The notes under the pieces are model-generated. The model was given only the letters and a program-made list of their open reading frames with translations. It was not told the origin of the DNA and searched no databases. A stretch of 64,000 nt of DNA, taken from NCBI RefSeq assembly GCF_002368415.1, contig NZ_AP018291.1, positions 310,001 to 374,000 of the forward strand. The letters are read 5' to 3'. Made by a program: the position numbers and the translations under genes. This DNA is from Calothrix sp. NIES-4105. GTDB taxonomy: Bacteria; Cyanobacteriota; Cyanobacteriia; Cyanobacteriales; Nostocaceae. Shown here one piece after another: positions 1-64,000 of the stretch (position 1 is its first letter; each line of letters opens with the position of its first letter).

Positions 1-47
1 ATTTGATGAGCCATTTCTACCTAAATTATACCAAAATTAACACCCTA
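1..47. mobile_element. Possible terminus of a MITE/IS running off the left edge
   Basis: Read on the minus strand, the segment begins TAGGGTGTTAATTTTGG, close to the TAGGGTGTTGACTTTG end of the MITE at 43871-44033. The methyltransferase fragment at 45-230 stops exactly at the TAG that would open this element. The other end lies outside the window, so neither the partner repeat nor a target duplication can be checked. Inference only. Confidence 0.35.
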
Positions 48-230
48 GGCTAGTGCTGATTTTTTATCTTTATCAAATTTGCTGAAATCATATTCTAATT
101 TTTCTACAATTTCTACCGATGCTGTATCAGTAATTAAACCTTCGCTTTTACGTGTTTCTATGTATCTTGCATAAAGTGGGATAAGTAGTGTTTCCCGTGT
201 AGTGCCTAGTTTAACTTTATTTTTTTTCAT
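45..230 (-). pseudogene. 5' fragment of a PPM1/TcmP-type O-methyltransferase
   Basis: This 61-aa ORF matches the usual N-terminus of the leucine carboxyl methyltransferase-like family (PF04072/TIGR00027): KVKLGT, then ETLLIPLYAR, then IVEKLEYDFSKF. Family members are about 270-300 aa and use S-adenosylmethionine. Here the SAM-binding half is missing. The frame ends at a TAG that coincides with a putative mobile-element end, so truncation by insertion is likely. The start ATG is clear; no convincing ribosome binding site was seen. Family from motif memory; truncation seen directly. Confidence 0.6.
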
Positions 231-396
231 GGTGCCAGTGTTTGTAATGTATCGATTATTATAACCTGAGTGCTAGAATATGAAAAGAATCTTATCGTAA
301 AAAAATAAGCGATACAATATGTATCACTTGTAAATTAATTACTTGGTATTTTTGTATTATAAAACATAGTAAGTAGCGCGGTTAATGCACCCAATG

Positions 397-1236
397 TTAT
401 ATTGTAAGTTCTAAATTTAATGATTGGTAATGACTTGAGCGATAATTATATATTACCGTTTTCTTGCCAGATGCATCTAAATCGTTAATGCAATTTTGTG
501 TACCACTGGGTTGCCCATGATGAACAGCAATTGCCATATTATGAACACCGGATAATTGACTTACCATCCATTTATTGCGTGCATCTAAGCAACTGGCGCC
601 ACCAGCATTCGCGTAATTGCAATTTGATACGTATTGAATAAAATCACACTGCGACAATAGTAAGTGATATTTATCTTTATCGTTTTGGCGCCGACTTACT
701 TACATCTTGATTGAGGCATGGCACGGCAGCAGTCAGGAATATTTTGATAGGATGCCCTTTTGATTTTTGGGCAAGTACATATTCGCACGCGGCAGTGTCG
801 ATGCCTAACGCCATGCCACTAATAAAGTGGATAGCATTATAACCCCATTCAATCGAGCGTTTAATTGCGCGTTGAATTAGCTTGCCAAGGTGGGAGTATG
901 CATTTTCACGCTCGGCATCTGAATCAAAACTTTGTATTCGATTGCCCGTGAACATTACGTTCATGGTATTCGAGGGAAGATGCTGATGTGCGAAAGATTG
1001 AGGCAACCAAACATTGTTGGGAATGTATGACGGGAACATATTTGCAATTTCATTCACTGAATACCCGCCATTTGACGTGCCGATTGCAGTAAGTAGGTAT
1101 TGTTTATCTTGCGTGTTGTCTGCCAAATCGCATAACTCTTCAATTTGGGATTTGATTTGGGATAATGGAATCGAACGCATACCCTTACTCAAATCTTTAG
1201 TAATTATGGCGTAAGTGGTGCCTTGTAACCCTGCTG
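397..1236 (-). pseudogene. SLOG/DUF1273-type protein, frameshifted and 5'-truncated
   Basis: Two ORFs in different frames form one protein. The upstream part (1236-677) reads GLQGTTYAIITKD, then IGTSNGGYSVNEIANMF (a phage/plasmid A1S_2505-like domain), then the SLOG fold: FTGNRIQ and FISGMALGIDTAA. The downstream part (397-657 and just before it) continues NDKDKYHLLLSQCDFIQYVS, then ARNKWMV and PSGTQNCINDL, the C-terminal half of DUF1273/YspA-like proteins. The frame slips between AVPCLNQD and NDKDKYH, where a GGCGCCGACTTACTTA 16-mer sits. Coding sense runs up to 1236, where a MITE begins, so the N-terminus is lost. SLOG proteins bind nucleotide-derived ligands; the role of this copy is unknown. 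Confidence 0.75.
687..702. repeat. GGCGCCGACTTACTTA 16-mer, copy 1
   Basis: The same 16 bases occur at 48863-48878 in intergenic DNA. In the SLOG gene this stretch marks the point where the reading frame is lost, so it may be a small insertion rather than original coding sequence. Confidence 0.7.
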
Positions 1237-1385
1237 GGGAGCAGCGCGATTTTGTTAGGTGCCGAAAATTAGGGGTATGAATCGCGTATTTCGAGGTGCT
1301 TTTAGCGTTAAAATTATATTTTTATTGAGAATTGGGCTATTTTATTGAGAATAAAACCCCAATTTAACAAAATCGCATTGCTCCC
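1237..1385. mobile_element. Candidate 149-bp MITE
   Basis: The ends form an inverted repeat: GGGAGCAGCGCGATTTTGTTA on the left against GGGAGCAATGCGATTTTGTT on the right (read in reverse), 19 of 21 bases matching over the full repeat. The interior is AT-rich and non-coding. The left edge coincides with the point where coding sense of the SLOG pseudogene stops. No target duplication was recognised, so the exact outer boundary is uncertain by a few bases. Confidence 0.55.
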
Positions 1386-1432
1386 ATTTTAAGTTATCTA
1401 GAATTTTACTATTTAATTCAAATTAATTAATA

Positions 1433-1466
1433 AAAAGCTGGTTGTTCGTCATTGCAACCAGCTTTT
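1433..1466. terminator. Bidirectional hairpin terminator
   Basis: A perfect 12-bp stem, AAAAGCTGGTTG with CAACCAGCTTTT, closes a 10-base loop. A-rich and T-rich flanks allow it to act in both directions. Confidence 0.7.
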
Positions 1467-1564
1467 CCATACAGGGTGCATTAATGATTTGTAACTTATT
1501 TTATGACAAATGGGTGCTAATATTAAAAATAAGTGTATATACATACCCGACAGCTATATAATAT

Positions 1565-1708
1565 GATGCAGTTAAAGCGGGTGTAACAATATCAATTAGC
1601 AATGGTCTAGTTGAAGGACATATCAACCGACTGAAAATGTTGAAGCGACAAATGTATGGTCGTGCCAAGATAGATTTGCTTGAGCGACGATTTTTACTGG
1701 CAACATAA
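1565..1708 (+). pseudogene. C-terminal tail of an ISL3-family transposase
   Basis: An open frame reads SNGLVEGHINRLKMLKRQMY and then GRAKIDLLERR before a stop. This is the conserved end of ISL3-type transposases (SNxxxEGxxNRLKxxKRQMYGRA). Nothing upstream continues the protein, so only about 47 codons of the original roughly 400-500 aa enzyme remain. It differs from the ISL3 element at 54055-55392, so two separate ISL3 lineages have passed through. Confidence 0.75.
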
Positions 1709-1776
1709 AGAGCAGACTTTAGTTATTGTTTTAGTTGCTTAAGTTTATTCAAGCTTGAAACCATAATCCTTTGCAT

Positions 1777-2083
1777 TTATTCAACCTCATTCATCACTGG
1801 AGCAAATAAATTTTTATCTGTTAATTCCACAGCCTGAGCAATTATTAATTCAGTATCCAATTCTCGTAAAGACCCTAATGCAATATACAAAAATTGGATA
1901 TATTCATTCTTGTGCTGCCTACCCATAACCTTCCGCTATATTTGCAGCTACAGAGACAGCACTCCGGCGAATCTGAGACGTTAATCCATAGAGTTCAGAT
2001 TGGGGAAAATGTTGAGTAAGCTGATAACAATTAATCGCAAGTTGTACAGACCGCTTCCAAATAAATTGATTTTTGTAGCTCAT
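1777..2083 (-). pseudogene. Four-helix bundle protein (TIGR02436 type), one frameshift
   Basis: From the ATG at 2083 the frame reads MSYKNQFIWKRSVQLAIN, QLTQHFPQSELYGLTSQIRR and SAVSVAANIAEGYG. It then hits TAG; one base over, it continues GRQHKNEYIQFLYIALGSLR, then ELDTELIIAQ. This is the hallmark pattern of the S23/four-helix-bundle family found in rRNA intervening sequences and scattered in bacterial genomes. One extra G in the GGG of TATGGGTAGG breaks it. Intact length would be about 101 aa, normal for the family. The function of the family is unknown. A sequencing indel is possible. Confidence 0.8.
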
Positions 2084-2133
2084 AAGAAGTTTGAAGTAAT
2101 TAAATTATACCACTTCTTCTTCCTTTTTCCTAC

Positions 2134-2165
2134 TTCTGCCTTCTGCCCTCTGCCTTCTGCCTTCC
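2134..2165. repeat. STRR heptamer array (TTCTGCC)
   Basis: Short tandem repeats of TTCTGCC, about four to five slightly irregular units, typical of cyanobacterial short tandemly repeated repetitive sequences. It lies between the four-helix-bundle remnant and the Tn7-like element. Confidence 0.7.
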
Positions 2166-2219
2166 CCCAACCTAGATCACCAAAAGTTGCCAAGAACCTT
2201 AATTTGAGTCGAGAATTGT

Positions 2220-2392
2220 TGTCAGTGTGACGATAATATTGCCAAAACAGGAACCATAATCTTGCCTAGACTGAGCGTGAAAAACCGATTGTTTAGTTAA
2301 TTACTCGCTACCCAAATTTGCCAACAGTCATGATAACATTGCCAAAAACCAAAAATGACACCATAAGCTTGCCAAAATAGTTAAGTTAGGTA
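2220..2392. repeat. Left end with several TnsB-type binding sites
   Basis: Besides the terminal repeat, related words recur at spaced intervals: GATAATATTGCCAAAA, CCATAATCTTGCC, TGATAACATTGCCAAAA and CCATAAGCTTGCCAAAA. The shared core is ATAANNTTGCC(AAAA). Multiple short transposase sites at the left end are typical of Tn7-like elements. The protein-binding role is inferred. Confidence 0.75.
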
Positions 2393-2563
2393 AACAATTT
2401 GGAATGTTTTTATAGCAATGTATAGCATTAATACAGTTATTATTGTGCGCTGCGAACTTAAGCATAAGTACAGGTAACGTTCCTTTTAGTCATTCATCCC
2501 TGTTTTCGTAAGCTTGCTGTCGTAGTGTACTGCATCTTTAGGGTTCAGATTGAGGTCAGGGAA

Positions 2564-5290
2564 ATGCTTACCGATTATGAGTTTGAAAAATGGTGTAGTG
2601 ACCAAAATTTATCCTCATTGGCTGTACAGACGATTCAAACAATCCGTTCGAGCGAGCCATCTCGGAGAGTCGGGGGTGGAAGAAGGAATGTTTCAGGTTT
2701 TTATCCTAGCAAAAAGAACAGAAAAACTATTCAGTTTGAGTCTCATAAAGTCGAGCTTCCTTTTATCTACTTACTGGAGCATTCAGATGAGGTGCTAGAA
2801 TTTTATGACCAACCCCCTGCATTTAAAATTAATTATCAATCTTTATTGGGGCGCCAACTAGGATTTTTCTACACCCCAGATTTTTTTGTTATCAGAAAAA
2901 ATAGTGCTGGATGGGTAGAGTGCAAAACAGAAACGGAACTACAAAAACTGCTACTTAAACAACCTCATCGTTACGTAAGAGAAGAAAATGGTTGCTGGTT
3001 ATCACCACCAGCTAACGAATATGCACAACAGTTTGGACTTGACTTTCGCATTTTTTCAGATGCCCAAATTAACTGGATTTTGTACCGTAATATAACTTTT
3101 TTAGATGATTATTATCGGTTTATTAGTAGTGGTAAAAATCTGGAGACAAGCTTAGAAGAATCAATCAAAAATATAGTTCATTCTCAAGCAGGAATCACTC
3201 TTGAAGAACTCTTAGAAAATAAGTCACTAATTAGCGCAGATGATATTTATTTTCTAATTGCGAGTGAGCATATATATGTAGACTTAGAATCAGAGCTACT
3301 AGTTGAACCAGAACAATGTAAAGTGTTTTTAGACCAAGAGAGTGCAACAGCTTATAAATTTATTTTTCTGTCAGACAATAAGACAGATACAATAAGCTCA
3401 CCAGTGATAAACTTAATGCCAAATACGAGAATTAGTTGGGATAGTAAAAGCTATACATTGATTCAATCTGGTTGTACAGAAATAACGTTACGTGCAGATT
3501 CAGGGGAATTTATTGATTTACCACTTATCGAATTTGAAAAGAAAATTAGGCTTGGTAAAATTGTAGCAGATAAACCTCAGATGTCGAACAGTAGGACTGA
3601 TGAAATAAATTCAATACTATTGTCAGCGAGCCAAAAAGATTTAGAAGATGCTAATTATCGTTATAGAAGCATTGAGCCAATTTTACAGGGTAATAAAATA
3701 GAAAATTCCCAGATACCAGACCGTACTTTAAGAGATTGGTTAGCTAAATATAGACAAGCTGAAAAAATATATGGGTATGGTTATATTGGGCTGTTACATT
3801 GTTCGTATAAAAAAGGGAATCGTAATCGGAAATTACCCCAACAAACTTTGGAATTAATAGATAAGTTTATTACAGAAAACTACTGCACTTACAAACAAAA
3901 ACGTAAGTATGAGGTTTATGGAGCTTTTTGTAATGCTTGTGCAAATTCTATGATTCCAGATGACCAAATCCCCAGCTATAAAACATTTATTAAGGAAATA
4001 AAAAGGCACAGTGGTTGGGAGCAAACTTGTAGTCGAGAGGGATACCGAGCTGCTTACCCACAGATGCCATTTTACTGGGAGTTAGAGCTAACAACGCCGA
4101 AACACGGTGATAGGTGTTTAGAGGTATGTCATATTGACCACACACAACTAGATATAGAATTGAGGTGTTCACGTACAGGTGAAGTACTAGGAAGACCTTG
4201 GGCGACTTTTCTCGTAGACGCTTACAGCAGAAGACTTTTGGCAACTTATCTAACTTTTGATTCTCCTTCTTACCGCAGTTGCATGATGGTACTGCGTATT
4301 TGTGTAATGCGTTACTCTCGGTTACCTCAAATACTAGTAACAGATAATGGTAAGGAATTTCACAGTACCTACTTTGAGAGCTTGCTAGCTCTGTTTGGAT
4401 GCACGCTCAAACACCGTCCTCCAACTGCATCAAGATTTAGTGGGGTTTGCGAGCGTTTATTTGGAACAGCTAACACCCAATTTGTTTATAATTTGGCTGG
4501 AAATACACAAATTACCAAAAAAGTCCGGTTAATGACCAAAACAGTCAACCCTAAAAATCTAGCTGTTTGGACACTTGGTTTATTATATTTGTATCTCTGT
4601 GAATGGGCTTACTCAGAATATGATACTACGGAACACCCAGCATTATTAATGTCTCCTTTTGCGGCATTTAATCAAGGTATGGCAAAGCATGGATTGAGGA
4701 CTCACCGACTGATACCTGATGACGAAAACTGGAGAATTTTAACTTTACCAACAACAAAAAAAGGTCTTGCAAAAGTTCACGCAACTCAAGGAATACAAAT
4801 ACGAGGAATTTATTACTGGAATTCAGCTTTCCGCGACCCTAGTATTCACAAAACATACGTAGAGATAAGATATGACCCCTTTGATGTTGGAGTTGCTTAT
4901 GCTTACGTTCGTGGTCAGTGGCTTCAATGTATTAGCGAATATTACGCAGTTTTCAAAGGGCGTTCAGAAAAAGAAATTTGGCTTGCAACAATTGAGTTAC
5001 AAAAACGTAAATCAAATCATTATCAAGAATTTAAAGTGAGAGCAAGAAAATTAGCAGAATTTCTTTCAACAGCAGAAGCGTCAGAAACATTGCTTGCACA
5101 ACGTCTCCGGGACAATCAGGGAAAAGAAGTATTCAAGGTAATTGATTATGAAAGAAATCAAACTAAATTTAATGATGAGTTAAATCTTACAGCAGCTTTT
5201 GAGCAAACTGAGAATAAATATTCGGTCGAATCACAAATAGATAATACTGTTGAAATATCTACTAACCTACAAATTTTTGGTGATTATTAA
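2564..5290 (+). CDS. tnsAB: TnsA-TnsB fusion transposase
   Basis: This 908-aa protein joins a TnsA-like endonuclease to a TnsB-like DDE integrase. Counting from an earlier in-frame start at 2525, the TnsA-type residues are Glu77, Asp119 (TPDFFV) and Glu132-x-Lys134 (WVECK). The rve catalytic core follows with Asp538 (CHIDHTQLD), Asp607 (VTDNGKEF) and Glu643 (SGVCERLF), giving DD(35)E. TnsA would cut the 5' ends and TnsB the 3' ends and join them, giving cut-and-paste movement. I choose the ATG at 2564 because GAGGTCAGGGA lies just upstream. tnsC follows 2 bases after the stop. Fused TnsAB is known in some Tn7-like lineages, including a type I-B CAST branch, but no Cas gene is present here. 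Confidence 0.9.
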   Translation: MLTDYEFEKWCSDQNLSSLAVQTIQTIRSSEPSRRVGGGRRNVSGFYPSKKNRKTIQFESHKVELPFIYLLEHSDEVLEFYDQPPAFKINYQSLLGRQLGFFYTPDFFVIRKNSAGWVECKTETELQKLLLKQPHRYVREENGCWLSPPANEYAQQFGLDFRIFSDAQINWILYRNITFLDDYYRFISSGKNLETSLEESIKNIVHSQAGITLEELLENKSLISADDIYFLIASEHIYVDLESELLVEPEQCKVFLDQESATAYKFIFLSDNKTDTISSPVINLMPNTRISWDSKSYTLIQSGCTEITLRADSGEFIDLPLIEFEKKIRLGKIVADKPQMSNSRTDEINSILLSASQKDLEDANYRYRSIEPILQGNKIENSQIPDRTLRDWLAKYRQAEKIYGYGYIGLLHCSYKKGNRNRKLPQQTLELIDKFITENYCTYKQKRKYEVYGAFCNACANSMIPDDQIPSYKTFIKEIKRHSGWEQTCSREGYRAAYPQMPFYWELELTTPKHGDRCLEVCHIDHTQLDIELRCSRTGEVLGRPWATFLVDAYSRRLLATYLTFDSPSYRSCMMVLRICVMRYSRLPQILVTDNGKEFHSTYFESLLALFGCTLKHRPPTASRFSGVCERLFGTANTQFVYNLAGNTQITKKVRLMTKTVNPKNLAVWTLGLLYLYLCEWAYSEYDTTEHPALLMSPFAAFNQGMAKHGLRTHRLIPDDENWRILTLPTTKKGLAKVHATQGIQIRGIYYWNSAFRDPSIHKTYVEIRYDPFDVGVAYAYVRGQWLQCISEYYAVFKGRSEKEIWLATIELQKRKSNHYQEFKVRARKLAEFLSTAEASETLLAQRLRDNQGKEVFKVIDYERNQTKFNDELNLTAAFEQTENKYSVESQIDNTVEISTNLQIFGDY

Positions 5291-5292
5291 CT

Positions 5293-6462
5293 ATGTCTAA
5301 TCTGAGGCATTTCCCCATTACATTATTGGCACAATCATCTACAGAAAAGCTATCGTACTTTGACAAGTATACAATGGCTCATCCTCGCCTAGAAGAAGCC
5401 TTTAATTTTCTTAAGCTTGCTGTTAGCAATTCTTCTGAGTCACGAATAATTTTTATTTATGGTCCAACAGGAGTTGGTAAAACTACTCTACGCCTATTAA
5501 TTGAAAAGTGGTTAGTTGAGTCGTCACTACCACAACTACAAATTGACCCAGGTTGCTTACCATTTGCATCTGTTGAGGCAGTAGTCCAAAAATCAGGTTT
5601 ATTTAACTCAAAAGACCATATTAAACGCTGCTTATTTGCACTGAATGAACCACTAATCGACCAAAAGATAGACTATGGTATCCGAGGTATTTATCGTAAC
5701 AATTTGGGGCAAATTGTGATTGAATCAAAAGTTGTTGAAACTGATTTAGGATGGGCATTAGAGCAAGCTCTTAAACATCGCAAACCTAAAATATTTTTTA
5801 TTGATGAAGCTCATCATATGCTGATGGTGGCTTCTGGACGCAAGTTAACAGATTTACCAGAAGCAATAAAATCCTTAGCCAACAGAACTGGAGTTGTTCA
5901 TGGATTAGTAGGTACATACGAATTGCTGACCCTACACGATGTTGGAGACCAGTTGAGCCGACGTAGTGTTTACTTACACTTTCCTCGTTATCATGCTGAT
6001 ATAGAACAAGACAGAGAAGTCTTCCAAAGTATAGTTTGGGGTTTTCAACTTCATATGCCTTTACCGCAGGAACCAGATTTAGTATCCCATTGGGATTACT
6101 GTTACGAGAGAAGTTTAGGTTGTGTAGGAATTTTGAAAAACTGGTTTCAAAATGCTTTGTTCGATGCAATTACTGATGGGTCTGACTGTGTTGAGCTTAA
6201 GCATCTAGAACGCCGTGCCTTATCCGTTACCCAATGCCGGAACATCCTCAAGAAAATTAAAGAGGGTGAAAAAAATAATGCACAACTTGAGGCATCAAAA
6301 GAGCAACTGCGTATAGAATTAGGCTTGCCAATAAATCAAGCTTCAATTGATAGTGATATTAAAAAAGTTGATATTCAACCACAACAAAATAACTCAACTA
6401 GGCGAAGAGTACGCTCTAAAGTCGGACAACCATTACCTAAGCGTCATCAAGTAGGAATGTGA
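5293..6462 (+). CDS. tnsC: TnsC-like AAA ATPase
   Basis: This 389-aa AAA ATPase has Walker A GPTGVGKTT at residues 57-65 and Walker B with Asp171-Glu172 (IFFIDEAHHM). It belongs to the TnsC/TniB regulator group that polymerises on target DNA and connects the targeting protein to the transposase. The C-terminus is rich in charged and Gln residues. The gene starts 2 bases after tnsAB and its TGA overlaps the GTG start of the next gene, so translation is probably coupled. Its function depends on the adjacent TniQ-like protein for target choice. Confidence 0.88.
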   Translation: MSNLRHFPITLLAQSSTEKLSYFDKYTMAHPRLEEAFNFLKLAVSNSSESRIIFIYGPTGVGKTTLRLLIEKWLVESSLPQLQIDPGCLPFASVEAVVQKSGLFNSKDHIKRCLFALNEPLIDQKIDYGIRGIYRNNLGQIVIESKVVETDLGWALEQALKHRKPKIFFIDEAHHMLMVASGRKLTDLPEAIKSLANRTGVVHGLVGTYELLTLHDVGDQLSRRSVYLHFPRYHADIEQDREVFQSIVWGFQLHMPLPQEPDLVSHWDYCYERSLGCVGILKNWFQNALFDAITDGSDCVELKHLERRALSVTQCRNILKKIKEGEKNNAQLEASKEQLRIELGLPINQASIDSDIKKVDIQPQQNNSTRRRVRSKVGQPLPKRHQVGM

Positions 6463-8051
6463 GTGATATGCCTGAATTAACCCTGCAAATTTACCCATCG
6501 TGGGATACTCAAAAACCTCCAATTCCGCCAAGAAGCCGTTTATATAATCTAGAGCCAATTGGTATAGGAACTCCTTATGTAGAAAGTTTAACAAGCTATG
6601 TCACTCGACTAGCTGAACAACATTGCGTTACTACTAGACAGCTACTTCTAAATGAAGTTGCTCCACTTGTAAATAAGGAAACAAGATTATCACGCTCCAA
6701 CAATTCAAGAGATGAAAGTATCAGCCAAATACTTAGAATGGGTAGGGATAGAACAACAACTAATGGAAAGGGCTTAATTGCAACTAATTTAGTACGTGCA
6801 ATGTCCACCCTAACGAAACGAACAGACTTACATTGTCTTACCCTTATACCTTGGGTAAAAGTCCTTTCTAAAAGAGGTTTACTTCGCCATAAACGTGCTT
6901 GGTGTCCTTTTTGTTATCAAGAATGGCATGATACTAATAAAATTATTTATGAACCGCTTATTTGGTGTATCAATGTAGTTGAAGTTTGTCCAATCCACAA
7001 CCAAAATTTTGTGTCGGTGTGTCCTCATTGCTTAACTCAACAACTTATATTTTCTGGCGATTCCCAGACAGGACACTGCAATAAATGCGGTAAATGGCTG
7101 GGAAACTGCCAATCTAAAAATGGTGGAGTAAACAAAATAAACACTAGAGATGAAATTGATTGGCAGCTTTATATTGCTAACGAATTAGGAGAGTTAATTG
7201 CTGCTACACCCACTATCAATTTTACTCTTGATTCAAATAAGATTGGTAAAAACATTTCTACTTTTATTAATCAAGTATTTCAATCAAATCAATCTGCTTT
7301 ATCTCGGTCTATAACTGTAAATGGAGCAACAATCGGTTTATGGCGTAAGGGAAAAGTAATACCTCAAATAGATAAACTTTTAGTATTAGCTAAATATATG
7401 AAAATTCAACTATTACATTTAATTACAAAAGATATATTAGTTTTTGATAATTTTATTGATTACCAGGAGGACGCTACTCAAGGTAACAATATAAGAAAAT
7501 TTTCTCGGAGAATAAGTGAGGATAGAAAACAAGTTTTAAATATAATTCTTCAAGAAGTAGCTAATGAAGACCCACCACCTTCTTTAGAAAATGTTGCAAT
7601 TCGTTTAAAATCTAGTCAGATTTCCTTACAGAATCATTTTCCAGAATTATGCCAAATCATTAAAGTTAGATATGCTGATTATAAAAGCTTTATGAGACAG
7701 CAAAAAATTGAAACTGTTCTCGAACTAGCGCTACAAGAGTTTCCACCTCCTTCATTTCAAGAAATTACTCGGCGACTGGGCTATAAAAACAGCAGCTATT
7801 TGTACAGATATTTTCCGGAATTTTCTAGCTCTATTTCCAAGCGCTACCAAGAATACAATAATGCAATTGGTGAGGAAAAAAAAGAGCTTATACGTCAAGA
7901 AATACAAAATGCCGCTCGATTGCTTCATGAACAAGGAAAAAAACCTACACAACATCGGGTTACTAGGCTTCTAACTAAACCTGGAGTGATGCGTAACCTC
8001 TGGGTTCGGTCTTATTTACATGAAATTCAACAGTCTCTTGGTTATGATTGA
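6459..8051 (+). CDS. tniQ: TniQ/TnsD-like target selector
   Basis: This 530-aa protein begins with a TniQ-type region (GTPYVESLTSYVTRLAEQHC) followed by a Cys/His cluster for zinc: WCPFCYQEW, VCPIH, VCPHC and CNKCGKW. The C-terminal half contains at least two related helical repeats starting PPPSLENVAIRLKSS and PPPSFQEITRRLGYKNS, each leading into a FPE...RY segment. Such repeats occur in TnsD proteins that read a fixed attachment site. At 530 aa it is far longer than the short TniQ of CRISPR-guided elements, so DNA-sequence-directed insertion is the likelier mode. It uses a GTG start overlapping the tnsC stop. The actual target sequence is not established. Confidence 0.85.
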   Translation: MSDMPELTLQIYPSWDTQKPPIPPRSRLYNLEPIGIGTPYVESLTSYVTRLAEQHCVTTRQLLLNEVAPLVNKETRLSRSNNSRDESISQILRMGRDRTTTNGKGLIATNLVRAMSTLTKRTDLHCLTLIPWVKVLSKRGLLRHKRAWCPFCYQEWHDTNKIIYEPLIWCINVVEVCPIHNQNFVSVCPHCLTQQLIFSGDSQTGHCNKCGKWLGNCQSKNGGVNKINTRDEIDWQLYIANELGELIAATPTINFTLDSNKIGKNISTFINQVFQSNQSALSRSITVNGATIGLWRKGKVIPQIDKLLVLAKYMKIQLLHLITKDILVFDNFIDYQEDATQGNNIRKFSRRISEDRKQVLNIILQEVANEDPPPSLENVAIRLKSSQISLQNHFPELCQIIKVRYADYKSFMRQQKIETVLELALQEFPPPSFQEITRRLGYKNSSYLYRYFPEFSSSISKRYQEYNNAIGEEKKELIRQEIQNAARLLHEQGKKPTQHRVTRLLTKPGVMRNLWVRSYLHEIQQSLGYD

Positions 8052-8092
8052 CATATTTAGCTACTAACTCGACTTATGTTTGGAATTAAAAT

Positions 8093-8166
8093 TATAAGCA
8101 TAAGTTTGCCAGTAGCTGATGGAAGTATAAGCGTGCCAAAACGGCAATATTATCGTCACACTGACA
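8093..8166. repeat. Right end with TnsB-type binding sites
   Basis: Two copies of the core (ATAAGTTTGCC and ATAAGCGTGCCAAAA) precede the inverted terminal repeat GGCAATATTATCGTCACACT that ends the element. The number and spacing of sites differ from the left end, as in other Tn7 relatives where asymmetry fixes orientation. Confidence 0.75.
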
Positions 8167-8327
8167 ATTGTCTTGTTTGCAAGTCCAGTCATTTATAATT
8201 GCAAGCCGCTACACCTGGGCACACCACAGAAGTCATCATCGGCTAAGTTTGTGGGTTGATTGAGCGAGATCTTCAGGGGGAAGTCCATGAACCCTAAAAT
8301 CCTGGTTTGGGATAACTCAGAACGCAG

Positions 8328-8747
8328 CTAGCAGCAGGGGCGGGCTGGGGCAGGTGTGTCCACTTGGGCAGGGCCAAACGTAGCAGCGTCGTCCAGGACG
8401 GTATAAATTTCCCAAGGAGCGCCATCCGGGTCCGTGACCCATACCTTGTCCTGCACGGCGTAGCAGCAGGTAACCTGCTTCTCAGGGTCTGTTTCTAGAC
8501 CTTTGTCAGTCAGGCGCGTGTCAGCCGCAGCTACTTCAGCCGACGTGTCTACTTCAACACCCAAATGATTCAAAGTGCCAGCCGTTTCAGGCTGCTCAAT
8601 CAGCACCAGCTTCAGCGGTGGCTCAGCCACGGCGAAGTTAGCGTAACCTGTGCGACGTTTCGCTGGCTCAGTCCCTAACAGCTTACTGTAAAAGCCAATG
8701 GCCTCATCAATGTTGCGCACGTTAAGGGCAATTTGAACTCGTGACAT
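8328..8747 (-). CDS. arsI: ArsI/CadI-family vicinal-oxygen-chelate enzyme
   Basis: This 139-aa glyoxalase-fold protein has the ArsI/CadI pattern: VQIALNVRNIDEAIGFYSKL at the N-terminus, NHLGVEV in the middle, vicinal cysteines Cys94-Cys95 (VTCCYA), Lys101 and DPDGAPWEIYTV. ArsI cleaves the carbon-arsenic bond of organoarsenicals; CadI relatives respond to cadmium. Probable metal ligands are Gln5, His61 and Glu113, by comparison with the family. The C-terminus ends PCC, a further thiol pair. I place the start at 8747 because GAGGAT precedes it. It is divergent from the ArsR-type gene at 8835, which probably represses it. The exact substrate, organoarsenical or other metal, is open. Confidence 0.85.
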   Translation of the reverse strand: MSRVQIALNVRNIDEAIGFYSKLLGTEPAKRRTGYANFAVAEPPLKLVLIEQPETAGTLNHLGVEVDTSAEVAAADTRLTDKGLETDPEKQVTCCYAVQDKVWVTDPDGAPWEIYTVLDDAATFGPAQVDTPAPARPCC

Positions 8748-8772
8748 AGTGGTATCCTCGTATATCGACAAT

Positions 8773-8786
8773 AATCAATATTGATT
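8773..8786. promoter_or_regulatory. Palindromic operator AATCAATATTGATT
   Basis: A perfect 14-bp palindrome lies in the divergent gap between the arsI-like and arsR-like genes. Together with the related inverted repeat at 8810-8827 it has the form of an ArsR/SmtB operator. Binding is inferred from context. Confidence 0.65.
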
Positions 8787-8809
8787 TATATGAATATATT
8801 AGCGAAATG

Positions 8810-8827
8810 TATTGATACCTGTCAATA
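8810..8827. promoter_or_regulatory. Second operator-like repeat TATTGA-N6-TCAATA
   Basis: TATTGA and TCAATA form a perfect 6-bp inverted repeat with a 6-base spacer, matching the half sites of the 8773-8786 palindrome. It sits directly before the preferred ATG at 8835, which supports this start and suggests autorepression. Confidence 0.6.
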
Positions 8828-8834
8828 TAGAGGT

Positions 8835-9185
8835 ATGCCAATAGCCAAGTTAATCTCAAAATGTTGCTCTCCACTGCTGTCAGGGTTCATTAAACCTGCT
8901 GAAGCAGAACAGATGGCGTCCTTGTTTCGGGTGCTTGGAGAACCTGCACGCCTGCGATTAATCAGCCTAATTGCTGTTCAGCCAAAGGGTGAAGCCTGTG
9001 TGTGCCAATTGATGGAGCCTTTAGGGTTATCTCAACCCACCGTGAGCCACCATCTCAAAGTTCTCTATGAAATCGGACTACTTGAGCGGGAACAACGCGG
9101 TACCCGGGTTTACTACCGACTTATTCATGAACGAATTGAGGCATTACGGAATGCTTTGGTCATCCCTAACCAAAGTAATAGTTGA
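8835..9185 (+). CDS. arsR: ArsR/SmtB-family metal-sensing repressor
   Basis: This 116-aa winged-helix protein has the ArsR core: LFRVLGEPARLRLISLIA, then LGLSQPTVSHHLKVLYEIGL as the recognition helices and RGTRVYYRL in the wing. ACVCQL, with two cysteines at the metal-sensing helix, is the classic thiol site for As(III), Cd or Pb; an N-terminal KCCSP adds two more cysteines as in CadC-type sensors. Metal binding should release it from the two palindromes upstream and allow expression of the divergent ArsI/CadI gene. In-frame ATG 8790 is an alternative start, but it would place one operator inside the gene. Confidence 0.9.
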   Translation: MPIAKLISKCCSPLLSGFIKPAEAEQMASLFRVLGEPARLRLISLIAVQPKGEACVCQLMEPLGLSQPTVSHHLKVLYEIGLLEREQRGTRVYYRLIHERIEALRNALVIPNQSNS

Positions 9186-9238
9186 TCTATAGCTAATAGC
9201 CGAATGTCACTAAGATAAGCCTCATATCAGTCGTGATA

Positions 9239-9336
9239 GGGAGATGGGGAGATGGGGAGAATGATTTGGGGAGAATGATTTGACTGTTAGTAGCCAACAC
9301 CGATGGGCATCCCCCTATCCCCCTATCCCCCATCTC
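9239..9336. repeat. G-rich/C-rich short repeats in inverted arrangement
   Basis: GGGGAGAT units followed by TTTGGGGAGAATGA units are opposed about 60 bases later by CCCCCTAT units ending in CCCCCATCTCG. These are STRR-like simple repeats that could fold back on each other. They mark the junction of the metal-resistance patch and the broken transporter. Confidence 0.55.
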
Positions 9337-9351
9337 GTCAAGGTTTCAGCT

Positions 9352-9471
9352 TTAACTTAGTGCCATTCCTACAAAGCCAGTGAGGAAGTAAGCGCCTGCT
9401 TTGAGAGCAATAGTTAGCAGGGCAGCACCAATTGAGAGAAAGGCATAAAAACGGGCAGACAGGTAGCTCAT
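9352..9471 (-). pseudogene. N-terminal scrap of a CDF cation efflux transporter
   Basis: The 39-aa reading frame contains FLSIGAALLTIALKAGAYFL followed by TGFVGM, the first transmembrane segment of cation diffusion facilitators. The protein then stops, so all metal-binding helices are missing. A heavy-metal exporter would fit beside ArsI and ArsR. Upstream the same frame runs into the tail of the IS4-type transposase, so the fragment seems to have been joined by deletion or insertion. Identification rests on the short TM motif. Confidence 0.5.
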
Positions 9472-9479
9472 AGGAGCTA

Positions 9480-10955
9480 GCCCGCGTCTTGGTGACTTTT
9501 TGGCATCGGCTAAAAGCCTTGCAGTGGCGACGTGTCGATGACGTGGGTCGCTTTCTTGGGGGGTCTTTCTTCTTCTTAGGGGCGCGCGGTTGTTTAAGAA
9601 ATGAACTTAAACGAACGCGCGTAGCTAAATCAATTAAAACTGAAGCAAGCTGTTGTTGGCTGAGTTCAGTAAAGATACTCCAATTTTCGGGAGGAATGAC
9701 AATCATCATACCTCTATAATTGCCTTGAATCTCTGAGCGCCATATAATAGTCAGAGAGACCTGCTTCAACTTTTCCGACTCCATGTACTGATGCTAAACA
9801 TGCACTTTCGCAGTTGCCAAAATATTGTAGGTAACTAATGCTAAACAAAAAGAAAATAATGCGGCTTTGGGATAACCCAAAGTTTGAATTTCACATTCAT
9901 AGTTTTGTGTAACAGTCTGAAATAAATTTTCAACACTGCGGCGCCCGCGATAAAGTTCTGCAACAATTTCAGCCTTGGCTTCACTCACTGGCAACATAGT
10001 TAAAATTGCTATTTCTGATTCTCCATTGCGGGTTGGTTTAAATAGTTTTAAAACAATTCGTCTTACAAGTACTGATTCTCCTTCATAAGTTAAGCGCACC
10101 ATTTGCTCAAATATTTCCCTCGTACCGATTTTACCTTTTCGGCGTAAAGAACTTACTATCTCAGTAGGCATACTTTTATGTTCACGTATAATAAAATTTG
10201 AACATCGCTTTATAACACCAAATAAAAACCCCAACGTACACATACAACGGTCTCCAATCCACAGCTCTCCCGCATTAACTGTTGGCAATATTTGGTTGAA
10301 TAATGACCGTACAATTGCGTGCCCGTCCTCACAAGGAAAAACATTAATAGCTAATCTTAATTCCGGGTCAAGTATAACGACAGATTTTCCAGGTAGCGCG
10401 ACTGCACCAATATTCCTTAATACTTCAAGTCGATGGTCAGTTCCTTCTAAACAATTTCCATCTATTACTCTAATCTTGTATGGCGCCAATTTAGAAGGTG
10501 ATTGACCTCCTGTTAATTCAATTAACGATGCCATTGACATTCCTGTTTCGCGTACAATTGCAGCGCTTACAGCAGTATCAACTCGATTTAACTTATCGTA
10601 CACAGCTGTTCTACTAACATTTAATTGTTGAGCTTTGGCTCTATATGCCGCGTTCACAGATGGATGAATTCCGCATACAACCAAACTCATTAAATCTACT
10701 ACACTCGAAAACAATAACTCTCGTGTATACTGGGTTTGAGCGTTTGTTTCAAATATTTGGTTGATTTTTTCAGGCGCCAACACTTGTTCCATCAATCCTC
10801 GAACCATGACACTGATTGGACTTTCTTCTACAAATCGCTCAAAAATTGCACAAGCGCATAAAGCTAACCCTCCCTCCGGTAGTCTGAGGCGCCCGCTCCC
10901 GTGGGCGCTGTGGATAATTATCTCACGAAAGGAATATGTCCAAATTTTACCACCT
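9480..10955 (-). pseudogene. IS4-family transposase, several frameshifts
   Basis: The largest open part (9794-10807, 337 aa) holds the DDE-type core: IRVIDGNCLEGTDHRLEVLR, ELWIGDRCMCTLGFLFG and YRGRRSVENLFQTVTQNYEC (the YREK-like box). Coding sense extends upstream in frame (LCACAIFERFVEESPISVMV) without a good start codon and is crossed there by a GC-rich GGCGCC hairpin at 10889-10908. Downstream the frame is lost near 9790, resumes as EIQGNYRGMMIVIPPENWSI, and shifts again before ESDPRHRHVATARLLAD. At least three shifts make it non-functional as read. Confidence 0.8.
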
Positions 10956-10961
10956 TGACAG

Positions 10962-11219
10962 GGCTACCTTAGTAATGCCAACCTTGCTGATGTTAACTTT
11001 AGTAATGCTAACTTTGATATTATCTATTTTCCCTATTCCAATAAGGAAAAATATTATCCTATTTTTACCAACTTAAAAGGTGCAAAAAACATCACTCCTG
11101 AACAAATCAAAAAAGCCGTGGACTGGCAAGAAGCTTGCTATGACCCCGATTTTCGTAAAAAGTTAGGATTACCACGACAAAACCCCAGATATTGTGCAGG
11201 TGAGCAGCGCACCAAATAA
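10962..11219 (+). pseudogene. 3' fragment of a pentapeptide-repeat protein
   Basis: The open frame starts with pentapeptide-like units YLSNANLADVNFSNANF, then a tail NLKGAKNITPEQIKKA and CYDPDFRKKLGL common to cyanobacterial pentapeptide proteins. No start codon remains; the IS4-type pseudogene abuts it on the left. Such proteins fold as right-handed quadrilateral beta-helices. The identity is good, but the remaining 85 codons are unlikely to be expressed usefully. Confidence 0.7.
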
Positions 11220-11285
11220 TATATTAAATATAAAAAACTATTGTATTAATAAAATATTATAATTAGTGTTAATGTAAAAAAAGAT

Positions 11286-11309
11286 AACTGTACTCCATGA
11301 AGTACAGTT
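11286..11309. terminator. Hairpin terminator
   Basis: AACTGTACT pairs perfectly with AGTACAGTT across a 6-base loop, with an A-rich left flank. It lies between the pentapeptide remnant (plus) and the Gp157-like gene (minus), so it could serve both. Confidence 0.65.
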
Positions 11310-11328
11310 TATGTGGGTTATTAGCTAT

Positions 11329-11940
11329 TTACTTTTTTTTCGTTTTTTTACTCTTGAATCTAACGTGTTTACCAGTTGTAATCTCGACATAATTGCTGAC
11401 ATCAATACCTAGCTTGTAGGCATTAATGATAGCTTTATTGTCAGCGGTTGCAATGACCCTCTTGAATTGTGAAGGGAAATTATCGCTTTCAATATCCATA
11501 AGAATAGAGGCAACCTTGGGAGGGTTATTTCTAATTTCTATTTCACATTCTTTACCCATATTCTTTTCGGATATTAAGCCAATATTGTAAAGATGTAGAA
11601 GCGTAGATACCATTTTATTGATGGCGCTTTCTCGAACTTCAATAGCACTTTGGTATAATTGAAGTGCATGTTCTCTTCGTGCTTCCCAGCCTTTTAGTTC
11701 GGCTTTGAGCTTTCCTATAACCCATACTATGGCATCGACTTTTTCTGCCATAGCATCTTGGTTTTGCAAGAGTTTTTGGACTACCAATCCAATAGTATTT
11801 GTTTCTTCGCTTGTATTATTTTGGGTTTCTGGCGCCGAGGCAATTAGTTGTGCTTCTTCAATATCTTGCCATAACTGCACTGCTTGGATACTTAACTCAC
11901 GTAGCGATAATTCGCTAATTTTCTTTTCCTCAGATAGCAT
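11329..11940 (-). CDS. Siphovirus Gp157-like coiled-coil protein
   Basis: This 203-aa protein has the layout of the Sipho_Gp157 family: a Glu-rich N-terminal helix, then AIVWVIGKLKAELKGWEARR, a long coiled coil, an ISEKNMGKECEIEIRNNPPK strand region and a short C-terminal domain ending in a Lys-rich tail. Phage Gp157 proteins are of unclear function; relatives have been linked to phage resistance. It lies first downstream of two minus-strand genes (73 aa and AIPR-like) with short gaps, probably one transcription unit. It may be a phage- or plasmid-borne gene. Confidence 0.65.
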   Translation of the reverse strand: MLSEEKKISELSLRELSIQAVQLWQDIEEAQLIASAPETQNNTSEETNTIGLVVQKLLQNQDAMAEKVDAIVWVIGKLKAELKGWEARREHALQLYQSAIEVRESAINKMVSTLLHLYNIGLISEKNMGKECEIEIRNNPPKVASILMDIESDNFPSQFKRVIATADNKAIINAYKLGIDVSNYVEITTGKHVRFKSKKTKKK

Positions 11941-11998
11941 AATTATAGGTAATAGAGAGAGATGCGCTACTTAGTATAAATAGGTAGCGCTTATTTTC

Positions 11999-12220
11999 TC
12001 AATACTGGCTATATGCCAAGTGATAATATTGATTTTTCTCTTGTCTTAAAAGAAATTCCTTTTCTAAGTGTTTTGCTTCCTCTTCGCTGATTTTTATAGT
12101 CGGCTCGATAAGCTTGACATTGGTTGGTACGTCAACTTCGCTTCCAGTATCGCTTACTGGCACCATTGCATCAGTACTTAAAGTTTGAGTTACTGTTGCT
12201 GCTTCTTTTATAGGTTTCAT
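11999..12220 (-). CDS. Small acidic hypothetical protein
   Basis: This 73-aa protein is rich in Glu, Thr and Val, with a polar N-terminal half and a charged helical C-terminus (ISEEEAKHLEKEFLLRQE). I do not recognise a family. It sits 57 bases from the AIPR-like gene and 58 bases from the Gp157-like gene, on the same strand, which suggests co-transcription. Confidence 0.5.
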   Translation of the reverse strand: MKPIKEAATVTQTLSTDAMVPVSDTGSEVDVPTNVKLIEPTIKISEEEAKHLEKEFLLRQEKNQYYHLAYSQY

Positions 12221-12277
12221 GATTTTAGTGATGTTAATTAACCTATAAAAGAAGCGCGTTAGCGCCAGTTGTATTAA

Positions 12278-13504
12278 TTATCTTAATACTAGTTGTGGTA
12301 CGTTAACAAGATTTGGAGTACCTTCTATCAACTGTGTTTTATAATTTATTGCTAATTCACATAAATTATTCCACAATTTGTCATTGCGTTGTATAGCAGC
12401 GCTTGAAGTATTGCCTGCTATTTTTAATTCTTTTAATTCTTTTTGATAACGGCGCCATAATATTATAAATAGAGGTTCTCGTAATTCCTTAAATGGTATA
12501 ATCCACTCGTAATTACCTTGTAGCATTATTCTGTATGTTGCAATAATTGGAGTTGATAGTGCTTCTATTGCTTTAAAACCATAGATGGAACCATCTATTA
12601 ACTTTGTAATATCGTTTTTTCTTCCTATATTTATACCTGCAAATGATGAAGTGCCATTTGTTTGCTGATTTTTCAAGGATTTGTTAATTTCATCGAATAA
12701 ACGTTTTTCAATCCAAAATGCATCTGCTAGTAACGGCATTAGTTTTTCCATTCTTTTTAGCTCTTTGTTAGTTAAGGTCGGCAGCGACTTTGGATGAGGT
12801 TTGCCAGGAATATTGTAATTGTATTTAACGTAATCAAGTGGGTTTAGCAATTTAAATGTGTGATTGATAGAGCAATGCCTATATTTGTCACCTTCAACCT
12901 CACCTTGATTTTGGTAATATGCTATATGATTGAACGACTTGCCTTCGTGAGTTTTGAGATTGTTTATAATTGATTTTATTTCATCAAAACCGCCAGCCGC
13001 ATTTATTTTAGACCTTTTGTCAATCGGTGTGACTGTATTTATTTTTAAAGCTATTTCTTTTGCTGTATCTATATCATTAAAATTTGAATATATTGTTATA
13101 CTTACAAAAGCAATCTGGGGTTTAACACCTCGATTGTGTGCTAATTCAATTCCTTTTAACGTGTGGGCGCCATTACATATTCCGTAACAGTCGTAACCTT
13201 CGCTCGGCTCAAGTATCTCAATATCTATCTTATGTTGACCTTTTTCTTTGTATGCCCTTACTGACTTTGCTGTAATTACTATGCCACCATTGTACTGAAG
13301 GAATTTTTCGGGTGCTGTGATAAGAGTATAAACTATATCCTTACAAACATCAGCTTTTGGGTTTGGTTCCCGTATATTCGGATAGCTTGGCAGGTCAGTA
13401 GGCATTGTAGCCACTGGCGCCACAAGCGAGTAATAATCGTACTGACCGAGCATTTTTGTAGGCGATGCCTGCTCGACCAGCGGGATTGTAAAAATTTTTG
13501 GCAT
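12278..13504 (-). CDS. AIPR-like (abortive infection phage resistance) protein
   Basis: The 408-aa protein contains the features of the AIPR group: FLQYNGGIVITAKSV near residue 70, GICNGAHTLKGIELAH near 110, and INTVTPIDKRSKINAAGGFD. These correspond to the N(R/G)G(I)xI and NGxQT signatures of AIPR and related DGQHR-type proteins. Some AIPR proteins act in phage abortive infection; the biochemical activity is not established. The first gene of a likely three-gene minus-strand unit with the 73-aa and Gp157-like genes. Family call from motif memory. Confidence 0.6.
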   Translation of the reverse strand: MPKIFTIPLVEQASPTKMLGQYDYYSLVAPVATMPTDLPSYPNIREPNPKADVCKDIVYTLITAPEKFLQYNGGIVITAKSVRAYKEKGQHKIDIEILEPSEGYDCYGICNGAHTLKGIELAHNRGVKPQIAFVSITIYSNFNDIDTAKEIALKINTVTPIDKRSKINAAGGFDEIKSIINNLKTHEGKSFNHIAYYQNQGEVEGDKYRHCSINHTFKLLNPLDYVKYNYNIPGKPHPKSLPTLTNKELKRMEKLMPLLADAFWIEKRLFDEINKSLKNQQTNGTSSFAGINIGRKNDITKLIDGSIYGFKAIEALSTPIIATYRIMLQGNYEWIIPFKELREPLFIILWRRYQKELKELKIAGNTSSAAIQRNDKLWNNLCELAINYKTQLIEGTPNLVNVPQLVLR

Positions 13505-13666
13505 GATAAATTCACCTTGATTTGAGTACTTTTTTTTACGATTACATCATAATATCAAAGCAAATTGTTCCTAGCCTAACCTTAATCTTTATCAATTTAG
13601 TAATTAACTACTAAGTAGTACAGAGTAGGCTTAGGTTGATTGGTGCTTGTATTGGGCTAGAACGTG

Positions 13667-13739
13667 GTCGGGTAGCAGGACTATATCGCTATAATCCCGC
13701 CCCCTAAGAACCGGACGTGCGGCTTAACTGCATCCGGCG
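13667..13739 (-). ncRNA. Group II intron 3' remnant (domains V-VI)
   Basis: On the minus strand CGCCGGATGCAG-loop-CCGCACGTCCGGTTC (13739-13708) has the shape of domain V, followed by a domain VI-like hairpin and the 3' junction CTACCCGAC|CACGTTC. The same arrangement and the same downstream exon start CACGTTC occur on the plus strand at 31164-31237. No reverse-transcriptase ORF is present nearby, so this is a relic. Confidence 0.65.
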
Positions 13740-13892
13740 ATAATCTTGTCATAAAGGGTGTTGGTCGAGATAACGGTAAAAAGGGACACATTGATAAAAT
13801 CTTCTTAAGCAAAAATTATATTTAAGTACAAATACTTAAAACTAAACATTCATCACTAGATATTATTTTGTGCAAGCAGCTTATACCGCAGT

Positions 13893-14015
13893 TTAACTGG
13901 CATTTAATACTCCGGCACCGACAACCGGAATGCTACCAGCAACACCACAAGCGGCGCCTCCTCCCATCATCAACGTTAATTCTTCTCTAGCTTGGTCACG
14001 GCAGTAAGTTGTCAT
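13893..14015 (-). CDS. Possible 40-aa double-glycine leader peptide
   Basis: A short ORF starting at 14015 has a charged leader (RDQAREELTLMMGG) ending in a Gly-Gly(-Gly), followed by a Gly/Ala/Val-rich core with one Cys (ACGVAGSIPVVGAGVLNAS). This is the layout of double-glycine bacteriocin-like or peptide-signal precursors. No C39 peptidase/ABC exporter is visible in the window. A GGCGCC site lies within the GGAGGCGCC coding the cleavage region. No strong Shine-Dalgarno was seen, so expression is uncertain. Confidence 0.35.
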   Translation of the reverse strand: MTTYCRDQAREELTLMMGGGAACGVAGSIPVVGAGVLNAS

Positions 14016-14193
14016 ATATCTATGTATAGTTTTTAACTAATAATTATTATTCCATACAGTTATGATACCCACGACTAAAACGAAACTAACGGAACTGGCG
14101 CCGCTCGCTGCGTTAGATTCAGTGTAATTGTTTATAAGTTTTAGAGGTGTAATTGGGAACACTAAGCATAACCTATTTACAAAAACCCTGACG

Positions 14194-16368
14194 ATGGAAT
14201 TTATATCTACAGACCCTTTAGGTACCCTTGGGGAAATATCTGAACTAAAAATTTGGGAAAAGATTAAAGAGGCTTTTGCAAAGAGAGAAGGTTATGCTTA
14301 TTGGCGCTACCCCCTTTTTAGTGAGGTTCCAGGTCAAGTAGGAAAGTATAGGGAACCTGATATTCTAATTGTTGACAAAGAGTTAGGCTTAATCATTATT
14401 GAAGTAAAAGGATGTTACTTCAATCAAATTAAGCAAATTAATGGTCTGCTTTGGAGCATGACAGAGAATTTCTATACTAATCAAATGTACCCTGTATCTC
14501 AAGCTAATAAGCAAATGGACGATTTACTACGTTATTGTGATAAACAACTTGAGCTACAAGACAAAGTAACATCCCGCATCCTCATTGGTTTACCTAGGAT
14601 TGAACGTGAAAAATGGGAAGCCAAATTTTCCAACTTGCCAGCAGCTCCGCCAGTCATTTGTAGTAATGATTTGGGCGCTGCTACATTACTCAAGATTATT
14701 CGCAACACTCCATCTATAAGACCAGGAGGTTCTCTTAATGATCAACAATGGAAATTACTTCTAGGAGTGGTAGCTGGTCATAGCAATGACAAGTATGTTT
14801 GGGTACAAGACAATAATACTCTCCTAGAAGTCTCTCATCGTAAAGGCGTACTTGACAAAGTAGAATCAACGCTTTTTGAGATGGATATTTTACAAGAACA
14901 ATTAGGAAAACAAATTCCACCCGGACCACAACGAATTAGGGGAATTGCAGGTTCAGGAAAGACAGTTATTCTTGCTCAAAGGGCTGCTCATCTTCATTTA
15001 AAGTATCCTGAGTGGAATATTGCCTTTATATTCTTTACCCGCAGCCTTTATGACCAAGTTCGTCGTGAAGTAGATCGTTGGTTGCAGCGTTTTAGCAATG
15101 AGCGAGTAACCCTAGAAGACGCTAAGAATAAAATTCAAATTCTTCATGCCTGGGGGGCAAATGAAGAGGAAGGTTTTTACTCACAGTTTAAGAAGAAACT
15201 AAACCTTCCCAGTATTTTAGATTTTCAATTAAAAGGTAGTCCTACAGAAAAACTTGCACAGCTTTATTGTAGAATCTTAAACCATCAACCTCCAATTAAA
15301 CCTTGTTACGATGCTATTCTCATAGACGAGGGGCAAGATTTAGTTGTGAACGAACCACTAAAGTTTGAGGAACGCCAACCTATTTATTGGTTAGCTTGGC
15401 AAACTTTACGACCTACTTCTTCTGAAAAACCTCATTTACGTCGTCTTTATTGGGCTTATGATGAATTTCAAAGTTTAGATGCACTTATTGTTCCTGAATA
15501 TAAGGAACTATTCGGAAGAGACCTAGCAGAAATATTGATAGGTAGATCAGCTGGTGTAAAGTATGAGGGTAATATCTTGAAGAGCGCAGTAATGCGTTGC
15601 TGTTATCGAACACCTGGAAATATTTTAGTAGCAGCTTTTGCACTAGGAACAGGATTGTTACGTCCAAGGGGGCGATTATCTCGTTTTGGAAAAGAAGATT
15701 TAAAAAACAATGGTTTTATGATGAGAGGAGACCTTCGATCTAATAATTCATTAATCCAGATTTGGCGTAATGCAGAGAATTGCAAAAATCCAGTTTCAGA
15801 ATTATGGAAGAAACCCTCTATCGAATTTCAAACTTTCAAGGATAGACAAGAGGAGGTTTACGCACTTGTCCAGAAAGTAATTGAAGCGAAAAATACTGGC
15901 TTCAAACTCGACAGACACCTCATGGTTATTTGCCTAGGAGACAAAGATAAGGTTCAAATTCAGCAAAAACGAATAATAGAAGGTCTTGTACAAGCTGATA
16001 TTAGCTTCTTTATTCCGGGTTCACAAGGCATTAATCAAGCGGATTTTGCAGAAAACCAAAACTTTTTTGAGACTAAAGGAAATCCAAGTTTATTTTGGAT
16101 GGAAAATGCCATTACGTTAACTGGTATCCATCGTGCTAAAGGAAACGAAGCTTTTTGGGTGTTTATTAGTGGGCTAGAAAATATTAAGGAGGATAACCCT
16201 CAACTTAGAAACCAACTCTTTGTAGCTATGACACGTACTAAAGGATGGCTATGGATAAGTGGGTTAGAACTGGAGCAACAAAAGACGCTTTATGAAGAGG
16301 TTCGACAAGCAATACAAAGTAATGGACGTGTCGAATTTCGTAATCGTGTGGATGTAGAGCAGTTGTAA
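14194..16368 (+). CDS. NERD nuclease-SF1 helicase fusion
   Basis: From ATG 14194 this is 724 aa. The N-terminal NERD-type nuclease domain shows the PD-(D/E)xK pattern EPDILIVDKELGLIIIEVKG (about residues 54-74). A UvrD/SF1 helicase follows: Walker A GIAGSGKTVILA from residue 250, Walker B ILIDEGQD with Asp378, LTGIHRAKGNEAFWVF (motif V) and VAMTRTKGWLWISG (motif VI). Such NERD-helicases are thought to process DNA and are frequent in defence islands. It stands alone on the plus strand, upstream of the minus-strand PLD-SNF2/methyltransferase operon. The 2.2-kb gene has no GGCGCC, suggesting recent arrival. An in-frame start at 14128 is possible but less likely. Confidence 0.8.
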   Translation: MEFISTDPLGTLGEISELKIWEKIKEAFAKREGYAYWRYPLFSEVPGQVGKYREPDILIVDKELGLIIIEVKGCYFNQIKQINGLLWSMTENFYTNQMYPVSQANKQMDDLLRYCDKQLELQDKVTSRILIGLPRIEREKWEAKFSNLPAAPPVICSNDLGAATLLKIIRNTPSIRPGGSLNDQQWKLLLGVVAGHSNDKYVWVQDNNTLLEVSHRKGVLDKVESTLFEMDILQEQLGKQIPPGPQRIRGIAGSGKTVILAQRAAHLHLKYPEWNIAFIFFTRSLYDQVRREVDRWLQRFSNERVTLEDAKNKIQILHAWGANEEEGFYSQFKKKLNLPSILDFQLKGSPTEKLAQLYCRILNHQPPIKPCYDAILIDEGQDLVVNEPLKFEERQPIYWLAWQTLRPTSSEKPHLRRLYWAYDEFQSLDALIVPEYKELFGRDLAEILIGRSAGVKYEGNILKSAVMRCCYRTPGNILVAAFALGTGLLRPRGRLSRFGKEDLKNNGFMMRGDLRSNNSLIQIWRNAENCKNPVSELWKKPSIEFQTFKDRQEEVYALVQKVIEAKNTGFKLDRHLMVICLGDKDKVQIQQKRIIEGLVQADISFFIPGSQGINQADFAENQNFFETKGNPSLFWMENAITLTGIHRAKGNEAFWVFISGLENIKEDNPQLRNQLFVAMTRTKGWLWISGLELEQQKTLYEEVRQAIQSNGRVEFRNRVDVEQL

Positions 16369-17077
16369 ATAAATAGATAACTCAGGGAGATATCAGAAAT
16401 AGGTTTCTTTACATTATTGGCTATATCTATTTAGAGTGATGAATAATTGGGCAGCTTTTATACCAATCGCAGGGGATGAGGCACCAAACGTTGCATATTA
16501 ATTATTTGCCTTCTATAAACGATTTAATTTCATTAATAGTTTTATGACTATCAATCATTGCTTGTACAGGCGCCACTTTACTACGAGGTACTGAAAGCGA
16601 ACGCCAACAGTTCTAAATTTTTTGATATAAATTTTTATCTCAACATATTATATTTAAAAATTATTTATATACATTTTATCTAAACTTTACAAAAAAAATG
16701 ATGGTTTTAAGTTAAATACAAAACACAGGATAATAGATTTGTTACTGTAATATGTATGTGAAAAATAGCAGATGATTTAACTGAACCTATATTTAGTAGC
16801 TGTATATAATGATAGAGGAAATCAGATATTAAACTTGCTAATCAACCATATGAAGTTATAGATTTATATGAATTATGGCGTTGTGGAAGCTCACTTTTCT
16901 TTTTTTGTTATGAAAGAGAGGGGATTCCGATGAGTATACGAGAGTGGTTAAACAAATTAATTAGTTTTTAAGTAACAAAACATCTCAAAAATTTGAGTAT
17001 TTTGAATAGCTGTCGTCAGAAGTAGATTATAACAATACAGTTTTGCTATCTGACTACAGCAACATGTGTTGTTACCA
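16369..17077. other. Non-coding gap with two gene scraps
   Basis: There is no intact gene here. A minus-strand open stretch at 16502-16613 reads WRSLSVPRSKVAPVQAMIDS then HKTINEIKSFIEGK and a stop, without a start codon. A plus-strand frame at 16816-16971 reads DIKLANQPYEVIDLYELWRC and ends IREWLNKLISF, also without a start. Both look like tails of lost genes. One GGCGCC lies at about 16570. A small palindrome CAACATGTGTTG near 17060 may help terminate the helicase operon. Confidence 0.45.
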
Positions 17078-20000
17078 CTATTTTTGTTTAAACCATTGGT
17101 AACAAACTAGTTGTACTTCCTCCTCCTTAATTAAGGAAAGTGTGGTAGTATCCTCTTGCTGCTCCTCAATTTCGTTATATAACTGTTGGTCAACGAATAA
17201 CTCATCAAGTTCTGTCAGCAAGGCGCCGATGTCTTTACTATCAGCGTACTTATCCCAAATTACCTTGATGTCTTTTTCATAAGTACGCAGGTTAACTTCC
17301 TTAATAGTTAATAGTACCCGCTCTTTGGCTTCTGCTTCTGCTGACTCTTCCTCAAATTGGTTAGCTTGGGTCAAAGCAGTTTGTACTTTTAGCAGTAATT
17401 TAGGAAGTGCAGCTTGCAGGCGCCCGCTTGTTTGTCGTCTTTGTAGGTCTGACAGCAAGTTACGCACCGCACCCTCTAATACAGCAAAAATTGCATTGTC
17501 AAACTCAACTGGTGGTAAACTTTCAGGGCTAGGAAAATCATCTGGCTTGCATTGTAACCACTTGAAGATTTGACGTTTCTCGCTTACAAGTCTACTGGGG
17601 TCGGTTGATATAAACCCGTTAATTCGAGGATAAAAATGCCAGAAGTGTCTATCGCGCGCGCGGAAAGCAAGAAATATTCCACCATTAGGATGTTCGTTAA
17701 GTAAACAATGACTTGTACTATGAATACCTAAAGGAATTTCCTCTGCTGCTTCTTTGCCCACTTGTTGAATAAACTCTAGTAGGGGAAAGCGCATTTCATC
17801 GAGGGATACTAAATCAGCAGCTTGCTCTAATTCTTCTAAAATCTCTGCTTTTTCAGCATCAGTATCCGCTTCCTTCAGGCGTCGTAATTCCTCCAAGCTA
17901 CGTTGAGAAACAGTTTCTCCTAGTACGCTTGCATCAAGTCCTACTTCGCGGTCAATCATCGCAATGCGCGCTTGTAACCTGGCAACAAGTCCTAGTAAAG
18001 TTTCTAAACCTTCTTCGGGGAAGCAGTTGTAAATAAACAGTTCATCAAAATCTGTACCTAAACGGTCAATACGTCCCGCGCGCTGAATCATCCTTACTGG
18101 GTTCCAATGCAAGTCATAATTAACTAAAACACCAGCGTCCTGTAAGTTTTGTCCCTCTGACAGTACATCAGTACAGATAAAAATGTCTATTTCCCGGTCT
18201 TGGTAAGCTTGTAGTTCTTCCTCCGAGAGACAGTTGGCTTTTGGTGCAAAGCGCTTAACTTTCTCAAACCGTTGTTTACTGGGAGTTGTCCCTGTAATTA
18301 AATCAATGGCAGGCGCCTGTTTATCTACTTTCATCGCATCTAACCACTGAGTATCTGCCTGTAACTCGTTGTAAACGTATTCAGCAGTATCTTTAAAGTA
18401 GCTAAACACTAGTACTTTTTGACCTTTAAGTTGTAACAGCAGTTGTTTAAACGCTAACAATTTCAGGTCATAATCCTGGTTAGCTTCTACAGTTTCTCGA
18501 ATTGTTTGGAGCTTAGAGAGAATATCAGTAAGAGTGTTACAGTCATCAGCTATTTGTCTTCGTAGTTGATTAATTTGATAATCTTTCGCATCAATCTCAT
18601 GTAACGAACCTATTAGCTCGTCAATACCGATATTTTCTTCTTCATCGGTTTCTGCTGATAATATATTACGAAACTTTTCGCTATTTAATAGTTTACCTTG
18701 TTGTAGGTAAGCATCAAACTCTTGCTGAAATTTCTGTTGATACAAAATACTATTTCCAAAGGCAAGTAGTGAACTTTCCAAGCGTTTGAGAAACAATGAC
18801 TTCATTAAAGCAACTAGTGCTTCATTACGTTTAACCTGTGCTTCATCCTGCTGATTTTTCTTTTTCTTAAACGCTCGTATGTTATAAGGCGCCAGGTTGA
18901 GTTGGTCGATTTGGTTAGCGATACCAGCGTAAAGCCCAGCGAAAATGTCCTCAAAATTATAGGTAAATTGTTCTAACTGACGTTTGGGAAAATGAATTTC
19001 TTTACCAGCAATAAATATTTGTTCTCCTGCTTCCTGTCGCTTGATAACATCCTGGCGGCTGCGGCGTACCATCGTTTGTAGCAGTAGCTCTGTAATTTCT
19101 ACGCTACCTTTGGATAGGTCTTTAAAATAACCCCTAAGATTGCTAATTCCCCACTCTCGGTAGTACGATTCCTGGTTACGGGTAAGTAGCAGTATTTGGT
19201 GGTAAAGGTCATAAATACTATTATTGATGGGTGTCGCGGTTAGCAACACTACTCGCTTATTACGCTTACCGCTACCAATCAACCGCTGTAAGTTACGGTA
19301 ACGATTAGTGGCAGAGTTGCGGAAGTTATGCGATTCGTCCACTAGTACCAGGTCGTATTTACTAAACCGCTTTACGTCGAAACCCTTACGGCTAATTTCT
19401 TCTTGGGAGACAACATCAGCTTTAATCCCAAACTCATCCAGCTTCTTAACCCATACTAATTCTCTAAGTTGGGCAGGACAAACAACCACAGCACGCGGAA
19501 CATATCCAGGGCGCCTGTCTTTAATTAAGTAGTGGTCTAATAACCGCAACCCAATAAAAGTTTTACCCAGCCCAACCGCGTCAGCTATTATACAAGCTTT
19601 ATGTCGCTCCAATAATCTCACCGCGCGCTCAAACCCTTCCTGCTGGAAACTTGCCAGTTCTAATGATGTGCGGTCATTTCCTCCAGAAAGTACAGTATCA
19701 TCTTTAAATAACTCATACAGAGCTTTTACAAATACTTGGTAAGGAGTATATTGCTTGCTACCAAACTTCGAGGCGTTAAGGGCATCTATTAATTTAGTTT
19801 TGTAATTAGTATCTACGCTTGAGTCTTTCCAGAATTTTTCAAACCAATTATTGCGGAGGTCGCGCGCGATTGCAGTTTGTTTAATAAGTACATTGAGTTC
19901 AGTGTTACCATCTAAACCCGATGGTGTAAGGTTACTAGAACCAATGATGCTGTAATCGTCAAATATGTAGGCTTTGGCATGGAGGAAGGGAGTGTCTGTT

Positions 20001-20362
20001 GATAAGGCGCCGTATAGTCTAACTTGAATATGGTCTTGTTGTAAGTAGGCGATGAGACGGTCAATTTGACGCTTATATTCTAAGTTAAGAGGTTCTCCCT
20101 CCAGCTGACCTTGAATGGATGCACGGAAATAGCGTGTTAAATTAATTGTGCTACGTTCTGCTGGTAAAATGGCAGGGTCACGTCCGATGAGTAAACGTAA
20201 ATTGGTAAGTTCGTTGAAGGCGCCTTCTAATCTTATCCAGGCTTCGATACGGAAGAATCCTGTGGCAACGTCAAGGTCTGTTTGGCTATCACCTGAAATT
20301 AGCTCTTTAAGAACAGCTTCAAGTTTGTGGCGGTCGTTATCTATGTAATCGGGTAGGGGCAT
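17078..20362 (-). CDS. PLD nuclease-SNF2 helicase fusion
   Basis: The 1094-aa protein begins with a phospholipase D-like domain (FLHAKAYIFDD and GSSNLTPSGLDGNTELN around residues 125-150, the HxK motif) and continues as an SNF2/SF2 ATPase: IIADAVGLGKTFIGLRLLDH (Walker A near 260), LVDESHNFRN (near 340), LLTATPINN, and a helicase-C domain with LSEGQNLQDAG and MIQRAGRIDRLGTD (near 765). PLD domains in such fusions are putative nucleases, resembling DISARM and Mokosh components. It starts 2 bases after the membrane-protein reading frame ends and lies downstream of a DNA methyltransferase on the same strand. I infer the translocating and cutting subunit of a modification-based restriction system. 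Confidence 0.85.
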   Translation of the reverse strand: MPLPDYIDNDRHKLEAVLKELISGDSQTDLDVATGFFRIEAWIRLEGAFNELTNLRLLIGRDPAILPAERSTINLTRYFRASIQGQLEGEPLNLEYKRQIDRLIAYLQQDHIQVRLYGALSTDTPFLHAKAYIFDDYSIIGSSNLTPSGLDGNTELNVLIKQTAIARDLRNNWFEKFWKDSSVDTNYKTKLIDALNASKFGSKQYTPYQVFVKALYELFKDDTVLSGGNDRTSLELASFQQEGFERAVRLLERHKACIIADAVGLGKTFIGLRLLDHYLIKDRRPGYVPRAVVVCPAQLRELVWVKKLDEFGIKADVVSQEEISRKGFDVKRFSKYDLVLVDESHNFRNSATNRYRNLQRLIGSGKRNKRVVLLTATPINNSIYDLYHQILLLTRNQESYYREWGISNLRGYFKDLSKGSVEITELLLQTMVRRSRQDVIKRQEAGEQIFIAGKEIHFPKRQLEQFTYNFEDIFAGLYAGIANQIDQLNLAPYNIRAFKKKKNQQDEAQVKRNEALVALMKSLFLKRLESSLLAFGNSILYQQKFQQEFDAYLQQGKLLNSEKFRNILSAETDEEENIGIDELIGSLHEIDAKDYQINQLRRQIADDCNTLTDILSKLQTIRETVEANQDYDLKLLAFKQLLLQLKGQKVLVFSYFKDTAEYVYNELQADTQWLDAMKVDKQAPAIDLITGTTPSKQRFEKVKRFAPKANCLSEEELQAYQDREIDIFICTDVLSEGQNLQDAGVLVNYDLHWNPVRMIQRAGRIDRLGTDFDELFIYNCFPEEGLETLLGLVARLQARIAMIDREVGLDASVLGETVSQRSLEELRRLKEADTDAEKAEILEELEQAADLVSLDEMRFPLLEFIQQVGKEAAEEIPLGIHSTSHCLLNEHPNGGIFLAFRARDRHFWHFYPRINGFISTDPSRLVSEKRQIFKWLQCKPDDFPSPESLPPVEFDNAIFAVLEGAVRNLLSDLQRRQTSGRLQAALPKLLLKVQTALTQANQFEEESAEAEAKERVLLTIKEVNLRTYEKDIKVIWDKYADSKDIGALLTELDELFVDQQLYNEIEEQQEDTTTLSLIKEEEVQLVCYQWFKQK

Positions 20363-20364
20363 TT

Positions 20365-20904
20365 TTATTTGGATAGATTCTCTATATCATTTACAAATGT
20401 GCCTAAAATGGTAATTTCATTGAGTTTATTATTTTGATGTCCTAAATCTTTTCGCATTGCTAATAGCATTTTACCAAATATAAGAATAGGATTATTTACA
20501 TTATTTTGCATATCATTATTTGTTATTTGTCGAAACTAAATATGAAGTTTTAAAACTTCATCAGAAGCCCAAAGAATCAAGTCAGGTGTCATATCAGAGA
20601 ACCCTTGAGCTAACTCATCTTCAGTTTTAGGCATCTTTCCTAATTTACTTGCCAATATAGAATCAAAGAAAAAATTAATAACCTTATCATATATTTCAAC
20701 CTTCTTAGGTTTTTGTTCATTACGAATTTGAATATTTAAATTACCAGCAACTGTAAATAGTGTACCAAATAAAGCAATCAAAATTCCGATAAATCGCCAA
20801 GGCGCCTGACCAATCTCATGGAATAATCCTATAATTATCCCTCCAAGCATGGCAATTGCAATAATTCCTAGACCAATACTTTGCCAATTAGTATCATTTT
20901 TCAT
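20365..20904 (-). pseudogene. Membrane protein gene with one in-frame TAG
   Basis: Two transmembrane segments (IGLGIIAIAMLGGIIIGLF and a second FIGILIALFGTLFTVAG) are followed by a cytoplasmic part ending DLILWASDEVLKLHI, then TAG at 20536. The same frame continues FRQITNNDMQNNVNNPILIF, then GKMLLAMRKDLGHQNNKLN and a stop at 20365, two bases before the helicase ATG. Similar membrane proteins elsewhere run through this region without a break, in my recollection. So this is a nonsense mutation, a sequence error or readthrough. Without the stop the gene would be 179 aa and tightly coupled to the helicase. Confidence 0.75.
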
Positions 20905-20976
20905 AGACCTTACCTATTTAACCAATTTCTACAATATATTCAATAATAATTTATTATAGTTTGATAAATAAACAAA

Positions 20977-21369
20977 CTATTTAGCTAAATATTTTTCTGC
21001 TTCTAGTTTAAGTTTATCTCCTTCTAGTAGAATTTTGTCAATGTAGTCTTTTATATCTATATAAGGCTGCCTTGCATTAATCTTCTCTGACTGAATAGCT
21101 CTTCTTGTACTTTGCCGCATCTGTCCAGCCCATTTACGTTTACCAAATAAATCTAGTCCAACTGAAATAATACTATCAGGAGTAGATTGTGTTGCTTGCT
21201 GATTAATTTCTTTAATAGCTAGATTAATTTCCTTTTTAATAGCCTTTAACTGTTTTTGAATCAAATTAATATTTTTTACTTGTAGCTTAACTGATTTAGA
21301 GTTATCTAAAGTTAAAGGCATTTTTTGATTTAACTGATAAACTTGTAATTGAGTCTGCTGTAAATTCAT
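20977..21369 (-). CDS. Coiled-coil hypothetical protein of the restriction operon
   Basis: This 130-aa protein is mostly helical, Lys/Gln-rich, with a coiled coil (INLIQKQLKAIKKEINLAIK) and a short hydrophobic middle (STPDSIISVGLDLFGKRKW). I do not recognise the family. It begins 2 bases after the methyltransferase stop and precedes the membrane protein, so it belongs to the operon. A scaffold or accessory role is possible but not shown. Confidence 0.7.
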   Translation of the reverse strand: MNLQQTQLQVYQLNQKMPLTLDNSKSVKLQVKNINLIQKQLKAIKKEINLAIKEINQQATQSTPDSIISVGLDLFGKRKWAGQMRQSTRRAIQSEKINARQPYIDIKDYIDKILLEGDKLKLEAEKYLAK

Positions 21370-21371
21370 AA

Positions 21372-24300
21372 TTACTTGCCTTTAATAAATTTAATTTCTT
21401 CAGCCGTTAATCCATATAAATGAGCAACTCTATCATCAATTTCTGCTTCCCACTCATATACGTTATCACTTTTAGCATTGAGACAATTTTGAACTAAGGT
21501 TTCAATAATAAGGCTATCTTGCTTTGAGGCTTTAGCAATGGGTATTTGTGTTACATAAGTAGGTTTGAACTCATAAAATCCCCCCTGCTTTGTAGAAGCA
21601 ATTTGGCGAATAAACCAACCTAATAATTTAGAGTTTAGTAATCCAAGCAAATAATTCACATTATCTGTTACACAAATGGAAGTTTTATCATTACCAAAAT
21701 AGCCAGCATAATCTGCTGCATACTCAATGTTTTGAGTAATAGCTGGTATAAAAATTTTGTTTTGATTAAACTCTTGCCAATAAGTAGCAGCGCATCTTTG
21801 CAAAGCATACCACTCATATCTAATTCCTGTTTCTGCTTGATTTCGCGCTGATAACTTAGATTTGAAATTAAGTAAATATTTATAAATAGCTGGATATTGT
21901 TTTTGAAATTGTTTTTCAGCCCGAAGTGAGGCTCCTTCGATTGAATTATCATCATGTAAAGGAAAGTGCCAGGGAATAAACAGCAGCCACAAATCTGGAT
22001 TTTCAACACGCCACCGCTTTACATCCCGACCTCTCAAAAAGGGCTTTAGGACTTCAGCAGATGATTCGTGTTCAGCAATTAACCTATCCCGTGTTATTCT
22101 ATCAATAACAAATGCTTCATTTAAACCTGTTTTAATGCCATAGTAAAATCTACCTTTGACATACTCGCCTAATGGAGTACCTGCATTTCTCAACTTATTC
22201 AATAACCTGAACACTATTGGAGACTCTAACTGCCACCCATCAGCCCCTAACTCTTTCTGAGGCATGTAAAAGCTTTGATTTTTAAACACTGGGGTAAACT
22301 CATCAAGAGTTTTCCCTGCTTGCCAATTCAACACGCGCGCTTGTTGATTATTTGGCTTGTCCTTGCTAACTAAAATAATACTAGGGTATGCGATTGCTTC
22401 AAATACTGGTGTATCTCCAAAATCAATCAGCAACTGCACTTGTGATTTTTCCCCTAAAAATTGACGCAACTTTTCGCCATAGCCTGCACGAAAGTATTTA
22501 TTAGATGTAATATAGTTAAGATAACCCTTAGATTTCAATAGATTAAATCCACGCTCATAGAAGTAAACAAAGAGGTCACCTACCCCAGTATAACACTCAT
22601 ATTCTTCCTTAAGTGCAGGTTTTAATTCTTTAATTTGCTCCTGTCTGACGTAGGGTGGATTCCCAATTAAAATGTCAAATCCTCCCTGCTGTTGAAACAC
22701 CTCATTAAAATGTAAATGCCATTGGAAAAAATTAAGCGCGCGCATCCTGTTTTCTACATCAGTTGCAAACTTATCCAACTCAACTAACTTATCAGCAATC
22801 TCCTTTCGCTCTCTTTCTTGAGCTTTGTTAACTTTCCCTTTCATGAGCTTAATCTTGTTTTCTAGCTCTTGTTGCTTTCCAAACCAAAAAGAACGACGGT
22901 CAGCAATTGCAACCCGAAACACATTTTTCTCAGCTTGTACAATCTTTTCTCGGAGAGCTTTTCGTTCATCAGCATGAGATGTGAAATATTGATGCTGCAA
23001 GTCTACTACAGGTTGTATAGCAGCTTGTATAGGAGTCACAGCCAGTAATGTTTGCTGGTCTTTGGTAGGGTCAGGAATTAACCTTTCCCCGTTAATCGTA
23101 GAAATTAACGAATCCCCACACATTAACTTATAATCAAGATTGGGCAATGGTTCCACATCATCAATTGTAGGAATATCCACTACCATCGATAGCCACATTC
23201 GCAGCTTGGCAATTTCAATAGCTTCGGGCTTAATGTCTACCCCATAAAGGTTATTGGCAATAATATCTCGCTTCCATTCGCTGATAGTTAGACTACCTCG
23301 CTGCACAGTCATGCCTTCCCGGCGCGCGATTACCTGTCGCACAGCAAGAATTACCTGCATCATTCCCAGTGGATAGGCGCCTGATCCAACTGCAGGGTCG
23401 CAAATTGTGACCGATTCTAGGGCTTGCTTTAACTTCTTTGCTTGTTCTTTTGTTAGCAGTTTCTTAAAGTCAGTGTCAGATAAATCACCTTCCTCAGCTT
23501 CTATAAGTTTTTTGATATCGTCTACATCCATGCTTGTAGAATCAGCTAAATAGCGCGCGAGTGACTCTATACACATAAAATGCACGATACCGCGCGGTGT
23601 GTAAAAAGTACCACTTTGTCCGCGCTCGTCAGCTGCTAGCAAGTTTTCAAACACCTTACCAAGCATCTCAGGGTCAACGGCTGCTTCCTCATCTCCTTGA
23701 ATATTTTCAGCAACAGTAAAGTTATGGCCATTGAAAAACTTGATAATACTTTTCTCACCAGATGGGTCAAACAGGGAATTAGGAAGTTGGATTTGTGGTG
23801 GTGTCTCCAATCCAAGAACGTCTTTTACATCAATTCCATAATCTCGGTCAAATAATCCACCGTTAAGATAAGGAATTTTGCCCCACGGCGATTCATGATT
23901 AGGACGTTGCTTGTTTAGCGTCTCAAAAAAGACTGGTTCTAGGAGCTCGCAGTAAAAATCTGTGTCGTCTGGTTCCGAACGCCTAGGATACTGATTTTTG
24001 AGAAAACTACGGTCTCCTCCCAAGAATCCTTTTTTTTGTAAGAAGTAAAGAAACATTACTCGGCCAAGGAAGCGTTGAGAGAATTGGTGTAAGCGACTTT
24101 TATCTTCAAAGTAAGGATGAGGATTATTAGCTTTAATTACCCGCTGTACTTCCTCGAATATCTCTCGATAGCCTCGATAAAACTCTTTGGTAAGCTTTTC
24201 AACATCAAAAGCTTCACACTGAGATTCATACAATTTTTGAGGACTAAGGTCGCGGGCGGCGATTGCCTCTAAACGGTCACGGTCGTAGTTAGTGGGATTA

Positions 24301-24722
24301 ACACGGTCAACTAACAGCTTGCGGATGCCAACCTTTAAATTCATATCAGCATCAAAGGTTTTTCGGGGATTAACAAGCATCATCTGGTTATAGTCTTTTG
24401 TACCTAATAGCAAGAAGTTTGAAGGGCGCCTGCAAAGACTTTGAGCAACTGACCGCATTCGATTACTGGCAGTACTAGGTGATTGCCACTCGTCATAATT
24501 TAGCTGAAATAATAAAACTTGTAGTGACTCGCTACCTTTTCTATGGTCAGCAATCATATATGCATCCCAGATAGCTTCAGCGCTACGCGAGGGCAAGTCT
24601 AATTCATCAATAGCTAACTGTTGAGATGAAGCATTATATCCAAGCTTTTTAAAGAGGAAAGCTATTTTATCTGCTGAATTTATATTACAAATATCATCTA
24701 ACTGTAGTAACCGCGTTGCCAT
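21372..24722 (-). CDS. Type IIG/Eco57I-like adenine DNA methyltransferase
   Basis: At 1116 aa this is a large gamma-type N6-adenine methyltransferase. Visible motifs are SGTFYTPRGIVHFM (upstream of motif I), VTICDPAVGSGAYPLGMM (motif I, near residue 440) and DILIGNPPYVRQEQIK (motif IV, near 685). The N-terminal 350 residues lack an obvious PD-(D/E)xK nuclease, and the C-terminal region (after about 800) resembles target-recognition domains of Eco57I/PglX-type enzymes. It is the first gene of a minus-strand operon with the coiled-coil protein, the membrane protein and the PLD-SNF2 helicase. It probably marks host DNA so that the helicase-nuclease attacks unmodified DNA. Several GCGCGC sites lie inside it. 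Confidence 0.85.
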   Translation of the reverse strand: MATRLLQLDDICNINSADKIAFLFKKLGYNASSQQLAIDELDLPSRSAEAIWDAYMIADHRKGSESLQVLLFQLNYDEWQSPSTASNRMRSVAQSLCRRPSNFLLLGTKDYNQMMLVNPRKTFDADMNLKVGIRKLLVDRVNPTNYDRDRLEAIAARDLSPQKLYESQCEAFDVEKLTKEFYRGYREIFEEVQRVIKANNPHPYFEDKSRLHQFSQRFLGRVMFLYFLQKKGFLGGDRSFLKNQYPRRSEPDDTDFYCELLEPVFFETLNKQRPNHESPWGKIPYLNGGLFDRDYGIDVKDVLGLETPPQIQLPNSLFDPSGEKSIIKFFNGHNFTVAENIQGDEEAAVDPEMLGKVFENLLAADERGQSGTFYTPRGIVHFMCIESLARYLADSTSMDVDDIKKLIEAEEGDLSDTDFKKLLTKEQAKKLKQALESVTICDPAVGSGAYPLGMMQVILAVRQVIARREGMTVQRGSLTISEWKRDIIANNLYGVDIKPEAIEIAKLRMWLSMVVDIPTIDDVEPLPNLDYKLMCGDSLISTINGERLIPDPTKDQQTLLAVTPIQAAIQPVVDLQHQYFTSHADERKALREKIVQAEKNVFRVAIADRRSFWFGKQQELENKIKLMKGKVNKAQERERKEIADKLVELDKFATDVENRMRALNFFQWHLHFNEVFQQQGGFDILIGNPPYVRQEQIKELKPALKEEYECYTGVGDLFVYFYERGFNLLKSKGYLNYITSNKYFRAGYGEKLRQFLGEKSQVQLLIDFGDTPVFEAIAYPSIILVSKDKPNNQQARVLNWQAGKTLDEFTPVFKNQSFYMPQKELGADGWQLESPIVFRLLNKLRNAGTPLGEYVKGRFYYGIKTGLNEAFVIDRITRDRLIAEHESSAEVLKPFLRGRDVKRWRVENPDLWLLFIPWHFPLHDDNSIEGASLRAEKQFQKQYPAIYKYLLNFKSKLSARNQAETGIRYEWYALQRCAATYWQEFNQNKIFIPAITQNIEYAADYAGYFGNDKTSICVTDNVNYLLGLLNSKLLGWFIRQIASTKQGGFYEFKPTYVTQIPIAKASKQDSLIIETLVQNCLNAKSDNVYEWEAEIDDRVAHLYGLTAEEIKFIKGK

Positions 24723-24941
24723 TTAAGTCTTTCCTTCACTTATAAATATCGGATAAAAGTCAAGATACCTAAACTTGATTAGTTTCCTGTTAGCAACGCG
24801 CACAGACATGATTTGGTGGGATTAACAACACCAAATTATTTGTGGCAGATATAATCTACAGCATAAAGCTATCGCTAACTATTGATAATTCAATAATTAG
24901 CAGTAAATAACTGCTAGAAACTAAACTGAGTATTAGGACAT

Positions 24942-25184
24942 TTATTTAATCGAGTACTTAGCAAGTAAATCTTGAGACTTATCGCCCAAATCTACAAGCA
25001 TTTTTTCAATCAACTTTATTGCCATCGGGGATGGCTTCGCACGCGCATTTTCCCAACGATTTACCGTAGGGTAAGTTACGCCAACAGCAGCCGCAAACTG
25101 CTCTTGTGTAAGTCCAGTTAGTAGGCGAACTTCACGAATAAATTGCCCAATTTCTGGTTGTTTAGTTATTAAATTATGAGTCAT
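24942..25184 (-). CDS. Xre-type helix-turn-helix regulator
   Basis: This 80-aa protein has an N-terminal Xre/Cro fold: FIREVRLLTGLTQEQFAAAV and GVTYPTVNRWENARAKPSPM are the HTH. The remaining tail is a short helix. It is upstream of, and on the same strand as, the methyltransferase operon, separated by 219 bases that could hold a promoter. Small HTH controllers of this kind often time expression of restriction relative to modification genes. That regulatory link is inferred. Confidence 0.85.
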   Translation of the reverse strand: MTHNLITKQPEIGQFIREVRLLTGLTQEQFAAAVGVTYPTVNRWENARAKPSPMAIKLIEKMLVDLGDKSQDLLAKYSIK

Positions 25185-26119
25185 TTAACTCCCCACGGGT
25201 GACGTAGTGAGTGATATATAGTGTGTTATATAGAACATCATATTGTTCAGTAAAATAAAGCGTCCTCAGTGAGATTTCGGAAATTTGATTAGCTTCATTT
25301 CACTACTTCACCACGCATTGTAGGCAAAAAAGGTTTACACCCTTTAGTTAAAAGCAATAAAGCTTACACTGACTACATTTACATGACAAGTAGGCATTTA
25401 AGTGTAATTACATAAATGCATTAAAACCATAAACTTGCAAGCTATAAGTCACCTAGTTTTTGAACATGTTTTTAAACGCACGTTCTTGAGAGCTAAACGC
25501 ACAATTAGAAACATATTTATTCCTAGAGAATTTATTTCCTTCAGATTTTATTACATTACCTAAAAGTCGGCGCCTGCGATGCGAACCAAGTTCTAAGTAG
25601 TTGATGTATGTAGTGAATGCTATATCACCTGATATGTTCCTAGGTTACATGAAAATTCCTATAAAAGGAGTGCTTTTATTTACATCTTTAAAATTACCCC
25701 CAGATACTTTTACAGAATTATTAATTTAAGGTGGTGCCAAAACTAAAATTTTGTGCTATGCATTACTAACCTCAAGTTCTAGCACCAACAGGACAAAAGC
25801 TCTAAGAATACGGTGCCTGTAATTAGTAACCTTATTGAATAAGTATTTAGCTTTACACAAAAGGTATAATATATTACGTTTTAGTAGATATAACGCGCGC
25901 ATAGTAAAAGCACCTGTTCCACACGCCGTTCATCAGTTTTTGTACCTGTTACCGTTGCTAAATCACAGAAATTTTGTTCACTTATGGAACCGTTCATCAA
26001 TTTATGTTTATGAGTGATAATACAAGTAATAGTACATTGCCCTAATTGGACAGCAGATGAAAAAACCTGAGTGTCGCATTGCTTCCATAAGGTGGCGCCG
26101 CGACATAATTATTCGACTG
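25185..26119. other. 935-bp gap, no convincing gene
   Basis: The stretch is AT-rich with GGCGCC or GGTGCC sites near 25569, 25736, 25813 and 26094. A 26-codon ORF (MKIPIKGVLLFTSLKLPPDT, from 25648) has no supporting context. The word GGTGCCTGTAATTAG at about 25812 is one of several intergenic copies of an extended motif. Confidence 0.5.
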
Positions 26120-26353
26120 CTATTTACCTTTGGGTAAAGCTGACTTTTCCTTTTGTTGAGAGCTAATTATTTTAGTCTCAGCAGCTTTCATAAAAAAGTT
26201 AGCTATACATATCGCTTTAGGCGCCTCAATGTTGCCGTTAACGAAAAACATCCATGCTGCCGTAGCTGCAATACCACATCCTGTAAGCCTTAACCCACAA
26301 GAAAAAGCAGTGTTAAGTTGTTCTGTGGTAGGCTGAAAAAAACGTTTGATCAT
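26120..26353 (-). CDS. Small hypothetical protein with a hydrophobic segment
   Basis: The 77-aa ORF has an amphipathic N-terminus (IKRFFQPTTEQLNTAF), a hydrophobic Gly/Ala stretch (GIAATAAWMFFV) that could span a membrane once, and a Lys-rich C-terminus. Two GGCGCC sites lie in or next to it. No family recognised. Its ATG is clear and the codon pattern is plausible, but it could be a chance ORF. Confidence 0.4.
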   Translation of the reverse strand: MIKRFFQPTTEQLNTAFSCGLRLTGCGIAATAAWMFFVNGNIEAPKAICIANFFMKAAETKIISSQQKEKSALPKGK

Positions 26354-26529
26354 TGTTGATAACTTTATTGAAGTACAAGAGTTTTGTTAGTAACCACCTG
26401 AACCGCCAAGACCAGGTGTTTTTTTGATGAGAGCAACTGCAAAGCAAAAAATTGATTTATATTTGGCTATCATCAGTTTTTATGTCCTTGTGTAAGAACA
26501 AGCCGTTGTGAAACCAATTTCAGAAAATC

Positions 26530-26742
26530 TTTTTGTTTCTCACGCTTTAACTTACCCGCAAATTAATTTGTCAGATATTTAGGCATCGATAAATTATGGA
26601 TTCATATTCAATCACCTTCCTTGGCTAATAGCTTTTACGGCGCCACCTTAAAGTTCCCGTTCCAACAGGAGGCTCTACTGGCTGGCGCCTGCTGCTAATA
26701 TTCCGGGCTTTAGAATTACTAACTTTCGGTTTTAAGTGGCGC
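26530..26742. repeat. Diverged duplicated block, copy 1
   Basis: Shares with copy 2 the ordered words ACTTACCCGCAA, TTAGGCATCG, AATTATGGAT, AATC(A/G)CCT and CTTAAAGTT, each copy then running through GGCGCC sites to TTTCGGTTT and GGCGCC. Identity looks like roughly 75 percent by eye. The shared word GGCATCG-N-TGAATTATGGAT is strongest. Confidence 0.6.
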
Positions 26743-26823
26743 CTGTTGGCGACCATGTTCACGTGGTTAAAGTTAAATTTTGCTTCTGTCATCGTTGCTA
26801 GAGTTTAATTAACTAATTGGTTA

Positions 26824-27040
26824 CGTCTTTTTATTCCCGCTCTAACTTACCCGCAATATATTTGTCGGATAATTAGGCATCGGTGAATTATGGATCCATA
26901 TTTAATCGCCTCCTGGACTCGTAGCTTTTTAGGTGCCATCTTAAAGTTCTCCGTTTGTTTACAGTCACATTTGGGTATTGAGTGGCACCTACAATTACTA
27001 TTCCCTGCCTCAAAAAGCCAAATTTCGGTTTGCAGTGGCG
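26824..27040. repeat. Diverged duplicated block, copy 2
   Basis: Partner of 26530-26742. On the minus strand both copies can be read as related peptides (AIKYGSIIHRCLIIRQIYCG here against VIEYESIIYRCLNI in copy 1), so they may derive from one small gene or structured RNA. Confidence 0.6.
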
Positions 27041-28296
27041 CCAAAAACAGCGCAACTTACAGCGTTTACAAAGAATCTCAGTTTTGTCATAATCGTTATT
27101 CCTGTTAAATACGCGCGTTAATTGTGTTGCAGCATGAACAAGCGGGAGTGTTACACTAACTTACCCGGTGCAAGAAAGTCGCATCATTTTTAGATTTCTG
27201 CAAACTGTATTTTCAAAGCATCGGTGCCTGTAACTCCAGCTAGAACCTTGATACTCCGCGCTAACTTAAAGACTAGATAGTCACATGGGGAATATCGGAT
27301 TTACTACGCACAGTCTATGACGTACAAAAATTGTTATGATACTTTGATGCGATTTGGGTGGGTGAGCGCGCAAAAAAAATAAGCGCAAAATCAGGTAAAA
27401 ATTTGTCTACAATATTAGGCTTTATTCTTACTATCGCGGATTTTAGTCTTTGATATATAAACCTTTACTGGTAAAGCTTTCAGCCAGATTGTTGTTTAAA
27501 TTTTTAAATAGTTTTTTGTCTAAATCATCAAATAATACCTAAAAAAATATTATCGATTTATTTCTGTAATTTTCCTGTAAAATCAACGCTTTTGAGCTAC
27601 ATTGTTTCAAAATGCTTTTTCCAGTATTAATCAGCAATAATAGCTGTCGTGTAATATTCCAATAAAGCGCCATGTCTACCAAAAGGCGCTGTCAATCAAC
27701 TAAACAGCTTTTCCATTACACGAGCAAATAACACTACTCGATTAAATTCCGGTGCCATATTCCAATCAATTATCCAATTATTTACAGGCACCCATACCAA
27801 CCACTTCCTCCACCCTACATGCGAATTAATACTACTCAATTAAACGGGGCGCCTGTTTGTAAGCTATGTACATCACCCGATAAAACCCAGACTCTACGAC
27901 TGTGCGAGGTTGTTGCTGTTGTGTTGCTTGACGGTAAGTTTTTTGTGAGCGGCGCCGATACTGAGCGAAAAACGCCCTATGGATTGACAACTCTCTACAA
28001 GCACCGAATCATCATATTTATTTAAAAAGTTTTAGAGGCACCGACAGGAAAGTTGCTGAAGGCGCCTCTAAAAAGTAAAAGAGTCCAGAATTTTACGTGA
28101 ACTTGATTTCAACTATAATTTCTCGACGGGGTTGTCCACCTGCTTCTATAATCATTTGAACTTCCCTAATGTAGGGATTGACATATCACTCTATATGTTC
28201 CAGTGTAGTTGAAAATTCTGTGATTTATTATAATGCTGCTTGACTACCAGGGAATCTTATATATAGGTTCTTCAAAAAGTCTGTAGGAGAAAATTA

Positions 28297-28800
28297 ATGG
28301 ATTTTGCTCGTCTGGAATATATTAAGAACGTGAATGACGATAACGGTTGGGCGTATAGATACTGCCTTGTTGGAGGTTACTTTCAATTGAACTTTAAGAG
28401 AAGTGATGCTAAAGATGTTTTGGCTCATGCATTGAGCCTACCCAAGGGGTCTCTTATCATTCTTTCCCAAAGTTACCACGGAGAGCGATACCTGACGCAC
28501 GTAGTTGAATTAGTTAATGAAGGAAGTGAAGATGAACCCCAACAAGAGGAAGGGACTTGGGGTATTTTCCGGTGGGTTAAGGTTTACTGGGTTGCTAATT
28601 TCTCTTGTCCCAATAATATTCCTCTTGATAAGGATGTGATGAAAGTTAATTGGGGATGGTACGACACAAAAGCTAAATTGTTAACAAGCCCAGGCTTGAT
28701 GTCTCAGTGGGAAACCATTGAGAACCTGAGAGACGCACTTCAAGAAGTATTTAATATTGGTGCCGTCCACCAACCACTTTCTACATCCCTTCACAACTAA
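28297..28800 (+). CDS. Hypothetical protein, 167 aa
   Basis: A good ribosome binding site (GTAGGAGAAAATTA) precedes the ATG, so this is probably a real gene. The pattern GSLIILSQSYHGERYLTHVV followed by WVKVYWVANF resembles a small beta-barrel of the EVE/PUA type seen near restriction genes, but I cannot confirm this. A conserved-looking end is GLMSQWETIENLRDALQEVF. No close neighbours on the same strand. Confidence 0.65.
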   Translation: MDFARLEYIKNVNDDNGWAYRYCLVGGYFQLNFKRSDAKDVLAHALSLPKGSLIILSQSYHGERYLTHVVELVNEGSEDEPQQEEGTWGIFRWVKVYWVANFSCPNNIPLDKDVMKVNWGWYDTKAKLLTSPGLMSQWETIENLRDALQEVFNIGAVHQPLSTSLHN

Positions 28801-29171
28801 CAGATGCAACGCGCACTCGCACAGTAGGCACCTGTAATAAATATAAATATAATGCGTCGAGTTTCATAATATAAGTAATATTCGGCGCTTTCTTTTCTGT
28901 CAAGTAAAGGGAAAACGAACTGCAATTGAATAGTGGCACCAACAATTAGTTAGCTCCTAAGAAACACATCCCATCGCCGAAGATTTGGTAAGGGCGTAAC
29001 GGTTAAAATTGGCGCTTAATTTTTCATGGTAATTATCACGCTTGATTCTCAAAAAACAGCGCGTTATATGACCGTTTTGATAATGCACTAAGTAACTGAG
29101 AGTTAAACCGTCCCCTTAATCATGCGTTGATTTTTAAGTAATGCTCCTATTACTGGGGTAATAAAAGCATC
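28801..29171. other. Gap with GGCACC-type motifs, no gene seen
   Basis: Contains AGGCACCTGTAATAAAT near 28826 and TGGCACCAACAATTA near 28932, variants of the extended GGCGCCTGTAATT motif. I see no ORF or RNA gene. Confidence 0.45.
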
Positions 29172-29492
29172 TTATACAGCGCACTGTTCTTCAGTGATTG
29201 TAGGTTGAGCAACTAGATCAAAACCCAAAGCGTGAGCTTTCTTCTTTAAGTTGTTTACCATACGTTCATGGTATTTTTGCTCATAAACATCAACACCTGG
29301 GTCTACATAAGCTGCTGCTGATGTCCAAAGACGGTAGAAAATACGTGCTAGTTTGTGAGCAGCCGCAGTAATCGCCTTTGGCGCCCCCATGCGAGATTGC
29401 ATTCGTCTGTAAAATGCTCCCAAGGCAGAATTGCTACGACAAAGTGTTTGTGCTGCCATGCGAAAAGCATTGGCAGCAATTCTAAATTTAGC
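29172..29492 (-). pseudogene. C-terminal fragment of an IS110-family transposase
   Basis: The frame reads FRIAANAFRMAAQTLCRS, SALGAFYRRMQSRMGAPKAI, TAAAHKLARIFYRL and YVDPGVDVYEQKYHERMVNN, the conserved end of IS110/IS1111 transposases. About 106 codons remain of a roughly 330-aa protein; a stop lies directly upstream and no RuvC-like N-terminal domain is found. One GGCGCC lies inside. The element is dead. Confidence 0.75.
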
Positions 29493-29711
29493 TCAGTGTA
29501 AGCGTTGGAGAGAGAAAACCCATAAATTTTAAGTTTTTTTTCTGGGTCTTTTGGCTCTCTAAAACTAGATTTTTAAGCTGACTTGTCAGAAAAGAGATTA
29601 TTTCGGTTTTTATTGACATTATTCTCAACTATTTATCCAGAACATCAGCGTAAAATCCTTATGCCAGTTCAAATTTAGAATAGCTGTTATTCAGAGGAAG
29701 AATGTTTGTAT

Positions 29712-29885
29712 ATGCAATCTCTTCACAATAGGATTACTAAAATCATGAAACACCCAGATTTAGAGCAGGCTGCTTGGAGCGCATTAAAGCAGTTGGGAGA
29801 GATTAGGCGTGCGTATTTAACCGACCTGGAAGAGACATTTTTATCTGCTATGGAGAAAAAATATAACTTACCGCTGGATGTTTAA
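29712..29885 (+). CDS. Small helical hypothetical protein
   Basis: A 57-aa ORF with a well-formed helical composition (HPDLEQAAWSALKQLGEIRR, AYLTDLEETFLSAMEKKY). ATG 29745 gives a 46-aa alternative. Codon use is ordinary for the window. Not recognised; the even charge pattern suggests a real small protein rather than chance. Confidence 0.45.
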   Translation: MQSLHNRITKIMKHPDLEQAAWSALKQLGEIRRAYLTDLEETFLSAMEKKYNLPLDV

Positions 29886-30186
29886 TAGTACGGCGCCTGT
29901 AATTCAAGTACCCAAATATTCAAGTATCTGAGTATTTGAGAATTGGCGCCTATAACTTAAAAATTCACAAATAGCTCTATGGCGCCGTCTTATAGATAGA
30001 AAGCAATGAAACAGGGTGCCTGCCATTACTATAAAAAAGTTAGGGTGCGTTCAAGGGCATTTTCAGGCATACGAGCGCGCCCTAATTCTGTTTAAATAAC
30101 ACACTACTATAATAAATAAGTACTGATGTTCGTTCTGATTACAGGCGCCTAATTATTAGGTACAGATTCGTTTAGAGATAAAAGCT
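29886..30186. other. GGCGCC-rich spacer
   Basis: Four exact GGCGCC sites occur within 260 bases (about 29892, 29944, 29981, 30145), two within the extended word GGCGCCTGTAATT or its reverse. No gene seen. Confidence 0.55.
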
Positions 30187-30705
30187 ATGGGACATAATAT
30201 TTCTGGTGTATTACTTAAAGGAAATTTTGATGCAAAAATTGCTGTAGCTTTTGATTTACAGTTTGTATCTGTTGGGTTTGATATCACATTATTTTGGTTA
30301 AATATTCATTACACCGAATATTGGAGTAAAAAATTAAATGTTCCAGGAATCTTGGAAGCGCCTGACCAAGTAGATGAAATTCGATTGTTATTTCCAAGTG
30401 AGCGCGTTGTTGCCCACATGATGGCACTAATTACCGCAACAAGTACTCCACTTTATGCAATTATTGTTACTGATTATTTTGGTGGTATTGGTACTCAAGC
30501 GGCTGCATTATATAAAGGTGAAACTTTGATAACTGATGATGAACATGCATTTGACTATGGCTCAATTAATCAAGTGTTGCGCGGATTAGGAGTAAAAGCT
30601 ACGAGGGGTTTAGATGAATTTGATACTATTGGATTAAGCAATTATCGTAGTATCCCCTATGATTTCTTAGAGGTTATTGAAAAATATCCTGAATGTAGCG
30701 ATTAA
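30187..30705 (+). CDS. Hypothetical protein, 172 aa
   Basis: A soluble alpha/beta-type protein with the segments FLEVIEKYPECSD at the end and TPLYAIIVTDYFGGIGTQAA in the middle. No motif I can name. It precedes the 94-aa gene at 30812 on the same strand with a 106-base gap that contains a GCGCCTGC word. ATG follows AGATAAAAGCT with only a weak binding site. Confidence 0.55.
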   Translation: MGHNISGVLLKGNFDAKIAVAFDLQFVSVGFDITLFWLNIHYTEYWSKKLNVPGILEAPDQVDEIRLLFPSERVVAHMMALITATSTPLYAIIVTDYFGGIGTQAAALYKGETLITDDEHAFDYGSINQVLRGLGVKATRGLDEFDTIGLSNYRSIPYDFLEVIEKYPECSD

Positions 30706-30811
30706 TATGAAGCTCTATTATGATACCATATCCAAAAAACAAGCGCCTGCCCAATCAAACAGTAAAATAGTAGAAGGCAAAACACCCGTAGTTATGGAGT
30801 AGCCACCAACA

Positions 30812-31096
30812 ATGTCACTAATCGAATATTTAGTAGAACGCGGTGATTGGCGCTCTTCCCTTCGTAGAAACTTTGAAGGAGCAATTCGATTGTTACAAAC
30901 AGACCATTACAATTCGCGAATTGGAAGTGATTTTGATGAAATGTTAGAACAAATTGCATCCTTAGCCAACCAGAAAGAAACTTGGATGTTGGCTAACGGC
31001 TATACCCAAGAAGATATTAACTATATTTACAAAATTATTGATAAGTGGCTTGTTAAAAATGGATTAAGTCGAACCGTAGTTCAGGGGCGACCCTAG
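30812..31096 (+). CDS. Hypothetical protein, 94 aa
   Basis: A charged helical protein (LVERGDWRSSLRRNFEGAIR, GYTQEDINYIYKIIDKWLVK). No recognised domain. The group II intron remnant begins about 70 bases after its stop, so its original 3' context may be lost. Confidence 0.5.
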   Translation: MSLIEYLVERGDWRSSLRRNFEGAIRLLQTDHYNSRIGSDFDEMLEQIASLANQKETWMLANGYTQEDINYIYKIIDKWLVKNGLSRTVVQGRP

Positions 31097-31163
31097 TTTG
31101 AACTAAAAGTTAAGTACTTATGGCAAATTCACTCTGGAACAGTGAGTAGTTTATGACTTGCTT

Positions 31164-31237
31164 GAGCCGGATGCGTTGCGAGACGCACGTCCGGTTCTGA
31201 GGGGGAAGGGGGTAGCGATACCCCTAACCTACCCGAC
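31164..31237 (+). ncRNA. Group II intron 3' remnant (domains V-VI)
   Basis: GAGCCGGATGCG-loop-CGCACGTCCGGTTC is a canonical domain V with the GAGCCG/CGGTTC base. A G-rich domain VI hairpin (GGGGGTAGCGATACCCC) and the junction CTACCCGAC|CACGTTC follow. The reverse transcriptase and domains I-III are absent, so it is an orphan end. A second copy lies inverted at 13667-13739. Confidence 0.75.
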
Positions 31238-31291
31238 CACGTTCCTGCCTATTGTGTTGAGGCAAGTTTTACAATTACTTGCCTTCATATT

Positions 31292-31633
31292 TTACTTTGT
31301 ACTTTTTAGCTCGTTGTACTGCCTGATATGCTCGTTGAGTTCTGGAAACCCAGCATAGTTAGCGGCAACATGCTCTAGCGAATATAAGCCAGCTCGTGAC
31401 CAGAAGAATTTATCAGTTTTTTTCTTGCCAGTTACTTCAATTACTGCGCTAGGTGTTATTTTTTCTTTAGATATAAAATCACGTGCGCGCGTGACGGCTT
31501 TCAATTTTGAGTTTGCATTATCCACTCGATAATGAGGAATACTATTTAAGATTCGATAACCAGTCCTTTTTCTTTTGACGCTTTTCCTTTTACGGGGGCT
31601 GCTGCTTATAGTTGATATTGATTCTGATTTCAT
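31292..31633 (-). CDS. Basic hypothetical protein
   Basis: The 113-aa protein has a Ser/Arg/Lys-rich N-terminus (SPRKRKSVKRKRTGYRI) and a C-terminal part with FFWSRAGLYSLEHVAANYAG. Not recognised. Its start overlaps the stop of the GIY-YIG gene by 4 bases, so the two are translationally coupled and probably act together; a nucleic-acid-binding partner is a reasonable guess. Confidence 0.6.
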   Translation of the reverse strand: MKSESISTISSSPRKRKSVKRKRTGYRILNSIPHYRVDNANSKLKAVTRARDFISKEKITPSAVIEVTGKKKTDKFFWSRAGLYSLEHVAANYAGFPELNEHIRQYNELKSTK

Positions 31634-31935
31634 GGTTTCCTCTTTTGTATTTGTTCGTATAATTTGCGGTTATTTTTTTGGCGTCTTAGTTTACGTTCTA
31701 AGTGGTACGCTTCTTTAGCTGTACATGTGTACCAAACATGTACTACTTCTAATTTGATGCCTCGTTCAACTGCGGCTTGTGTAAATCTTGCGCCTACACC
31801 ACTACAATGTTCTTTGAAACGTTGTGATAGGTTCTTGGTAGCGCCAAGGTAGTACTGCGCTTTGTGTTTACTGCTGCCTAATGGCTCGGATAGCTTGATA
31901 AGGTAGCAACAACTAGTTGACTTAATTTCACACAT
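31630..31935 (-). CDS. GIY-YIG-type nuclease domain protein
   Basis: This 101-aa single-domain protein matches the GIY-YIG fold: CYLIKLSEPLG at the start, then AQYYLGATKNLSQRFKEHCS, GVGARFTQAA and EAYHLERKLRRQKN. GIY-YIG enzymes cut DNA through a single metal ion, with Tyr, Arg and Glu residues; the second YIG appears as YYLGAT. It is coupled to the 113-aa basic protein. It could be a homing-type or restriction nuclease; no intron hosts it here. Confidence 0.75.
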   Translation of the reverse strand: MCEIKSTSCCYLIKLSEPLGSSKHKAQYYLGATKNLSQRFKEHCSGVGARFTQAAVERGIKLEVVHVWYTCTAKEAYHLERKLRRQKNNRKLYEQIQKRKP

Positions 31936-31981
31936 TACTTTGTGGAATTAATTTTCTCGTTTTACCGCGTAGCTGTTGTAA

Positions 31982-32521
31982 TTAATATTGAAAAACATTT
32001 ATTGCCTTTGTTTCTTTGACTTCTTTTTCTACTAATGTTTTGGAGTGATATTCGGAAATAGCGTTTGCTAGTACTTGTTCAATACTAAGGTTAGTAATAC
32101 TTGCTATTTCGTGTAAATAAACCAGTGACCTTCTGTCTAGCGAAGGTAGTTTTTGATTTTCTCTCTTATCCTGCTTTCTAGCATCTCTCATTAATTTTAA
32201 TACCAAGTCTTGATTTATTTTGTTGACTGGGTATTCTGATAAAGCGTCGATTACTACTTCATATCGGCTTTGTGCGAGTGAATACAATACCTTGGGTTCA
32301 ATACTTGCAAGTGCTTGTGGGCAATAGCTGAAATCATTATATAATGCCTTTGCTACACGGATTGCACGTCTTTCTTTTGCGCTACCTTTAGTCCACCCTC
32401 TTAATTCTAAGAATATTCGATATTCACTACACGAATGATTTTTTTTGTATTCGTATAATTGGAAATATTGTTTTAGAATACTGAGTGTAACACTATTAAA
32501 ATTCAAATCAATTTCTTCCAT
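31982..32521 (-). CDS. Hypothetical protein, paralogue of 35168-36214
   Basis: From ATG 32521 this is 179 aa. The middle (EYRIFLELRGWTKGSAKERR, AIRVAKALYNDF, SIEPKVLYSLAQSRYEVVID, NQDLVLKLMRDA) aligns with the 348-aa protein at 35168-36214 (EYLALLKANGWKYGGTEEKR, SIAKAFAPF, KIEPKTIYQLSDEKLAPVIT, TQDLVVKFIRHQ). This is a private family occurring twice within 4 kb. The C-terminal half is different. It may be a plasmid-borne DNA-binding or partition-related family, but no known domain is visible. Confidence 0.65.
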   Translation of the reverse strand: MEEIDLNFNSVTLSILKQYFQLYEYKKNHSCSEYRIFLELRGWTKGSAKERRAIRVAKALYNDFSYCPQALASIEPKVLYSLAQSRYEVVIDALSEYPVNKINQDLVLKLMRDARKQDKRENQKLPSLDRRSLVYLHEIASITNLSIEQVLANAISEYHSKTLVEKEVKETKAINVFQY

Positions 32522-32647
32522 ATTATGTTCATGTTCATTGTTTAAAATAACTAAATTGTTGATTTGAAACTTTACTTTACGTTTTTTTAGACACAAAACA
32601 GTTTTGACATTTGTAAATATCTATTAGTGTTTTTAGCAGAAAATATT

Positions 32648-33145
32648 TTAATTAGCGCAGTTATCTATCGCAATTGACTCTAAATTTTTATGAGTCTTTA
32701 CTACTTCTGTGCTAATTACAACTAGTTTTACACTAGCAGCAGCTATAGATGCCATTGTTGCGCTATCTTTTTGTGCAAGATAATTTAGTAGAGCAATTAA
32801 TTTTTGAAGAGTACTGTGCAACTCTCTATAAACTTTTGCATAATCCCATTCTGGGTTAGTGACTCTCTCAAGTTTAATTTGATTCTTTTCTTCAAATAAT
32901 TTCTCCACACGTCTTTCAATTGACTCATCAATCGCTTTCAATATATGGTCAGAGTCAGTAAACGGGTGTGACACATTACAAATGTTGTCGTAAACGAATG
33001 ATGTGCATTGCATCAGTAAACTGTAATCGCGTAGTTCGCGCGCTACTTTGTCTAAAATGATGTTGCCGTTTTCATTGCAAACTATCTTTTTCCAGTCTGA
33101 TGCTAATACTTGCATATAGTCGCTGTCAGTATAATCTCTTTCCAT
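32648..33145 (-). CDS. Hypothetical helical protein, 165 aa
   Basis: An all-helical acidic protein with segments RDYSLLMQCTSFVYDNICNV and KVYRELHSTLQKLIALLNYL. No recognised family. The binding site TTTAAATGGAAAG is weak. It lies between the paralogue gene and the IscB element on the minus strand. Confidence 0.55.
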   Translation of the reverse strand: MERDYTDSDYMQVLASDWKKIVCNENGNIILDKVARELRDYSLLMQCTSFVYDNICNVSHPFTDSDHILKAIDESIERRVEKLFEEKNQIKLERVTNPEWDYAKVYRELHSTLQKLIALLNYLAQKDSATMASIAAASVKLVVISTEVVKTHKNLESIAIDNCAN

Positions 33146-33294
33146 TTAAATTCTCCGTTTGATATGTGGTTATCGTGGTTTGTTGAAAGCGTGGTACAGT
33201 GGCGCCAGTACAGTACAAAGATTAAATTAAACCACTCTTTTAATGTTTGGCGCCGAATATTTAGCTATCACGTAAAATTCACAGGATGCGGGAA

Positions 33295-33345
33295 GCCCCG
33301 TCTTTTCAAAGCGGGGATGGGAGCGACACGAGCGACTTTAGTCGC
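33295..33345. repeat. Right-end hairpins of the IscB element
   Basis: Two subterminal stem-loops, CCCCG/CGGGG with an 11-base loop and GCGAC/GTCGC with a 4-base loop, lie just past the iscB stop codon. IS200/IS605 transposases recognise such end hairpins. Confidence 0.6.
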
Positions 33346-33355
33346 CTTTAAATAT

Positions 33356-34639
33356 TTAATTTGCATAAGCATAGCCATCTTTATGATGAATCACTTTACA
33401 ATCTTTGTAACTGATTCCTTGGACTAAACCTGCTTTAGTTGAAACATTAAAACTACCAGTAGAACGAGTAGCTATACGACCAATATAAACACCAATCTTT
33501 TTACCTTTGGTGACAATAGCTTTAACAATGTCGCCCGTTTGAAAACCAAAATGTATTTGTTTGTTTGAGCGATGACGAGTAGGAAATCCATATTTATTAG
33601 TCCCACACATTTGTCGCGTACCATATCCTTTAGCAGTTATTAGCAAAGGTTTAACTCCTTTAAATTTCAAAATCGGTGTAGATTTTCCAACGCAAGCAGC
33701 GTCAATCCAGTGCGTTTTATCCAGATTTTGCTGAACGCGGTTAAATTGAGTTAACCCGCCACTCCCAGTTTCTACTTCTAAACCAGTTGCTTTTAAAGTA
33801 GCTAACAAAGTAAATCTTGTTGTGTTTACTGCTGCGGCATCTGCCAATGGTTTTTTAGCTTGCTTAATAATTGCTTCTAATTTTTTAGGGTCTTTTTTTA
33901 GAAATTCTTTTACATCTTTAGTTCCCTTTTTTAGATTACATTTCTCACAACTTAAAGTTAAATTGGATATTCGATTACTTCCTCCTTTGGCTCGTGCTTG
34001 AATATGCTCTATTTGTAAAGGTACGTGTTCCACACCACAATAAGCGCATTTACGACCCCACTTTTCTAATAAATATTGCCTAGTTTCATAACCTGCAAGC
34101 GTTCCTTGTTGGTATTCGACTCCTGACACCTCTGAGTTCTGCATTAATTGAGTGTCGAATCGTACTAACTCTTGACTAATCGCACTGATAAAAGCAAACT
34201 TTTGAAGTCGTTTTACCCACGTGATGATATTATCAACTCGACTTTGGAGACTGGGTGAAATCCACTTTTCTCTACGCTTACGATTGTTAAATCTGGGAGC
34301 GCGATAACGAGTTTTACGATTTCTACGACTTCTACGTAATTGTCTACGAGAAGTTAAAGCATCTCTAATTTTAAAGCCTCTGTGCTGAAGTTCTGCTGCG
34401 AATACAACTTCACCTGTAGAGTCATTAACTAAAGCAAACCCCGTTGTTTTTGCACCTGGATCAATCTTTAATCTCAATGGTTCAACCTCAACATCTGGTA
34501 ATCGTTCCTTCAAAATTAAAGTAAAAGGGAACTTACGGAACACAGCAGCTTTTTTGCTTCTTAATAATTGTCTGGCTCGTGCTGGATGAATTGGATTTAA
34601 TGGCTTAAAGTTAGTGTCAATTAAAAAAACTTTGGACAT
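33356..34639 (-). CDS. iscB: IscB RNA-guided nuclease
   Basis: From ATG 34639, chosen because GGGAGGGACAA precedes it, the protein is 427 aa, normal for IscB. It has a PLMP domain (VFLIDTNFKPLNPIHPARAR), RuvC-I with Asp in LRLKIDPGAKTTGFAL, an Arg-rich bridge helix (RRQLRRSRRNRKTRYRAPRF), RuvC-II Glu in SQELVRFD, an HNH domain (CAYCG, then IEHIQARAKGGSNRISNLTL and CEKCN) and RuvC-III THWIDAACVG. All catalytic residues seem present, so it may be active as an omega-RNA-guided double-strand nuclease, the ancestor type of Cas9. It promotes retention or spread of its element. Confidence 0.93.
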   Translation of the reverse strand: MSKVFLIDTNFKPLNPIHPARARQLLRSKKAAVFRKFPFTLILKERLPDVEVEPLRLKIDPGAKTTGFALVNDSTGEVVFAAELQHRGFKIRDALTSRRQLRRSRRNRKTRYRAPRFNNRKRREKWISPSLQSRVDNIITWVKRLQKFAFISAISQELVRFDTQLMQNSEVSGVEYQQGTLAGYETRQYLLEKWGRKCAYCGVEHVPLQIEHIQARAKGGSNRISNLTLSCEKCNLKKGTKDVKEFLKKDPKKLEAIIKQAKKPLADAAAVNTTRFTLLATLKATGLEVETGSGGLTQFNRVQQNLDKTHWIDAACVGKSTPILKFKGVKPLLITAKGYGTRQMCGTNKYGFPTRHRSNKQIHFGFQTGDIVKAIVTKGKKIGVYIGRIATRSTGSFNVSTKAGLVQGISYKDCKVIHHKDGYAYAN

Positions 34640-34679
34640 TTGTCCCTCCCATTGCTGAGGTAATGTTAGCTTCGCCAAT

Positions 34680-34908
34680 GTTCTAATTGCTTGTTAGGCT
34701 TACTACACTTTCTTAACCCGATAAGAATTTTTAATAGTAAGCGACAGTGCCGCATGGATACCCAGATATACTGGACGGTCTAGCTTCGCAACCGTGGGTG
34801 TCGTGACAAAAAGAACGTAGTTGATACTTAGGCTGGTCAACTATCTCTGAAGAGGACTTCAAGCTTGGCTAGAAGTCCCGTTCTTCAGAACGGGGTCGTT
34901 GACTTACC
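34680..34908 (-). ncRNA. Putative omega-RNA upstream of iscB
   Basis: About 230 non-coding bases directly upstream of iscB, read on the minus strand, contain a GC hairpin (CCCGTTCTGAAGAACGGG), a GTTGA...TCAAC pairing around CCAGCCTAAGTA, and further stems (CGGTTGCGAAGCTAGACCG; CAGTATATCTG). Omega-RNAs are encoded exactly here, with the guide at the 5' end next to the element boundary. The guide would then derive from bases just above 34905, where a small hypothetical gene ends. Fold and guide are inferred. Confidence 0.7.
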
Positions 34909-35137
34909 AAAAGGTTGTATAGCGTGGCGCCTCACTATCCCGCCAAACAATGCGTTGTAAGATTATGCGATTTGGGTCTTGACCGTCTCCAGCCGCTGAC
35001 CCGTCATAGTTACGTGCGGATGTTGCTGGGATATAACTCCATTCAACTGTCTGTTCAGATAACGTCCAAGACACAGTTTGCTTGTTTCTTGCGTGCATCC
35101 TTTTTATAGCTTCGTTTCTATCAAAATAAACACTCAT
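34904..35137 (-). CDS. Small hypothetical protein ending at the IscB element
   Basis: The 77-aa protein reads FDRNEAIKRMHARNKQTVSW then EAPRYTTFW and stops at 34904, within a few bases of the IscB element's left boundary. Its C-terminus could therefore be native or truncated by the insertion. No family recognised. It has a plausible binding site (GGGAGATAATC) and precedes nothing else on its strand within the element. Confidence 0.55.
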   Translation of the reverse strand: MSVYFDRNEAIKRMHARNKQTVSWTLSEQTVEWSYIPATSARNYDGSAAGDGQDPNRIILQRIVWRDSEAPRYTTFW

Positions 35138-35167
35138 GATTATCTCCCGTAATTAGATTTTTAATTT

Positions 35168-36214
35168 TTAATTATGACGCTCAACCACTGATTGATACCC
35201 ATCACAACTATTTTTGATATCCACTAGTGTACGCTCAACCATAGGAGCATTCACTACAAACGGGGCATCGTCATCCCAAGTGTAAATTTCATATTTTCTA
35301 CCACAGAGTTGTTCTCTGTAGTCGCGCACCACACCTTCTTTTTTAGCGAGTGCTAGCTTTTTTGTTGCCCCAGGCATTTCTGCCCAAACTTTCTTTCTCT
35401 CACTTTCACTCAGTTCATTCCACGCACTGCTACGAGTAATTGCATTGCAGCAATACAATACGTTACGTATACTATCCCACGATTCGCATGACCTGAATTC
35501 TGTAAGAAGCTCATTGAATAGTTTTTCTTCAATATCTTCTTCAATATTTTGGAAACAGGTGGGAATGGCGCCTGGTGTTACTTGTACTGGTTCAAGTACG
35601 GTTTCTTGTTCAACTGAGGTAGGTGTTTCTTGATTATCTGTCTTAATTTCTACTTCCCAACCTTCTTGTTGAATGAGAAGCTGCATTGCTTCACGGACTA
35701 TTTCTGTTGTAGCGTGTCCTTTTTGTCGCAATGCTTCGATTGCTTTACCAGTCCAGTCACCTTCTTCGATTAGCTCTACACGGTAGAATCGACCATTTTT
35801 ACGGTATTTCCATCCTTCGCGCGTCATTCCATTTTTTTGTTTTCTTAACAAATTCTGTTGATGGCGAATGAATTTAACTACTAGGTCTTGGGTAATTCCT
35901 GATGCCATGCCTTGTAGTCGGGTGATGACTGGCGCCAGCTTTTCATCAGATAGCTGGTATATAGTCTTGGGTTCAATTTTGGATAATTTTTGAATGCAGT
36001 GTATGAATGGTGCGAAGGCTTTGGCTATGCTGAGAAGTCTTTTTTCTTCTGTACCACCATACTTCCAACCATTTGCTTTAAGCAGGGCTAAGTATTCTTC
36101 GTGGTCGTAGTACTCTTTGTGTTCTTTGAGTTTGAACGCCGCATCTAGTAATGCTACTGTTGATTTTTCTAACTGGGAGAATGCAGTTACGGTTGAAACT
36201 GTTGCAGTACTCAT
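35168..36214 (-). CDS. Hypothetical protein, 348 aa, long paralogue
   Basis: The N-terminal 170 residues match the protein at 31982-32521 (shared pattern GW..G...E+R, IEPK..Y.L, TQDLV.K). The C-terminal half is unrelated to that copy; it includes a Glu/Thr-rich linker and ends in TWDDDAPFVVNAPMVERTLV. Within the middle, GDWTGKAIEALRQKGHATTE and IVREAMQLLIQQEGW look like a ribbon-helix-helix- or HTH-like segment, though this is a guess. Sits between the small 77-aa gene and the 197-aa repeat protein. Confidence 0.65.
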   Translation of the reverse strand: MSTATVSTVTAFSQLEKSTVALLDAAFKLKEHKEYYDHEEYLALLKANGWKYGGTEEKRLLSIAKAFAPFIHCIQKLSKIEPKTIYQLSDEKLAPVITRLQGMASGITQDLVVKFIRHQQNLLRKQKNGMTREGWKYRKNGRFYRVELIEEGDWTGKAIEALRQKGHATTEIVREAMQLLIQQEGWEVEIKTDNQETPTSVEQETVLEPVQVTPGAIPTCFQNIEEDIEEKLFNELLTEFRSCESWDSIRNVLYCCNAITRSSAWNELSESERKKVWAEMPGATKKLALAKKEGVVRDYREQLCGRKYEIYTWDDDAPFVVNAPMVERTLVDIKNSCDGYQSVVERHN

Positions 36215-36299
36215 GATAATAATAGTTCCTGTTTTTTTTTGAAAGGGGTGGGTTGGGTTTATCTCAATCCACTCTATTTTTTTTGTTTTTGGGCTTTAC

Positions 36300-36893
36300 T
36301 TATGCAGCAATCAATTGCTGTGTAGTTTGATTTAATACTTTCATTGCCGCTTGGGCGTAGTACAGAGTCCGCCCATGTTCAGATGGCATTCTATGGAAAC
36401 GGATGTCGCTACCCCATCCCAGTACTGTGTCGTATTCCATTCCTGTTGTTGTTGCCAGCACGCGCGCACACTCATAGATAAACCTGTTTCTTGATAATCT
36501 TGCATCACGTTCACTGGTGCTGAGATTATCTAGCCCTAGCGCGTATGCCAAGAACTTTTGTGTTGAGAGTGATTTTGGTCTGTAAGCACCACTACGAATT
36601 TGAATCGCACACCGTACACTAATCCCTGCACTCTCGATATAACCCAGAGTATATCGATGTTGTTCTGGCATTGTTTCAAAATCGAGGGTTTTACCCCATC
36701 CGCAACGGATAGTATTCAAACTCGCTCCAAGTAGTACTGACAATACCTTTCCGCATTGTGTTTTGTACCCTCGCTCTTGTTCAAAGTTTTCGTATTGTTC
36801 TTCTGATAAACCCTCGCCAATCATTATTGGGCGGAGGAAGTCCCGTGGTGCCTTCGGTGTACGTGGGAGATTATTTATCGGTGGTGGGTTCAT
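36300..36893 (-). CDS. Hypothetical protein with an internal duplication
   Basis: The 197-aa protein contains the same motif twice: CGKVLSVLLGASLNTIRCGW followed by MPEQHRYTLGYIESAG, and CARVLATTTGMEYDTVLGWG followed by MPSEHGRTLYYAQAAM. The two halves are separated by about 70 residues. This duplicated unit is not one I can name; it may be a DNA-binding fold used twice. The N-terminus is Pro-rich. Two minus-strand neighbours on either side are also plasmid-like hypothetical genes. Confidence 0.65.
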   Translation of the reverse strand: MNPPPINNLPRTPKAPRDFLRPIMIGEGLSEEQYENFEQERGYKTQCGKVLSVLLGASLNTIRCGWGKTLDFETMPEQHRYTLGYIESAGISVRCAIQIRSGAYRPKSLSTQKFLAYALGLDNLSTSERDARLSRNRFIYECARVLATTTGMEYDTVLGWGSDIRFHRMPSEHGRTLYYAQAAMKVLNQTTQQLIAA

Positions 36894-36904
36894 ACGTATT
36901 GCTT

Positions 36905-37069
36905 ATGTACTTTACTCTTTTAGGTATTTTATGGCTATTAGTCTTACATGCAAGCAAAAGTTTACAAATATTAATAATACTAACTTTTCATGCAATAAAA
37001 TGTTTACATTATTTAATATTTTCGTGGAAAAGACGCTTTACAAAAAGAAACAAACTCGTGAATGGCTAA
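36905..37069 (+). CDS. Possible small membrane protein
   Basis: A 54-aa ORF (MYFTLLGILWLLVLHASKSL, then ILIILTFHAIKCLHYLIF) with two hydrophobic helices and a basic tail (SWKRRFTKRNK). It lies in the divergent gap before the 286-aa gene. There is no strong ribosome binding site, so it may be chance in AT-rich DNA. Confidence 0.3.
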   Translation: MYFTLLGILWLLVLHASKSLQILIILTFHAIKCLHYLIFSWKRRFTKRNKLVNG

Positions 37070-37140
37070 TTTGGTGCAACATTTACTTATTGTTGTCTGT
37101 AGGATATTTAATTTTTTGATAGAATTGCTAAACTGATTGA

Positions 37141-38001
37141 ATGACAAGTACGCCAAATTCAAGCGAAGAAACAAAAAAAGACAACCAATACATACGTATT
37201 GCTTTAAACTCCGAGCAACGCGAACAATTGAAGCAGCTGCCACCGAGTTGGGAGGATTTACTTCGATATGAAGGTGGTGGCAGTAAACCGGAGGGGAAAC
37301 GATTATTTAATGCGGTTAAATTTGTTTTTTTATTTTTGAGGCGACTATTTAAACTAGGTATTACGTTGCCTCGTGTCGATGATTTTGAGCGTTTTTTTGA
37401 CGGTATGCAAATTACATTTGAAAAAGATAATTTAAACCGATTATCTTCTAAAAATGAAAATTTCAAACTTGGTGCAAAGTTGGTAGAATTGTCAGTAAAG
37501 TTGGGTTTGCCCCAACCAACTTCAAGTAATATAGATGATTGGCTGTCTAATCTGTTATCTTCAGATAATGTAGATTTAATGGAGGATTTACAAAATCCTA
37601 CTGAAATTGGAAACGCAGTAATACACGCAATTAAATCGAGTTCTATAGATATTCACATAATTAATGCAAATAATATTCCTCTTGTATTTTATAAACTAGC
37701 TGCTGGTTATTACCAATATAAACAATTAGTGAAATTTTTATCTGATAAAGGCATACCTGAACCAACCCCAGAATCAATGGAGGAGTGGGCTGAGAAATAT
37801 TTATTTATGAATCAATGCCATGATTTGTTGGAATTTTTATTTAATATGAAAGAACTTCTTCCCGAAGAAGAAATATCACTTAATTCTAATAAATTCCATG
37901 TTCTTAGTAGACAAATGTTAAAGGCGTATTACTTAATGCATGACCGTACTGAGGATGGTGAATGTAATAGTAAAGATAATCAGGATTGCAATTGCTATTG
38001 A
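37141..38001 (+). CDS. Hypothetical protein, 286 aa
   Basis: A charged, largely helical protein. KDNQYIRIALNSEQREQLKQ near the N-terminus resembles the ribbon of a CopG-like antitoxin or replication regulator, but only weakly. Later segments include VKLGLPQPTSSNIDDWLSNL and the repeated pattern KGIPEPTPESMEEWAEKYLF, two related Pro-x-Pro-Trp units. It ends in a Cys-rich tail (NSKDNQDCNCY). Transcribed away from the 36300 gene. Not recognised. Confidence 0.6.
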   Translation: MTSTPNSSEETKKDNQYIRIALNSEQREQLKQLPPSWEDLLRYEGGGSKPEGKRLFNAVKFVFLFLRRLFKLGITLPRVDDFERFFDGMQITFEKDNLNRLSSKNENFKLGAKLVELSVKLGLPQPTSSNIDDWLSNLLSSDNVDLMEDLQNPTEIGNAVIHAIKSSSIDIHIINANNIPLVFYKLAAGYYQYKQLVKFLSDKGIPEPTPESMEEWAEKYLFMNQCHDLLEFLFNMKELLPEEEISLNSNKFHVLSRQMLKAYYLMHDRTEDGECNSKDNQDCNCY

Positions 38002-38036
38002 TATATGATTTTTATTCATATATCAATATTTTTGTA

Positions 38037-38675
38037 TTAGTCCATCTTTTCCATGTCTATGTCGCTTAAAGTGCCCCCAGCCTCTAAAATTGTAATTTTT
38101 TTATTTCTTGCTAACTGTTTTGCATCGCCTGCTAAAGCGTCGTATATATCTTCTTCACTTACGTTAAATTTTTCCTTTAAAAATTGAATTCTTCTATTGA
38201 AAACAGCCTTGTTTTTATCAATAAAGCAACTTACTACTATTGTTGCTATGTCACTTGATGAATATTCGTTTTCTTCAAGTATATTGACAAGGGTTTCATG
38301 TAATCCTGCGGGGATAACTCCCCTAAATAGTCTGTACTCACCATTATACGTAATTGTCTGCCATTTCCACTTGATGAAATTTTCTGTGTCTTGGCTGGAT
38401 AGTCTTTCTATTACTTCGCAGGCGCCTATTAGTGCGGCATCCCCCTTACCCAACGTAAGCGAGCGTGTCATATAAATCATTTTGTTGTAAAGAGGTTTCG
38501 GTATTTTGCCGCGCACTTCAACTGAACCTGGTGTTACTACAGGTTCGCCATTGACTCTGCCGCGATTTGGGTGAGAGTCGCGGTCTTGTATGTACTCAGA
38601 GAGCGTTTCAGGTTTTTTTGCCATTTCGTCCTTTGGACAAACTTCGTTAATGTCAGATAATCTGATTTTTGGCAT
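38037..38675 (-). CDS. Hypothetical protein, 212 aa, possible regulator
   Basis: The protein has two similar helical units, IPKPLYNKMIYMTRSLTLGK (then ALIGACEVIERL) and IPAGLHETLVNILEENEYSS (then ATIVVSCFIDKN), suggesting an internal duplication of a ribbon-helix-helix-like fold. A disordered charged stretch precedes them. It is convergent with the 286-aa gene with 35 bases between stops. Family unknown. Confidence 0.6.
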   Translation of the reverse strand: MPKIRLSDINEVCPKDEMAKKPETLSEYIQDRDSHPNRGRVNGEPVVTPGSVEVRGKIPKPLYNKMIYMTRSLTLGKGDAALIGACEVIERLSSQDTENFIKWKWQTITYNGEYRLFRGVIPAGLHETLVNILEENEYSSSDIATIVVSCFIDKNKAVFNRRIQFLKEKFNVSEEDIYDALAGDAKQLARNKKITILEAGGTLSDIDMEKMD

Positions 38676-38746
38676 TATCTCAATAGTCTGAAACCTATGT
38701 AAATCAATGCTTTATATAAATTTACATTTCAGTAAAATCATAAATT

Positions 38747-39598
38747 ATGTTATTAGTGCCTTTATATTTGAGGTATTCTGAGGTATTATCACGTAAAAAG
38801 AAAATACTAACCACGCAAACAGCAACGGTGATGCCTATGGAACCATGTGATATTTCGTTAGGCTTTTGGCAACTTTCGTGCCTATATGGTTGGGATTGTG
38901 TGCCTGACTTCAATACTGATGCACTAGTTGTCAAGACAACTAGTTATGAGTTCGCGAAATACATTTTGGATAATTTTCGTGAAGTGCTGAGAGCTTGGGC
39001 ATCGAGATTTGAGTTAAGCTTTGTAGTGATAAAATATGGTAATAGTTCTTGGGATTTTATTGATATTGAAACAAAAGTGTCAAAATCATCTATCTTAAGA
39101 CATAAATTTACTAGTAACCCCTTTTTAGCAGCAAAATTGAGTCAGGTGCATCATATGCAGTCACGAAATAATTTGATAGATATTTACGGCGCCGATTATG
39201 TAGGCATTCTTGATTTTCTGAAAGAATCAAGATTACAAGGGCGTATTGTCGTGATAACAAGTAACACTACGAATATTTGTTATCACACTAACGATTTATT
39301 GTTGCCATCGCGTGGAATACTAATGCCATATCAGTGGGTAGGATTTGATTATTCCGCATTGTGGCGTAATAGTCGTGGCGGTATATCCCAACTTGAGAAT
39401 CTACAACAAATACTAGCATCAGATAGATATATAGAAGGATACGACTATAATTTGCGCCGACCCGATGGTGCCATTGTTGAGTATCAGACTGATTACTATT
39501 TGTGTCGAGGTTTTTTAGGTGACGAAGTGCGAATAGGAGTATCTCTACCAGAAGATTATCGTATTTTGGAAGAAGCGCCGGAACCAGCTTTGAATTAA
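38747..39598 (+). CDS. Hypothetical protein with a PAS-like C-terminus
   Basis: Reading from the first start gives 283 aa; ATG 38831 (MPMEPCDIS) is a likely alternative. The C-terminal 60 residues (ENLQQILASDRYIEGYDYNL, RRPDGAIVEYQTDYYLC) have the outline of a PAS domain with its DG(..)xxxY strand. The middle contains a helical region with SWDFIDIETKVSKSSILRHK. PAS domains sense small ligands or redox state. No output kinase or HTH is visible, so the role is open. One GGCGCC in the coding sequence. Confidence 0.55.
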   Translation: MLLVPLYLRYSEVLSRKKKILTTQTATVMPMEPCDISLGFWQLSCLYGWDCVPDFNTDALVVKTTSYEFAKYILDNFREVLRAWASRFELSFVVIKYGNSSWDFIDIETKVSKSSILRHKFTSNPFLAAKLSQVHHMQSRNNLIDIYGADYVGILDFLKESRLQGRIVVITSNTTNICYHTNDLLLPSRGILMPYQWVGFDYSALWRNSRGGISQLENLQQILASDRYIEGYDYNLRRPDGAIVEYQTDYYLCRGFLGDEVRIGVSLPEDYRILEEAPEPALN

Positions 39599-39688
39599 CT
39601 GTTGTTGATAAGTAGTTACGGTTTGCATTTGTATTTAATTTGACTTCAATGTTGTAATGCTCGTTTTTAAATGTACGGATTAACAACA

Positions 39689-39987
39689 ATGAGTATTGAA
39701 GAAGAGAAAAAAGAACAATTAATATGGTTTGCAAACTTTGGTACTACTAGCCAAGCACTGTTAAGAATTGCACTTGATTTTGCGGATGATCCGGCGCCTC
39801 AACGTAAATGGTTGGATAGGATAGGTCAACAGTTGAAGAAAGAAACTATTGTTGATAGGGAAGCACTTGACACTGGGAGTTTAAAGCCCAAGGGGGTGGT
39901 TTCCAACGTTTGAATAAGACGTTTGGTGGAGAGTTGGAGAATATATTGGTGCAGATAAATGAGGAGTTATGGAAAGATGTGGGGTAG
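39689..39987 (+). pseudogene. Small hypothetical gene with a frameshift in a G-run
   Basis: The frame MSIEEEKKEQLIWFANFGTT continues LALDFADDPAPQRKW-like to LKPKG, where five Gs in CCCAAGGGGGTGG shift it. In the next frame the protein resumes GGGFQRLNKTFGGELENILV and ends QINEELWKDVG at 39987. The two parts read as one 99-codon protein. A slippage-prone G run makes a sequencing indel or phase variation possible. Confidence 0.6.
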
Positions 39988-40153
39988 TGAAATTAACAAC
40001 CATTGGTAACTTTTCAAGACGTAAATTAGTTAATTTATAGTCAAATGTATTTTTAAAGCAGTTAATTAAAGTCAAGTAAAATCAAGTATCTTTAGAAGTT
40101 AATACTTTTCATAACTTGCTATAATAGTTTTAATAAAATAGACGAGGAAGATT

Positions 40154-41035
40154 ATGACTATAAATCAAATGTTAGACAAGATTTTCAAAAATTGGAAAGG
40201 ATTTCCCAATATAAATGTATTAGGCAAATATGAGTTTTTAAGTCAAACTGTATGTGCTAACTCATTAGAGATGAAGCACATAGAAAGTTTAATAAATAAT
40301 CCTAATGATATACAACTTAAACGAAAAATTTTTGGAGTTTTTATCCACGAAATAACTCATTGGCTAGACCATACTAGCACTTTATGGAGACAAAAATTTT
40401 TAATTGATATCTTTAATGCTTTTAATGCTAAAGAAAACGAAAATATCGATGAATCGTGGCGAATACAAAAGCTATTTTCTGATCTAAGTAGAATGCAATT
40501 TGCAGATTACTATACGGTTGATGGTTCTGCTGCTAAAAAGCCTTGGAACAAGGAACTTTGGAACTATGAATTTGGTTGCGGTTTGCAATTTGGCAGAGAT
40601 GGCAAAATTAGTGAAACGCATCCATTTTTATTTACAAAATTTTTTACAAGTGATAATGAATTTATAAAAAGAGTTCCTTTATCAGTAATTTCCCTGCTTG
40701 AGACAAATGCAGTGGCATCTGAATTACAACTAGAAGTAGCTTTATTGTCATTACTTAAGCAGGAAGAATTTTTCATTGAAAATAAATTAATAGAACAAAC
40801 TTATCTCAAAAGACTATACAATCCAGAGCTAACTGTTTATTCTGTTGCTACTCACTGTTTAGCGAATCTTGCTAAAATTTCGGATGCAACTGCTTATTTT
40901 CTAGCATCTGCTTTATCAACACTTTGTCTTAATCTTCCTTCTCAAGTTTTTCAACTACTAAAAATACCTGCTAATCCCGGATTTCTCACAAGTGAGAGGA
41001 AAACACTTGGATTAGCCAGATTTAGGATAATTTAA
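40154..41035 (+). CDS. Putative zinc metallopeptidase-like protein
   Basis: The 293-aa protein contains FIHEITHWLDH, an HExxH metal-binding motif, near residue 63. The surroundings do not match a family I can name confidently. GAGGAAG lies just upstream of the ATG, a fair ribosome binding site. No signal peptide is seen, so it is probably cytoplasmic. It could be a toxin-like or regulatory protease of the ImmA type, but there is no HTH partner next door. Confidence 0.6.
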   Translation: MTINQMLDKIFKNWKGFPNINVLGKYEFLSQTVCANSLEMKHIESLINNPNDIQLKRKIFGVFIHEITHWLDHTSTLWRQKFLIDIFNAFNAKENENIDESWRIQKLFSDLSRMQFADYYTVDGSAAKKPWNKELWNYEFGCGLQFGRDGKISETHPFLFTKFFTSDNEFIKRVPLSVISLLETNAVASELQLEVALLSLLKQEEFFIENKLIEQTYLKRLYNPELTVYSVATHCLANLAKISDATAYFLASALSTLCLNLPSQVFQLLKIPANPGFLTSERKTLGLARFRII

Positions 41036-41264
41036 TTGATACATAATAAAAGCAACTACAAAGCATGAGTAACTTCTAGTATAAACCGAGTATATAAAAG
41101 AAATATATTATACATTCAAATGGTTAATGCTTAAATAAAAAAGCATAATTAATAAAAATTGACATGACAAATTGTGAGTTAAATTAAGCAAAATAACCTA
41201 ACAAATTAATACTTAAAAAATGAAAAATAAGAATCAGATATTACTTATGAATTTAATTCGCTTA

Positions 41265-42338
41265 TTAACCAGGACAAGGTAGTTGAGATAAACGCTTATA
41301 AATCGCTGCAAAAATATCCTGATAAGGGCAAGCACTACTAATTGCGATTAAAATCCGCCTTTTAGTAATAGTAATAATAGCCCCTAACTTCAATATTTTT
41401 GTGCGTATCGTTTCAACAGTCGCATTTTTAAATTCTGTTTTTGCTAAACATTTTTCTCGCAGAGTATTCATTAAAACGTAAGCAATGGCTGCAAACCATA
41501 AACGTAATTGATTCCCTTCAAATGTATGAGTACTAGTTCTATCACTATGTAACCCTAATTTTTGTTCTTTTATACAGTTCTCCGTGTTACCTCGCGGGCA
41601 ATATTTTTGAGTATAAAGTCGTCCGGGAGGAATTTTATTAACAGGGAGCGATGTCACTACAAAGCGAGTTTTAACTTCTTCATGGCTATACTCAACTTTA
41701 GCAACAACACGACGACTACGACTCCAACTTTCTAGAGTTTGATAGTCAAGAGAACAATACCAAACTGAGTTATCAACAAATGCTGCTGCATCTTTAATTA
41801 AATCTGGTGATGGGGCTAATAAGGTTTCAAAAAACTCGACTATAGGTTTCAACTTTCCAGAATATTCTTGAGATGCACGGTACTTTATTGATTGAGATAG
41901 CTGAAGTAAACGACTATTTTCAGCAAGTCCAAACACATAATCAATTCCCGTTTGAGATTCACACCAATTCATTATATCTTCTCTAGAATAGGCACTATCT
42001 CCACGAATAATAATTTTTACATTTTTCCATCGTGAGCGTATAATTCCTATCACTCTCTGTAACTCTTCTAACCCCCATGCGGCTGGGTCTAAGTTGGACG
42101 CACGAAGCTTTGCTGCCAGTAAATGTTTACCACAAAAAATATATAGCGGAGCGTAACAATATCCATGATAATAAGGATTGAAGAACGTTTCTTCTTGATT
42201 ACCATGAACTAAATCATCAGTAACATCTAAATCTATAGTTATCTGGCATGGAGGCTTTCGATAAGATTCTAAAAATAAATCAACTAAGAGTGTTTCTATG
42301 GCTTCGGCATCATGTTCAATACGAAAATATGCTTTAAA
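41265..42338 (-). pseudogene. IS1380-family transposase, 5' part lost
   Basis: The open frame from 42338 reads EHDAEAIETLLVDLFLESYR, TIDLDVTDDLVHGNQE (first catalytic Asp), IIRGDSAYSREDIMNWCE (second Asp), CPRGNTENCIKEQKLGL (Glu box) and a C-terminal AYVLMNTLRE helix. This is the IS1380 DDE pattern. A TGA at 42339 precedes the frame and there is no usable start upstream; related sequence (ELIQSLP) continues beyond the stop. About 350 of roughly 440 residues are intact. Terminal repeats were not identified. Confidence 0.75.
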
Positions 42339-42637
42339 TCATGGAAGAGACTGAATTAGTTCGGTCTCTTCATAGTTTTCAGAAATATTAAATGGGAAAG
42401 CGTGTAGGCGCGCATTTCCATTGATTGCTGATTGGGCATTGAGTCGAAATGCCCGCACCCATCAGAAATTAAGCCATAAAGCATAAGTGCATATATAGAT
42501 TTGATAATTTGCTACTTGCCTGTATGCAACGCTGTTGTAATTGCAAGTAGCAGAAAATCAATTTAATTTCTATTTCTGCACTATGCCTGTTGGTTAAACT
42601 TCTGCATCCTATCCAAATCAAAAAAAGAGGTTTAATT

Positions 42638-43039
42638 ATGACATCAATTAAAATTTACGAGCAAATAGTAGTATTGTTAGCTCAAAAAACAAGTTGGGAG
42701 GTAAAATTACGCTCAAGTAATTCAGATGATTTAGCTATACTTGTTGCAATATGTAATAACGATATTGCTTCTCATGGCTATAATAAAAGTAGCTTTGCAA
42801 AAAAAATTGAATATACAATCAAGTTTATTAGTAAATCAAACCTAGAATGTGTTGACGTAATTGTAATGGAAGACAAGTTTGAACATCATTGCACAAATAT
42901 TATACGTCAATGTTATATTCAACAAACATCAGATATAAATGTGATAGTTGAATATATAATTAAAGAAGTTCCTTTTAGACCGTCTGAACCTCTTCCAAAG
43001 GGAGTATGGATAAGTAAAAGTATGAAATTAGTAAATTAG
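42638..43039 (+). CDS. Hypothetical protein, 133 aa
   Basis: The start at 42638 is supported by AAGAGGTTTAATT. Segments include KIYEQIVVLLAQKTSWEVKL and a Cys/His-bearing middle (EDKFEHHCTNIIRQCYIQ). No recognised family. A hairpin terminator follows at 43116-43154, so this is probably a single-gene transcript. Confidence 0.6.
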   Translation: MTSIKIYEQIVVLLAQKTSWEVKLRSSNSDDLAILVAICNNDIASHGYNKSSFAKKIEYTIKFISKSNLECVDVIVMEDKFEHHCTNIIRQCYIQQTSDINVIVEYIIKEVPFRPSEPLPKGVWISKSMKLVN

Positions 43040-43115
43040 CCAGCGATTTACTATAGTTTTGTTTTTTACGTTCGTCGGATAGTCATACTTAAAGCCTAAC
43101 GCACGAAACAAACTT

Positions 43116-43154
43116 AAAAGCTCTGCCGTTTCCCACCCATAAAGCAGAGCTTTT
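43116..43154. terminator. Hairpin terminator
   Basis: AAAAGCTCTGC pairs with GCAGAGCTTTT (11 bp) around a 17-base loop; T-rich tail follows. It can terminate the 133-aa gene (plus) and, on the other strand, the conserved gene at 43228. Confidence 0.7.
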
Positions 43155-43227
43155 AACCCCGCAGTCTACCTTAACGATAAAATTAAAAAATACGCTTCAA
43201 ATTACAGGCGCCTCCCCAACACCACCT

Positions 43228-44281
43228 TCAATTACAATCTGCCTTGTTGCGTTTCTGTGGCATAGCAAACTTACTACCATCTGTAGTAGCTTCAAGCTTC
43301 GGCGCCGCTTCCCCTTTACGCAGTGAGAGTGCTTCTGCTTTCATCTTCTTACTAGCTTTAAGAAACTTCGGTGCCTCTGCTATTGGCATTTGAGCAAGTG
43401 ACTCAAAACCAAATGCATTTTTGTAAGGAAGGAACTTAGCTATTATAGAAACAAAGTATGGTCGTCCCTGCTCTTCCTTCGGTACCTTGGGATTAAATCT
43501 AAACGGGGGTACAAGTGCATCTTTCCAAAATAAAGGAAGATGGCTAGCTTTCATGAACCTAACTCGTTTACTAACATCTGATTTTTTAACAAATTCTAAT
43601 CTTTCTTCTGTGAAGTTTTTGAAGATAGAAATACAAGGAACTTGGCAGACTGGGATAAATTGCCATATGCCACTAAGTTTAAATTGAAAGTCTTTTAATT
43701 CTTGACACATCCCTTCATTGTTACCTGTATCAAATCCTACAAGCTGGAATCCGAATAGATGGGGTTTGTCTTTTCCTGGGAAGTGAAGTACTTTGGGATA
43801 GACTATTAAACGCCGATGATTATTCCCATCATTTGCTATACACATTTTTAACGCATCAAAAGTTTTTAACTAGGGTGTTGACTTTGTTGAAAATTGGGCG
43901 ATTTTTGGTACTTTTGTTCGTGGCGTTTAATTTCTCGTTAAAACCTTACTTAAAACAAGGTTTCAGCCCGAAGTGACTGTACACGTTTTTTGCATGAACG
44001 AAATCCCAAAAAAGGCACAGAGTCAACAGCCTAGTTTTTAACCCTTTGTTAGTGGCAATGTAAGACAATGGGTATTTATTACCACTAACTGTAACTGTGG
44101 CAGACTTTTTATCCTCTGAGAATTCCACTACACCGGGAATTATACCTACTGCTGTAAAAAATAATTCTGAACTCGAACTCGAGGAGTCTTTTTCTGTTGG
44201 TGTACTAGGGGGGGTAACTTCTATATTCTTTTTAGGTTTGATGATTGGTGGTAGCACCCGTTTTTCTTGATTATCTGACAT
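43228..44281 (-). pseudogene. Conserved cyanobacterial protein split by a MITE
   Basis: From ATG 44281 the frame reads SSSELFFTAVGIIPGVVEFS, VSGNKYPLSYIATNKGLKT and is then interrupted by the MITE at 43871-44033. On the other side it continues in the same frame as FDALKMCIANDGNNHRRLIV, LFGFQLVGFDTGN, LSGIWQFIPVCQVPCISIFK, MKASHLPLFWKDALVPPFRF. Removing the MITE and one copy of the 9-bp duplication restores one continuous protein of about 290 aa. This resembles a widespread, uncharacterised cyanobacterial family with that ending FLKASKK. Function unknown. A GGCGCC cluster lies at its 3' end. Confidence 0.8.
43871..44033. mobile_element. 163-bp MITE with 9-bp target duplication
   Basis: The ends are TAGGGTGTTGACTTTGT and, inverted, TAGGCTGTTGACTCTGT (15 of 17 matching). 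The duplication GTTTTTAAC stands on both sides (43862-43870 and 44034-44042). The interior has no gene. The perfect duplication and the intact flanking frame mean the insertion is recent. Confidence 0.85.
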
Positions 44282-44323
44282 AGAATTTTTTTTATTAATT
44301 ATATAACAGCGACTAGGCGCCAT

Positions 44324-45349
44324 TTTTACCTACCTGCTAGCCCTTTACAGGGTTTCAGGCTAATAACTAACCTGATGACTCTGCTTGAGAGCTATTTAGT
44401 AAAAATAAATACATATATGATAAAACCCTAAGTGTTATTACTTTATATTGTATTTTTTGCAACTTTTCACTTTTCCCCCGTATCTGACCGACCACTGTAC
44501 TAGAAAGGCGTAACATAAAATTACCATCCTTTGTTGAATACAATTTTTACACAGCCTAACTTTATAGTCGCAACAGACCTAAGAATGTGACAATTTGGGT
44601 AATCGCCAATCCGACGCGCTGTCCTCTTACACGTTGTAAAGTTTGGAGAGAAGAGAAAAAATTAAAGCCTCGAAAATATATATAGTTCATATGTATAAAA
44701 ATGCGAGTACCACCAATATCAAAAGCCACATTTAGATTATTGTAAGATTTATTACAATGTATTGGCTGCGGTAAGTAATCACGCTACTTCCGCACGAAGC
44801 TAATCATAGCCATATACAAACAGCAATTCAAGTCTTAAATGTAACTTATATTCAAGATAAATCACCGTGGTATGGGCACTGCTTTAGCTGAATATCTGAA
44901 TTATTTAGTATTAAAATACTATGAAAAAATGCTTGTAAAACGGTGAAAGTATTGATAGCAGTGTATTACAGCACTTTTTGTGTTGTCGCGAGTGTAGTTG
45001 ATCTAATATTGATTTTTTTACTGGAATGCACATGTTACAAGCTTTTCAGACGTTTGATGGCGGCTGGTGTCAGCTTCGCCAGTTTGTTCAAACACATGCA
45101 TCATTGGTGTGCGACTCCAGTCGCACTCCGATATAGTACTTTTGTAGAAGGGAGATAGGTTTGAGGCGCCGAATCTCTCAAAAAAGAGAAAAGAATCTCG
45201 TTTACAAACATCTTCGCGCAATGCCTGTTAGATTTTCTAAAATGTTGGGAACTATATACTCAGATACATACATAGCTTACAAGTGGGAGCAATGACTATA
45301 CTTTTGTAAAAGTGTATCAGTTCTGTTTAAAATAGGAAGCAAAAATTTT
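44324..45349. other. 1-kb gap before the His-Xaa-Ser cluster
   Basis: No convincing gene. A 71-codon ORF at 44943-45158 with a hydrophobic start and no binding site seems accidental. The stretch 44560-44900 is AT-rich with no repeats noticed. One GGCGCC lies at 45165, the last before 3.7 kb without any. The promoter of the hxs operon should be in 45170-45349. Confidence 0.5.
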
Positions 45350-45634
45350 ATGGAAAATATTAGTACTAATCAAGCTGTCAAAACAACACAGGCATTAAAA
45401 GCAGATATTGTTTCAATTGAAATTGAAAATCCAGTTATGCTTACGGAGTTAATCGGTTTTATTCGTTGTAAGATAAATTTAAAAAATGGTCAAAGTAGTC
45501 AAGCCGTGGCTAACTTTTTTTTAACAAAAGAAGGCACATTAAAGCCAAAAGAAGTCTCAATAGAAGAAGCGGAAACATTAGCTATTACGAAAGCATTGGC
45601 ATATATAGGGTACAATTACGAAATAGATATTTAA
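45350..45634 (+). CDS. Small protein leading the hxs operon
   Basis: This 94-aa protein (IVSIEIENPVMLTELIGFIR, CKINLKNGQSSQAVANFFLT, VSIEEAETLAITKALAYIGY) has no recognised family. AGGAAG upstream is a fair ribosome binding site. It lies 70 bases before hxsD on the same strand. It has no His-x-Ser repeats and no signal peptide, so it is unlikely to be the modified substrate. A chaperone, delivery or regulatory role would fit, but is unproven. Confidence 0.6.
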   Translation: MENISTNQAVKTTQALKADIVSIEIENPVMLTELIGFIRCKINLKNGQSSQAVANFFLTKEGTLKPKEVSIEEAETLAITKALAYIGYNYEIDI

Positions 45635-45704
45635 TCAATACAACTATTGAAAGAACAACTTATTTATTTGATAAAAATAATTGTCAAATTGGAGAAAAAA
45701 ATTA

Positions 45705-46100
45705 ATGCTAAGTCAAGATTTTAGTACAGAGAAATTCAACTTTGTCTTTCAAGGAGAAGATTATTTTGGCGTACATATTAGTACAGAATGTTACAGCAAA
45801 ACAATCATCTTTAAAACAGCACATAAATTTACAGATAGATGTTATGTTCATGTTGAGCCAAATGCTGAAAATAGATTTTTAGTTAGCTTTAAGTGTAAAA
45901 ATCAGAAACATAGTGTACAAAAGTTAGCACAAGAGTTTTGTAACGAACTTCTTGAACAAGAGTTACGTTTTATAATTGCTCAAGAAACTGAAGGTGTCAG
46001 AAATTTAATAATTGCACATGCTTTTTCTAAAACTTCGCTTATTGAACCAGACTTGGAAACAGCAGATTATCTTGAAGACGCACATCATATTGGAAAGTAA
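45705..46100 (+). CDS. hxsD: HxsD of the His-Xaa-Ser system
   Basis: From ATG 45705 (GGAGAAAAAAATTA upstream) the protein is 131 aa. Its pattern FQGEDYFGVHISTECYSKTI, HKFTDRCYVHVE and LAQEFCNELLEQELRFIIAQ matches the small HxsD protein that always accompanies the HxsB/HxsC radical SAM pair. It is the likely peptide-binding or adaptor subunit. Followed after 52 bases by hxsB. Family by pattern and strong context. Confidence 0.75.
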   Translation: MLSQDFSTEKFNFVFQGEDYFGVHISTECYSKTIIFKTAHKFTDRCYVHVEPNAENRFLVSFKCKNQKHSVQKLAQEFCNELLEQELRFIIAQETEGVRNLIIAHAFSKTSLIEPDLETADYLEDAHHIGK

Positions 46101-46152
46101 AATTAGCTAGTATTTAATTCGATAATCATATTTACAAAACTTAAATTACCAA

Positions 46153-47604
46153 ATGATTTCTAAATTTAAAACCATAGACTTTTATCAAAGTAAAAGTGCT
46201 TATAACCTACTACCTTATCGATTTTTATCACTTGACTCTCAACGTTATATAGTTACAAACTTAGCTGGCGAATATATTATTTTATCTTTAGATGAACTCC
46301 AGCGTTTTACTCGGAAGCAACTAACATACGATGATTCGATTTATAATGAACTTAAATCAAAACACTTTCTTTATGATGATGAATCCGATATTGCATTAGA
46401 ACTTTTAGCAGTTAAGTACCGTACAAAACAAAGTTATGTAGCTAACTTTACTGGACTTCATATTTTTGTAGTAACACTTCGGTGCGATCACTCTTGCCCC
46501 TACTGTCAGGTATCGCGTCAGTCAGAAGATAAAATGTCTTTTGATATGACTCGAGAAATAGCAGATAAAGGTATAGAAATTTTATTTAAAAGTCCTTCAT
46601 CCACATTAAAAGTTGAATTTCAAGGAGGTGAATCGCTATTAAACTTTGAACTAATCAAGTATATTGTAGAGCAAGTTGAAACTAAAAATATAACTTTTGG
46701 CAAGTACATTAAATTCGTAATTGCTACAAATTTATCACCGTTAAATAATGAAATTTTAGAGTATTGCTTTCACCGTAATATTTATATTTCTACATCACTT
46801 GATGGTTCAGAAAAATTACACAATACAAATCGACCTAAGCAGGGAAACGATAGTTACGCTAAGTCAGTTGCTGGTATTGAGCGAGTCAGACAAAAACTTG
46901 GACAAAATTCAGTTTCTGCACTGATGACGACTACTCATGAGAGTTTAAAGTATCCTCGTGAAATTATCGATGAATATTTGCGATTGGGATTTAAAAGTAT
47001 TTTCCTTCGTTCTATCAGCCCTTATGGATTTGCAGTTAAAACTGTTAATTCCACAGGATATGACATGAATGAGTGGCTTGATTTTTATAAAGAAGCTTTG
47101 GCGTACATTATAGAACTAAACCAGGCTGGAGTAAAATTTGTTGAAGAGTATACAGCGTTGGTTCTTAAAAAAATATTGACTCCTTATCCTACAGGATATG
47201 TAGATTTACAATCACCTGCTGGTATTGGAATATCGGTAATAATTTTTAACTATAATGGCGAGGTTTACGCCTCAGATGAAGCTAGAATGCTTGCCGAAAT
47301 GAACGATAAAACATTTAAATTGGGTAATTTGCTGACTGATTCGTATGAACAAATTTTTACTAGTGACATCCTTATTGAAACTATTTACGAAACAATGCTA
47401 GAAGGTGTGCCAAGATGTACTGATTGTGCTTTTATTCCATATTGTGGTAGTGACCCAGTATATCACCATGCTACACAAAATGATAAAGTTGGATATAAAT
47501 TAACAAGTGATTTTTGTCACAAAAACATGTCTATTATCAAGCATATTATTAAACTTATGGAAACACAACCAGATATTAAAACTATTTTGGAAAGTTGGTT
47601 ATAG
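46153..47604 (+). CDS. hxsB: HxsB radical SAM/SPASM maturase
   Basis: The 483-aa protein has the radical SAM cluster Cys111-x3-Cys115-x2-Cys118 (LRCDHSCPYCQVSR), GGES as the SAM glycine motif, and SPASM cysteines including Cys422, Cys425 and Cys431 (CTDCAFIPYCG). HxsB-type enzymes are the main maturase of the His-Xaa-Ser system. The N-terminal 100 residues, with YRFLSLDSQRYIVTNLAGEY, form a domain before the radical SAM core that may handle the precursor. Operon position after hxsD supports it. The modification made on the repeats is not established. Confidence 0.88.
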   Translation: MISKFKTIDFYQSKSAYNLLPYRFLSLDSQRYIVTNLAGEYIILSLDELQRFTRKQLTYDDSIYNELKSKHFLYDDESDIALELLAVKYRTKQSYVANFTGLHIFVVTLRCDHSCPYCQVSRQSEDKMSFDMTREIADKGIEILFKSPSSTLKVEFQGGESLLNFELIKYIVEQVETKNITFGKYIKFVIATNLSPLNNEILEYCFHRNIYISTSLDGSEKLHNTNRPKQGNDSYAKSVAGIERVRQKLGQNSVSALMTTTHESLKYPREIIDEYLRLGFKSIFLRSISPYGFAVKTVNSTGYDMNEWLDFYKEALAYIIELNQAGVKFVEEYTALVLKKILTPYPTGYVDLQSPAGIGISVIIFNYNGEVYASDEARMLAEMNDKTFKLGNLLTDSYEQIFTSDILIETIYETMLEGVPRCTDCAFIPYCGSDPVYHHATQNDKVGYKLTSDFCHKNMSIIKHIIKLMETQPDIKTILESWL

Positions 47605-47623
47605 CCGATAGGAGAATAAATAT

Positions 47624-48826
47624 ATGTTAAAATTACATAGTTCAATTAAAACTAAATTTAATAAAGAAACTTTCATTACTAAACTAACTGATAGTACTTT
47701 ATTGCCATTGCCACTACGTAGCTTCAATTCACTACTAGTTGATGCAACTAATTTAGAAAATTTAAATAGTCAAGCCACTCAGGAGTTTGAATGCTTAGTT
47801 ATAAAAAATAGTCAAAATATTGATTTTGATTACAGTAACATTCATTATCATAATTTAATTATTCTCCCGTCTGAATTAAACTACCTTGACTCAGGAGATA
47901 TTATTAAAGTTTCACCTCAATCAGGAAAAATTTCTACTCTCTATCGAAAAAACTCTAACTACAACGTCATTTTCATGACGGAGCGCTGCAACAGTAACTG
48001 CTTGATGTGTTCTCAGCCGCCCCGAAATATTGATGATAGTTACTTAGTTGAGGACTATTTAAAAGCAATTCCCTTGATGTCGCCAGAAACATTAGAGATA
48101 GGAATAACTGGTGGTGAACCTACTTTATTAAAAAATGATTTTTTAAAAATAGTCACAGCATGTCGAGATTATTTGCCTAGTACAGCTTTACATGTACTTT
48201 CTAATGGCAAGCTTTTTAGTTACCTTCAGTACGCTTGTTCGTTAGCACAAATTCAACACCCAGATTTGATGATTGGAATTCCTCTGTACTCTGATATTGC
48301 AAGCATTCACAATTATGTCGTCCAGGCAGAGGATGCCTTTGACCAAACGATACGAGGAATTTTAAATCTTGAACGTACTAATGTACGAGTAGAAATAAGG
48401 GTAGTAGTTCATCAGCAAACGTATCAACGTCTGGAGCAGATAGCTCGCTTTATTGCCCGCAACCTTCCATTTGTCAGTCACATCACTTTTATGGGGTTAG
48501 AAATAATGGGTCATACTAGAGCAAACCTCGAACAGCTATGGATTGACCCAGTAGATTATCAGGATAAGTTGGAAGAAGCTGTTTGCTATTTAAATAGACG
48601 GGGAATGAATGTATCTATTTACAATCATCAGCTTTGCGTATTGCGAAAATCATTATGGCCATTCGCGAAAAAATCTATTTCCGATTGGAAGAATGAATAT
48701 TTTCCTGAATGTGATGCATGTACCGTCAAAGATAAATGTGGAGGTTTTTTCTCTTCATCGTCTTTACGTTTTAGCAATCACATAAATCCTATAGTTTCTA
48801 AATATTTATTGCCTAATGGTATTTAG
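47624..48826 (+). CDS. hxsC: HxsC radical SAM protein
   Basis: The 400-aa protein carries Cys122-x3-Cys126-x2-Cys129 (TERCNSNCLMCSQPP), the SAM motif GITGGEP and a short C-terminal Cys cluster (ECDACTVKDKCGGFF) next to a Ser-rich stretch. It is the second radical SAM enzyme of the system. GGAGAATAAATAT provides a good ribosome binding site, 20 bases after the hxsB stop, so the two are in one transcript. It probably works with HxsB on HxsA. Confidence 0.88.
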   Translation: MLKLHSSIKTKFNKETFITKLTDSTLLPLPLRSFNSLLVDATNLENLNSQATQEFECLVIKNSQNIDFDYSNIHYHNLIILPSELNYLDSGDIIKVSPQSGKISTLYRKNSNYNVIFMTERCNSNCLMCSQPPRNIDDSYLVEDYLKAIPLMSPETLEIGITGGEPTLLKNDFLKIVTACRDYLPSTALHVLSNGKLFSYLQYACSLAQIQHPDLMIGIPLYSDIASIHNYVVQAEDAFDQTIRGILNLERTNVRVEIRVVVHQQTYQRLEQIARFIARNLPFVSHITFMGLEIMGHTRANLEQLWIDPVDYQDKLEEAVCYLNRRGMNVSIYNHQLCVLRKSLWPFAKKSISDWKNEYFPECDACTVKDKCGGFFSSSSLRFSNHINPIVSKYLLPNGI

Positions 48827-48862
48827 CAGGCAATTACGATTTGATTAGCTAATAGCCTATGT

Positions 48863-48878
48863 GGCGCCGACTTACTTA
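48863..48878. repeat. GGCGCCGACTTACTTA 16-mer, copy 2
   Basis: Identical to 687-702. Here it is intergenic, just after hxsC. Confidence 0.7.
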
Positions 48879-48987
48879 ATATCATCATATTTACCAATTG
48901 AAAGGCTAGCTAAATGAATACGAGTTAACAAGATTGTGTAAGGGTGACTTTTAACAAATACATTAATACAATCGATTTAAATAGTTT

Positions 48988-49716
48988 ATGAAAAAGTTTT
49001 TAGGAAAATTATTAACCGTAGGGATAGCTGTAGAAGCCTTGCTCCAAACTACTTCTACTTTGCCTGTAAATGCAGAAATTGCTGAAAAGATAGCAGTGGC
49101 ACAAGAAGTTGCAAATCGTTCAGATGCGTTTGATGCATCAATAGAACCATTGGTACTTACTAAGCACGAAAACACAGGTGTAATTGTAGCCGGACATGGT
49201 TCGCATAGCTCACATAGCTCACATAGCTCCCATAGTTCACACAGCTCCCATAGCTCGCATTACTCTGGAAGTGGCGGATATTCCGGGGGTGGGTATTCAG
49301 GAGGTGGGTATTTCGACAGCGGATACACTTCATCACCTACACTTACTGAACAACAGTTAATTAATTCATTACCTAAGTTAGAATCATTACTACAGAAACC
49401 AGGAATTTCAATTACTGTAGTTGACGTTAAAATTAATACTAAAACTTTTAATAAACTTGGTTTATTGATTAACGGGCAATCATATATACCAACCAAACTA
49501 TTAAAGTTTATACCTACGAAAAATAGTTTTCAAAATGATTCGATATTAACTTTGTATTCTGCACAATCACTAGGTATTCAAATGATAACATACAAAGGTA
49601 TTATTTTTATTGAAACAGCAGGACTGAAAAAGTTATACAACGACGTTTCAGTTAGTTGGGACAATACTCAAAAAGTAGTAATTTTGAAAACAGATGTTGC
49701 ATTGCTGGAACGCTAA
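48988..49716 (+). CDS. hxsA: HxsA His-Xaa-Ser repeat substrate with extra domain
   Basis: The 242-aa protein starts with a Sec-type signal peptide (FLGKLLTVGIAVEALLQTTS, probable cut after residue 29, VNA). Residues 70-93 are eight consecutive His-Xaa-Ser triplets, HGS, six HSS and HYS, followed by a Gly/Tyr-rich spacer (GSGGYSGGGYSGGGYF). Then comes a beta domain (INGQSYIPTKLL, TYKGIIFIETAGLKKL, SVSWDNTQKVVILKT) similar to the copper amine oxidase N-terminal-like module. The repeats are the presumed target of HxsB/C. Export by Sec with the C-terminal domain as an anchor or surface partner is inferred. This is a larger, exported variant of the substrate than usual. Confidence 0.85.
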   Translation: MKKFLGKLLTVGIAVEALLQTTSTLPVNAEIAEKIAVAQEVANRSDAFDASIEPLVLTKHENTGVIVAGHGSHSSHSSHSSHSSHSSHSSHYSGSGGYSGGGYSGGGYFDSGYTSSPTLTEQQLINSLPKLESLLQKPGISITVVDVKINTKTFNKLGLLINGQSYIPTKLLKFIPTKNSFQNDSILTLYSAQSLGIQMITYKGIIFIETAGLKKLYNDVSVSWDNTQKVVILKTDVALLER

Positions 49717-49804
49717 TGGCATTACACAAGAACCGCAATGCAATGAACAACCTTCGTGCCTTACTATCATATGCTTCTATAAACTTGTTTTTACCCCTAA
49801 TACC

Positions 49805-49998
49805 GGCTCTTCCGTACTTAGCGTGCTAAATCTGTTGGTAAATTAGCTTGGAATTATTGCTATGCTTATCTTACAGCCATAATTGCTTTTATAAAAATCA
49901 AATTACTGAAATTTCAAGTATAAGTACCTGTAAGGCTTGATTATAAAGGAAAATTATCGATTTTAATTAAAAATTAGCACGCTATGTACGGAAGAACC
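49805..49998. mobile_element. 194-bp MITE with ISL3-like ends
   Basis: Begins GGCTCTTCCGTACTTAGCGT and ends with the inverse of a near-identical sequence (GCACGCTATGTACGGAAGAACC). The same ends, with one base changed, bound the ISL3 element at 54055-55392, so it is probably a non-autonomous derivative. The truncated methyltransferase at 49999 starts immediately after it. No target duplication was seen. Confidence 0.65.
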
Positions 49999-50853
49999 AT
50001 AAAATTACTAAAAAATTCTATGACCGTTTTAAAAAAGAACATGAAAAATTTCTTAAATTCATAGAAAGTAAAACTTTAACCGACAAAGAATGGTATGCAT
50101 CATTGATGCTCAACCGTCTAATGTTTACATACTTTATCCAAAAGAAAGGGTTTTTGGATGGTAATCAACACTATCTAGGCACCCATTTGAGAAAATGCCA
50201 AGAAAATAAAGAAAACAATGGTAAAGATAAATCACAAACATTCTACCGCTCTTTTCTCTTGAAGCTATTTCATCAAGGTTTGGGTAAACTGGAACGTCAA
50301 AAAGAATTGAGACAATTATTGGGTAAAGTTCCTTACCTCAATGGTGGTTTATTTGAAATTCACCCCCTCGAAATCCTCAATACTGACATCCACATTCCCG
50401 ACGAAGCATTTGATAAAATCTTTGGCTTTTTCGATGAATATCAATGGCATTTAGATGACCGTCCTTTAAAAGACGACAAAGAAATTAATCCAGATGTTCT
50501 TGGTTACATTTTTGAGAAGTACACCAACCAAAAACAAATGGGCGCCTATTACACCAAAGAAGATATCACCGAATACATTAGCAAAAACTGCATTATTCCT
50601 TTTATTTTTGAATCAGTGGAGAATTACTTATGCAATCCCTCTTCCAAACAAACGGTATAGCTTGGAAATTGTTACGCGATACCCCCGACCGCTATATTTA
50701 TGAAGCTGTCAGCAAGGGAGTAGACATTCCCTTGCCAAAGGATATTGAAGCTGGCATCGACGATGTTTCCAAACGCGATAGCTGGAATAAAGCCGCAGCA
50801 AATGATTACGCCTTACCAACGGAGACTTGGCGCGATAACAATAACCATTCGTA
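49999..50853 (+). pseudogene. PglX/type IIG-like methyltransferase N-terminal remnant
   Basis: Starting at the MITE edge, the frame reads KFYDRFKKEHEKFLKFIESK, MLNRLMFTYFIQKKGFLDGN, VPYLNGGLFEIHPLE, NPDVLGYIFEKYTNQKQMGA and YYTKEDITEYISKNCIIPFI. These are the typical N-terminal conserved segments of BREX PglX and type IIG methyltransferases. A shift near 50650 separates the next part (LLRDTPDRYIYEAVSKGVDI and DDVSKRDSWNKAA). No NPPY or SAM motif remains. This is a second, dead copy of such an enzyme, different in sequence from the one at 21372-24722. Confidence 0.75.
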
Positions 50854-51120
50854 GATACCATCTGTCTCAGTTTACTAATTGGAATGGTGTAAAAGCACTT
50901 AACAATCACACATAAAAAGTAATCACAATCAATCCGGCACCGTAATCGGCACCGGTTTTTTATTGAATTTTTACACGATAGTGGGCATATTGCAACGCAC
51001 GCTTACTTTTTTGACGGTAAAACTCCGTAGCCAGAGTCGCCACTCAAACAAGCGGGTAAGTTAAGACGTAACCTAATTGATTTTTTGGATTATTTTACAT
51101 CAATTCAGGGGATAACTTCA

Positions 51121-51231
51121 ATGGCATGTCAAGTTGGGAACAACAAAATTGTTCTCGCTTTTACGGGTGGAAACATAGAAGTAAGCCTGGATATGCCCAG
51201 GCATGTTGTAATATTAGCTATTGAATTATGA
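51121..51231 (+). CDS. 36-aa protein, first of a tiny operon
   Basis: The ORF reads MACQVGNNKIVLAFTGGNIE and ends VVILAIEL, with a good ribosome binding site (AGGGGATAACTTCA). Its TGA overlaps the ATG of the next gene. Not recognised. Confidence 0.45.
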   Translation: MACQVGNNKIVLAFTGGNIEVSLDMPRHVVILAIEL

Positions 51232-51425
51232 AACAGAATGACAGTTTCCAAAGACCAAGTATCCGCAAATCATTGCTATGGCGGGTACGACAGATGTGCA
51301 AATTCTGGCAGCCAATAATCGCTTTTGTCCTTACCCTGACGGGGTTTGTCATTAGATATCACACAGATATAATGAATTTCTTTACCCATCTGCGTAATTT
51401 TTTACTTGGTCTTTGGGGAGGATAA
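51228..51425 (+). CDS. 65-aa membrane protein, second of a tiny operon
   Basis: The protein has a basic N-terminus (RPSIRKSLLWRVRQMCKFWQ), one transmembrane helix (PIIAFVLTLTGFVI) and a second amphipathic part (MNFFTHLRNFLLGLWGG). The ATGA overlap with the 36-aa ORF indicates coupling. A small hydrophobic partner of this kind could be a toxin or a membrane tether. Function unknown. Confidence 0.5.
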   Translation: MKQNDSFQRPSIRKSLLWRVRQMCKFWQPIIAFVLTLTGFVIRYHTDIMNFFTHLRNFLLGLWGG

Positions 51426-51629
51426 ATGTGGCAATGGAGGAATTGGCACCTGCTTGGGAAATCCTCCTTACTGCCAATTTCCCATGCAAATTCACAAATT
51501 TAATACATGGCGACTTATAGGGCGTATCAAGTTGAAAAAGTTTGTTAAAACGAAAAATTCAGCAATGGGTTATTGAAATCGTTTTAATATTGTAAAGACG
51601 AAGAACGCCACAACAACGCGCGCCAACTT

Positions 51630-51818
51630 TTACACTTGTTTTAACCAATTTCGCCCAGCGCTTTCCGCTGCTTGCGCTGAGTAATAAGTCTTGCGCTCAC
51701 CATATATACTCCCAAGAGGACTTATTACCCTAAACTGCCAACTGTGGGCGCTTGTATAAAAAACTATTAATACATAACTGTTAATGCTGATAACCTGATC
51801 AATTATGGTTTTAGTCAT
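51630..51818 (-). CDS. Small hypothetical protein, 62 aa
   Basis: From ATG 51818 (MTKTIIDQVISINSYVLIVF) the protein continues SWQFRVISPLGSIYGERKTY and YSAQAAESAGRNWLKQV. The pattern WQFRVxxPxG is a recurring small-domain theme in cyanobacterial proteins, but I cannot name it. Plausible but short. Confidence 0.4.
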   Translation of the reverse strand: MTKTIIDQVISINSYVLIVFYTSAHSWQFRVISPLGSIYGERKTYYSAQAAESAGRNWLKQV

Positions 51819-51929
51819 GCATCGTAAATTAAAACACATGTATGTACTAGATTAGCGTGTTTAAAAGATTTATTACCTTTACTACCAGCTTACGAGTCTT
51901 CATGCTCGCAGTTGTTTGGGCGCCTGCGC

Positions 51930-52283
51930 TTAATGAGAATCTTTCAATTCCAACTGATAAATCCTCATAGACGGATGTTCGTTCATCATTCGCCAGTAGA
52001 AACCATGTGGTGGTGATTGTACTTTTCCACCACAACGATACAGGAAAACTGGTTCCGAATTACGTATAAGCTTTTTTACTAGCTTTTCTACACCAGTGTC
52101 AGGTTTGGCATCGTTGTACCAAATAACATGCGAATTTCCAGAATAGCCAGCAGCCATTAAGCTTGCAAACAGCCATTCCATTGTTGATTGAATTTGCTGT
52201 GGTTCGGCGCCACTGCTTATCTGTCCGTAACTTTCAATTGTTGAATGTGCTGGTTTGGGTTTAAATAATTCAAGGAATCTCAT
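51930..52283 (-). CDS. Hypothetical protein, 117 aa
   Basis: Contains MEWLFASLMAAGYSGNSHVI, GVEKLVKKLIRNSEPVFLYR and YWRMMNEHPSMRIYQLEL. No recognised domain. Downstream of the SH3 lipoprotein on the same strand but separated by 66 bases. One GGCGCC in the coding sequence, one just after the stop. Confidence 0.55.
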   Translation of the reverse strand: MRFLELFKPKPAHSTIESYGQISSGAEPQQIQSTMEWLFASLMAAGYSGNSHVIWYNDAKPDTGVEKLVKKLIRNSEPVFLYRCGGKVQSPPHGFYWRMMNEHPSMRIYQLELKDSH

Positions 52284-52349
52284 ATATATAAGTTATTTAC
52301 TTATATTAGAGTTCCCCAAATCAATACCAAATTTAGTTTCAACGACAAA

Positions 52350-53057
52350 TTACTGCTCACCAACATAACAAGCAGGCGCCGAACCGCCTGGTCGTGAGTA
52401 TGCTGAACGACCACCACATCTTCGACCACGCCTATCTGTATCATACGGGCATTCACAACTGCCCGATATCGACTCTCGAATAGGCTGGTAGCTTACTATT
52501 TGTGGAGTTTGCAAAGTTGCTGGAATTTCTGAAATAGGTGCCGACGATTCGCTTTCTAATGCAACAAACTTGTTGTGTACCCAGCCTCTCGCTCCTGATT
52601 GTACAAACCTGACTCGATACCAAGTGGCGCCGTTCTCATCTTGCTTTTGATCAAATACTTCAACTTTATCTCCTGATAGCCCATAGTGGCGAGCATATGT
52701 TTTAACCGAGGCGCCATCCCGAACATTGATACGTTCGCCAGATTGTTCGGAAACAAGTGTTGCCTGTTGAGTTGATGTGATATTTGGCTCGACAGCTTCA
52801 GCAGTTGGCGCCAATTTTGGAGTAGATTCAATCGCTACTTCGGTTGTTGGCGCCTCCGTGGGTATAAGTTTGGTAGCTTCGGTAGTTGGCGCCAATTTTG
52901 GAGTAGATTTGGTTACTTTGATAGCTGGCGCCTCAGTTTGAGTAGGAGTTGAAGATGGTGTAACTGCTTCTTGAGTAATGGTTGGTGTTGTTGTCGTTTG
53001 TGGGAACGAACAGCCCGACGCTATTAAAAATAGGGCACAAAATATATACTTTTCCAT
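52350..53057 (-). CDS. SH3-domain lipoprotein with a Cys-rich C-terminal module
   Basis: The 235-aa protein has a lipobox (FLIASGC), a low-complexity Thr/Pro/Glu spacer and an SH3_3 domain (INVRDGASVKTYARHY, WYRVRFVQSGARGWVHNKFV). It ends with CECPYDTDRRGRRCGGRSAY plus SRPGGSAPACY. That module of about 31 residues recurs at the end of the nuclease at 53331-54038, transcribed away from it. It is probably anchored in a membrane and binds peptidoglycan or another periplasmic ligand. Six exact GGCGCC sites, four in the repetitive spacer, lie in this 0.7-kb gene. Confidence 0.8.
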   Translation of the reverse strand: MEKYIFCALFLIASGCSFPQTTTTPTITQEAVTPSSTPTQTEAPAIKVTKSTPKLAPTTEATKLIPTEAPTTEVAIESTPKLAPTAEAVEPNITSTQQATLVSEQSGERINVRDGASVKTYARHYGLSGDKVEVFDQKQDENGATWYRVRFVQSGARGWVHNKFVALESESSAPISEIPATLQTPQIVSYQPIRESISGSCECPYDTDRRGRRCGGRSAYSRPGGSAPACYVGEQ

Positions 53058-53330
53058 ATTACACTTACCAAAATATGCATTTTTTTAGCACATAATTTTT
53101 ATTTTGGCAGTGATATATGTTTTTCTGCTTAAGCCAAAGTGTAACAGTTGCTTTTTAATGATAGATTTACTGAATTAAGATTTTTTATCATTCTTTGCAT
53201 GTTGATTCATTAAGTAAATTTTCTGATGTTGATAATATAAAATATATTCAATAATGGTTAGTCATTGGTTATTTAACTGATAACTTATAAATGTAATACT
53301 CTTAAAAATTATTTAAATATACATTGAATT

Positions 53331-54038
53331 ATGAAAAATATTGTCAAACGTTTTGCTATTATATCTTGCATAATCCTTGGATTTATTTTAGTCGTCACCA
53401 CTTCGGATTTAGTACAAGCTAAGAATAATCAGTTGCAACAAGCCGTCGTGACTAAAATTCAAGATGGCGATACCTTATTAGCAAAGATTGGAAATCGTAT
53501 TGAAAAAATCCGATTGTCTTGCATTGACACACCCGAAATTGGGCAAGCACCATTCGATAAGCAAGCTACTCAAAGGTTATCTCAACTTGCCCCGGTAGGT
53601 CAAACTATTAATGTCAAGGCAAGCCCACAAGGAAGAGATAAAAGTGGGCGCCTGGTTGCGGAAATATATCAAGGTGATACAAGTGTAAATTTACAATTGG
53701 TTAGAGAAGGTCACGCTGTTTTATTCTGTAAATATCTTAGTAACTGTGCTGGTTCTCGAAATTCATTTTTGAGTGCAGAACGAGCAGCTAGAAGTGAAGG
53801 TTTAGGTGTTTGGAATCCTTCTAATTCCTGGAAGAATGCTAGAGAATCAAAGCCATGTAGTGCTAATACTGCATCAACTACTACTCCTCCTACTCCTATG
53901 CCAATTCGTGCAGCAAGGCAAGGACAAGGATGTGAATGCCCCTACGATTTAGATAGAAGAGGTGGTAGCTGTGGTGGCCGTTCTTCTTACTCTAGACCCG
54001 GAGGCGCCAGTCCCGTTTGCTATACCACAGATAGGTAA
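53331..54038 (+). CDS. Secreted thermonuclease with the same Cys-rich module
   Basis: The 235-aa protein has a signal peptide (AIISCIILGFILVVTTSDLV), then a staphylococcal nuclease-like domain: KIQDGDTLLAKIGNRIEKIR, LSCIDTPEIGQ, RDKSGRLVAEIYQGDTSVNL and LVREGHAVLFCKYLSNC. Conserved Arg, Asp, Glu and Arg residues are present, so it should be an active exported nuclease. The tail CECPYDLDRRGGSCGGRSSY plus SRPGGASPVCY is almost the same as in the SH3 lipoprotein. A binding site is not obvious before ATG 53331. Nutrient scavenging from extracellular DNA or a defence role are both possible. Confidence 0.85.
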   Translation: MKNIVKRFAIISCIILGFILVVTTSDLVQAKNNQLQQAVVTKIQDGDTLLAKIGNRIEKIRLSCIDTPEIGQAPFDKQATQRLSQLAPVGQTINVKASPQGRDKSGRLVAEIYQGDTSVNLQLVREGHAVLFCKYLSNCAGSRNSFLSAERAARSEGLGVWNPSNSWKNARESKPCSANTASTTTPPTPMPIRAARQGQGCECPYDLDRRGGSCGGRSSYSRPGGASPVCYTTDR

Positions 54039-54393
54039 ATTCAGGTGCAAAAGCGGCTCTTCCGTACTTAACGTGCTAAATTAATATTATAGTGCCAAGA
54101 AAGTAAAGCTATAATTTCAAAATTACGGAAGTTTTTAAAGCCAAATCCACTTCTTTTTATTAGCTTCAATTTATTATTAATTTCTTCTACAACACCATTA
54201 GTAGTTTTGTTGTCAAAATATCCTGCTACTTCTCCAAACTATCGTTTAATTGTATTAACGCTTTTTTGATAATAAGGTGAGCGCTTTTTCTAACCAATCG
54301 AGTAGCCCTAATATTCCTGTTCCTGGGTCTTCACTTGTATCAAATAAATTGCGGAATTCTTCTTTCAATGAATGCATTGTTGCTGCAAAGCTC

Positions 54394-54415
54394 GCCGGGG
54401 GAAGCTTCCCCCGGC
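54394..54415. repeat. 22-bp perfect palindrome inside the ISL3 gene
   Basis: GCCGGGGGAAGCTTCCCCCGGC is self-complementary with a HindIII core AAGCTT. It sits where the transposase reading frame is lost, with partly complementary flanks (AAAGCTC and CAGACTTT). It looks like a small inserted palindromic element in an AT-rich gene. Confidence 0.7.
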
Positions 54416-54439
54416 AGACTTTGCTATTAAAGGAGATGC

Positions 54440-55327
54440 TTATCTAATTATATCTAATTTTATTTTTTGTTTATCAGTCAGCTTATCTTCCGCTTTTAAA
54501 ATTGTATATTTATTACCTTTTAAACTATCAAATACTTTTTCTCTCGATTCAATATTTAATTCCAAAGCTACTTTTTTTTCTGCTATTCTGGCTTGGTTTA
54601 ACTCTTCGTGTATTAATTTGGTAACATGGAACCTATCCACTGTAATAACAGCGTTTGGGCATATCTTCTCAACTAAATTTTTATAATTTCCGGTCAGATC
54701 CATACTTACTTCTTCTATTTGTTCTAAAACTTTTTCTCCCCACGTTGTCATCAAGTTTTCTATTATAATTTGTTTCCTCTCTTTTGCTAATCCTATTAAT
54801 TTTCCTGAATCTATATCTACGAGCACCACAATAAATTTACCTTGACCTTTAACTAAACTTATTTCATCTATTCCTAACCTTCTCAAACTACTAACATTTA
54901 TTGGTAAAATATTTTTAATTATATCTTCAAGCATTGAATAAACTTCTTCTTCACTTAATCCATTATTTTTTGCTACATTACTTACATCAATATTAATAAG
55001 TTGTTTAATAATATTTTCCGCATAACGATGCGTATATTTTTTTCTTACTCCTACAAAATCTAATTCTTCGTTAAATGTTTTACGACATGTTTTACACTTA
55101 AATCTTCGTCTATTTATGTTTAGTATTACTTCTTTATCTCCCATCGGTAAATCTTTAATTAAGTAATTTTGATTTTGGTGTAAATGGTGTGACTTTTTAC
55201 CGCACTGTGGGCATACCGCACTTTTAGTCTTTTTAGTTACTGATAAAATTAAGGTTTTACCCTCTTGTAGACTGGATTCTACTACTACGTCAGGTAAATT
55301 TAACAACTCGCTCAAAACTCTCTTCAT
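54440..55327 (-). pseudogene. ISL3 transposase, C-terminus disrupted
   Basis: The 295 intact residues contain the ISL3 zinc ribbon (CPQCGKKSHHLHQ and RRRFKCKTCRKTFNEE) and the start of the DDE core (RLGIDEISLVKGQG with the first Asp, then VSMDLTGNYKNLVEKICPNA with the second). The last part (MHSLKEEFRNLFD, then DNKTTNGVVEEINNKLKLIK) is found downstream in other frames, so the Glu region is out of frame. Without the complete DDE it cannot be active unless readthrough occurs. Confidence 0.8.
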
Positions 55328-55392
55328 AACTGATTTTAATGAAATATAAGATAATTATCTTAACATTTTAGCACGTTAAGTACGGAAGAGCC

Positions 55393-55552
55393 AAATTTAA
55401 CACTAACATAGCTTGTTACAGTACCGTCATCAAGTAAAATACTATATGGAATAGAATTACTCGCAACAGTCCATTGGGTGGCAACTAAAGAAACCAACCC
55501 TGCTGTTGATAGTGAGCAGGTGATTTCTCCAACACACGAGTGGAGTGAAAGA
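55393..55552 (-). pseudogene. Gene remnant cut by the ISL3 element
   Basis: The open frame reads EITCSLSTAGLVSLVATQWT and SIPYSILLDDGTVTSYVSVK up to the IS edge. It looks like real coding sequence of a secreted or beta-rich protein but is not recognised. Neither a start nor a continuation beyond 54054 was found. Confidence 0.35.
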
Positions 55553-55682
55553 AAACGTAACCTATTGGCACCTCAACACATTCGCATGGTCTGGTAGTGT
55601 TTATAATGACCAGGATTGGTTAACTCCTGCGTTCATGTAATAAAAAAATTGCTTAAATATTGAGATAAATGCCTTAGCTGTC

Positions 55683-55901
55683 TTACTTTGATTTCCTACA
55701 AGTTCCCGCACAGGGCTTTTTACAAGTATAACACACTATAGTTTGCTGATATTCTATAATTTGTTGATGAGTAAAATACTTTTCTCTAATGCGAGTATCT
55801 TTCATGCGGAGAGGCTCTATTTCTGCTGCAAAATCGCCTGGAAAGTAACGAATTTGCTCTCTTGCATTTTTTACCTCAACACCATCAACAGTTTCGACCA
55901 T
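55683..55901 (-). CDS. Small Cys-rich protein
   Basis: The 72-aa protein (MVETVDGVEVKNAREQIRYF, then MKDTRIREKYFTHQQIIEYQ) ends with CYTCKKPCAGTCRKSK, a CxxC-x3-CxxxC cluster that could bind zinc. It is downstream of the Hsp70-like remnant on the same strand, and such small proteins often go with non-canonical Hsp70s. Not recognised. Confidence 0.5.
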   Translation of the reverse strand: MVETVDGVEVKNAREQIRYFPGDFAAEIEPLRMKDTRIREKYFTHQQIIEYQQTIVCYTCKKPCAGTCRKSK

Positions 55902-55956
55902 CAGATTTGATTTAAGTTTTAGATTTGATTTTTTTTCATATTATTACCTAAATAAA

Positions 55957-56794
55957 TTAAGCAAATCGCAAGCCATAGCATAAGTCGTGAATGTCAGTAT
56001 AAATAGGCTTGTCCTTTACAGACCCCTTTGCGCTAATTCTCAATATAACATCTTTATCTACTGTAAAGTTAGCTATAACTCTTTCTTTGTATATTTTTTG
56101 TAGTACTTTGGATATTGGCACATTGATAATTTCTTTAACTTTATGCTCTTGGTTACTCAACTTTTCTGTAATAATTAACCGACCTTCACCTTCTCGATTA
56201 TCAGTACAAAAGAAGACAACTTCTTTCTGAGCCGCATCAGGTTTAAGGATAGTACCGCTATCAAATACAGTATAAAAACTTTCATCAGCAAGCTGAATAC
56301 CAATAGATTGTACTAAATAAGGTTGCCAATTATAGTAAGAAATAATTGCTGCTCCTTCAGCAATAACTGTATCCGCATTTGGAATCTGAACCACTTTAGT
56401 GACTCCAAAAGTTTTATGCATCTCATTGATTAGCAGCGGAATACGGGATGTTCCACCAATTAATAAAATCTGATTAATTTGTGATGTTTGAAGACGGGCA
56501 TCATGCAAAACTTTATCAACCAACCGCATAGCATCATTAATATGCGTTTGAATAATCGATTCAAACTGGCTACGCTCTATATCTTGAGATAAAGCATAAT
56601 TTTTTTTATTATGTATATAAAAATCGAAAAGTTCTAAGGTAAAGATTGTTGTATTTATCGGTTTCTAATGCCCAGTATTTGAGATTTTCAATAAACTCTT
56701 CTTCTGGAGCCAAGTCAGCTACTATGAGGATAGAACCTGTTTCATCCTCATCTCTGATATCAAACTTACCCGGAACAAATTTATTTACTTCCAT
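55957..56794 (-). pseudogene. Hsp70-family gene, truncated and frameshifted
   Basis: The 3' part reads IERSQFESIIQTHINDAMRL, LVDKVLHDARLQTSQINQIL, LIGGTSRIPLLINEMHKTFG (the ATPase-domain adenosine motif) and AEGAAIISYYN, then a substrate-binding-like end (NREGEGRLIITEKL). The 5' part (FVPGKFDIRDEDETGSILIV, ADLAPEEEFIENLKYWALET) is in another frame; ELFDFYIHNKKNYALSQD bridges them, one shift near 56650. The nucleotide-binding N-terminus DxGTT is not found. It is a shortened, broken copy; alternatively the first 60 codons are a separate gene. Confidence 0.6.
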
Positions 56795-57304
56795 TTTTCG
56801 GTTAACAATTTAATATTAAAGTTTACACGGTCAGGCACCAAAACACCACACCCAAGCGCGCTGTAGTTTCTGCCGTTGAAGATTATCTTCATCACTCATG
56901 TATATAATCATAGAGATAATTAATCAAAATTCAATTCAGTACTATTGTTCGGGTTGTGCGTCGTAGCCACCTTTAGTAAGTCAGTACTCCAATCTTCATG
57001 CTTTAATTTCTAAGCTACCGTGATTCAACTACCAACGAATCGCACCAAAGTTCAAAATTGCAAGAATGAATTTGAATGTACTATAACTTTGTGTAGATTT
57101 AGATGTATTAAATTGCCTCTTTAATTTTGAATTTTCAAAGGTTTGGGACATGAATGAATTTTGAACTTTTAATTTGAGCGTAGCGAGTGGCGCCAGTTAA
57201 TTCCTTAAGAAAAAATTGCATAAATTCATTCTAAGCAAAAATACTGATAAGTATAAATCTAATAACAAACGCAGGATTATCATTATTATCTGGGGTAAAG
57301 TGCG
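56795..57304. other. Spacer before the TPS exoprotein
   Basis: No gene. It contains AAGAATGAATTTGAATGTAC and later GACATGAATGAATTTTGAAC, a loose direct repeat, plus one GGCGCC at 57190. The promoter for the exoprotein should be in the last 150 bases. No ribosome binding site is clear; GGGGTAAAGTGCG precedes the ATG. Confidence 0.45.
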
Positions 57305-60300
57305 ATGAATAAGAACCAGGGCTTAGTACACTCGCTTCTGCTATGTGCCTTTCTCTCGCTTGGTAGTACTTCAGTTCATGCACAAATCACACCTGATAAG
57401 ACTTTAGGGACGGAAGCTTCTAAACTGACACCAAATGTATTAATTAATGGTGCCTCTGCTGATTTGATTAATGGTGGTGCCCAACGTGGTAATAATCTTT
57501 TTCATAGTTTTAGTGAGTTTAATATCAAAGATGGACAAGGCGTATATTTTGCCAATCCCGTAGGAGTAGTAAATATATTAACGCGCGTTACAGGTAATAA
57601 TGCGTCTAATATTTTGGGGACGTTGGGTGTTGATGGTGGCGCCAATCTATTTTTGATTAACCCCAATGGTATCTTATTTGGTCAAAATGCGCGCCTTGAT
57701 ATAGGAGGTTCGTTTGTTGGGACAACAGCGAATGGTGTGCAATTTGGTAATCAAGGTAATTTTAGTGCGACGAATCCAGAGGCGCCTGGTTTATTGACTA
57801 TTAATCCTTCGGCATTGTTTTTTAATCAGATTAATCCTAATGCGGCTATTGTAAATAATTCGGTGGCGCCTGCGGGTATTGCCTTAGCAGACTTTAAAGC
57901 AACTGGCTTACGTGTACCAGATGGCAAAAGTTTGCTGCTGGTGGGTGGTAATGTCATCATGGATGGCGGTCAACTAAATGCTTTTGGTGGGAGAGTTGAA
58001 TTAGGAGGATTGGTGTCCAAAGGAAATGTAAATATGAGCTTAAATGGAAGTGATTTAAGGCTAGAATTTCCTGATAATGTGACTCGTGCAACGGTTACGC
58101 TTAACAATACAGCAGGTGCATTTGTGACTGGTGCTGGTGCTGGTGGGGGTTATCTAACAATTAATGCCTCGAATATCGATATTTTGAGTGGAAGTATCCT
58201 TTCTGCTGGTATTGGTCAAAGTTTGGGGGCGCCTGAAACCATTGCAGGAGACATTACCCTGAGTGCCATTGGAGAAATTAAAATTGCTGGTTCTGGAAGT
58301 CAAGTTAGAAATTTAGTGCGTATAGATTCAAAAGGGCATGGAGGAAATATAACCATTAATGCTGGTTCCTTGAAGTTAGAAGATGGCGCCACACTTGAAG
58401 CCTCAACTTATGGAAAAGGGAATGCAGGGAATGTGACGGTAACTGCATCAGATAGTATTTCCCTTGCTGGTAGTAGTTATATCTTCAGCACAATAGAAGC
58501 AGGGGGTGTAGGAAAGGGTGGTGATATCAATATTAATGGCGCCACCCTTTCTTTAACTGACGGTGCCCAATTATTAACAATTACTCGTGGTGCAGATGGT
58601 ACACAACCTGCTGGTAAGGGTTCGGCAGGCAATGTAAATGTGAAAGTTTCTGGAACTGTTGATATTGCTGGGCAGAAAAATGGTTTCAATAGTGGGATTC
58701 TCAGCAATGTGGGTATAGGAACAGAAGGTTCGGCAGGCAATATAACCATTGATACTGGTTCCTTGAAGTTAAGAGATGGTGCTAATCTATCAGCCTCAAC
58801 TTATGGAATTGGGAATGCAGGTAATGTGACAATAACTGCATCAGATAGTATTTCCCTTGCTGGTCAACCAACTACTATCTTCAGCACAGTAGAGGCAGGG
58901 GGTGTGGGAAAGGGTGGTGATATCAATATTAATGGCGCCACCCTTTCTTTAACTGACGGTGCCCAATTATTAACAATTACTCGTGGTGCAGATGGTACAC
59001 AACCTGCTGGTAAGGGTTCGGCAGGCAATGTAAATGTAAAAGTTTCTGGAACTGTTGATATTGCTGGGCAGAAAAATGGTTTTTATAGTAAGATTTCCAG
59101 CGATGTGAAAACAGAAACAGAAGGGAATGCGGGTAATATAACCATTGATGCTGGTTCTTTGAACTTACGAGATGGCGCCACACTTGAAGCCTCAACTTAT
59201 GGAATTGGGAATGCAGGCAATGTGACGATAACTGCATCAGATAGTATTTCCCTTGCTGGTCAACCAACTACTATCTTCAGCATAGTAGAGGCAGGGGGTG
59301 TGGGAAAGGGTGGTGATATCAACATTAATGGCACCACCCTTTCCTTGACTGACGGTGCTCAACTAGGAACTGGTACTCGTGGTGCATCTGATACTCAAAG
59401 GGCAGGTAGGGGTGATGCGGGGAATGTGAATATAAGAGTTACAGGTGTTGTTGAGATCGCTGGCGAAAAAGATACATCCAAGAGTGCTATTGATAGCAGA
59501 GTAGAAACAGGTACAATAGGTAATGCGGGTAATATTACCATTGATACTGGTTCCTTAAAGTTTCGTTCGGGCGCCGGTGGAATTGCGGCTTCAAGTTTTG
59601 GACGGGGGAATGCAGGGAATGTAACAGTGCGAGCGAAAAATGATGTCTCCCTTGTAGACGGCAACATTTTCAGCACGGTGGAAGCAGGAGGTGTAGGTGA
59701 CGGCGGCAATATTGACATAAATGCTTCTTCATTATCACTACTTTCGGGTGCCCAACTACTAACTTTTACTCGTGAAGCATCTGATACCCAACCCGCTGGA
59801 CAGGGTAATGCTGGTAATATTAATGTTCGAGTAACTGGTGATGTCGATATTGCTGGAGAGAAAAACGGTTTTTCCAGTCAAATTACTAGTTCCACAGCAG
59901 CAGGGACAATCGGCAATGGAGGTAATATTACTATCAATTCTGCTTCTTTCTCATTACGAGATAATGCAAAACTTAGTGCCTCAACTCGTGGGCAGGGGAA
60001 TGCGGGAAATATTGATGTTGAAGTGACAGGTGCAGTGACATTATTGGGAACAAAAGACACAAATACTAGCGCAATTTTTAGTGGTGTAGAAGCTGGAGGT
60101 GTGGGTAAGGGTGGTAACATTACTATTGATGCTGACTCGTTTTTACTACGAGATAAAATTCAACTTACGACCTCAACATCTGGACAAGGAAACGCGGGAA
60201 ATGTGATAGTACGTGCAAAAAATGCTGTTTCCCTTGTAGGTGGTAGCATTCTCACCACAGTTCAAGCAGGAGGTGTGGGTAAGGGTGGCAATATCGATAT

Positions 60301-61528
60301 TAATGCTGCAATGTTTTCACTAACTGATGGTGCCCAACTCCAAACCATTACTTTTGGTGCCTCTAATACCCAAGGGGCAGGACAAGGTTCAGCAGGTAAT
60401 GTGAGTATTAAAGTCACTAATGCTGTTGAAATTTCTGGTTTTGGAACCGCAATTGGTAGCTTGGTGGAAACAGGTACACAAGGCAATGGAGGTAATATTA
60501 CCATTGATGCAAATTCCTTTTACTTACGAAACGGCGCCAAATTAGACGCGCGCACCGAAAATAACAACAAGGGTGGTGACATCACTGTAAATACGAATGT
60601 GTTTGAAACACTTACTGGTGGGCAACTTATCACTACCACCTCAAACAATGGACGTGCGGGTAAAATTACAATTAACGCGACTGACAAAATACTTATCAGC
60701 AGCAATGACCTTAATTACGATAACAGCAACGCTGGCTTTTTCGTTACTTCCACAGGAGCAGGAACCACAGGTGATATTGAAATCAACTCCCCTAATATTA
60801 TTTTAGATAATCAAGGTAAACTTGAAGCTAATTCTGCATCGGGTAATGGTGGTAACATCAACCTGAACAGTAATTTACTCTTACTAAGGAGAGGCGCCCA
60901 AATCTCAACAAACGCAGGTACAGAACAAGTTGGTGGTGATGGAGGTAACATTGATATTGATTCCCGTTTTATCGTCGCTGTCCCCAACGAAAACAGCGAT
61001 ATAACAGCAAATGCTTTTACAGGTAAAGGTGGTAACGTAAATATCCGCGCGCAAGGTATTTTCGGTATAGAACCGCGCGCAACTGAATCTCCACAAACAA
61101 GCGATATTACCGCAAGTTCTGACCGTGGTGTTCAAGGAGAAATATCTATTACAGAACCCGATGTTGAACCAGAACAAGGATTAATCGAACTACCAGAAGA
61201 AGTTGTTGATGCTACACGTAGAGTCGCTCAAATATGTCCAAGAGAACCCGGTGCCAAGCCATTAGGAGAGTTCACCATCACAGGACGCGGCAGTTTACCA
61301 CCCAGCCCTCTTGAAGCTTTACCTGGTACAACTAATAATACTAAGCTGGCAACTTTAGATAGTAGTAATATCAATGTATTAAACATAGCCCCTAGCAAAG
61401 CGCAGAACACTATAGTTGAGGCGCAAGGTTGGGTTAAGAACGTAGATGGCAGTATGGAACTTGTGGCAATGGCGCCAGTAACTACAGCAAATGCGCGCGT
61501 TGTAGCATCTGCATGTCCTGGCCGTTAA
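57305..61528 (+). CDS. TPS-family filamentous exoprotein (TpsA-like)
   Basis: The 1407-aa protein has a signal peptide (LVHSLLLCAFLSLGSTSVHA, cut before QITPD) and a haemagglutination-activity/TPS domain: GNNLFHSFSEFNIKDGQGVY and NLFLINPNGILFGQNARLDI with the NPNGI motif near 117. The rest is a beta-helix of Gly/Asn-rich turns, including a 132-aa repeat in three copies. The C-terminus has RVAQICPREPGAKPLGEFTI and VVASACPGR, as in cyanobacterial TPS exoproteins. It would be secreted by a TpsB outer-membrane partner, which is not in this window. Role: adhesion or surface contact, inferred. About 17 GGCGCC sites. Confidence 0.88.
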   Translation: MNKNQGLVHSLLLCAFLSLGSTSVHAQITPDKTLGTEASKLTPNVLINGASADLINGGAQRGNNLFHSFSEFNIKDGQGVYFANPVGVVNILTRVTGNNASNILGTLGVDGGANLFLINPNGILFGQNARLDIGGSFVGTTANGVQFGNQGNFSATNPEAPGLLTINPSALFFNQINPNAAIVNNSVAPAGIALADFKATGLRVPDGKSLLLVGGNVIMDGGQLNAFGGRVELGGLVSKGNVNMSLNGSDLRLEFPDNVTRATVTLNNTAGAFVTGAGAGGGYLTINASNIDILSGSILSAGIGQSLGAPETIAGDITLSAIGEIKIAGSGSQVRNLVRIDSKGHGGNITINAGSLKLEDGATLEASTYGKGNAGNVTVTASDSISLAGSSYIFSTIEAGGVGKGGDININGATLSLTDGAQLLTITRGADGTQPAGKGSAGNVNVKVSGTVDIAGQKNGFNSGILSNVGIGTEGSAGNITIDTGSLKLRDGANLSASTYGIGNAGNVTITASDSISLAGQPTTIFSTVEAGGVGKGGDININGATLSLTDGAQLLTITRGADGTQPAGKGSAGNVNVKVSGTVDIAGQKNGFYSKISSDVKTETEGNAGNITIDAGSLNLRDGATLEASTYGIGNAGNVTITASDSISLAGQPTTIFSIVEAGGVGKGGDININGTTLSLTDGAQLGTGTRGASDTQRAGRGDAGNVNIRVTGVVEIAGEKDTSKSAIDSRVETGTIGNAGNITIDTGSLKFRSGAGGIAASSFGRGNAGNVTVRAKNDVSLVDGNIFSTVEAGGVGDGGNIDINASSLSLLSGAQLLTFTREASDTQPAGQGNAGNINVRVTGDVDIAGEKNGFSSQITSSTAAGTIGNGGNITINSASFSLRDNAKLSASTRGQGNAGNIDVEVTGAVTLLGTKDTNTSAIFSGVEAGGVGKGGNITIDADSFLLRDKIQLTTSTSGQGNAGNVIVRAKNAVSLVGGSILTTVQAGGVGKGGNIDINAAMFSLTDGAQLQTITFGASNTQGAGQGSAGNVSIKVTNAVEISGFGTAIGSLVETGTQGNGGNITIDANSFYLRNGAKLDARTENNNKGGDITVNTNVFETLTGGQLITTTSNNGRAGKITINATDKILISSNDLNYDNSNAGFFVTSTGAGTTGDIEINSPNIILDNQGKLEANSASGNGGNINLNSNLLLLRRGAQISTNAGTEQVGGDGGNIDIDSRFIVAVPNENSDITANAFTGKGGNVNIRAQGIFGIEPRATESPQTSDITASSDRGVQGEISITEPDVEPEQGLIELPEEVVDATRRVAQICPREPGAKPLGEFTITGRGSLPPSPLEALPGTTNNTKLATLDSSNINVLNIAPSKAQNTIVEAQGWVKNVDGSMELVAMAPVTTANARVVASACPGR
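58341..59400 (+). repeat. 396-bp tandem repeats in the exoprotein gene
   Basis: Identical long words recur exactly 396 bases apart: AGGGGGTGT at 58501, 58897 and 59293. Copies 1 and 2 are nearly the same over 190 bases (GGCGCCACCCTTTC, GGTGCAGATGGTACACAACC). The copies encode 132-aa beta-helix units. Their near identity suggests recent duplication or gene conversion. Confidence 0.8.
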
Positions 61529-61616
61529 TATTTATTAATCAACTATTTAACAGGCACCTTATAATATGTTCTTGATTCAATTTTGTCTTGAATTATTAAC
61601 ATGTAACGCTTACCTT

Positions 61617-62051
61617 TTATTCGATTTCAATCACATCAATATAAGCAATTATGTTTTCTTTTTCTTTAAAATCATAATACTTAAAGAGGGCTTTTATTTC
61701 TAATTTAAATTTAGTGTCACCCTTTAGTAAATTATTCGTTGATTGTATATTTAACTCTACTGGGACAATCACAACCTCTAGTACATCGCATTGACAACTA
61801 AATAAAAATCTATCTATTTCTATTTCTGATGAAACCGATTCAATAAATTTCATTTTTATAATTAATATTTCATTTTCAGTAGTAATTATATAACTAGCTA
61901 GTTGTACTACAATAAACTTTATATCATGCTCTCTAACTTCACGGTCTAGCAAATTATCTGTTCTAAAAGTCGGCGCCAGGTATGCAGTTATTTTATCTCC
62001 AGGTACAAGCGGATTTTTAAAACCGCAATTAGTAAGCAAACCACATAACAT
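61617..62051 (-). CDS. Hypothetical protein, 144 aa
   Basis: Read from ATG 62051 the protein has beta-rich segments (LVPGDKITAYLAPTFRTDNL, FIVVQLASYIITTENEILII, VLEVVIVPVELNIQ). Not recognised. Its start overlaps the end of a 39-aa ORF in another frame, suggesting coupled translation. One GGCGCC in the coding sequence. Confidence 0.5.
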   Translation of the reverse strand: MLCGLLTNCGFKNPLVPGDKITAYLAPTFRTDNLLDREVREHDIKFIVVQLASYIITTENEILIIKMKFIESVSSEIEIDRFLFSCQCDVLEVVIVPVELNIQSTNNLLKGDTKFKLEIKALFKYYDFKEKENIIAYIDVIEIE

Positions 62052-62148
62052 TTGCTTCAATTATGCGTGAATCTTCGGGATAAAATTCAGACTTTCCCTC
62101 TACATTTTCTTCCGTGTTAAGAACTTCAACCATTACACCGTCTCCCAT
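62029..62148 (-). CDS. 39-aa ORF upstream of and overlapping the 144-aa gene
   Basis: Reads MGDGVMVEVLNTEENVEGKS and ends ANVMWFAY, overlapping the next start by 23 bases. It may be a leader peptide, or the true N-terminus if a frameshift joins the two frames (FYPEDSRIIEANVMW then MLCGLL). Confidence 0.4.
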   Translation of the reverse strand: MGDGVMVEVLNTEENVEGKSEFYPEDSRIIEANVMWFAY

Positions 62149-62538
62149 TGGTACTTGTATATTATTTATCTTTTAATCAAGTAGATTTTTTTATTAATGA
62201 TTATTGAATTTTACCAAGATACGTTGCCAATAGTAACTAGAATTAAAACAAACACTTTATCTATATAGGCGCCTACCCAAATTAGCATACAAAGCTTTCG
62301 CTACGATTGGTATCCGAAGCTGGATACAACAAATCAAAGTTGGGAACAGGAGAAACAGGCGCCCAACCAAGAGTAAACGGCTATACCGATTTAATATTAC
62401 ATCTAAAACCCAATGATAAAAATTCTCTTGTCATGTCAGATGCTAGAAGCACTAGCTTATCAGAACATATAATTAGGGTGCATCTGTGACGACAAATGCA
62501 CCCTAATAATTATACTACATTATAATACAAGTAATCAT
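62149..62538. other. 390-bp spacer
   Basis: No supported gene; a 60-codon ORF at 62307-62489 lacks a start context. Contains GGCGCC at 62269 and 62359 and a direct repeat of TAGGGTGCAT / GCACCCTAAT that could form a small hairpin at 62470-62510 (ATTAGGGTGCAT ... ATGCACCCTAAT), a likely terminator for the peptidoglycan-binding gene. Confidence 0.5.
62473..62509. terminator. Hairpin terminator
   Basis: ATTAGGGTGCAT pairs with ATGCACCCTAAT around a loop of about 13 bases, followed by AT-rich DNA. Located just downstream of the minus-strand peptidoglycan-binding gene. Confidence 0.6.
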
Positions 62539-63045
62539 TTAACAGAAGTTTGTATTCAGCTTGCTTAACTCGAACCAAGTGCGGTCGTTAATTACGCCAT
62601 CAACAGGCAAACCAGTGTTTTTCTGTAACTGTCTTACAGCTTTTTCCAGACTGCTGCCAAAATCGCCATCAATTTTACCAACTTCATAGCCTGCAACTGT
62701 TAGTCTTTCTTGAATGCGCTTAACCAAATCTCCTTTGCTGCCTTTTTTGAGAGTGGGCATATCCACAGGGGCACCTTTGAACAATGAGCGCCAGGTTCTA
62801 TCACCAACGATACCGTCTTGTGTTAAGAACATCCGCGCTTGAAACGTTTTGACTGCGGCTGTGGTTCTGGCGCCGAATATACCGTCAACCACTTCTTCCC
62901 CTACGGGAGAACATGCATCCGGAGTACCGATATAAACGTCGTATTTTAGTAAAAGTCTTTGTAATTCCTTAACTGCTTCGCCTTTGGAACCCTCTTTAAG
63001 AACAGGTTTTTGAAGTTGAGCGGTGGTTGCATTAAATGATGTCAT
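62539..63045 (-). CDS. Double peptidoglycan-binding (PG_binding_1) protein
   Basis: From ATG 63045 (MTSFNATTAQ) this is 168 aa with two tandem PG_binding_1 domains. The first is KEGSKGEAVKELQRLLLKYD with DGIFGARTTAAVKTFQ and DGIVGDRTWRSLF; the second is KKGSKGDLVKRIQERLTVAG with DGDFGSSLEKAVRQLQ and DGVINDRTWFEL. No enzyme domain and no signal peptide are evident, so export is unexplained. Such stand-alone proteins are frequent in cyanobacteria. One GGCGCC in the coding sequence, one just upstream. Confidence 0.85.
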   Translation of the reverse strand: MTSFNATTAQLQKPVLKEGSKGEAVKELQRLLLKYDVYIGTPDACSPVGEEVVDGIFGARTTAAVKTFQARMFLTQDGIVGDRTWRSLFKGAPVDMPTLKKGSKGDLVKRIQERLTVAGYEVGKIDGDFGSSLEKAVRQLQKNTGLPVDGVINDRTWFELSKLNTNFC

Positions 63046-63247
63046 AATATTTTTTCCGTGTAAATTGTTATCTAAGTAATTCATCACGGCGCCGACATAG
63101 GATTACGTGCTTTGCTTGGTACACAACAGGGTACTATTTTTATAACTACGTATTAAACGTCAAGAGGAACAGGCACCTGCTATCAATATTTAGACGTTCA
63201 AGTGTTAAGACATTTACATATATGGCGCCTGAACACCAAGTTGCATG

Positions 63248-63781
63248 TTACATACTGCTTGAAGTGGAGTTAGTAAAGTTAACGTTATAAAAATTTACCT
63301 TGTGCTTTTTGAGTCTTCGATTTACCCAGTAACTTAACTCAATTGTACTAGCGCTCTGGATATTTGGGGGAATTTCAAAACTCAATATAGCCTTGATTGG
63401 TACGTCCTTAATTATATTAATTCGGGCGAACATCCTATCTTTTCTATTATCTAGTTGTATTTGCTTCGATACATACTCTTTCCCTGAAGAGTCAAAAACA
63501 CGAGAGTTCTCTCTGCTATAAGAATTACCAGCATGTAAAATTTCATTTTTATCAGATAAATTTGTAATTAGTATAGAGCAGTTTACGATTTTGAATCCCC
63601 TTTGACATCCTTGTAGTTGGAATTTAATATCGTTATCTTCTACAATTTGAGAAGTATTTTGTGTTGAAGCAAGCTTGAATTCATGTATAACTGATGTTTG
63701 TGCTTGCGTTAAACTGCTAATTAAAAAACTACCAACGACTACATTACATGTAAAAGCTGCATTTAAAAATGTTGATTTCAT
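63248..63781 (-). CDS. Secreted hypothetical protein
   Basis: From ATG 63781 the 177-aa protein has a signal peptide (STFLNAAFTCNVVVGSFLIS, probable cut after TQA). The mature part contains FQLQGCQRGFKIVNCSILIT, NLSDKNEILHAGNSYSRENS, FDSSGKEYVSKQIQL and AILSFEIPPNIQSASTIEL. This is the layout of a DUF4352-like or immunoglobulin-like periplasmic domain seen in cyanobacterial proteins. Two cysteines may form a disulfide. Function unknown. Confidence 0.65.
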   Translation of the reverse strand: MKSTFLNAAFTCNVVVGSFLISSLTQAQTSVIHEFKLASTQNTSQIVEDNDIKFQLQGCQRGFKIVNCSILITNLSDKNEILHAGNSYSRENSRVFDSSGKEYVSKQIQLDNRKDRMFARINIIKDVPIKAILSFEIPPNIQSASTIELSYWVNRRLKKHKVNFYNVNFTNSTSSSM

Positions 63782-64000
63782 GCTTGTTTTATCCAAATTG
63801 TATTTAAAATTGGCGCCTTCAAGGTTGCACCATACCAAGAAGCAATTTATTAAGTACGCTTATTATACGCCGGACTCACATACGAATCTAGGAGTATATA
63901 CGGCGGATGCCTCTATTTTAAAGTAAAAATTAATACTAGTATGAACAACACAAACTATATACATATACAGCATGAGTGTAATTATCGGGCACCCACAACT

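Follow-up and report, generated by a model that had tools for sequence, protein, structure and literature searches.

A cyanobacterial His-Xaa-Ser gene set whose HxsA ends in a homologue of the middle domain of the morphoprotein TftA

The His-Xaa-Ser (Hxs) system was reportedly found by comparative genomics, by Haft and Basu in 2011. In the open-access literature that we searched, no description of its product and role was found and no modification was reported for any Hxs system; Haft and Basu 2011 is cited in a passage of PMC9062424. A stretch of 64,000 nucleotides from Calothrix sp. NIES-4105, hereafter the window, carries such a gene set with a long HxsA substrate, and it raises the question of what the C-terminal tail of that substrate is and where it might place the His-Xaa-Ser array that precedes it.

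Five intact open reading frames (ORFs), all on the forward strand between positions 45350 and 49716, encode a 94-aa protein, HxsD, HxsB, HxsC and HxsA in that order (Table 1). A sequence-only reading of the window had proposed a complete Hxs system; profile models assign the two enzymes to the HxsB and HxsC families, and HxsD, HxsB and HxsC all score above the NCBIfam equivalog cut-offs used for TIGR03976, TIGR03978 and TIGR03977. By sequence, the gene set in this cyanobacterium is complete, on a replicon that is probably a plasmid. The two radical SAM enzymes had been described as carrying cysteine clusters, in agreement with their families and with seven invariant cysteines in each: CX3CX2C (C111/115/118) and C422/425/431/455 in HxsB, C122/126/129 and C338/363/366/372 in HxsC. 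All 14 are cysteine in 30 of 30 aligned rows, the window included. The Pfam SPASM model matches HxsB alone, at 16.6 bits, below its cut-off of 21.5. A defence-system role was considered and set aside: PADLOC matched nothing but the radical SAM enzymes, and those weakly, to viperin (pVip) and PDC-S50.

Table 1. Features of the hxs locus, in window coordinates
Feature	Position	Strand	Basis
X94, a 94-aa orphan (first ORF before hxsD)	45350..45634	+	no family
hxsD, 131 aa from ATG (TTG at 45681 possible)	45705..46100	+	TIGR03976 79.3 bits, cut-off 50
hxsB, radical SAM/SPASM maturase, 483 aa	46153..47604	+	TIGR03978 622.8 bits, cut-off 370
hxsC, radical SAM maturase, 400 aa	47624..48826	+	TIGR03977 401.5 bits, cut-off 267.9
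hxsA variant, 242 aa, substrate that is probably exported	48988..49716	+	TIGR03979 positions 8-87 of 190 in the N-terminal part; HxS array
Putative Sec signal peptide of HxsA (MKKF...PVNA)	48988..49074	+	read by eye
Pre-array segment of HxsA, EPLVLTKHENTGVIVAG	49144..49194	+	side-by-side view of 29 arrays, by eye
Array of eight His-Xaa-Ser triplets in a row (residues 70-93), where modification is presumed	49195..49266	+	
Gly/Ser/Tyr-rich linker of HxsA	49267..49347	+	sequence
C-terminal domain of HxsA, residues 141-238, homologous to TftA middle domain	49408..49701	+	NF050040 and phmmer

HxsA scores below the cut-offs of the substrate models: 34.5 bits against TIGR03979 (cut-off 121.65), matching in the N-terminal half only, 23.9 bits against the HxsA2 model NF038296 (cut-off 48) and 27.5 bits against the HxsA4 model (cut-off 55). 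It is nonetheless an adjacent protein with an HxS array and, by eye, an export signal, and it is long and apparently exported, as had been suggested. The claimed eight consecutive triplets were confirmed by counting; they read HGS-(HSS)6-HYS, all eight perfect and with varied Ser codons, and the chance of such a run is roughly 1e-16 per protein from its own composition, or 4e-21 with an assumed 2% His and 7% Ser. The HxsA3 model finds no other HxS protein in the genome at E<=0.1, and this model also misses the HxsA of the window.

Arrays were listed for 28 of the 29 other loci, L075 being omitted as a near copy of L036. Across the 183 triplets of the resulting 29 arrays, in which His and Ser are invariant by definition of the array, the middle residue is S in 95, R in 35, Y in 20, A in 13 and G in 7, the rarer ones being T (4), Q (3), N, V and C (2 each). 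The pre-array segment of the window resembles, by eye, the corresponding part of many other HxsA proteins. The array is followed by at most 15 residues in 16 of the 28 other cases and by a longer tail in 12; the 149 residues that follow it in the window set this HxsA apart from HxsA2, in which the array is C-terminal.

The genes had been described as standing in one operon. This was not borne out for hxsA: its membership is not established, because a gap of 161 bp separates it from hxsC and no obvious ribosome-binding site lies within 25 bases upstream. An obvious site is likewise missing before hxsB, and the count of promoter-like sites, 18 against 24.0 expected, tells neither way. The gap and the missing site would also suit a decaying or chance product, the hxs copy of an island in which hxsA was replaced by an inconsequential fusion, as would the mobile genes and a broken restriction-modification-like gene seen by eye near hxs, and the finding of HxsB over its cut-off in just 2 of 217 genomes of the family, its own included. 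We regard such a fusion as very unlikely, however, given that all five ORFs are intact, that the 14 cluster cysteines are kept, that eight perfect triplets use varied Ser codons and that the tail retains the invariant columns of the domain to which it is homologous.

The 94-aa protein that opens the locus had been taken as a part of the system. It has no NCBIfam family at E<=0.1, its Pfam and PHROGs matches are at chance level, and no relative was found in 72,556 plasmids, in the 29 other hxs loci surveyed or in 40 relatives; of the 387 other genomes sampled from the order, one gives a weak partial match, and that genome has no HxsB over the cut-off. The protein is probably not a conserved Hxs component, judging from this distribution.

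The central question concerns the tail. Against the TftA model NF050040, HxsA aligns at positions 198-281, with a whole-protein E of 2.1e-10; the score of 39.9 bits against a cut-off of 500 reflects a match to that middle stretch alone. Searched with phmmer against 29 TftA ORFs, the tail gives E values from 3.8e-11 to 6.6e-7 and identities of 23-36% to the TftA middle domains, and it retains their invariant columns in an alignment of 27 of the 29 domains (L069 and L070 omitted as near copies of L068). The TftA homologues carry Amidase_3 in 29 of 29 cases and Glucosaminidase in 28; HxsA has neither domain. TftA itself is encoded in the same genome, at C1:7559075, and among 41 cyanobacterial genomes the domain occurs outside HxsA only in this peptidoglycan hydrolase. 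In the part of PMC10710843 that deals with it, the middle portion of TftA, the hormogonium tapered-terminus morphoprotein, is a mainly beta-sheet linker to which no function is assigned; binding of peptidoglycan by this domain is thus our inference. Modelled alone with AlphaFold2, the tail gave no confident fold (pLDDT 32.6).

The TftA assignment corrects an earlier view of the tail as a copper-amine-oxidase-like domain. HxsA has no Pfam match to Cu_amine_oxidN1, and its C-terminal domain matches no Pfam model at E<=1, PG_binding_1 included. A check against structure databases gave a best E of 1.2 in a PDB sequence search and 0.39 with a profile. Of the 29 TftA homologues, 5 are touched by the PF07833 model, with a best E of 0.16 that misses the cut-off, and in a search of relatives the model was matched in 1 of 41 genomes; a phylum search at E<=1e-12 found it in 0 of 373, the positive controls also being detected nowhere. 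Profile comparison with seven stalk domains (hhalign) gave 35% over 20 columns, and comparison with a single stalk-domain sequence likewise only a short motif. Across the Pfam, PDB and profile searches a Cu_amine_oxidN1 tail was rejected, with one short motif in common, and the two may be distantly related.

With the copper domain goes part of the case for a metal-binding role, in which the modified His array would hold copper or another metal at the cell surface for storage, sensing or redox, making HxsA a surface metal-binding protein. Eight evenly spaced His residues in a probably exported protein would suit such a role, and the lanthipeptide noursin needs a His cross-link to bind copper, according to the relevant part of PMC10206099. 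Some relatives have fitting neighbours, L037 a chromate transporter together with a superoxide dismutase and L095 a siderophore receptor, but these do not recur among the relatives viewed. The tail, for its part, fails as Cu_amine_oxidN1 in every test run and lacks the usual copper ligands, because neither His nor Cys occurs in its 149 residues. The ORFs at 43000-52500 include none that was recognised by eye as a metal transport gene, the ArsR-like and CadI-like ORFs seen by eye at 8328-9185 being some 36 kb off. We consider metal binding unlikely.

HxsA had been called enlarged. The long form is real but not new in itself: TIGR03979 already spans the C-terminal part where PG_binding_1 sits, and the novel feature is which domain forms the tail. 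Ten of the 12 other long HxsA proteins end in PG_binding_1, over the Pfam cut-off, and two (L002, L092) have a tail in which Pfam finds no wall domain. Six of nine PG_binding_1 forms pass TIGR03979, the others being L083 (72.5 bits), L087 (96.4) and L085 (109.3). The layout of the hxs genes, raised earlier as possibly new in a cyanobacterium, was not seen elsewhere among the loci surveyed, which are mostly plasmid loci.

In the HxsB tree, where the label longHxsA marks the window and the PG_binding_1 forms (L002 and L092 being unlabelled), the window groups with 14 systems, with support of 95/94, or 93/90 without long branches. Twelve of the 14 have a short array only, L002 has a short and a long one, and in L094 no HxS ORF was found. 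An approximately unbiased (AU) test rejects a clade of the window with five of the ten PG_binding_1 systems (p 0.0005), the other five having been left out as long branches, and one with the three proteobacterial ones (p 0.038); the rows dropped from the test and the long-branch-free tree were L086, L092, L089, L090, L091, L096 and L075. Since the clade with the five is rejected, the TftA-type tail was probably acquired separately, as far as these trees can tell. The HxsB grouping with short-HxsA2 systems is itself less than fully secure, and it finds no resolution in the HxsC tree.

The gene content, the cut-offs passed, the cysteine motifs, the homology of the terminal domain and the separation of HxsB from five PG_binding_1-type systems are established here. 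Beyond them, we propose that HxsB and HxsC modify the triplets, that HxsA is exported and that its tail holds it at the peptidoglycan, a joint claim to which we give a probability of roughly 45%. HxsA would be made with its Sec signal, as read by eye, and HxsD might help to present the pre-array segment before export; HxsB and HxsC would act on the eight triplets in the cytoplasm, as suggested by their membership of radical SAM families and by the invariance of His and Ser. HxsA would then be exported, and the TftA-type domain would keep the modified array at the peptidoglycan, a job presumably done by PG_binding_1 in most other long HxsA proteins. An AlphaFold2 model of HxsD from four sequences has an alpha/beta fold (mean pLDDT 75.1), with weak Rpb11/Rpo11-like and ACT-like matches, the best being Rpb11 (E 3e-3, TM 0.46). 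The model's matches to type III secretion chaperones, proteins that bind peptides, are no better than E 0.06. A winged helix of the RiPP-recognition kind was rejected for HxsD, no recognition element being seen by eye among the 50 fold matches listed.

A classical RiPP, in which the array would be excised from HxsA and set free as a diffusible toxin, signal or antibiotic, leaving the tail a mere carrier, would draw on the mobility of these genes: HxsB relatives turn up on plasmids (391 of 72,556 records at E<=1e-40, of which 315 are typed conjugative) and in phages (2 of 50,697 records), as with many bacteriocin clusters. A survey by peptide pattern found three relatives. Viral contigs, searched by peptide pattern as well, gave none for HxsB, for the tail of HxsA or for the 94-aa protein. 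Peptidase genes do lie near some relatives (of type S8 in L095 and zincin-like in L093), but these, an NlpC/P60 protein in L083 and transporters in L037 vary between annotated loci, and no transporter, protease or immunity gene adjoining hxs was recognised by eye in the window. Moreover, because the length after the array differs so widely, as counted above, the arrays have no common cutting layout. Release of the array seems to us quite improbable.

As to the chemistry on a retained array, the likeliest, by analogy with triceptides, would be a three-residue ring per triplet, closed between His C2 and the Cbeta of the Ser two residues on; this is a tentative proposal, itself doubtful, and Ser oxidation or other cross-links may take its place. 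The section of PMC11002830 on triceptide rings reports His joined to Cbeta (HaaB, YhhB) and Phe joined to Ser Cbeta (MscB). Among the best 25 of 51 models matching HxsB, those nearest after its own family are of cross-linking or oxidising SPASM maturases: PapB (116 bits), CcpM (89), YhhB (85), SCIFF (83) and a sulfatase maturase (83). The ring reading is weakened because HxsB, at 85 bits (E 3.7e-24), lies far below the YhhB cut-off of 445 and YhhB ranks low in the five other HxsB proteins scanned (9th, 10th, 13th, 13th and unlisted at E<=1e-15), where thioether formers outrank it.

Alternatively, HxsB, HxsC or both may oxidise the Ser of the triplets, for example to formylglycine, and the aldehydes could fix HxsA to wall amines or other proteins. 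The anaerobic sulfatase maturase model matches HxsB at E 2.5e-23, on par with YhhB, and outranks YhhB in three or four of the five others (L036, L042, L076, L077; neither is listed for L086); Ser is fixed in the array and the tails are of wall type. Such oxidation would, however, leave the strict His unexplained, sulfatase maturases are generally known to act on one Ser or Cys per substrate, and PapB outscores that model in each of the six HxsB scanned, ranking second in the five others. We think it improbable.

If the tethering and the ring chemistry held together, HxsA proteins would be wall-tethered structural peptides, with tandem His-Ser cyclophane arrays, eight units long here, on exchangeable peptidoglycan anchors, a picture that we offer as speculative and rather unlikely in full. 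The same modified array would then have been fitted with two or more unrelated domains of a wall-associated kind, among them PG_binding_1 and the middle domain of TftA, and the Hxs product would be a part of the envelope, not a released antibiotic. The present variant adds to this array a second kind of wall-associated tail, unrelated to the first, and predicts modified arrays held at the peptidoglycan.

Among known systems, the triceptide maturases (XncB, OscB, MscB, HaaB and YhhB, as treated in part of PMC11002830) pair a SPASM radical SAM enzyme with a residue-x-residue triplet, a motif that we suppose for Hxs; the HxsB of the window, however, is no member of YhhB, and Hxs has two radical SAM enzymes and HxsD. 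The short HxsA2 form (NF038296) on Nostoc sp. C057 plasmid p057_G (L036), also cyanobacterial, has the nearest HxsB by tree path, in the same group, and with its near copy G502 the highest HxsB identity to the window (58-59%), but there a short substrate with the array at its end is encoded by the first gene, whereas the HxsA of the window is long and encoded last. The long form, as on Aeromonas salmonicida plasmid 4 (L042), shares HxsD, HxsB, HxsC and a terminal hxsA with the window, and both HxsA proteins have a signal peptide-like start, an HxS array, a linker and a C-terminal domain. Where hxsA closes a PG_binding_1 operon, as in eight loci, it overlaps hxsC by 4 bp in all seven that were measured (all but L087), whereas the window has its intergenic gap, a leading 94-aa ORF and an HxsB grouped elsewhere, and in place of PG_binding_1 its array is followed by the middle domain of TftA.

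The sequence-only reading had proposed a complete His-Xaa-Ser system in the window, and this is borne out by HxsD, HxsB and HxsC, all of which score above their curated NCBIfam cut-offs. At the level of what is observed, namely gene content, cut-offs, conserved clusters and domain homology, the locus is real and intact, and is a new form of a known system.

Genes of the window's hxs locus (window positions; gap, bases to the next gene listed)
Feature	Position	Strand	Gap	Model result
94-aa ORF	45350-45634	+	70	
hxsD	45705-46100	+	52	TIGR model cut-off exceeded
hxsB	46153-47604	+	19	NCBIfam cut-off exceeded
hxsC	47624-48826	+	161	NCBIfam cut-off exceeded
hxsA	48988-49716	+		TIGR03979 matched in the N-terminal part, under cut-off

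The genome comprises 12.04 Mb in 8 contigs, the main one of 11.06 Mb, and the window lies on a contig of 394,733 bases whose single ParA-type gene (35497-36027; 17 such genes genome-wide, spread and mostly on the main contig) weakly suggests a plasmid. The presence of TftA and of a Nostoc-like carrier in the family indicates a cyanobacterial host. Just 3' of hxsA, at 50103-51000, fragmented ORFs resemble by eye part of a restriction-modification-like protein at 21372-24722, and look like a remnant gene. On the main contig, a stretch at 2790928-2791626 also matches HxsB in part as a radical SAM sequence, but is interrupted by three stops; a ParA-like gene lies nearby at 2788293.

HxsB and HxsC each retain seven invariant cysteines in all 30 rows of their alignments (window included), arranged as a CX3CX2C triad and four nearer the C-terminus; Pfam finds a SPASM domain in HxsB only, at 16.6 bits, under the cut-off of 21.5. 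Among the best 25 of 51 matches, the closest non-Hxs models of the window's HxsB are PapB, CcpM, YhhB, SCIFF and sulfatase maturase. PapB ranks second in all five other HxsB proteins scanned and YhhB ninth or lower, which argues against leaning on YhhB. The AlphaFold2 model of HxsD is an alpha/beta fold with no clear functional match; it weakly resembles the Rpb11/Rpo11 RNA polymerase subunit family (E 3e-3, TM 0.46).

HxsA opens with what, by eye, is probably a signal peptide. A pre-array segment leads into eight consecutive HxS triplets at residues 70-93, and a Gly/Ser/Tyr-rich linker then joins the array to the C-terminal domain. Since radical SAM peptide maturases here adjoin a repeat of fixed His and Ser with a variable middle residue (183 triplets), HxsB and HxsC would be expected to act on the triplets. 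According to PMC11002830, HaaB and YhhB form rings from His C2 to the Cbeta two residues on, and MscB from Phe to Ser Cbeta; by analogy, one His-Ser ring per triplet is chemically reasonable, as is oxidation of the triplet serines.

The 94-aa protein, previously noted as an extra protein opening the operon, is best regarded as a neighbor. No relative was found in plasmids, viral contigs (by peptide pattern), 40 relatives or 29 hxs loci, and the order sample of 388 genomes, own included, yielded a single partial match of 57 residues (E 3.3e-5), among apparently unrelated genes (by eye) in a genome with no HxsB above cut-off. HxsB itself exceeds its cut-off in 4 of 386 phylum-sample genomes (own included; the other three outside its class) and in 2 of 217 family genomes, own included, the second carrier's copy being almost identical to that of Nostoc sp. 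C057 plasmid p057_G. In plasmids, HxsB relatives turn up in 391 of 72,556 records (E<=1e-40), Klebsiella accounting for 316. Among 50,697 phage records the count is two (E<=1e-20); relatives are present in a Leptospira phage record (KF114877.1, 80102-81553) and in gut phage contig MT837156.1, whose HxS protein has two arrays.

No test that was run supports the proposal that the HxsA tail is a copper-amine-oxidase-N-like domain. A Pfam scan of HxsA yields nothing at E<=1, and the 149 residues C-terminal to the array contain neither His nor Cys. Residues 141-238 instead align to positions 198-281 of the TftA model NF050040 (E 2.1e-10). A search with the tail gave matches in 27 of 41 genomes (own plus 40 relatives); all 29 matches besides HxsA hit the TftA model at E<=0.001 (first member 818 vs 500 bits), with Amidase_3 in 29 and Glucosaminidase in 28, and the window's own genome encodes such a TftA (main contig, 7559075). 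PF07833 is weakly touched by 5 of 29 TftA homologues (best E 0.16, under cut-off), and profile comparison of the tail and 27 TftA middle domains with seven stalk domains gave 35% probability over 20 columns, around a common V-x-W-D motif. Distant kinship to stalk or Cu_amine_oxidN1 domains is possible.

For comparison we used 29 other hxs loci (21 plasmid, one phage contig, seven genomes). After one near copy of the p057_G locus was left out, 27 of 28 loci held 28 arrays; no HxS array was found in the remaining locus, L094. Of these arrays, 16 end within 15 residues of the C-terminus and 12 precede a longer tail, ten of the 12 tails having PG_binding_1 above gathering score; the long tails from an Eremiobacterota locus (L002) and the gut phage contig lack a relevant Pfam domain. 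The Eremiobacterota locus has a tandem HxsA pair (4604-5663), one long with an unassigned tail, one short with nine triplets. TIGR03979 extends through the PG_binding_1 part, so this wall domain is already implicit in public annotation; in the portion of the literature covered by our search, no paper discussing it was found. Window HxsA matches model positions 8-87 of 190 only (34.5 bits vs a cut-off of 121.65, also missed by three of nine PG_binding_1 forms scanned).

Neighboring genes of these relatives (peptidases, transporters, a siderophore receptor, nucleases, each in single loci) do not settle the role of Hxs. In an Agrobacterium locus (L090:6397-7056), an hxsB-C-A run is followed by one unknown gene and an SH3-domain protein, possibly another wall binder. 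Four loci have a nuclease-like gene close to hxsC (L039:7633-8349, L036:9027-9563, L003:8671-9051, L038:8376-9335), with SNase-Excalibur and SNase matches above cut-off and HNH and GmrSD_C below; the window, too, has an SNase gene, about 4.5 kb past hxsC. This gene (53331-54038, +) diverges from one for an SH3-type protein (52350-53057, -); both products are apparently exported and share a near-identical C-terminal motif, CECPYDxDRRGxxCGGRSxYSRPGG, and the SNase protein also matches PADLOC model C3a212 (E 4.3e-14).

The wall-associated tail was probably acquired separately in window HxsA, as argued by the HxsB grouping and AU tests, with which the 161-bp gap agrees. In a 30-row HxsB tree the window groups with 14 systems that have no PG_binding_1 HxsA (support 95/94; 93/90 without long branches, not fully secure). 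The AU test rejects a clade of the window and five of the ten PG_binding_1 systems (p 0.0005) and, weakly, one that keeps just the proteobacterial three of those five (p 0.038); a clade joining it to Nostoc C057 is not rejected (p 0.31), and the HxsC tree gives no resolution around the window.

The most useful result is that 10 of the 12 other long HxsA proteins sampled have a peptidoglycan-binding domain at their C-terminus, and that window HxsA has there a domain of another kind, otherwise seen in a wall hydrolase. Together these point to a modified peptide held at the wall, a directly testable reading; given its likely signal peptide and its tail, HxsA would be exported and then held there. 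Within TftA, the middle domain common to the HxsA tail is set between two peptidoglycan-hydrolase domains, and PMC10710843 describes that stretch as a mainly beta-sheet linker of unknown function. Of the ten PG_binding_1 loci, eight have hxsA as the final gene and the other two, L040 and L083, begin with it; in seven of the eight hxsA-last operons (those measured) hxsC and hxsA overlap by 4 bp, whereas 161 bp separate them in the window.
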